A stretch of 21,024 bases of DNA. It comes from a virus. The stretch is from positions 1-21,024 of the IMG/VR virus record IMGVR_UViG_3300017922_000017; one strand, written 5' to 3'. A program made the position numbers and the translations under genes. This document shows positions 1-21,024 of the stretch, in pieces. The notes beneath the pieces were generated by a model. The model saw nothing but the letters and a program-made list of their open reading frames with translations. It had not been told where the DNA came from and searched no databases. How positions within the stretch are numbered: position 1 is the stretch's first letter; each line of letters opens with the position of its first letter.

Positions 1-379
1 CCCCGGACCAAACCAAATCCTGGTCTTTGTAAATAGCGGAAATCTTATCAATAGGCCCGAGGCAAATGCCCAGGGCGAACGTCGCATAGTATTTGTGTCC
101 GACGACCACTTCCCCGCCGCCTCCGCCGCCACCTTTGCCGCCTTCCATGTCCTGCGTGATTTCCTCGGAGCGGTCACAGCATTGGAAAAGATAGTTGCCG
201 GTCAGCTTGACGCACCCCAGGACCTCCGGAATTGCAATGCCAAACTTGTTCGTGGCAAACTTCAAAGCTTGCGGGTCTTGGTGTCCGGCCTTGGGGTCTT
301 GTGGAGCCATAAACGCCGTGGCGACCAACGCACCAACGACGATTGCACCAATGGCAAACGAGATTGCGCCTATGCCCAT
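1..379 (-). CDS. Tail tip / host-interaction protein (GTA g15-like), N-terminal part only
   Basis: Open reading frame on the minus strand starting at ATG 379 and running off the left window edge without a stop, so only the first 126 residues are seen. It begins with a hydrophobic Gly/Ala/Val-rich stretch (residues 2-22), then a conserved-looking segment (KFGIAIPEVLGCVKLTGNYLF), a Gly-rich hinge of seven consecutive Gly, and a region reading YYATFALGICLGPIDKI. That 'Gly-rich loop then YY-SFA-GICEGP-D' pattern is what I know from large tail-tip proteins of siphoviruses and gene transfer agents (GTA megatron g15, lambda J-like hubs). The start overlaps the end of the NlpC/P60 gene by 10 bp. Its place directly after the peptidase matches GTA order (g14 then g15). 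Function at the tail tip (receptor contact, channel for DNA) is inferred from this position; the receptor-binding part is outside the window. Confidence 0.75.
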   Translation of the reverse strand, partial: MGIGAISFAIGAIVVGALVATAFMAPQDPKAGHQDPQALKFATNKFGIAIPEVLGCVKLTGNYLFQCCDRSEEITQDMEGGKGGGGGGGEVVVGHKYYATFALGICLGPIDKISAIYKDQDLVWSG

Positions 380-822
380 GTCAAAAGCCTCATGTTGTAT
401 TTACGGCGGTGGAACCATGTTTCATCGGTAAGCTCGAACCGTTCCACGCCAATGCCAATCACGGAATGATAGACCCACCTTTCCCACACAAATCCGGCGT
501 GGCTGACCGTGCGCCCAAAGTAAAATAAGAGCAGGTCCCCGTTTTCCAGGTCGTCAACGTGTCGTTCTTCGACGCGCATCTGCCGCCGTATCTCGCGCAA
601 CAAGATGGATTCCATGTTGTGCAAATGCCAGTCTTTGGGGTAGTCCGGGACCTTAAACCGCTCACGGTAGCCGACATTTCGCAAGACGCCCACGACAAAG
701 CCGATGCAGTCCGCGCCTCGACCTTTGACGGACGCCCTGTGACGGTAAGGGGTCCCAAGCCAAGAATCCATCTCAGCTTTAAGATTGGCTTTTGCTTCAT
801 CTGTTCCGAAAAAATAGCTCAC
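370..822 (-). CDS. NlpC/P60-family tail cell-wall peptidase (GTA g14-like)
   Basis: A 150-residue cysteine peptidase predicted to be carried at the tail tip and to cut peptidoglycan peptides during DNA entry. The NlpC/P60 signature is visible: catalytic Cys39 in GADCIGF, His108 in the VSHAGF segment after an acidic GDLLLF strand, and a third polar residue probably supplied by His119 (VYHS). The length is normal for the phage members of the family. Translation starts at GTG 822 with GGAG nine bases upstream, and the start overlaps the stop of the preceding gene (GTGA). The stop overlaps the start of the tail-tip gene. Order hub, peptidase, tip is the same as GTA g13-g14-g15. An assembly role (processing tail proteins) is an alternative to wall digestion. 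Confidence 0.88.
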   Translation of the reverse strand: MSYFFGTDEAKANLKAEMDSWLGTPYRHRASVKGRGADCIGFVVGVLRNVGYRERFKVPDYPKDWHLHNMESILLREIRRQMRVEERHVDDLENGDLLLFYFGRTVSHAGFVWERWVYHSVIGIGVERFELTDETWFHRRKYNMRLLTWA

Positions 823-1832
823 GACATGCGCTCCGACGGGTTCGCTTGCGGTATGTACGGGGTCCCAAAAAAGTTGTTTACGTTGTCGAACTTATCCCGG
901 CAGGTTTCAATCCGCTGGTCGCACCCCGCGTAGAGCTTGACCCCGGCCCCTTCGGCCATCTCGTTGAACGGATACTGAACGGTGATATTCAGCCCGACGT
1001 GAGATATAATCATCCGCTTTTGCCCCTGGAACTCTACCCACCCCAGGCTGAAATACCCGTCTCCGAAGGACGAAAACGAGTATCCGAACTTGACCTCCAG
1101 GGTTTCGCCTTCGGTAATGTTTCCGTCCGACAACACCGTGACCTCGTTTCCGGCCAGGGTGTAGTCTATGCCCTCGTCGTAGCCGGTTACGGTGACATAG
1201 GTGGGCGAAGGGTAGCCGACGGTGAACGCTTCGCCCAGGTGCGCCGTGTGCGTCTCCACGTCTTCCTGAGAGTCGTCGAAAGAAAGCACTTTCCCGGTTG
1301 TGTCCGGCGTCGCCAAAGCCAAAAAGGAATGGTCCTGGACCGGGATTTTGCAGAACCCGTCAAAAAGTGTGTTGTTGCAATGCGGTTGATAGCGGTAGCG
1401 CGGGATTTCCATTTGCAGAAACTTTTGGAACCCGGCGAACTCCCCTTTTGCGGTGGCCCCCTTGAACGACACGGACAAGCATTGGCCCATAAAGAGGACC
1501 ATGACCTCGCTCGGGTCGTCCCGGTGTACCCGCATCAGTGACACCCAAAGCTGTTCCGTCGGTTGTTGCGCGAGATAATCCCGAAAGGCTTCGTCAATGT
1601 GTCCGGCAGTCACGGACAGCTTTGTTGCTTGAAGCTCGGTGTCGTAGCTCAGATTTTCGCGGGTAATTCCTGCCGGAACGTATTCTTTGCCGTTGAACGT
1701 GACAGGCTCGTCCCCGGAAGTGTAGTACCAATGCCGCCCGGTTTCCGAGTCTTCCCATAAGTGGAAAAGCTCGGCGGGGCGGACCTCTTTGGCTTGCTCG
1801 TTGGCTTTATAGTCGTCTGACACGCTACGCAT
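819..1832 (-). CDS. Phage tail hub protein, DUF2163 / BR0599 family (GTA g13-like)
   Basis: A 337-residue protein with the two marks of the DUF2163/phage BR0599 family. The first is a mid-protein cysteine segment (YRYQPHCNNTLFDGFC, about residues 160-175). The second is a C-terminal GCDQRIETCRDKF followed by NNFFGTPYIP. In the Rhodobacter GTA the g13 protein of this family forms the baseplate hub and binds an iron-sulfur cluster through such cysteines. Cys residues in both segments are present here, so the same is possible but inferred. The N-terminal half is beta-rich and resembles hub folds. ATG 1832 overlaps the preceding stop by 8 bp, and the end overlaps the peptidase start by 4 bp, so hub and peptidase are translationally coupled. 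Confidence 0.85.
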   Translation of the reverse strand: MRSVSDDYKANEQAKEVRPAELFHLWEDSETGRHWYYTSGDEPVTFNGKEYVPAGITRENLSYDTELQATKLSVTAGHIDEAFRDYLAQQPTEQLWVSLMRVHRDDPSEVMVLFMGQCLSVSFKGATAKGEFAGFQKFLQMEIPRYRYQPHCNNTLFDGFCKIPVQDHSFLALATPDTTGKVLSFDDSQEDVETHTAHLGEAFTVGYPSPTYVTVTGYDEGIDYTLAGNEVTVLSDGNITEGETLEVKFGYSFSSFGDGYFSLGWVEFQGQKRMIISHVGLNITVQYPFNEMAEGAGVKLYAGCDQRIETCRDKFDNVNNFFGTPYIPQANPSERMS

Positions 1833-3015
1833 TTGCGTCCCCTAACAGCGATTTGATTTTTACGGCCCCGGCCACGGAGTCTGTCGTGGTCCAGTCCATT
1901 TCAAAAGCATCATTGTCGAACCGGGCCGGAGTAATAAAAGACAGCTTGCAATAGTCCGGGCCTGGACAGTCCTTTCCAGGTGCAGAGTCCAGGGTTATCG
2001 TGCCGGGTCCGGCGTTGTAGGCGGTAATCTCCCGACAAACCACCGTGCCGTCAGCATAGACAAGGGCCAGGAACCGGCCCAAGTCGCCACAGGTTTGAAA
2101 GAACTCCCCGAAACCGGAGTCAACCACGGGCAGGTCGGTTGCCGACGCTGAGAACGGCCCTGAGAGCTTTAAATCACTGACGTGGCTCGGCCCCCAAAAC
2201 GTGCCCAGGCGTCCCCGGCAGTGCCGGAATAAATCGAGGGTCTTTTTCAAAATGCCCCGGTCAAAAGCTTGCCAATCCCAATCGTAGGTCAGTGTGGGGT
2301 AGTCTTGCGGGGAAAACCGATTGCGCGGTCCCCATGCCTGGAAGTCGTCAACGTCGCGGCCTACGGCCATGTGCAACGACCCGGAGAAGTCCACCAGGGA
2401 AGGCAACAGCGGCAAGCCTTGGTATGTCTGCAACGCCGAAATGTCCGGCGCGGGGAGGGCGATTTGCTCCGCGTGGGCTTCTTCAAAGCGCACGGTCACG
2501 GCCAAGTCGTCAGCAGTGCCGGATTTGGCGGTCAAGCTCGGCTCAAGCCAAGCCTGGAAGAACGGCAACACGAGCGTCCCGACCGGCCACGGGTAGACAG
2601 CCCCGGTGTCCAGGGTCAGGGTTGTGCCACCCGCCACGGTCCCGGTCACGACTTCGTAGGCCCCTTGCCCGTTGGTCAAAACGACGGCTCCGTCAAAATG
2701 CCGGTACGCCGTGGTGGTCACGGGCAAGGACAGGGCCCCGGCCTCCACGTCGGCGGTCAACGCCACCACATCCGGCCAAAAAGGGACCCCAAAGATTTTG
2801 TCCTGATTCTTGTAGAGCGCGAGACGCGCCCGGATTGCCTCGGCAGGGTTCCGGGCTTTGCCCGTAAATCGGAGCGACTTGACCGGCAACGAGCGAAGGC
2901 TGACCCGCTTCTCTTTGCCGGTCAGCCCCCGCTTTGTCAGTGTGTCGTAGCGGTATTCTACCTGCATTTTTTCCGCCCAATCGGGCCGGAGGAAGAAAAC
3001 GTCTGCGGCAATCAT
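1825..3015 (-). CDS. Distal tail protein-like (position of GTA g12)
   Basis: A 396-residue protein placed between the tape measure protein and the DUF2163 hub, the slot held in GTAs and many siphoviruses by the distal tail (Dit, g12/DUF2460-type) protein that joins the tube to the tip. Sequence features: an N-terminal EYRYDTLTKRG segment, a beta-rich middle with many Val/Thr/Gly, and a conserved-looking motif CRGRLGTFWGPSHVSDLKL near residues 270-290, similar to the 'G-FW-PS---DL' motif I recall from phage tail proteins of this position. It is longer than a minimal Dit (about 200 residues), suggesting an added beta domain. The start ATG 3015 overlaps the tape measure stop (ATGA). Structural role is inferred mostly from position. 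Confidence 0.6.
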   Translation of the reverse strand: MIAADVFFLRPDWAEKMQVEYRYDTLTKRGLTGKEKRVSLRSLPVKSLRFTGKARNPAEAIRARLALYKNQDKIFGVPFWPDVVALTADVEAGALSLPVTTTAYRHFDGAVVLTNGQGAYEVVTGTVAGGTTLTLDTGAVYPWPVGTLVLPFFQAWLEPSLTAKSGTADDLAVTVRFEEAHAEQIALPAPDISALQTYQGLPLLPSLVDFSGSLHMAVGRDVDDFQAWGPRNRFSPQDYPTLTYDWDWQAFDRGILKKTLDLFRHCRGRLGTFWGPSHVSDLKLSGPFSASATDLPVVDSGFGEFFQTCGDLGRFLALVYADGTVVCREITAYNAGPGTITLDSAPGKDCPGPDYCKLSFITPARFDNDAFEMDWTTTDSVAGAVKIKSLLGDANA

Positions 3016-5990
3016 CCCTGCAAAATCCTTTGTACGCGCCGCTTTTGCGACGACATGACATTCAGGACGGCGTTCTGCCCCGAACTTGACGCCATGTAGC
3101 GGTCAAGCTCGGAACGGTCCATGACATTCACGATTGTCACGTCTCCCGCGTCACGTCCGGCAGTCGTTCCGGCCCCCGCGCCAACCTGCCCGCCGTAGGC
3201 AAAACCGGCCTTGGCATACGCAGGGCGGGAAGACGGCAGGGCCAAACCAGAGAACATTTCTCGCGGGATAGCCCGCTGGCGCAGGGCTTCCATTACATCC
3301 AGGCCGTAGTGCCGCACCGTGGGCCGGTCCATCATGTACTCGCCGGGAGTCGCCCGGATAGTCACATTGTCGGAACGGTCCCCTTGACGCGGACCCTGGA
3401 TTTCGCCGCCGTAAGCGTACCCTTCCAGGCTTTGGCTCTTGATTGCCGCGACACGGGCCATGCCCGCCGCAATAGCCGAACCCGCCGCCGCCGCGCCAAG
3501 GGCAGGGCCAACGTAGGGGATAGAGGCCATAGAAGCGTAAGCCTCTTGAGCGGCCCGGTAGGTGTCGATTATGGTCTGCGTGATCGCCAGGGCTTTGTAA
3601 GCTTGCAACGCCTGCTTATTCCGCAACACGCCGGATTCGTAGAGCCCTTTCATTGTGTTCGCCAGGTCGCCAGTGAACTTCGACGCCCAGGACAAGCGCT
3701 TGTCGAACATTTCCCGTTGCATCTCGCCCTTGCGCCGCTCCAAAGCCATTTCTTGCGCGGCCTGGGCTTCCAAAATCTCCTGCTTGCTGGCCCCGTAGTC
3801 CTTGAGTTGTTGAAGCTCTTGGGCGTGTTTGTTCCGTAGCCGTTCCAGTTCAGCGTCTTGTTGGGCTTGCAGGTCGTTTTCCCCCGCGCCCCGCGCTGAA
3901 ATGTCCGTCAACAAGCTTTCCCGGTTCCGACGGTCTTGTTCGCGCTTTTCACGGGCTTCTTCCTCGGCCAGCCCAAGTTCAATGACCTTCTGTTTTCGTT
4001 CTTCCAGCTTTTGGACAATCTCGTCCTCAGCCTTGAGCATGGTCTTTTTGGCCTGGATAAGTAGTTGCTCACGCTCTTTGGCGTCCGACGTGACGGCGGC
4101 TTGCTCACGCAACCGCCGCGCCTCGGCTTCTGCCGTTTCGCGCAACGATTTGATTTCGGTGTCAATCGCTTCCAGTTCCAGTTCCCGCTTGCGCTCGAAG
4201 TAGTCTTCTACGTTGATTGCGTGACGTTCGTATTGAGCGTCCAAAGCGGCCAGCGACGTTTGAGACTTCGCCAGCGCACGGGAAAGCGCACTTTGAAGCT
4301 TGACGGCCTCTGTGAGCTTGGCAGTCACTTCTTCCGAGGTCGTACCCGTGTCGTCCGGTTTCGGCCCACCAGAACCCTTGTCCGGCGCGTTCTCGTTGGT
4401 TTCAAATATCTTGGCGAGTTGCTTCTTGAGTTTGTCTTGCTGTTCTCGGAACCGGCGTTGCCACCCGGCAAAAAAGCCCTCGGCATTTTCTTCCCCGGCT
4501 TCTTCACCGTCTCCTTTGTCCATCGCCTTGAGTTCTTCCCGGTCCTTGGCCCGCTCCCGTTCCAGGGCCTTCTCGAAAGTGTCTTCATCGCTAGCCTCAC
4601 GCCAGGAAATACGACCCTCTGTCCAATACTGGATGCCCTGGTAAGCATCTTTGATTTCCCCGGCGAGAAACGCCGCGCCGCCAACCAGGATTTTGCCTTT
4701 CTTCCCGCCCAAGAACGCGGCCACAATGCCGATTTCCTGGACCCACGTTGGAAGACTACGAAAGCCGTCCCACATTTCGTTCAGGGCGTCCCAAATATCG
4801 GACAAGGGCTTCTGCAGGGTGTCCACGACGGTTGCCGTCTGGCCCGCCAAGGTCTGGATTGCCGCGCCCAGGCCGTCAATTAAGCCGGTAATAAAAGAGA
4901 CAACCTGCTCTTTATTTTCTCGGATGGTGGCCGTGGTCGCCTGTATCGCCGCTTTGAGCCGAACCTTGTATTTGTCGAAAACGTCTATTGCTGTGCTTTC
5001 AATTACGCTGAAAAGCTCTTTTTTTGCATTTCGCGCTGTAGACCGGAACGTGGCCGCAAGGTCCGTGCTGGCCCCTTCTGCTTGACGAATGTATTCAATG
5101 TACTGGCGGACGGCCTGAGAACCCGTGCCAAACAAGGCGTTGATTGCAACCCCGGCCCGTTCCCCAAAGAGGCTCATTATCTCGTTGGCTTCGGCTCCGC
5201 GCTCCTCCAAAAGCTCCAAAGCGTCAACAAGGTCTTTAGTTTCGCCATTCGCCTTTTTTGCGGACACTTCGTAATAGTCAAAGACCTTGCTGGCGTCCTG
5301 GAACGCCCCTTTGAGTTGTGTACCCGCTTGTGACGCCTGGATACCGTTATTGCCCAAGATGCCGATTAAAGCCGAAAGCTCGGCAACGTCGTAGCCAAAT
5401 CCAGCCGCAACAGGGGCGGCGTATTTAAAAGATTCGGCCATCATTTCGATGTTGGTGTTGCTTGACGTGGTGGTCTGAACAAAGGTGTCGTTGACACGAG
5501 ACAGTTCTTCCACCGGGAGCCGCATGGCAGACAGGGCGTTGGTGGCAATGTCCGACGCCCGCGCAAGGTCGATTTGTCCAGCCGTGGCAAGGTCCAAAAC
5601 ACCCGGGAGGGCCTTGACGGACTGCTCGGCTGTCATGCCCGCCATAGACATGAATTTCAGGGCTTGCCCGGACTGTGATGCTGACCATTCCGTGGTTTCG
5701 CCCATTTTTCGGGCCTGGGCTTCCAACGCTTCAAACTCGTCACGGGTGGCGCGGGCTATGCCAAGCACCTCGGTCATGGTCTGTTCAAAGCCCTCGCCAG
5801 CTTTGTAGATAGACCGTGCGGCAAGCCCCGCGCCGATTCCCGCAATGGCGGTTTGCAACGAAAAAAAGGCGTTCCTCGCCGCGTCAGCCCTGGTTTTCAA
5901 GACCTCTACGCTACGAGCAACGCCTTTTACTTGTCTCGTGGCCCGGTCACGCGCTTTAATTAGCAGTTCAATGGTGTTGTCACGGGCCAT
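3012..5990 (-). CDS. Tail tape measure protein (TP901 family)
   Basis: A 992-residue protein that sets tail length and is threaded through the tail tube. The conserved TP901 tape-measure core lies about residues 60-330, with the diagnostic stretch LIGILGNNGIQASQAGT near residues 208-224. It is followed by Ala-rich helices, a short hydrophobic patch around residue 430 (IGIVAAFLGG), and a long charged coiled coil (about 560-780, rich in Glu, Lys, Arg and Ala). The C-terminal part has small-residue helices (VGPALGAAAAGSAIAAGMA) and Gly-rich loops. At about 3 bases per residue and 1.5 Angstrom per residue of helix, 992 residues would suit a tail of roughly 150 nm (general rule, not measured). ATG 5990 overlaps the stop of the frameshifted chaperone frame by 11 bp. 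Confidence 0.93.
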   Translation of the reverse strand: MARDNTIELLIKARDRATRQVKGVARSVEVLKTRADAARNAFFSLQTAIAGIGAGLAARSIYKAGEGFEQTMTEVLGIARATRDEFEALEAQARKMGETTEWSASQSGQALKFMSMAGMTAEQSVKALPGVLDLATAGQIDLARASDIATNALSAMRLPVEELSRVNDTFVQTTTSSNTNIEMMAESFKYAAPVAAGFGYDVAELSALIGILGNNGIQASQAGTQLKGAFQDASKVFDYYEVSAKKANGETKDLVDALELLEERGAEANEIMSLFGERAGVAINALFGTGSQAVRQYIEYIRQAEGASTDLAATFRSTARNAKKELFSVIESTAIDVFDKYKVRLKAAIQATTATIRENKEQVVSFITGLIDGLGAAIQTLAGQTATVVDTLQKPLSDIWDALNEMWDGFRSLPTWVQEIGIVAAFLGGKKGKILVGGAAFLAGEIKDAYQGIQYWTEGRISWREASDEDTFEKALERERAKDREELKAMDKGDGEEAGEENAEGFFAGWQRRFREQQDKLKKQLAKIFETNENAPDKGSGGPKPDDTGTTSEEVTAKLTEAVKLQSALSRALAKSQTSLAALDAQYERHAINVEDYFERKRELELEAIDTEIKSLRETAEAEARRLREQAAVTSDAKEREQLLIQAKKTMLKAEDEIVQKLEERKQKVIELGLAEEEAREKREQDRRNRESLLTDISARGAGENDLQAQQDAELERLRNKHAQELQQLKDYGASKQEILEAQAAQEMALERRKGEMQREMFDKRLSWASKFTGDLANTMKGLYESGVLRNKQALQAYKALAITQTIIDTYRAAQEAYASMASIPYVGPALGAAAAGSAIAAGMARVAAIKSQSLEGYAYGGEIQGPRQGDRSDNVTIRATPGEYMMDRPTVRHYGLDVMEALRQRAIPREMFSGLALPSSRPAYAKAGFAYGGQVGAGAGTTAGRDAGDVTIVNVMDRSELDRYMASSSGQNAVLNVMSSQKRRVQRILQG

Positions 5991-6473
5991 TTATCCATTC
6001 CTTCCAGTGCTTGTCTTTCATGTAATAAGCGAAGCGACAGGCAAGAGCGGTGTCTTTCATTCGCTCCTGCCTGAGCTTCGTATTTTCCTCACAGGCTAGG
6101 CAGAAGGCGGACCATCCGTAGCTCCAGGCGTGTGTGTGCCCGTCTTCAATGAGCCGAAAAACGAGTTGTAGAAGTCGGCTACGACGGCATCCTTCATCTG
6201 CGCCAGGACGCTGTTCAGACCTAACGCCCTGGCTATCCTGAAAAAAGAAGCGTTCACCTCTTTCCACTTCTCAAAGACCGTTTCCAGTTCGGACGGGGCC
6301 ATTTTCTGCATGTCTTCAACGCTCAGGTCCGTTGCCTTCGGCAAGTGCCGTTGGGCCAGGGTCCAAAAGTTGTCCCCTTCCTGGAAGTCAAACATTTCAA
6401 GAACGTCCTGAACTGTAAGTTCTTTGACGGTGATTTCCCGGTCATCAATGCGTACTACGTCGCGCTTCCTCAT
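5980..6473 (-). CDS. Tail assembly chaperone, -1 frameshift (G-T-like) fusion
   Basis: From codon 106 of the short chaperone frame a shift of -1 opens a second frame that stops at 5980, giving a fusion of about 164 residues. The extension (begins RLIEDGHTHAWSYGW; ends KHWKEWINGP) is rich in Trp, Tyr, Cys and charged residues, unlike the tail of the zero frame, and looks like a folded T-like domain. Two facts support translation of the second frame: it ends overlapping the tape measure ATG by 11 bp, like every other junction here, and without it there would be a 105-bp gap. The only ATG-less alternative is that it is a separate gene, but no good start with a ribosome site is seen. Frameshifted G-T proteins are well known in lambda-like phages. 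Confidence 0.65.
6096..6473 (-). CDS. Tail assembly chaperone, short (G-like) product
   Basis: A 125-residue acidic/helical protein (ITVKELTVQDVLEMFDF at the N-terminus) between the tail tube gene and the tape measure gene, where phages encode the G / G-T assembly chaperones that coat the tape measure protein before tube polymerisation. A 'V-ELTV-DV' opening is common in these proteins. The last 19 residues after codon 106 are Gly/Thr/Pro-rich and look non-domain-like, as expected if the useful extension lies in another frame. The start ATG 6473 lies just after the tail tube gene's stop. It is probably the abundant product, with a minor frameshifted form (see the 5980-6473 entry). Confidence 0.75.
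   Translation of the reverse strand: MRKRDVVRIDDREITVKELTVQDVLEMFDFQEGDNFWTLAQRHLPKATDLSVEDMQKMAPSELETVFEKWKEVNASFFRIARALGLNSVLAQMKDAVVADFYNSFFGSLKTGTHTPGATDGPPSA
6156..6162 (-). other. Candidate -1 ribosomal slippery site GTTTTTC
   Basis: On the minus strand the zero-frame codons TTT-TTC (Phe105-Phe106) are preceded by G, giving G-TTT-TTC, a form close to the X-XXY-YYZ heptamer. The A-site codon TTC can re-pair as TTT after a -1 slip. P-site re-pairing would be TTT to GTT, with a first-position mismatch, so it is not a canonical heptamer. It is the only run of pyrimidines in the overlap of the two frames that fits, and lies 53 bases before the zero-frame stop at 6096. A nearby alternative cannot be excluded. 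Confidence 0.5.
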
Positions 6474-6483
6474 TTATTCCCCC

Positions 6484-7254
6484 CTAAGCACCGGCAGACA
6501 GATTGACGGCCTCAAAGAACGGGGCGGCAGGGTGGTTGTTCCGGTCGGCCTGGAACTCTGCATCCACCGACAGTTGGGCAATGTCCTCGGAAATGAACGG
6601 GAGTTCGCCGGACAAAGAGAGTTCGACCTTCCAGCCGCGCACCTGCCAGTTCGGGCCAATGTCAGGGTTGCCGACAAAGTACAGTTCCCCGGACGTGGAG
6701 CTTTCGGCCAGGGCATTGACGGTGGAAATGTCCAGGGCCGCCGCGTCTGCGGAGACGTAGCAGGTTCCAGAAATCGACCCGGTAGACAGGGCCATAATCA
6801 TCCCGGATTCCCGGTTCACAAGGTAATCCACGCCTTCCTCGTATTGCGTGGTGGGGCTTAAGGGGTCGTCCTCGACAACCACATTGGACAGCCGCATGGT
6901 CCCCTCTTGGATGGGCACATACTGGTCGGCAACGGTGGTCACTTCTACACCGTCCAGGGCCGAAGATGATTGTGAAGACGTGCTTGGGGTTCCGCCCATA
7001 AGCACAAGGTTCATGTTCTGAACGGAGAACTCCTCCAAGGTGATGCTGGAGCTTGCAGTCTTCTGCGTGACTTTGGACAAGTCCTTTTCGCGGGTTCCGG
7101 CCATGCTAGAGTAGTGTTCGGCCTTCTCAAGTTCGACAGAGATAGAAAAAGCGGGACAGTTGCCCAGGTGCATGTAGCCGGTTGCACCGTCGGGCTTGAA
7201 AAACAATTCGCCCTTTCCGTACATATAGTTTTCAGTGTTCGGGCTGACAGGCAT
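6484..7254 (-). CDS. Major tail tube protein
   Basis: A 256-residue beta-rich, Ser/Thr/Val-rich protein located two genes after the neck proteins and just before the tail chaperones, the usual place of the major tail tube protein. It has a repeated 'EEGVDYLVNRESGMIMALSTG' style segment that resembles tube or Ig-like phage strands, and a C-terminal strand set (VRGWKVELSLSGELPF). No specific catalytic motif is expected. The ATG at 7254 is chosen because AGGAGG lies at 7261-7266, six bases upstream; a frame-open start at 7338 would add 28 Thr/Arg-rich residues that overlap the previous gene and look random. Family assignment is by position and composition, so moderate. Confidence 0.7.
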   Translation of the reverse strand: MPVSPNTENYMYGKGELFFKPDGATGYMHLGNCPAFSISVELEKAEHYSSMAGTREKDLSKVTQKTASSSITLEEFSVQNMNLVLMGGTPSTSSQSSSALDGVEVTTVADQYVPIQEGTMRLSNVVVEDDPLSPTTQYEEGVDYLVNRESGMIMALSTGSISGTCYVSADAAALDISTVNALAESSTSGELYFVGNPDIGPNWQVRGWKVELSLSGELPFISEDIAQLSVDAEFQADRNNHPAAPFFEAVNLSAGA

Positions 7255-7264
7255 TTGCGGCCTC

Positions 7265-7711
7265 CTAGTCGTTGTAGTGTTGTCCGATTGCAAGGCGCAC
7301 GACATAAAGGGAAATGCCGTGCATATCGCTGTAAGCAAGGGCTTCCTGGCCTGTAATTCTCACCGGCATTAAACCGGAAGCCAAGACTACCTTCCGCAAG
7401 TTCGCATGAAGCCATGAAAGCATAGCGTAAGTTCCGGGGTTGTTTGCGCCACCGCGCCGTGATTCACGCGGCTTGTAAGAAAGGTCCCCGACAAACAAAT
7501 CCCAGGTTTGATTCTCAAAGGTCCGGCGTTGGGTTTCGTCAAACGACGATTCGACATACGCCGGGAAAAGTGCGGGCCATTGCGCCACAATGCTATTCAA
7601 GTCCTGTTCGAGTTCGCCTTGATACTCGCGGATAGTGCGGACCCCAATGCCCTCCGCTTCTTGGAGTTTGGCAAGCAAAAGCTGTTCAACGTCCAAAACA
7701 CTATATGGCAT
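7265..7711 (-). CDS. Mu gp37-like tail/neck protein (DUF1834)
   Basis: A 148-residue protein resembling phage Mu gp37-type proteins (DUF1834): a helical N-terminus (VEQLLLAKLQEAEGIGVRTIREYQGELEQDL), an aromatic middle (WPALFPAYVESSF), a WDLFVGDLSYKPRESRRGG segment and a C-terminal helix-strand region. Family members occur between the gp36-like connector and the tail sheath or tube gene, as here. In siphoviruses of this sort it is expected to be a tail terminator or neck protein that caps the tube. ATG 7711 overlaps the preceding gene by 11 bp. The stop lies just before the tail tube ribosome site. Specific function inferred. Confidence 0.78.
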   Translation of the reverse strand: MPYSVLDVEQLLLAKLQEAEGIGVRTIREYQGELEQDLNSIVAQWPALFPAYVESSFDETQRRTFENQTWDLFVGDLSYKPRESRRGGANNPGTYAMLSWLHANLRKVVLASGLMPVRITGQEALAYSDMHGISLYVVRLAIGQHYND

Positions 7712-8096
7712 AAAGCCTCAGCCCCGCAGACGGACTTGGTTCGGCTTCCTGGCCGTCCGCTTTGACCAGGGCCGTCTTGCCGTCCCGCACGTCTTCCAAA
7801 AACGCCAGGGCGTTCTCGTATTTCAGCTTCCGGGTCGGGCTGATTTCCTCTTGAACACGGGAAAACAGGTGGAAAATCGCCATGTCCACGCACAAATCCC
7901 GCGCCCGGTCAGGCACAGGGTCAAGGGGGAGGTCGTAAATGCCCTCTAGGCGGGCGTCGATTTCGTCCGTGGCCCGGTCCAGGGCCGCGTCAATCCGTGC
8001 CCCCACTTGCAACCCGTCACCCTCGTCATCCACCAACGGAACAATCTTGGCTTCGGGCAAAGCTTCGTACAGGTCATCTATCGTGGCGTAGGCCAT
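7701..8096 (-). CDS. Mu gp36-like head-tail connector (DUF1320)
   Basis: A 131-residue helical protein fitting the DUF1320 / Mu gp36 family: it opens with MAYATIDDLYEAL, continues with an Asp/Ala-rich helix (ARIDAALDRATDEIDARLEG), then YDLPLDPVPDRARDLCVDMAIFHLF and a helix EEISPTRKLKYENALAFLEDV. This 'Y-t--dL-------AL-dAt-eID-yL-gRY-LPL-pvp--L---c-diA-y-L' layout is characteristic of gp36 and related HK97 gp6-like connector folds that sit between portal and tail. It overlaps the following gp37-like gene by 11 bp. GAGG lies in the upstream gap. The pairing gp36-gp37 supports both assignments. Confidence 0.85.
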   Translation of the reverse strand: MAYATIDDLYEALPEAKIVPLVDDEGDGLQVGARIDAALDRATDEIDARLEGIYDLPLDPVPDRARDLCVDMAIFHLFSRVQEEISPTRKLKYENALAFLEDVRDGKTALVKADGQEAEPSPSAGLRLYAI

Positions 8097-8103
8097 GTCT
8101 GCC

Positions 8104-8442
8104 TCACAGTTGGGTCGTGAGTTTGATAAGCGCGAGGGCCGTTCCGAGCATTGTCAGGCCCATTGGAATGACGACCACCCACAGGTATTTGATTTGATTT
8201 CGCGGGCAACCGGCTTGCCATTGTCTGACCTGAGCCAACGGGCCGTCAGACGCGCAAAGAGAGTCGATTTTGCCCCACATTGCCGACTGCTGGTCTTGCA
8301 GTTGCCGGATTTGTTCGTCCTGGACAGCGATTTGCTGAAGCGTCGATTGTATGCTGTCCAGCTTTTCACCCTGGCGTTCCAGGTGTCGTCCCTGTTCTTG
8401 CAGTTGCCGGTTAATGTTTCTGATAGCATCGTCTTCGGTCAT
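8104..8442 (-). CDS. Coiled-coil membrane protein of the lysis region (XhlA-like architecture)
   Basis: A 112-residue protein with a Gln/Glu-rich coiled coil over residues 5-60, a short linker with Cys63 and Cys79, and one membrane segment at about residues 86-107 (YLWVVVIPMGLTMLG) followed by a short tail. This N-terminal coil plus C-terminal transmembrane layout is shared with XhlA-type phage lysis accessory proteins, but no family motif was recognised. It overlaps the lipoprotein gene by 4 bp (ATGA) and is the last gene before the neck proteins. A role in holin function or membrane anchoring is inferred. It may equally be a minor structural protein. Confidence 0.55.
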   Translation of the reverse strand: MTEDDAIRNINRQLQEQGRHLERQGEKLDSIQSTLQQIAVQDEQIRQLQDQQSAMWGKIDSLCASDGPLAQVRQWQAGCPRNQIKYLWVVVIPMGLTMLGTALALIKLTTQL

Positions 8443-8684
8443 TCGGCTTCGTCTCCGGCGTCTAACTGTTGTTTCAAAACGTCGAGGCGATAAATCCAGT
8501 TCCAGAGTGCGGGGTATTCTGATTCAGGGAGTCGTCGGAGTTCATCAGCGACTTTGGGACCGGCCTCCGGCCAGGGCGGGCAATCGTTATAGTTCGCCGT
8601 CGCGCATCCGGCGCAAAATATCAGCGCGAGAAGCACGGCGGCGAGCAGCGATTTCCAGTTGCTTGCGTTGTATCCGGGCCGCAT
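8439..8684 (-). CDS. Outer-membrane spanin-like lipoprotein (Rz1-type)
   Basis: An 81-residue protein with a signal peptide (hydrophobic core about residues 13-26) and a lipobox-like end, Cys-Ala-Gly-Cys27, after which the mature part begins with ATANYNDCPPWPEAGP. Mature Pro-rich, short proteins of this sort are outer-membrane spanin subunits in Gram-negative phages. They join the inner-membrane partner and fuse the envelope at lysis. The -3 residue is Cys rather than Leu, so the lipobox is imperfect. Its first 98 bp lie inside the upstream inner-membrane gene in another frame, the embedded Rz/Rz1 arrangement. C-terminal helix PALWNWIYRLDVLKQQL. Role inferred from architecture and nesting. 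Confidence 0.7.
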   Translation of the reverse strand: MRPGYNASNWKSLLAAVLLALIFCAGCATANYNDCPPWPEAGPKVADELRRLPESEYPALWNWIYRLDVLKQQLDAGDEAE

Positions 8685-8805
8685 TTTCGGCGTTCTCCTT
8701 GGTCACAGAGTCTTTCCCGGCCTTGTAGGTCAGCAGGTACGGCAGGGCGGACAGGATTTGCCCCAGGACCGCCCCTATTGCTTTAATCAGTCCCGCCACC
8801 GGCAT
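8587..8805 (-). CDS. Inner-membrane spanin-like protein (Rz-type), compact
   Basis: A 72-residue protein with a single N-terminal membrane segment (about residues 5-26, GLIKAIGAVLGQILSALPYLL) and then a highly charged helix (about residues 35-68, rich in Glu, Arg, Lys and Ala) that would lie in the periplasm. This is the layout of an i-spanin, but at 72 residues it is shorter than lambda Rz (153). The lipoprotein gene starts inside it in another frame. It overlaps the upstream holin candidate by 23 bp. A small pinholin-like or other membrane protein is an alternative, because the hydrophobic segment is Gly/Ala-rich. Confidence 0.55.
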   Translation of the reverse strand: MPVAGLIKAIGAVLGQILSALPYLLTYKAGKDSVTKENAENAARIQRKQLEIAARRRASRADILRRMRDGEL

Positions 8806-9154
8806 TGTCGGCCTCGTTTGCTACATCAAGGTATGCTTCAATCCGCGCCCGGAGTTGTTCAGGCGTGTAACCTAATTTTTTGGCGGTCTTGGGGCCGTTG
8901 TCAGCAACGTATTGCAAGGCTTTCCCGGCAATCTCGTTGTCCACATGGACACCCACTTGATTGCCCACCAGGCCCTTGACCTGCCGCCGTGCAAACCGGA
9001 CCCCCTCGGTGATAATCCGGTCCAATTCCGGTTCCAGGGAGTCGAGTTTGAACTTGTGGGCCAGCCACGACGCGGCCCAGGACCCCAGGGCCATGAGGAC
9101 CATGCCCAGGATTTCCACTCCGTAATTCATCAGCGGTGCAAGGTTCACGTCCAT
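8783..9154 (-). CDS. Holin candidate (LLH-type, one membrane segment plus helical domain)
   Basis: A 123-residue protein with a transmembrane segment near the N-terminus (about residues 10-32, ILGMVLMALGSWAASWLA) followed by a charged helical domain (LEPELDRIITEGVRF; AGKALQYVADNGPKTAKKLGYTPEQLRARIEAYL). Size and plan resemble the LLH holin family, which forms the membrane lesion that releases the endolysin. I choose ATG 9154 because AAGGA lies eight bases upstream; the ATG at 9163 would add three residues but has its ribosome site too close. The endolysin stop is a few bases upstream, so the two genes are translated together. Family assignment is tentative. Confidence 0.6.
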   Translation of the reverse strand: MDVNLAPLMNYGVEILGMVLMALGSWAASWLAHKFKLDSLEPELDRIITEGVRFARRQVKGLVGNQVGVHVDNEIAGKALQYVADNGPKTAKKLGYTPEQLRARIEAYLDVANEADNAGGGTD

Positions 9155-9156
9155 TT

Positions 9157-9600
9157 TCACCATCCTTTGGCTTTGTCAGCCGCGTGGACCGCTTCGGTGA
9201 GCCGGAGCGGACTGTAAAGATACTCTGAGTTGCGCCGGGTCCAAACGATACGCGGCGATTCATTCCGCATGTCCAGGTGCCAGCCCGGAGAGTTCCAATC
9301 CGGGTAAAAGCCAATGCCGCCAAATTGCGTCATGGACAAAATACAGGCCATTTGCACCGCGTAAGACACCACCGGCTCAAAATGCAGGTCCACCGCTTGC
9401 CCGGTGTAATGATACGATTGCGGACTGTGGCCGCCTTGCGACCAACAGACATGGATATGGATTGGCACGTCTTTGCCGGATACGGCAGAAATGAAGCCCC
9501 GTAGCTCGTCCACGGCATGGACCAACAAGGGGCTTGCTTTGCGCGGGTCGTCGCCCCATTCTTTCGGCAGGAAATGTTTGACTTTGCTCCAGTTCGTCAT
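9157..9600 (-). CDS. Endolysin, peptidase M15 family (L,D/D-Ala carboxypeptidase fold)
   Basis: A 147-residue zinc peptidase expected to cut the peptide part of peptidoglycan at the end of infection. The M15 (VanY/Ply-like) signature is clear: S-x-H-x-x-G-x-A-x-D as SYHYTGQAVD (His64, Asp71), and the second ligand in PGWHLDMR (His108). There is a WSQGGHS loop before it. No signal peptide is seen, in keeping with a holin-dependent endolysin. ATG 9600 has a CAAGGCGGAGCC leader. It is the first gene after the capsid gene and a GC-rich hairpin. Directly followed by the holin candidate. Confidence 0.9.
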   Translation of the reverse strand: MTNWSKVKHFLPKEWGDDPRKASPLLVHAVDELRGFISAVSGKDVPIHIHVCWSQGGHSPQSYHYTGQAVDLHFEPVVSYAVQMACILSMTQFGGIGFYPDWNSPGWHLDMRNESPRIVWTRRNSEYLYSPLRLTEAVHAADKAKGW

Positions 9601-9624
9601 GGCTCCGCCTTGTGGTTATAGTGT

Positions 9625-9659
9625 GGGGAACCGGGCAGGAGGACGGGACCCGGTTCCCC
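9625..9659. terminator. GC-rich stem-loop between capsid and endolysin genes
   Basis: Perfect 11-base inverted repeat, GGGGAACCGGG at 9625-9635 and CCCGGTTCCCC at 9649-9659, with a 13-base loop. It lies 18 bases past the capsid stop in the direction of transcription. No run of T follows the stem on the minus strand, so it is not a strong intrinsic terminator. It could attenuate, stop processing, or protect the 3' end of the very abundant capsid message so that lysis genes are expressed less. A TATAAC sequence sits just downstream on the minus strand but has no convincing -35. Confidence 0.6.
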
Positions 9660-9676
9660 TTGAGAGGGAGCAGGGG

Positions 9677-10696
9677 TTAGGAGGTTACGGTAGCGTAGAC
9701 AATGGCTTCCGGTTCCCACAGTACGGGCAGAGGGCGGGATTCAGCCAACATCCACAGGCCGGACGGGTCCTTTTCCAGCCAGGACTTGGAGAAATACTCA
9801 CCAACCACGCGGGCGTTGGCATCCAGGTCCAGAATGACCCCGTGTTCCAGGGTGATGCGGGCGTTGGGGTTAATGAAAATGGCGACATTGGAGGGTATGA
9901 CCGGGGCGGTCGTGCCGCTACCGTCGGTCAGCTTTTTGGCGTAGCGGTAAAACTCAATGCCGTAGCCGTTGCCCAGGTAGTCGTTGTTTACGTCCCAGGA
10001 CAGATTACCGGCGTTGACCCGGCGGGCGTCGAACCACTTGCTATCTTTGGCATGGGCCAAAAACGCCTTGGCCGCGTTTGCGCCCATGACGCACATGGTC
10101 GGGCCGGAACCGGACCCTTCCGCGATAAGGTCCGCCCAGGTCTGCAAGTCGGCCTCAACAGTCGGGTCCGTGTCGTCCCAAAGCGGGGAGGCCGTCGGCT
10201 TGTGCGCGGAGGGCATCAGGTAGTCGATTTCAAAGGCGAGGTTGTCTTGCGCCACAGTGATGGTGCCGGACAGGGCTTGGCCGCACATCCATTCCTTGGT
10301 GATATCCACACGGCGGCGCAGGTCGGTCAGTTCCTGGCCCACTTTACGCTGGCGGGCACGGTTAATGTCCCCAGCTCCGGTGGCGTAGAAGGTTTGTCCG
10401 GCGGGCCGGGTGGTCAAAAGCTCTTGCGCGGTGAACTGCTTTTTGGGGCGAACGCGAGGCGTTTTGACGCTCCGCATTTCCTGGCCCAGCTTGCCGACAA
10501 CCGTGCCGCCTTCAACGGGAGACACAAACGGCACGACTTCCTTGCCGCCCAGGGTAATGTCCACGTCGATTGTGTCCGTCTCGTTGGAGTTCGATTCGGA
10601 AAAGATGGTGGACAAAAGCATCTGCGGGGCGGGCTTGACCGCGTTAATGGCGCGGGTCATGTTGCGCCATTTGAATTCGTCAAAAGGAATAGGCAT
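9677..10696 (-). CDS. Major capsid protein (lambda E family)
   Basis: A 339-residue protein of the lambda gpE / major capsid protein E family. Features recognised: a leader MPIPFDEFKWRNMTRAINAVKP, a helix-strand region EVVPFVSPVEGG, the RPAGQTFYATGAGD segment, a long helix (NRARQRKVGQELTDLRRRVDITKEWM), and a C-terminal set with LEHGVILDLDANARVVGEYFSKSWLEKDPSGLWMLAESRPLPV, typical of this family's end. Length is close to lambda E (341). It assembles the icosahedral shell. Start ATG 10696 has AAAGGGAG upstream. The preceding gene encodes the decoration protein, as in lambda (D before E). The protein is probably the most abundant product of the operon. Confidence 0.93.
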   Translation of the reverse strand: MPIPFDEFKWRNMTRAINAVKPAPQMLLSTIFSESNSNETDTIDVDITLGGKEVVPFVSPVEGGTVVGKLGQEMRSVKTPRVRPKKQFTAQELLTTRPAGQTFYATGAGDINRARQRKVGQELTDLRRRVDITKEWMCGQALSGTITVAQDNLAFEIDYLMPSAHKPTASPLWDDTDPTVEADLQTWADLIAEGSGSGPTMCVMGANAAKAFLAHAKDSKWFDARRVNAGNLSWDVNNDYLGNGYGIEFYRYAKKLTDGSGTTAPVIPSNVAIFINPNARITLEHGVILDLDANARVVGEYFSKSWLEKDPSGLWMLAESRPLPVLWEPEAIVYATVTS

Positions 10697-10709
10697 CGTC
10701 TATCTCCCT

Positions 10710-11090
10710 TTATTTGTTGTAGATTCCAGCGGCTTCGAGTTGGTCCAGGGCCGCAGTCTGTTCGGCTTCGGTAATGCCGTCGTGCGTCCAGACCAATTCG
10801 TCAGCAATGACCACACCGTGGACCAGGGCGACAGCGGGCTCGTCGTTGGTGTCGTCCACGGTTACGTCGTCGAGCAGGACCACGGCGGCAGTCTCGGAGC
10901 CGTCGGCGGCGAGCGGGTTCAGGCCCGCATACAAGCCGGAGGCGGTGATTTTCCCCAGGACCGTGCCGCGTGTGTAGATGGCTTCCGCGCCGGTGGTGGC
11001 AATGGTAATTGCCTTGGTCACGGGCGGATGGTCGCCCAACACCGTATTCGGGGTCACCGAGTTACTATTGATTCCAAAGTTTTGAGTCAT
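10710..11090 (-). CDS. Capsid decoration protein (lambda D family)
   Basis: A 126-residue beta-rich protein with the head decoration protein signature: a flexible N-terminus, then RGTVLGKIT, LYAGLNPLAADGSETAAVVLLDDVTVDD and a C-terminal helix AALDQLEAAGIYNK. Trimers of lambda D bind threefold points of the expanded shell and stabilise it against packaged DNA. Lambda D is 110 residues, so length is normal. The gene lies immediately upstream of the major capsid gene as in lambda. ATG 11090 has AAGGAG eight bases upstream. The 50-bp gap before it holds the ribosome site and no terminator is seen. Confidence 0.9.
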   Translation of the reverse strand: MTQNFGINSNSVTPNTVLGDHPPVTKAITIATTGAEAIYTRGTVLGKITASGLYAGLNPLAADGSETAAVVLLDDVTVDDTNDEPAVALVHGVVIADELVWTHDGITEAEQTAALDQLEAAGIYNK

Positions 11091-11140
11091 GATTGCGCTC
11101 CTTGTCGTTCAAAAGTTGTTCAGACGGGCAGGGAAGGGGC

Positions 11141-11416
11141 TTATTCTTGCCCGGTCATGGCTTTAATCAGGTCGTCGCAGTAGCCCTCTTGCTCGCCCTG
11201 CTTCGTCCCGGGAGTCTGCTTTTCCAGGGCTTCGATGCGTTCCGTGAGCGGCTTGGTGGCGTCTTGTACCGCTTTGGTGACGGCTTCAGCGGTCAGTGGT
11301 TCCGGGCTTTGGCTTTGGTCGGTGTCGCCTGTATTGGCCTTTTCAAGCACGTCCAGCCGGTCAGTCAGGGGCTTGGTGGCTTCGGCAACAGCTTTCTTCA
11401 CGTCTTCGTAGGTCAT
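11141..11416 (-). CDS. Nested scaffold protein from internal start (lambda Nu3-like arrangement)
   Basis: An in-frame ATG at 11416, inside the protease gene, has AAGGAG nine bases upstream, so a separate 91-residue protein identical to the protease C-terminus is likely made. It is helical, with two copies of a 25-residue unit (residues 6-30 and 46-70; KAVxxATKPLTxRLxxLEK). It ends with LIKAMTGQE. Lambda makes Nu3 scaffold from an internal start in gene C in the same way. Role as scaffold for the capsid protein is inferred from location and composition. A short coiled coil of this type is normal. It is not known whether both products are made. Confidence 0.65.
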   Translation of the reverse strand: MTYEDVKKAVAEATKPLTDRLDVLEKANTGDTDQSQSPEPLTAEAVTKAVQDATKPLTERIEALEKQTPGTKQGEQEGYCDDLIKAMTGQE

Positions 11417-12160
11417 CTCTTCATTCTCCTTACCTTTTAAGCGATTGAAAAACTTGGCGAAAAAACCCTTTTCCGATTTTTGTTGCTTGGAAAAGCTCGC
11501 CAGCATTGCGGCTTTAAATTGGTCCAGTGTGTCGGAAATTGCGGTTTGCTTGTCGGTTACGTCCTCGTCGGACAAGATTGATTCAATGGCCCGCCGCAGA
11601 GCCCAAAAAAGGCCGTCGGCATTTTCCGAAGCGTTTGCGGTGTCAAAGTCAAAGGCTTTTCGCGCTCCGTCCGCTCCGTCCGTTTGAATAAAGGTCGCGC
11701 TTCCGGCCATGCTCAAGCCCTGAATTTCGCCCTTCTTGACCGCTCCCCAGGTTTCATCGTTGTCGATTTTGATTGCGACCACCCACGTCCCGGCTTTCTC
11801 GTCGGGGAACATGGGGTCTTGCCCGCGCAAGATAAAGCTCTCGGCAACGTGCGCCCCTTCTTGCGGGCGAAAGTCGTGGTCTTTATCCACGTTCCGCACG
11901 AAAGCGTTTGCCAGAAAGTCGTGCGCGGCTTTCTCAATGTCCTCAGCCGAGGCCCAATCCCCGTGCGCGTCTTCGTCGTCCGGCGCGTAAACCACGCCGT
12001 ACAGAAGGCGTTTGTCTTCGTCGGTCTTAATGAGGCGCAAAAAATCCTCTTTGTCCGACTTGGCCGGGGCGTCTGCGCTTTTCCAGACAACGGTTCGCTT
12101 GTTTGCTCCCTTGGGGACCAGGGAAAGGAAGTTGATTTTCAAATCGGTCAGTTGCGGCAT
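11141..12160 (-). CDS. XkdF-like prohead serine protease fused to a scaffold domain
   Basis: A 339-residue protein. Residues about 1-165 resemble the XkdF-like protease domain (Peptidase_S78_2): LLYGVVYAPDDEDAHGDW, then His95 in DKDHDF and Ser108 in HVAESF, with the GTWVVAIKI and EIQGLSMAG strands. The catalytic His and Ser sit where expected for prohead maturation proteases. Residues about 170-240 are linker helices with FFAKFFNRLKGK. The C-terminal 91 residues are a coiled-coil scaffold (see the 11141-11416 entry). I chose ATG 12160 because the leader has a purine-rich GGGGGAA site, and residues from the earlier possible start look non-coding. Protease-plus-scaffold fusion is common; it directs capsid assembly and is then removed by the protease. 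Confidence 0.82.
   Translation of the reverse strand: MPQLTDLKINFLSLVPKGANKRTVVWKSADAPAKSDKEDFLRLIKTDEDKRLLYGVVYAPDDEDAHGDWASAEDIEKAAHDFLANAFVRNVDKDHDFRPQEGAHVAESFILRGQDPMFPDEKAGTWVVAIKIDNDETWGAVKKGEIQGLSMAGSATFIQTDGADGARKAFDFDTANASENADGLFWALRRAIESILSDEDVTDKQTAISDTLDQFKAAMLASFSKQQKSEKGFFAKFFNRLKGKENEEMTYEDVKKAVAEATKPLTDRLDVLEKANTGDTDQSQSPEPLTAEAVTKAVQDATKPLTERIEALEKQTPGTKQGEQEGYCDDLIKAMTGQE
11207..11281 (-). repeat. Scaffold helix repeat, copy 2
   Basis: Second of two 75-base direct repeats coding for a 25-residue helix (VTKAVQDATKPLTERIEALEKQ...). Copy 1 is 45 bases upstream in the reading direction, at 11327-11401. The protein copies match at most positions; the DNA copies differ at several, so the duplication is not recent. 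Confidence 0.8.
11327..11401 (-). repeat. Scaffold helix repeat, copy 1
   Basis: First of two 75-base direct repeats coding for a 25-residue helix (VKKAVAEATKPLTDRLDVLEKA...). Both contain the core ATKPLT followed by an amphipathic helix. The linker between the copies is Asp/Ser/Pro-rich. Confidence 0.8.
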
Positions 12161-12317
12161 CGGTGTTCCCCCTTGATTTGTTGCCCAAATGGGATACAAA
12201 GACAAAGCATTTGTCCACCTTGAGTTGTACGGACACACCCAAAACTGTACCTTTTTGTCTGTAAGGCGTACTCAAAGTTGCTAGTGTCCGGTGAAAAGCA
12301 AACCGGAGGTAGAAAAT
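12161..12317. promoter_or_regulatory. Divergent intergenic region between protease and portal genes
   Basis: The only sizable divergent gap in the window, 157 bp between the leftward protease ATG (12160) and the rightward portal ATG (12318). It is visibly A/T-richer than the genes and should hold the start point of the rightward portal transcript, as no promoter is visible elsewhere for it. It may also hold one for leftward transcription. I did not find a strong consensus -35/-10 pair on either strand; weak candidates such as TTGTCT at 12255 with TTGCTA at 12278 are near chance level. The core GTAC occurs three times at exact 20-bp spacing (12227, 12247, 12267). Just before the portal ATG lies GGAGGT. 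Confidence 0.5.
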
Positions 12318-13601
12318 ATGGCAAGTGAAGCGTTTGGCGGGGCGAAAACCGTTTTTGTTGCGAAAGTAAGTCCATTGCGGAAAGAGTCTGTGCAAATCGA
12401 ACAAGACGACGTTGGAGACATTATTTCTCCGCCGCAGAACGACGAATACGGCGACGTGCGCGAGTATTGTCTTGGACTGCAAGGGGTGAACTCGTACCAT
12501 GACCTTGCTGTTCAAACCAAAAAGGCTTGCACGGTAGGGCTCGGGATTGACCTGTTGGAGACGGACGGCTCAGAAGAGGCCGTCATGGACAGGCTTTCGG
12601 AAGTCAACGAATACGGGCAGAGCTTTTTTGACGTTGCGGCCCAGGCCGGGGAAGACTTCTTTGCTGGCGGGGCCGGGGCTTTGGAAGTGGTGCGGGACCG
12701 TCGAGGCCGCGCCGCTGAGTTGTATTACATGCGGTCCCAGGACGTGCATTTCCGGCCCCGTGGCTCAAGAACCCCTTTCTACTACATGGAAGAAGGTATT
12801 TTGACGCCGTGGGCGCGGTTCAAGGCCGGGGAACGCGACGAAAACAGCATCCTGTACGTTCCTCTGTTGACCAACAAATCGCGCCTGTACGGTATCCCGG
12901 ACTGGCTCGGTGCAATCCCGGACATTGAACTGGACTACTACGCCGTGCGCTACAATCAACGGTTCTTCCTGAACTCCGGGGTCCCGGATTTGGCTATCGT
13001 GGTCGAAGGCGGGGAACTTGGAGAGGAAGGCGAAAAGGCCGTGCAGGAGTTCTTGCGGAGCAATTTCAAGGGCGTGGACAACGCGCACCGGGTCTTATAC
13101 CTGCCAATCCCCGGCGAAGACGTGACCGTCAAGTTCGAGAAATTGGCGTCGCAGTTGAAAGACCAGGATATGAGCTTTGAAAAGCTGCGGATGCAGTGCC
13201 GGGATAACATTCTATCTTCTCACCGAATCCACCCCCGCGTTGCAGGTGTCGTACAGTCCGGGCAGTTGGGCGGGTCCGGCGAAGTGTACGGGCAGTTGCA
13301 AATGTTCCAGGAAACGACCGTCGCCCCGTATCAGCGGCTTTGGGAGGCCAAATTGCGCCCCGTGTTGGCCGACTTCGGCGTCAAGGACTTCCGGCTCCGC
13401 TCTCTGGACCCGAACGTGACGGAGAAGCCGTCCGAAGCCCTGCCCAAATATGTTCAGGCCGGGATACTCGACGCGGAAGAAGCGCGGGAAGAACTTGGCT
13501 ACGCCCGGAGGGAAGAAGACCCCGAGGAACGGACAGAAAAGGGCCTCATTCGGTCGCTTGAGGCGTTCCGTAAGGCAAACACCGGGGAGGGTGGCGCATG
13601 A
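12318..13601 (+). CDS. Portal protein (PBSX/XkdE-like family)
   Basis: A 427-residue portal protein, the dodecameric ring through which DNA enters the head. The recognisable parts are the N-terminal clip/stem region (GDVREYCLGLQGVNSYHDLAVQTKKACTVGLG), the family-typical AGEDFFAGGAGALEVVRDRRG, the conserved LYGIPDWLGAIPDIELDYYAVRYNQRFFLNSGVPDL, the helix RMQCRDNILSSHRIHPRVAGV, and a C-terminal QMFQETTVAPYQRLWEAKL. It starts at ATG 12318 (GGAGGT eight bases upstream); a GTG at 12291 in frame lacks a site. It is on the plus strand while almost everything else is minus, so it has been inverted or has its own transcription. Its stop overlaps the next start (ATGA). Confidence 0.93.
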   Translation: MASEAFGGAKTVFVAKVSPLRKESVQIEQDDVGDIISPPQNDEYGDVREYCLGLQGVNSYHDLAVQTKKACTVGLGIDLLETDGSEEAVMDRLSEVNEYGQSFFDVAAQAGEDFFAGGAGALEVVRDRRGRAAELYYMRSQDVHFRPRGSRTPFYYMEEGILTPWARFKAGERDENSILYVPLLTNKSRLYGIPDWLGAIPDIELDYYAVRYNQRFFLNSGVPDLAIVVEGGELGEEGEKAVQEFLRSNFKGVDNAHRVLYLPIPGEDVTVKFEKLASQLKDQDMSFEKLRMQCRDNILSSHRIHPRVAGVVQSGQLGGSGEVYGQLQMFQETTVAPYQRLWEAKLRPVLADFGVKDFRLRSLDPNVTEKPSEALPKYVQAGILDAEEAREELGYARREEDPEERTEKGLIRSLEAFRKANTGEGGA

Positions 13602-14089
13602 GCCTGGAAAGCCAAATTGCGCTTCAGGTGGCGGAAAAAATCAGAGACGCGGCCACCAAACAGGGGCGCATACCGTTCAAGACCGGGGACCTGAGGAAGT
13701 CCATCCAGGCCAGCCTTGTCCGTCAAGGCGTCGCCACAGTCGGGTCAAACCTGTCCTATGCCCGTGCGGTCCACGACGGACGCGGCCCGGTCACAATCCG
13801 GCCCAATATCGACAAGAACCCGCCACGCGGGGAGCGCAAAAAATACCACAGCAAGGCGTGGTATCAGCAACACCCCGAACGAGCGCGACTCAAGTTCAAA
13901 ATCGGGAACCGTGTCGTGTATGCAAAGGAAGTGCGGCAACCGGCTCGGAAAGGTCAGCCGTTTCTTACAGAAGGGTTGCGAGAAGTGCAGAGAGAGGGAT
14001 TTGAATTTCTCTATCCATTACTGCGGGATAACCTGAATAAAAAGATTGCGCGACATATAGTTGATACGATAAAGATTGACTTGCTCTGA
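13598..14089 (+). CDS. HK97 gp10-like head-tail connector / tail completion protein
   Basis: A 163-residue protein similar to the HK97 gp10 family: an N-terminal helix (IALQVAEKIRDAATKQG), an RTGDL-like motif as FKTGDLRKSI, VGSNLSYARAVHDG (equivalent to the usual 'Y---V-fG' segment), the Arg/Pro middle, and the characteristic C-terminal RKGQPFLTEGLREV. These proteins complete the tail or neck and join tube to connector. GGAGGG lies six bases upstream of ATG 13598, and ATGA couples it to the portal. The gene ends with Lys/Ile-rich helices. It is followed by a terminator and then a convergent gene. It normally lies downstream of portal and capsid genes, so the pairing with portal is unusual. 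Confidence 0.8.
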   Translation: MSLESQIALQVAEKIRDAATKQGRIPFKTGDLRKSIQASLVRQGVATVGSNLSYARAVHDGRGPVTIRPNIDKNPPRGERKKYHSKAWYQQHPERARLKFKIGNRVVYAKEVRQPARKGQPFLTEGLREVQREGFEFLYPLLRDNLNKKIARHIVDTIKIDLL

Positions 14090-14136
14090 CGGCCAGTCCC
14101 GTTCTGCATGCTCTTGTGACCTCACTGACTCCTGTG

Positions 14137-14170
14137 GCAAAAGCCCCGGCCCCCAACGCCGGGGTTTTTG
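14137..14170. terminator. Bidirectional intrinsic terminator between convergent genes
   Basis: A 14-bp stem (GCAAAAG-CCCCGGC pairing with GCCGGGG-TTTTTGC, one G-T pair) with a 7-base loop CCCCAAC. T tracts follow on the plus strand (TTTTTGCTTTTT) and, read the other way, A-tract-derived U run on the minus strand. It lies between the plus-strand connector gene (stop 14089) and the minus-strand MuF-like gene (stop 14175), so it can stop both transcripts. Confidence 0.88.
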
Positions 14171-14174
14171 CTTT

Positions 14175-15110
14175 TTATTTGCCGTCAATCGGTTCTTGCG
14201 AGAACTCGGCAACCGTGATTGTCCGGCACCGGGCATGGTACGGCGGTGGGCCGACCTTCCCTTGTGTAACGGCCTCTCGCCGCCCCTGTGCCGTTTCCAG
14301 GCGTCCCGCTTGCTGGTCAGACCACCAGGGCCACGCCTCTTTTATCGCCTCCTTGTCCCGGCTTTCTGCCGCCTTCATGTAGTTATCCACGAATTTCCGT
14401 TGGTGTTCAACGGAAATAACCGTGCCGTGCAAGTTTCGGCAGATTGCCGTGGTCCGGTCGTCCAGTTGTGCCTTGACCCGGATTGTCTTCACCCCGGCCT
14501 GTTCGTACCCGGACACGCGGCCAATTTCGCGGATTTTGGTCGCCGTGTGGTCCGCGAAGAAGTCCCAGTACGCACGGGACCGCCGCGCAATCCCCGCCGT
14601 GGTTTCTTCCAACGCCCAGGACAAGTCTTCCCTGGTCCCCTCGACCCCCCGGAAGTGTTCGCGCAGGCCTTCTTCAAGCTTTTCTTCCAGGTGGTCGTTG
14701 AAATGCTCCCCAATCCAGAACTTGGTTTCACCGGTCAAGACTTTCAGGCTTTTCACGTCCGGGTCCTGGAACTGCCACGCGACACCGGGGACGGCCTTCG
14801 CCCCGGCTTCGCCGCCGTTCCGGTACGCGGCCTCGGCGTGGTCCTCCACGTCCGCGCCCACGACTTCGGCAAAGCGGTGGCCCAGGCGGGTCCGGTAGTG
14901 GTCCCGAAGCCAGTCTTCAATCTCCGGGACCGACGCCTTTGTGCGTTGCAGGTAGCGGATGCCGTCGATTGTGGCTTGACGTAGTTGCCGCTGAAAAGAG
15001 TCGCGCAGGACTTGGCGCATGGACCGCACGATTTCGTCCAAGTCGCGGGCCTTGAGTATCGTTTCCGCCTCTTTTGCCAGGGCCAGTGTTACGAGCGAGG
15101 GATTGGACAT
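14175..15110 (-). CDS. MuF / SPP1 gp7-like head morphogenesis protein
   Basis: A 311-residue protein of the Mu gpF / SPP1 gp7 minor head family. The C-terminal signature is present: DDRTTAICRNLHGTVIS with a downstream PPYHARCRTITV, the Cys/His set typical of this domain. The N-terminal two-thirds are long charged helices (LVTLALAKEAETILKARDLDEIVRSM and others). It is probably a minor capsid protein binding the portal or packaged with DNA. ATG 15110 follows GGAAGG; upstream in this frame the residues belong to another gene's shadow. It overlaps the zinc-ribbon gene by 22 bp and its stop lies just past the terminator. In other phages it follows the portal gene directly. Confidence 0.85.
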   Translation of the reverse strand: MSNPSLVTLALAKEAETILKARDLDEIVRSMRQVLRDSFQRQLRQATIDGIRYLQRTKASVPEIEDWLRDHYRTRLGHRFAEVVGADVEDHAEAAYRNGGEAGAKAVPGVAWQFQDPDVKSLKVLTGETKFWIGEHFNDHLEEKLEEGLREHFRGVEGTREDLSWALEETTAGIARRSRAYWDFFADHTATKIREIGRVSGYEQAGVKTIRVKAQLDDRTTAICRNLHGTVISVEHQRKFVDNYMKAAESRDKEAIKEAWPWWSDQQAGRLETAQGRREAVTQGKVGPPPYHARCRTITVAEFSQEPIDGK

Positions 15111-15367
15111 GCCGGCCTTCCTTCGTGCGTTTGAAACCGTGTCAGACAGGTGTTGCAACGGCGATACCTGGACACGACGGTTCCCATGTCTTGCACTTTC
15201 CCGTCGATGGTCGTGTGCATTGAATTGCAGTTGGGGCAAAACACAAGTTCCTCGGTCTGATACGGTTGTTTGCACCAGTGGCATTTGCGGATTCGCAAAA
15301 GTCGCCACCGCACGATTTCCTTGTCTACGATTGTTGACTTCTTCCGGCCGCAATGCGGACACTCCAT
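15089..15367 (-). CDS. Tandem zinc-ribbon protein (NrdR/Ogr-like ribbons)
   Basis: A 92-residue protein with two consecutive four-cysteine zinc ribbons. Ribbon 1 is Cys3-x2-Cys6 ... Cys29-x2-Cys32 (MECPHCG, KCHWC). Ribbon 2 is Cys44-x2-Cys47 ... Cys71-x2-Cys74 (FCPNCNS, RRCNTC). Each ends with a similar R-x-C-x2-C-x4-F/Y-x-T-x-E pattern, like the NrdR ribbon and the Ogr/Delta and Com-type phage regulators. It is likely to bind nucleic acid and could be a late activator, a translational regulator or a packaging accessory. ATG 15367 overlaps the terminase stop and has a GAGGGGG ribosome site. No other domain is seen. No certain family name given. Confidence 0.7.
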   Translation of the reverse strand: MECPHCGRKKSTIVDKEIVRWRLLRIRKCHWCKQPYQTEELVFCPNCNSMHTTIDGKVQDMGTVVSRYRRCNTCLTRFQTHEGRPACPIPRS

Positions 15368-15369
15368 GT

Positions 15370-17757
15370 CTACCCCCTCAAAACTTTGGCCCCGGAGACA
15401 ACCTTGCCTTGTCGCTTGGCAAGATACTCCAGGGCTTGTGTTGTCATATCGACTTGATCGTCGTTTTTCGCCGCAGGAAAGCGGCAGAGTTCTTCTAAAT
15501 AGTCGTCCACCCAGGGCGCATCTTCGGGCAGGTAGACATTTCCGGCTTCGACTTGTGGCGACACGGCCCGCGCCCGGACCTCTTTGCTGGCCTTGTTCAC
15601 CTGTTGAGCAATAATTGGGGCCTTGATTTCCCGGTCCCGCTTCAAATCCTGGACCAGAGACTTCCCGGAAGCCATGTATTCCACAAGGATAGCATCGGGT
15701 TGCCATTTTTTGTACTCCCGGATAACCGCCCGCTTCAAGTCCGGATATTCCAGGCGTTTACGGCATACATCGCGCAAAAAGTAACCCACCCCATACTCGT
15801 CCCAGGTCCCGCCCACGGTCCAGTCTGCAGAGTCGTTGTCTTCGTAGGCCGTGTCCCATGACTGGATTCGGAGTTTACGCTTCCGTGGTAGCTCCCGATA
15901 AAACTGCCACCAATTCCAATGAAAGATTCCGCCTTCCTCAGACACAGGCCGTTGTTGGTACAGGCTGTTCCACCAAAAGGTGCCCAGGTCCGACTTGGTG
16001 TCCGTGAGCCATTTCAGGTTGTAGCGTTCCGGCCACAGGGCTTCGCCGCGCTCCCGGCCCAAAAGGTCATCGTCTTCCGCAATGGCCGGGAAGTTGACTT
16101 CCTCAAACGGTTCAATCTCTCCGCGCCGGGACAGGTCCAAAAGCCGCCCGGCAAGATCGTCCTCGTGCCAGCGCGTCATAATAATTATTATAGCCCCGCC
16201 GGGTTGAAGCCGGGTCTTGGCCGTGGCCCGGTACCAGTTCCATGTCTTTTCCCGGTACGTCGGGGACATAGCTTCCTGGTCGTTCTTCACCGGGTCGTCG
16301 ATAAGGAATACGTCGGCCCCTTTACCCGTGACACCGCCGCCGACGCCCACGGACCACATATAGCCGCCCTGGTCCGTGCGCCAGAACTGGCCGGAGCGCG
16401 TGTTGGGGTCCACATCGACACCAAAGACAGTCGGCCCCCATTCTTTCAGCGTGTCGCGGGCTTGTTTGCCCCAGGTCTGCGCGTAAGACGACTCGTAACT
16501 TCCCAGAATAACCTTTTTTTTGGGAAAATTGCCCAAGAACCACGATGGGAAATATCTTGACGTGAACTCGCTGTTGTGAGTTGGAACAAGGTGTTCCCCG
16601 ACAAGGTAAAGCCCATCCTCTCGAGCAACCTGTATGCACTTACCGGCCTCCGGGCGTGCCTCCCGTATTGCCTTAACACCCCGTCGCCACCGTAAGCTGT
16701 TTGACGTGCTAAGTCGTTTTCTTTCAAGTCGTGTTGGGATTGTAAGGTCCGCTGAAAACGTAAGCTGGTAAACTGTTTTTTTGCCGTTAATACCAGAGCT
16801 TGACACAGTTGGAGCATAAGACGCGATTGTTGCCCTCCACCCAAGAGACCTTACGAGCTTCGCTGTATCTTGTACCAACCTATGGTTGACGTTTGAAAAG
16901 CAATACCTTTTTGTCTTTTTGTGAACGTATCCGTCAGTGTCTATAAGGCCAGCTAAAAGCTCAAGCCTTTGCTTTACGGAGGAAACGAGGTACGCGCTTG
17001 GAATATGCTTGTTGTTCCACAGACCAAGACTTTCAAGCCCGTGTTTCATTGTTTGAGTAAAATACGTCGTCAATACGCCGGTGTTTTTGTGTTCGCAGAC
17101 AGCGGATATCCTTTGCCCGTGCTTCACCAAGCTATCAATGACCTGTTTATCTTTGGGCGAATGCGTGATGCACGGCTTGCTCGAAGACCCATCCCCAAGC
17201 CAAGCCCCAAGAATGTACGGGTCCAAAGGCAAAAGAGCCTCTTTTCCTTCAATCCGTGGCGTTTCGGGGACTTGCAAGACAGCCCTTTTTTTCTTGCCCC
17301 CTGAAAACAAGGTCCTCTTTGCCATTTCGTGCGTTTCCATCGTGCGCCATGCGCCCCTTGAACGGTCGTAAACAACCCATTCATGGCGCGGATGCACCTT
17401 TACAGTCGCACCGTCCGTGAACTCGACTTCAAGCGTCGCAAGGTCCGCCGGGGATTCCCCAACAACCATTGCCGCTTTTCCGTCCGGGCCATACACGAAA
17501 TCCCCAGGGTGAAGCTCGCCATGCGTTGTCCACCCAGAAGGGGCCAAGACAGGCGTGCTGTCAGCTACAAGCTTCCCGTGTTGTGGAGGCATCGAAATAA
17601 TAAGACGCTGGCACTGCCCCCGTGCGACTTCCAGCAATTTATCGTTCAACGCCGCCAGGTGTCGCGGGAAGACCCAGGCCCCATTACTCGTCAGGTGTGC
17701 CCACCACGCCGGGGTAGCTTGAGCCAGGAGCAATGGATTCGAGCAGTTCATTGGCAA
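15370..17757 (-). CDS. Terminase large subunit (TerL) precursor with intein
   Basis: A 795-residue precursor; the mature TerL would be 462 residues after removal of the intein (residues 63-395). It is the packaging motor. The Walker A loop MPPQHGK-(intein)-SEFTS is rebuilt on splicing. Walker B is DVFLIDD (482-488), followed by a TRWHEDDLAG coupling segment (about 528-537). The C-terminal nuclease has Asp635 (SWDTAYED), Glu693 (LVEY) and Asp767/Asp770 in NDDQVD. This C-terminus resembles the TIGR01630-type phage terminase. The start is TTG at 17757 because GGAGG lies nine bases upstream; ATG at 17751 is 15 bases from it. It overlaps the TerS gene by 74 bp. DNA packaging should be impossible until the intein is removed. 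Confidence 0.92.
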   Translation of the reverse strand: MPMNCSNPLLLAQATPAWWAHLTSNGAWVFPRHLAALNDKLLEVARGQCQRLIISMPPQHGKLVADSTPVLAPSGWTTHGELHPGDFVYGPDGKAAMVVGESPADLATLEVEFTDGATVKVHPRHEWVVYDRSRGAWRTMETHEMAKRTLFSGGKKKRAVLQVPETPRIEGKEALLPLDPYILGAWLGDGSSSKPCITHSPKDKQVIDSLVKHGQRISAVCEHKNTGVLTTYFTQTMKHGLESLGLWNNKHIPSAYLVSSVKQRLELLAGLIDTDGYVHKKTKRYCFSNVNHRLVQDTAKLVRSLGWRATIASYAPTVSSSGINGKKTVYQLTFSADLTIPTRLERKRLSTSNSLRWRRGVKAIREARPEAGKCIQVAREDGLYLVGEHLVPTHNSEFTSRYFPSWFLGNFPKKKVILGSYESSYAQTWGKQARDTLKEWGPTVFGVDVDPNTRSGQFWRTDQGGYMWSVGVGGGVTGKGADVFLIDDPVKNDQEAMSPTYREKTWNWYRATAKTRLQPGGAIIIIMTRWHEDDLAGRLLDLSRRGEIEPFEEVNFPAIAEDDDLLGRERGEALWPERYNLKWLTDTKSDLGTFWWNSLYQQRPVSEEGGIFHWNWWQFYRELPRKRKLRIQSWDTAYEDNDSADWTVGGTWDEYGVGYFLRDVCRKRLEYPDLKRAVIREYKKWQPDAILVEYMASGKSLVQDLKRDREIKAPIIAQQVNKASKEVRARAVSPQVEAGNVYLPEDAPWVDDYLEELCRFPAAKNDDQVDMTTQALEYLAKRQGKVVSGAKVLRG
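16573..17571 (-). other. Class 3-type intein with LAGLIDADG homing endonuclease in TerL Walker A
   Basis: In-frame 999-bp insertion coding for 333 residues between Lys62 and Ser396 of the TerL precursor. It starts LVADSTPVLAPSGW (block A), so residue 1 is Leu, not Cys/Ser/Thr. Block B has HPRHEW with His125 and Trp127. Block F is CIQV with Cys374, and the end is VPTHN followed by Ser396 (Thr393, His394, Asn395). Trp, Cys and Thr at these three places are the WCT signature of class 3 inteins, in which the block F Cys replaces the N-terminal nucleophile. LAGLIDADG endonuclease motifs are YILGAWLGDGS (181-191) and LLAGLIDTDGYV (267-278). GC in two sampled 60-base lines is about 37-42 percent, against about 70 percent in a flanking TerL line, which suggests recent arrival. 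Confidence 0.92.
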
Positions 17758-18340
17758 GGCGCGACGCCTCCGGGTCGTTGGTAATTCGTTGTGCTATGGA
17801 TTTTGTTTCGTCGTCTTTTTCTTTGACTTCATGGGAGTCGGTGTGTTGCCCGTAAGCAAGCCGCTCTATGTCGGTCAAAGCCCTCAAAGCCCGAGGCATG
17901 TCCAAAATGAGCTTCATCAGGTCGGTGTTTGACCCAAACCGAAGCCGGGTCCCCTCTGCTTTGGCTTCTTCCACTCGCTGTTTCAGGTCTTCAATCGGTT
18001 GAAGCAAGGCAACCATCGACTGCGAAGCAATTCGAGCGTGACGCCGCCCCATCTTCTCCATCTCGTCGAGGAAAGCCCCCGATTGCTTTTTGTTTGCCTC
18101 CTGGTCCCAAAACGAAATCCGCTCAAGCCACCGCCACCGCACAGACCAAATGCTGAGTTGGTAGATTGTCTTGTAGCCAAGTCGGCTCCGTGCGTTCTCA
18201 AGGGACCGCTCGGGGCCAAGCTCCAGGTAAGTCCTGAAAGCGTTGTATGCTTTTGACGTTTCGCCAGGAAGCCGTTCTCCAGGGGAGAAGGACCGAACAT
18301 TCACGTCCTCGGGCACTAAGCTGGATTTTTTGCTAGGCAT
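17684..18340 (-). CDS. Terminase small subunit-like (TerS)
   Basis: A 218-residue, strongly charged helical protein directly upstream of TerL. Residues about 30-80 (AFRTYLELGPERSLENARSRLGYKTIYQLSIWSVRWRWLERISFWD) look like a helix-turn-helix DNA-binding segment, as found in TerS proteins that choose the packaging site. A central coiled coil (about 100-130) could oligomerise the ring. The C-terminal part ends in Gly/Ser/Pro (GSSYPGVVGTPDE). It overlaps the TerL coding start by 74 bp, an unusually long overlap that reinforces coupled production. Position and size are typical of TerS; the family itself is very divergent, so the assignment is mostly contextual. Confidence 0.75.
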   Translation of the reverse strand: MPSKKSSLVPEDVNVRSFSPGERLPGETSKAYNAFRTYLELGPERSLENARSRLGYKTIYQLSIWSVRWRWLERISFWDQEANKKQSGAFLDEMEKMGRRHARIASQSMVALLQPIEDLKQRVEEAKAEGTRLRFGSNTDLMKLILDMPRALRALTDIERLAYGQHTDSHEVKEKDDETKSIAQRITNDPEASRLANELLESIAPGSSYPGVVGTPDE

Positions 18341-18834
18341 GGTTCCGTCGCCTCCTTAGTCGCAACGTAGTAGTAAGGCTCCCCGCACAAAGGCCAAAGC
18401 AGGAACCCCGACACGCGGAAAAGGGCCCTGATCAATCGGGGTTTTGCAACGCCGACGTTCTCCCGGTACGCGGCCTTGCCGTGGACGGCATACGCGGAAG
18501 CGGACCCTGACAGAAAAGGGCGGTTGTACCCGACAACAAAAACCGGCCCAGGGTGCAAAGCAATGTCCAAGATTGCTCGCCAGGGCAGGTAGTTAATTGC
18601 GAACAGGGAAAGAACCCCGTGCGCCGGGTCCACAAGGTACGAAGCATCGCCGCAAACGAACTTTCTGCCGGGGAACTTTGCGCGGCAACGGGCCACCATG
18701 TCTTTGTCAATGTCTACGCCGACATAGCCCCGGCACGAAGGACAAAAAGAAGCCCCAAGCCCTGTCCCGCACCCCAGGTCAACCCATGAAGAAGCCTGGA
18801 ACGCCACGGAACGGAAAGTCCGCCGGATTTCCAT
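18316..18834 (-). CDS. Class I SAM-dependent methyltransferase
   Basis: A 172-residue protein with the SAM-binding motif I, WVDLGCGTGLG, then YVGVDID (acidic residue after strand 2) and FVCGDAS. These are the usual class I Rossmann methyltransferase motifs. There is no NPPY/DPPY target-base motif (a NYLPW is in the corresponding place), so a DNA adenine/cytosine N-methyltransferase is not supported; the substrate is unknown. Cys62 and Cys65 in the CPSC segment are extra. ATG 18834 is a best guess: no good ribosome site is visible, and the reading frame is open further upstream. It overlaps the end of the PP-loop gene by about 56 bp and the TerS start by 25 bp. Confidence 0.75.
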   Translation of the reverse strand: MEIRRTFRSVAFQASSWVDLGCGTGLGASFCPSCRGYVGVDIDKDMVARCRAKFPGRKFVCGDASYLVDPAHGVLSLFAINYLPWRAILDIALHPGPVFVVGYNRPFLSGSASAYAVHGKAAYRENVGVAKPRLIRALFRVSGFLLWPLCGEPYYYVATKEATEPCLAKNPA

Positions 18835-19516
18835 GTTCTGGAACGCCGTGCCTGTACTGCTGGTCGTACACTTCGTTGTATTGCCACCCGTGTTCATGTA
18901 TGGCCTTCCAAATGTCAGAATACGACCAGTCATAAAGCGGGTAAAAAGTATAATGGTTCTTGGCCTTGAGCTTTTTGCCCCATGTCACCCACTTGTACGT
19001 TCGCGCCCCTGTCAGTCCTGCTCGTCGCGTTGGGGATTCCTCACACCGGACGCCGCCAAGCATTGCAAAAGGCTCTTTGGGGAACAGGTGGGCCGGATAA
19101 TAAGAAAACATTTCTTTTATCCGTGTTGTCCCGAAGTTGTTTTCTTTGATTGAAACGGGGTCTTTGTCTCGAAGCCATTCAGCCCCTTCCTCCCAACACC
19201 CAATCCAATCTTTTTCGTGTGAAGTGGCGTTGAAAATGAAGATAGGACATTGCAACCAGTGTGGTTCAACGTCGTCCCGGTACATAACGCTTTTGATTAC
19301 GTCTATTGTCTGCGTGAACTCCGCTTCCTGGTCTATGAAAAGAACAGGCAACGGGGTCCGGCCCATCTCTTTTGCAACCTCTAGCGCAAGGTGAAACGTG
19401 ACCGTGCTGTCTTTGCCGCCAGAATGGGCAACAAAGACGTTCCCGAACTCCCCAAAGACAAAGCGGATTCGTTCCTTTGCCGCCTCCAAGACGTTCTCGT
19501 CCTTAAAGTAGCGCAT
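18779..19516 (-). CDS. PAPS reductase / IbrA-like PP-loop ATP pyrophosphatase family protein
   Basis: A 245-residue protein with the PP-loop HSGGKDST (residues 31-38), a GVRCEESPTRR motif (about 155-165) and YPLYDWSYSDIWKAIHEHG (about 192-210). These are the marks of the PAPS-reductase/IbrA/DndC-like adenylating family. The likely chemistry is activation with ATP by pyrophosphate release; whether it acts on sulfate, a nucleic acid or another substrate is unknown. There is no CxxC-type sulfur-donor pattern typical of sulfate reduction. ATG 19516 has AAGGA nearby; an earlier in-frame start is poor. GC in two sampled 60-base lines is about 40-43 percent, far below neighbours, pointing to horizontal acquisition. 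The C-terminus after YRHG looks abbreviated compared with relatives. Confidence 0.8.
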   Translation of the reverse strand: MRYFKDENVLEAAKERIRFVFGEFGNVFVAHSGGKDSTVTFHLALEVAKEMGRTPLPVLFIDQEAEFTQTIDVIKSVMYRDDVEPHWLQCPIFIFNATSHEKDWIGCWEEGAEWLRDKDPVSIKENNFGTTRIKEMFSYYPAHLFPKEPFAMLGGVRCEESPTRRAGLTGARTYKWVTWGKKLKAKNHYTFYPLYDWSYSDIWKAIHEHGWQYNEVYDQQYRHGVPEHGNPADFPFRGVPGFFMG

Positions 19517-19581
19517 TCGCCTTTTCCTTCTGTCTGTTTCTTGTCTCTCTTGGTGGCCGGACAACGGTCAGCTTTGTTGCA

Positions 19582-19710
19582 TTAACGGATAATATGCCCC
19601 CGGCCAGTGGCCTTGCTTTCTCTTGTGAAAACCCCTTGGAGTTCCCACACGGCCCCGCTGTTTGTTTCTTCAATGTATTTCCCGACAACCCAAGCATCTA
19701 CGCCTTCCAT
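19582..19710 (-). CDS. Small protein, 42 residues, possibly frameshifted
   Basis: ATG 19710 has AAGGAG seven bases upstream, so it is very likely translated. The product reads MEGVDAWVVGKYIEETNSGAVW then a GVFTRESKA segment, a compact strand-turn-helix beginning. It resembles small phage proteins I remember with a 'W---GVF--E-KA' centre, but no family is assigned. It overlaps the dCTP deaminase end by 13 bp. The frame ends early at 19582, whereas a different frame stays open to 19503, which would overlap the next start like other junctions here. A run of five C at 19597-19601 (plus strand) is the natural place for a one-base change or a slip. Confidence 0.6.
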   Translation of the reverse strand: MEGVDAWVVGKYIEETNSGAVWELQGVFTRESKATGRGHIIR

Positions 19711-20216
19711 GCCTTCGCTCCTTCCGTTTGTTTTTGCCGCTGATACCGGCCACAGTAGCCTTGCTGGCACCCACCGACCTCAAAGAACACCAGTTGCGCG
19801 ACACGGGTTCCAACAGGGATTGAAAGCGTCTGTGGGCCGTGGTTGCAGATTTCAAGCGTGACGTGGCCGGTAAAGCCAGGGTCGAGCCAGCCGGCGGTGA
19901 CATGGACCGCAAGGCCAAGCCGCCCCATTGTCGAACGCCCGTCCACTTGCGCGGCCAGGGACCGGGGCAGGTTCACGCGCTCAAACGTAGACGCCAGGGC
20001 GAATTGCCCAGGGCGCAAGACAAGCTCGTCCCCGTCCACGGTGCTGTATTCCGGGGTTGTTGTCCCTGGACAGACAACCTGTCCCGGACACGGGAAAAGA
20101 AAAGGACCCGCCAAGGCCACGTCGTAGCTGGCGGGTTGCAAGGACTGCGGTGAATACGGCTCGACAAGCGCGGTGCATTTTGCGCGGGCTTTGATTTCTG
20201 AGTCTCCTAAAATCAC
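19698..20216 (-). CDS. dcd: dCTP deaminase (Dcd)
   Basis: A 172-residue trimeric-type dCTP deaminase/dUTPase-fold enzyme: PASYDVAL in place of the usual PASLDLRLG, DGRSTMGRLGL (93-102), HVTAGWLDPGFTGHVTLEICN (105-125) with the catalytic Glu122, and the C-terminal QLVFFEV and GRYQRQ. It converts dCTP to dUTP, which feeds dTTP synthesis, and phages use it to shift nucleotide pools toward replication. Length is normal (E. coli Dcd is 193). The start is GTG 20216 behind AGGGGG. It is G/C-rich like the structural genes. No partner dUTPase or thymidylate synthase is visible in the window. Confidence 0.9.
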   Translation of the reverse strand: MILGDSEIKARAKCTALVEPYSPQSLQPASYDVALAGPFLFPCPGQVVCPGTTTPEYSTVDGDELVLRPGQFALASTFERVNLPRSLAAQVDGRSTMGRLGLAVHVTAGWLDPGFTGHVTLEICNHGPQTLSIPVGTRVAQLVFFEVGGCQQGYCGRYQRQKQTEGAKAWKA

Positions 20217-20234
20217 CCCTAAACCCCCTGCATT

Positions 20235-20498
20235 TTATCCCGCGCTATTTGCGCGTAATGGGCCAATCAGATACAGGCACAGTTCGGTCATGGCCGGAAG
20301 CGGCACGTCCTCACGCTCTATGGGCCGGATAGCGGCCCGGATTTTGTTCGATAGAGTCCGCAACGTCTTGTGTATGCGCCTCCACGCCTCCCGCGCCTCA
20401 CGCGGTACGTCGCTTCGCTCCAACATTTGCCCGAGCGGAATAATCGCGCACAGGACTACCATTTGCCGCTGTTGCCAGACCGGCATCCCTTTACTCAT
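20235..20498 (-). CDS. Hypothetical small helical protein
   Basis: An 87-residue product starting at ATG 20498 behind a GGGGGA site, overlapping the nuclease stop by 4 bp (ATGA). It has a hydrophobic start (RQMVVLCAIIPLGQML), an Arg-rich helical middle (EAREAWRRIHKTLRTLSNKIRAAI) and a hydrophobic end. No family recognised. An earlier in-frame start at 20630 would add 44 Gly/Pro-rich residues and is not favoured. A DNA-associated role is possible from the Arg-rich helices; membrane association of the N-terminal 20 residues is weaker. Confidence 0.6.
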   Translation of the reverse strand: MSKGMPVWQQRQMVVLCAIIPLGQMLERSDVPREAREAWRRIHKTLRTLSNKIRAAIRPIEREDVPLPAMTELCLYLIGPLRANSAG

Positions 20499-20881
20499 AA
20501 ATCCCCCGTCAGATAGCGCATGATTATCGCCCATGCCTCGTTTGCCCCGTAACAGACCGTGCAGTATCGCCCCTGGCCCCGTAGGGCCTTGAGCCATGCT
20601 TTCTGCTCCGGGGTGGCCTTGTTCGGCCAAACCTTCATTTCGATATGCAACCCGGTGTATTTTCCACGCTTGACCGGAAGGTCTATATCCGGGACACCGG
20701 CCCGGACGCCTTCAGCCTTGAGCCGGACAGCGGTGGCCTTGTGCCTGTGCCCGCCGTTCGGTACGGCATGGAGCAGTTGCAGTTCCGGCCACTTTGTTTC
20801 GTGCAGGGCCGCTATTTCAAAGACCGCTTTTTGCTCGTCGTGTTCCGACGGGCCGGGAGTATTCCTTCGCGCTTGAGCCAT
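20495..20881 (-). CDS. VRR-NUC domain nuclease
   Basis: A 128-residue minimal PD-(D/E)xK nuclease of the VRR-NUC family, the type found in Fan1 and in many phage replication regions. It has SEHDEQKAVFEIAAL at the start, the HAVPNGGHRHKATAVRLKAEGVRAGVPDI core (Pro64-Asp65), and HIEMK with Glu81 and Lys83. These provide the metal-binding Asp/Glu and catalytic Lys. It is likely to cut branched or Holliday-type DNA in replication or recombination. GGAGG is seven bases upstream of ATG 20881, although this start lies 70 bp inside the preceding gene. It overlaps the next gene by 4 bp. Size is close to stand-alone phage VRR-NUC proteins. Confidence 0.88.
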   Translation of the reverse strand: MAQARRNTPGPSEHDEQKAVFEIAALHETKWPELQLLHAVPNGGHRHKATAVRLKAEGVRAGVPDIDLPVKRGKYTGLHIEMKVWPNKATPEQKAWLKALRGQGRYCTVCYGANEAWAIIMRYLTGDL

Positions 20882-21024
20882 TCAGCTTCCTCCATCAAAC
20901 CTTGCCGTGACTTCGAGCAATACGGCCCCTCCGGTGTTGCAAGCCGGTTGCAGTAGTGCCGTTTGCTGTTCCAGGTGCAACACCGCTCGCAAATCTCCAA
21001 TGGCACCTCTTTTGCCAAGACCAA
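20812..21024 (-). CDS. Small Cys-rich protein, truncated at the window edge
   Basis: The frame is open from the right window edge to the stop at 20812, giving 70 residues; it probably begins to the right of the window. It holds four cysteines in the order CERCCTWNSKRHYC ... YCSK and a hydrophobic/charged helix (GLMEEAEWLKREGILPAR), so a small zinc-binding domain is possible. No family recognised. Its end overlaps the VRR-NUC start by 70 bp. A GAGGTG lies at the left of the visible frame, so a start in this window at TTG or GTG is not excluded. Confidence 0.5.
   Translation of the reverse strand: MVLAKEVPLEICERCCTWNSKRHYCNRLATPEGPYCSKSRQGLMEEAEWLKREGILPARRNTTSKKRSLK

Follow-up and report, generated by a model that had tools for sequence, protein, structure and literature searches.

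A divergently oriented portal and neck gene pair in the head-gene region of a viral contig and its relatives

In tailed phages, few features are as conserved as the order of the head genes. The portal is dodecameric, with one portal at one vertex of the head, and its dosage is widely assumed to matter. In phage P2, the site bound by the activator Ogr is at about −55 of two divergent promoters. The P2 GenBank record shows a leftward P–Q operon that encodes TerL and the portal, and a rightward O operon that encodes the scaffold, the capsid and more. The start sites are 3016 and 3127, and both promoters are served by a single activator-binding site, 3057–3087. HP1 has the same divergent layout. 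Several other described phages have their head genes on one strand. The Methanobacterium phage psiM2 has the order TerS–TerL–portal–protease–capsid, as do PBSX-type head modules. In the lambda-type head modules of the Casjensviridae phages Saba and Suzuki, and in the Sulfurimonas phage SNW-1, TerL, portal, protease, decoration and capsid genes are all co-oriented.

The stretch of DNA analysed here, termed the window, is 21,024 nucleotides in length and comprises positions 1 to 21,024 of the IMG/VR virus record IMGVR_UViG_3300017922_000017. The portal gene is on the plus strand at 12318–13601 (427 aa; PF04860 Phage_portal, 2.2e-23; PHROG 12, 2.4e-32). It starts at an ATG at 12318, which is preceded by GGAGG, and its stop codon ends at 13601; the N-terminus is conserved among relatives. 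The second gene of the inverted unit, at 13598–14089 on the plus strand, overlaps the portal gene by 4 bp and encodes an HK97-gp10-like or Neck1 head-completion protein (PF04883, 2.7e-4; PHROG 5, 'tail completion or Neck1', 3e-10). These two are the only plus-strand genes between TerS–TerL–MuF on one side and the protease, decoration, capsid and tail genes on the other, all of which are on the minus strand.

The leftward unit begins with an XkdF-type head maturation protease at 11141–12160 (PF14550, 6.5e-33), whose real start, by alignment with relatives, is at 12160. It is followed by a lambda-D-type head decoration protein at 10710–11090 (PF02924, 8.2e-21), the major capsid protein E at 9677–10696 (PF03864, 4.4e-76) and, to the left of the capsid gene, connector and tail genes. 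On the other side of the pair, and also on the minus strand, are a MuF-like minor head protein at 14175–15362, convergent with gp10 (PF04233, 0.0015; several PHROG minor-head families), TerL at 15370–17757, interrupted by a LAGLIDADG intein (PF17289, 5e-15; PHROG 38, 2e-107; Hom_end; LAGLIDADG_3), and TerS at 17684–18340 (PHROG 6299, 5.6e-23). Translation and family searches thus bear out both the strand layout and all of the gene names given in a preliminary description of this DNA. A second contig of 27.6 kb, IMGVR_UViG_3300017923_000008, is collinear with the window at 99% identity over 9.4 kb. As this is an independent assembly, the layout is not an assembly error, which the preliminary description had named as a possible source of the arrangement.

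The gpQ proteins of P2 and HP1 match the portal profile at E ~1e-32. In the window, as in these two phages, a portal of the same broad family is transcribed away from the scaffold/protease–capsid operon across one divergent control region, and the portal unit, like that of P2, ends in its own terminator. However, the terminase ATPase gene of P2 is at the gap and the portal gene is distal, whereas in the window the portal gene is at the gap and is followed by the neck gene. The P2 TerL gene shares the portal operon, but in the window and its closer relatives (clade A, below) TerL and MuF are on the other strand, and the window TerL is beyond MuF. P2 has capsid N and scaffold O, whereas the window has capsid E (PF03864), decoration protein D and the XkdF-type protease (PF14550). 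A search of 15 contigs, some of which may be fragments, gave no match to the Ogr/Delta zinc-finger activator (PF04606) at E up to 1. psiM2 is similar in having a related portal (28% identity) and an XkdF-like protease after the portal gene, but differs in that all of its genes are on one strand. Saba, Suzuki and SNW-1 share a related capsid E and decoration D with the window and differ in being co-oriented throughout. The cultured phages compared here for having a related portal or capsid, namely psiM2, CGphi46, Circinus, Trina, SNW-1, Saba, Suzuki, Cr-LKS3, SS2019XI and P24, are all co-oriented. Literature searches, which covered open-licence papers, gave no title or abstract with a description of the divergent layout in such phages.

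The two boundaries of the inverted unit differ in character. The divergent gap is 157 bp in length (12161–12317), measured from the conserved starts, and would be expected to hold the start signals of both units; its promoter function is presumed. No sigma-70 promoters were found in the window, where 0.8 would be expected by chance. The convergent gp10/MuF junction has a terminator hairpin at 14136–14172 with 15 pairs, nine of them G-C, and a dG of −27.8 compared with a shuffle minimum of −18.6. The long U tract is on the plus strand only, and the hairpin is therefore strong on that strand and weaker on the minus strand. A divergent gap and a bidirectional terminator had been proposed as the flanks of the unit; both are present, and the term bidirectional is fair, with termination weaker toward MuF. 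An equally strong hairpin is present at the same junction in L005, a contig of clade A. A conserved terminator at the convergent end was considered and rejected: strong hairpins are limited to the window and L005, and there are none in clade B. Inverted repeats or recombination sites, which had been suggested as marks of an inversion, were not found at the boundaries of the window unit. The best inverted pair in the repeat search is a perfect 14-nt match between 12669–12682, within the portal gene, and 14140–14153, in the terminator hairpin, and is probably due to chance in GC-rich DNA.

Relatives were collected from viral contigs by one capsid search and two portal-alignment searches, which gave about 80 loci, and head genes were mapped by iterated profiles. 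Two clades have the divergent layout. Clade A consists of the window, the L005 group, L015, L016, L021–L023 and near copies, in all 12 contigs of seven lineages; clade B consists of L017, L027–L056, L060 and L068, with portal identities of 25–31%. In clade A, portal and protease genes are divergent in 12 contigs, with portal identity down to ~42%. With one exception, L025, the portal–gp10 pair is opposite in orientation to the protease, decoration and capsid genes, and also to MuF and TerL where the contig extends that far. In clade B, all 29 contigs in which a protease or capsid gene is seen have capsid and protease on the minus strand and portal and neck on the plus strand. A later scan with the clade B alignment added 28 new contigs; all 27 that could be scored are divergent and none is co-oriented.

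Whether a relative is divergent or co-oriented, its gp10 gene directly follows the portal gene and shares its strand, such that portal and neck stay paired in both states. The clade B neck protein has no family match. Its profile, built from clade B sequences only, nevertheless matches clade A gp10 with an hhalign probability of 96.5%, compared with at most 0.2% for five control families. The isolation of the pair is most pronounced in the 54.5-kb clade B contig G005, where no other structural genes on the plus strand interrupt a 41-kb tract of minus-strand genes. Between 9.7 and 50.9 kb, the remaining plus-strand open reading frames called have just 97 and 76 codons, and a replication module that includes a family A DNA polymerase is on the far side. 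TerL is differently placed in the two clades. In clade A it is on the strand opposite the portal; in clade B it is far from the portal gene but on the same strand in eight of the nine contigs where it was found (the exception is G007), portal strands for this count being taken from the contig ranges of the portal search.

L025 (IMGVR_UViG_3300027985_001637), from an uncultivated phage, has a portal that is 44% identical to that of the window. Its genes are in the order TerL–MuF–portal–gp10–protease–decoration–capsid on one strand, with a 119-aa gene, endolysin-like by eye, between gp10 and the protease gene. The gene set and order are those of the window, but portal and gp10 are co-oriented with the rest and the MuF–portal gap is just 46 bp. 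Since this locus holds the pair in the co-oriented state in L025, the event was a flip in place of two genes as a unit, and the flip is not essential. The synteny comparison thus supports the part of the preliminary description that proposed an inversion relative to the canonical order, in that L025 and the cultured phages listed above lack it and have all head genes on one strand. A recent or site-specific event, on the other hand, is unsupported, since essentially all relatives are divergent and no recombination repeats flank the unit; the depth of conservation in clades A and B rules out a recent inversion. The flip is of long standing and has been stably maintained.

In the portal tree, clades A and B are apart from the co-oriented portals (SH-aLRT 86; 84 after P2, HP1 and psiM2 are added). 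A four-gene tree of portal, protease, capsid and tail tube places L025 as sister to the window and L005 (bootstrap 93, SH-aLRT 86). From these sequence comparisons, the flip is most simply taken as ancestral to both clades, i.e. as preceding the A–B split, with L025 a revertant. An AU test does not reject a basal position of L025 in clade A (p 0.163), and two independent flips are therefore possible.

Candidate control elements are found in some of the divergent gaps. Clade B gaps contain an 18-bp dyad with the consensus TTTGATAGATCTAGCAAA, which a motif sampler scored at 12.1 bits, compared with at most 9.9 bits in shuffles. As GMTANNNNTAKC, the dyad is just upstream of the portal gene in 13 of 27 clade B loci and is 65-fold denser there than elsewhere in the same loci. 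The GMTANNNNTAKC pattern was fixed before the second clade B scan, and it was again found near the portal gene in 10 of 28 newly scanned loci, at 55 times the background density. It is missing from half of clade B and is not in the window. An RNA hairpin in the portal leader was considered as a reading of the dyad and rejected: leader folding has a mean z of −0.08, is no stronger than in shuffles and is weaker than that of capsid leaders. With no enrichment of RNA folding in the leader, the dyad more probably acts at the DNA level, as a candidate site for a binding protein, and TTTGATAGATCTATCAAA is a putative protein-binding site. The dyad could serve the portal as an operator in its leader, or the capsid unit as an activator site upstream. 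A TATACT hexamer is also seen in the divergent gap of clade B contigs, e.g. L034, L037, L047, L049, L054 and L060, and in four of these it is ~43–46 bp from the dyad.

Part of clade A (L015, L016, L018 and L021) has a different palindrome in the gap, with a TATAGCGNTATA core. The palindrome is unique within 45.7 kb in L016, and its outer arms covary among L015, L016 and L018. The gaps of the window and L005 have neither the clade B dyad nor the TATAGCGNTATA-core palindrome. Compared with P2, whose gap holds the activator site, the clade B dyad differs in sequence, and the best dyad in the window gap is not significant (8 of 60 shuffles are as good).

The explanation we consider probable is that an old and stably kept in-place flip of the portal and neck genes split the usual single late operon into divergent units that share the gap at 12161–12317. 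The portal–neck unit would run rightward and end at the 14136–14172 hairpin, and the protease–decoration–capsid–tail unit would run leftward from the gap. TerS–TerL–MuF would be a third unit, ending at the same hairpin. Portal and neck proteins, which are required in low numbers and when head assembly begins, would be transcribed apart from the shell proteins, which are needed in hundreds of copies. The split would work as in P2, where the terminase–portal and scaffold–capsid operons diverge from a single activator site that they share. P2 already provides a known case of a divergent portal unit, which makes the window layout a new variant of a known design, and by this analogy a P2-like mode of action is a reasonable supposition. 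The P2 analogy together with the clade B dyad also makes it plausible that the portal unit has its own promoter and separate expression, as the preliminary description had proposed; an activator or a repressor may control portal dosage or timing. The flip thus probably gives the gateway genes their own expression control, much as in P2. A more far-reaching proposal, which we put forward tentatively and hold to be somewhat doubtful, is that the lineage permanently splits its late genes between a gateway strand (for portal and neck, usually joined by TerL in clade B) and a shell and tail strand, and that portal dosage or timing is set by a dedicated regulator that binds the dyad at the portal start and evolved apart from P2 and Ogr.

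Other explanations can be weighed against an old flip kept for regulation. The layout might be a frozen accident, i.e. one old flip in which promoters happened to serve both directions and which was kept by descent with no regulatory benefit. An accident would fit the general tendency of phages to keep their head-gene order by descent, the lack of any regulatory element that can be recognised in the window, and L025, which appears viable with the pair flipped back. Yet no co-oriented case beyond L025 is seen among clade A and B contigs with a visible protease or capsid gene, across deep divergence, and much of clade B retains the portal-start dyad, at 55–65 times background, also out of sample. 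We therefore regard an accident as unlikely. Even less probable is inheritance from a P2-like ancestor, in which case the layout would be the P2 Q/P versus O/N arrangement itself. The match of both gpQ proteins to the portal profile and the divergence of portal and TerL from scaffold and capsid in P2 and HP1 are in its favour. But the P2 and HP1 portals are on a long separate branch, with clades A and B nearer to co-oriented portals; gene order differs, with P2 TerL adjoining the gap and the portal distal; the capsid, protease, decoration and TerL families are different; and no Ogr/Delta regulator was found in the 15 contigs.

That the pair is a reversible, site-specific invertible segment conferring phase-variable portal expression is scarcely credible. 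L025 does have the opposite orientation at the same locus, but there are no inverted repeats at the boundaries, near-identical contigs show no mixed orientation, and inversion would be a poor strategy for an essential gene. An artefact of assembly or binning deserves equally little credence: although the window is known from a metagenomic contig only, the second assembly is collinear at 99% and the same junctions are present in dozens of independent contigs. A lineage with a flipped pair, a natural co-oriented relative and a conserved control element in a sister clade offers a comparative system in which selection for separate portal expression could be tested. It also points to a possible repeated origin of the P2-type divergent layout.

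In genome collections, the clade A portal is found in one MAG fragment only, L018, and in none of 296 other sampled genomes of its phylum. L018 is a deltaproteobacterial MAG contig with just a truncated endolysin gene, the portal and gp10 (8470–10981), derived from an L015-like phage at 91% identity. The endolysin has an in-frame fusion to an integrase-like C-terminus, and the remnant adjoins peptide ABC-transporter genes. At 12547–12645, 99 bp from the 3′ end of gp10 are present as a further copy, which flanks 1.6 kb of other DNA. The remnant may mark the host and an insertion site at the 3′ end of gp10.

The convergent gp10/MuF junction is a cargo spot in L015 (10936–18150) and L016 (10980–13750). 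Among the cargo genes of L015, one looks like a DNA methyltransferase and another like a large ATPase-like protein, and both contigs have long MuF-linked C-terminal regions that look, by eye, like ADP-ribosyltransferases. In the window, the TerL intein (15370–17757) is inserted directly after the Walker A motif (PPQHGK). It seems to begin with Leu rather than Cys or Ser and to end with HN before Ser, which would make it an atypical splice class; the intein is present in L002 and absent from the TerL of L005. Upstream of TerS are a PAPS-reductase-domain gene (18782–19564; PF01507) and a gene that is dCTP-deaminase-like by eye (19698–20216), both possibly concerned with DNA or nucleotide modification.

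Follow-up and report, generated by a model that had tools for sequence, protein, structure and literature searches.

An endonuclease-bearing intein with class 3 residues in the Walker A loop of an uncultivated phage terminase

The 21 kb IMG/VR virus record IMGVR_UViG_3300017922_000017 (the window, 21,024 nucleotides) carries a gene for the terminase large subunit (TerL) in which 333 codons separate the two parts of the Walker A loop. What is this insertion, how could a working packaging ATPase be made from such a gene, and does the arrangement place packaging under the control of splicing? TerL is essential in tailed phages. The evidence points, with very little doubt, to a class 3 intein of full length that carries a LAGLIDADG endonuclease and lies between Lys62 and Ser+1 in the Walker A motif of a tailed-phage TerL; it would splice by the Cys F:4 route and home at the GK/S site.

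The terminase gene and the inserted element

The gene and its parts are as follows.

17684..18340, minus strand: small terminase subunit gene (TerS), directly upstream of TerL and overlapping it (phrog_6299, E 5.6e-23)
15370..17757, minus strand: TerL precursor open reading frame, 795 aa, TTG start at 17757, stop at 15370; predicted 462 aa once spliced
17572..17757, minus strand: N-extein, aa 1-62, whose last residues form the first part of Walker A
17572..17589, minus strand: first part of Walker A, PPQHGK, aa 57-62, with the catalytic Lys62
16573..17571, minus strand: intein, 333 aa, L1 to N333 (precursor aa 63-395), bounded by Lys62 and Ser396
15373..16572, minus strand: C-extein, aa 396-795, in which Ser+1 (Ser396) completes Walker A, followed by a Walker B-like FLIDDP and an RNase H-like nuclease

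The identity of the host protein is given by PHROG 38, terminase large subunit (E 1.9e-107), by Pfam matches to Terminase_6C (E 5.4e-15) and Terminase_6N (E 1.8e-6), and by its layout, a Walker A/B ATPase followed by an RNase H-like nuclease in a gene adjoining TerS. The precursor frame is uninterrupted by stops along 15370-17757. The same TerL gene is present in a second contig, IMGVR_UViG_3300017923_000008, with 99.7% DNA identity and an intein protein that is 100% identical.

Insertion is at the Lys/Ser junction of Walker A, PPQHGK^S. The N-extein aligns without gaps with intein-free TerLs, which cross the junction uninterrupted (PPRHGKS in phage FP_Brigit, PPRHSKS in Sazerac and B054). Of the intein-free TerLs found, even the nearest has no more than about 42% identity. 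The earlier note had proposed looking for intein-free alleles in related phages; empty sites do occur on distant TerLs, but a search of viral contigs with the TerL C-extein found no closely related phage whose site is empty, returning only the near-identical intein-bearing contig and TerLs of at most 35% identity. The insertion site is common to most annotated relatives, with GK immediately before the intein in 120 of 160 loci drawn from viral and prokaryote collections, and in all 14 annotated relatives the intein ends in THN and is followed by Ser or Thr. Since the features of the intein are conserved in these 14 relatives and 160 loci, they are not due to chance.

The positions assigned earlier from the sequence (16573-17571 for the intein, residues Lys62, Leu63, His125, Trp127, Cys374, Thr393, His394, Asn395 and Ser396, and a 462-residue product) are exact in every case. 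The lower GC content read at that time as a mark of mobility holds in its direction, although the difference is only mild: the intein has 51.5%, the two exteins 58.1% and 56.8%, and at third codon positions the value is 52.6% for the intein and 67.8% for the exteins.

Several other genes of the window can be assigned. The portal gene and the next, neck-like gene (12291-14089) lie on the plus strand, in a head and tail gene order that is otherwise on the minus strand; an assembly error is unlikely because the portal of the second contig also opposes TerL. An XkdF-type head maturation protease (Peptidase_S78_2) is encoded at 11141-12238, and downstream of it are a head decoration protein and then a major capsid protein of the Phage_cap_E family. 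On the other side of the terminase genes are a phage-borne phosphoadenosine phosphosulfate reductase-like gene (18779-19564) and a dCTP deaminase-like gene (19698-20216).

Splicing residues and class assignment

Intein residue 1 is Leu, so that no Cys or Ser nucleophile is available there. The residues that characterise class 3 inteins are all present: His at B:10 (H63), His at G:6 (H332), Asn at G:7 (N333) and Ser+1, together with the Trp, Cys and Thr (W-C-T) set. They were located in two alignments, one of 15 inteins (from phages, from a plasmid and that of the window; 14 of these were realigned separately) and one of 175 inteins comprising the aligned relatives of the window intein.

17383..17385, minus strand: His at B:10 (intein H63, aa 125), 174/175
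17377..17379, minus strand: Trp at B:12 (intein W65, aa 127), 15/15 and 174/175, with one gap
16636..16638, minus strand: Cys at F:4 (intein C312, aa 374), the predicted initiating nucleophile, 172/175 with Ser in the other 3; in register with the block F Cys of 6bs8
16573..16587, minus strand: block G, VPTHN, with Thr G:5 (T331, aa 393), His G:6 (H332) and Asn G:7 (N333)

No variation in W-C-T, His B:10 or THN is seen among the 15 inteins. In the larger alignment the conservation of W, of C and of T is no lower than 98%, with Thr G:5 kept in 173 of 175 inteins and Asn G:7 in all 175. The best sequence matches in the PDB are the mycobacterial class 3 DnaB inteins 6bs8, 6rix and 6riy (E 5e-34 in a profile search), and the Trp and Cys of 6bs8 are in register with those of the window intein. 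Alignment with class 3 inteins thus places Cys374 and Trp127 in the F:4 and B:12 columns, and not outside them.

The Pfam Intein_splicing profile has no match anywhere in the window record. It matched just one of 71 relatives and was dropped as a criterion because it is insensitive to this group of inteins; a search of NCBIfam gave weak matches alone, to other inteins. The B:7 residue is His, as in 43 of the 175 inteins, where Msm DnaBi1 has an aligned Asp. Considered at one point as a diagnostic deviation, it was set aside since no particular residue is conserved at B:7 in class 3 inteins (PMC7891396).

An AlphaFold model of the intein, built with an alignment of 71 sequences as input, has a mean pLDDT of 94.2. 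In Foldseek comparisons the model as a whole matches PI-SceI (TMq about 0.7), and its splicing domain aligns, at a TMt of about 0.8, with class 3 DnaB inteins (E 5e-7 and probability 1.00 to 6riy). The predicted structure thus has a HINT splicing fold. PI-SceI, a class 1 intein whose host is yeast VMA1, has in common with the window intein the overall architecture of splicing domain and LAGLIDADG endonuclease. Alignment, tree and structure together bear out the initial proposal that a class 3 intein containing a LAGLIDADG homing domain interrupts the Walker A motif of TerL.

Membership of class 1 or class 2 has next to no probability. Class 1 is excluded by Leu1. Class 2 inteins likewise have no nucleophile at residue 1, but they are KlbA orthologues with Asp at F:4, Ser at G:6 and Cys+1 (PMC4031507), where the window intein has Cys F:4, His G:6, Ser+1 and the full W-C-T set. 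It is also extremely unlikely that the element is a relic that no longer splices, or only cleaves, leaving TerL split. Pseudogene inteins related to class 3 do exist, such as Arth_1007 (PMC3196547). Here, however, the catalytic residues are all present, the frame is open, the endonuclease motifs are intact, the gene is retained at 99.7% in the second contig and its product is an essential one. Both readings were rejected on these grounds.

Splicing, homing and the control of packaging

The route proposed for a class 3 intein in this position starts after translation, when C312 (F:4), aided by His B:10 and Thr G:5, would attack the Lys62-Leu1 bond and form a branched intermediate at block F. 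The N-extein would then be transferred to Ser+1, Asn333 would cyclise, and an acyl shift would give the 462-residue TerL with its P-loop intact. This sequence of steps (Cys F:4 attack, +1 transfer and Asn cyclisation) is established in relatives (PMC4031507, PMC5222942, PMC7664689). While the anatomy of the element, the places of its residues and how well these are conserved, its predicted fold and its site were obtained directly here, we infer from the intein family the chemical steps, the occurrence of splicing, the endonuclease activity and the inactivity of the unspliced ATPase.

The endonuclease region is well defined.

16747..17223, minus strand: LAGLIDADG homing endonuclease domain (intein about 117-275), PF05204 and PF14528, corresponding to the PI-SceI endonuclease region by profile (E 4.2e-24) and by fold
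17188..17211, minus strand: LAGLIDADG motif 1, LGAWLGDG, Asp conserved 168/175
16930..16956, minus strand: LAGLIDADG motif 2, LAGLIDTDG, Asp conserved 175/175

Both motifs are intact, each with its catalytic Asp, and endonuclease activity has been demonstrated for two mycobacteriophage TerL inteins (PMC5050341). By analogy with this family, and because of the intact motifs, the window intein is probably an active endonuclease which would cut intein-free terL alleles at GK/S, and in this way the element would spread.

Because its Walker A motif is split, unspliced TerL is presumed to have no ATPase activity. It could therefore be imagined that splicing is conditional, for example through oxidation of Cys F:4 as in mycobacterial DnaBi1, and that P-loop formation and DNA packaging are delayed, gated or timed. 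The DnaBi1 intein of M. smegmatis, also inserted in a P-loop, does have a redox-sensitive Cys F:4 nucleophile (PMC6195587). Its redox partner Cys48 has no evident counterpart in the window intein, however, where the other cysteines (134, 159 and 224) are all in the endonuclease region. Furthermore, endonuclease-bearing inteins have been suggested to be constitutive, selfish splicers (PMC7891396), and five TerL inteins spliced quickly in a reporter (PMC5050341). Conditional splicing is thus judged very unlikely, and the idea of packaging controlled by splicing, put forward in the earlier note, finds no support here.

Family placement and relatives with serine at F:4

The preferred class 3 reading places the window intein in a populous family. 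A survey published in 2020 counted 1701 class 3 inteins, 82.5% of them with LAGLIDADG motifs (PMC7891396), and 758 phage records match the window intein, 546 with at least 80% of its length covered; these numbers contradict the earlier view that class 3 inteins are uncommon. A paper of 2016 describes inteins in the P-loop of TerL (PMC5050341). The window intein is an ordinary new example from this large and previously described group of terminase class 3 inteins.

In a tree of 174 inteins it falls inside a supported set of 46 (SH-aLRT 99), most of which share His B:7 and most of which sit in TerL-like Walker A loops. Phages supply some of these inteins, and contigs attributed to Actinomycetota, Pseudomonadota, Cyanobacteriota and archaea supply the others. 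If the near-identical contig is left aside, L029 is closest to the window intein, at 49% identity.

The TerL inteins of Gordonia phages Ali17, Verity and ViaConlectus have the same GK^S site, Leu1, W-C-T, THN and LAGLIDADG domain, with 44.6-44.9% identity across all 333 residues, but they are diverged in sequence and belong to another phage lineage. Those of Porphyromonas phage 005b and Bacteroides phage B124-14 (37% identity) share the site, the motifs and the His B:7 subgroup and differ at residue 1, which is Gln or Glu instead of Leu. The mycobacteriophage inteins TerL1-a and TerL1-b are likewise P-loop insertions in TerL, and the GK^T site was described by Kelly et al. in 2016 (PMC5050341). 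W-C-T is present in the P-loop TerL inteins of mycobacteriophages Optimus and Contagion; in the class 3 tree the mycobacteriophage inteins nevertheless sit on a different branch, and that of Optimus is inserted one residue further, at GKG^S. Msm DnaBi1 (6bs8), itself P-loop-inserted, and MchDnaB1 (6rix, 6riy) share the splicing blocks and W-C-T with the window intein, but are mini-inteins with no endonuclease, with a replicative helicase as host and with Asp at B:7.

The window thus adds one member from an uncultivated phage to the known class 3 terminase inteins, and is of use chiefly for comparison. The subgroup in which it falls is well supported, has HxxHEW in block B and occurs mostly in TerL P-loops; some of its members have Ser in place of the supposedly invariant Cys F:4.

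This substitution (W-S-T) occurs in eleven relatives, corresponding to six distinct TerL-type P-loop inteins (L037, L040, L041, L193, L194 and L235) and the near-copies L189-L192 and L203. All eleven have Thr+1, compared with 49 of the 229 inteins with Cys F:4. A residue-1 nucleophile is absent in L037 (Ala1), L041 (Gln1), L193 and L194 (both Leu1), in which, to judge from their sequences, Ser F:4 may be the first nucleophile. If the W-S-T inteins splice, they might do so by way of oxygen esters. The separation of L037 from L040 and L041 in the tree suggests that Ser at F:4 had more than one origin. According to a review, no class 3 intein lacks Cys F:4 (PMC4031507), and the 2020 survey took this Cys as the definition of the class, so that the inteins with Ser would have escaped that survey (PMC7891396).
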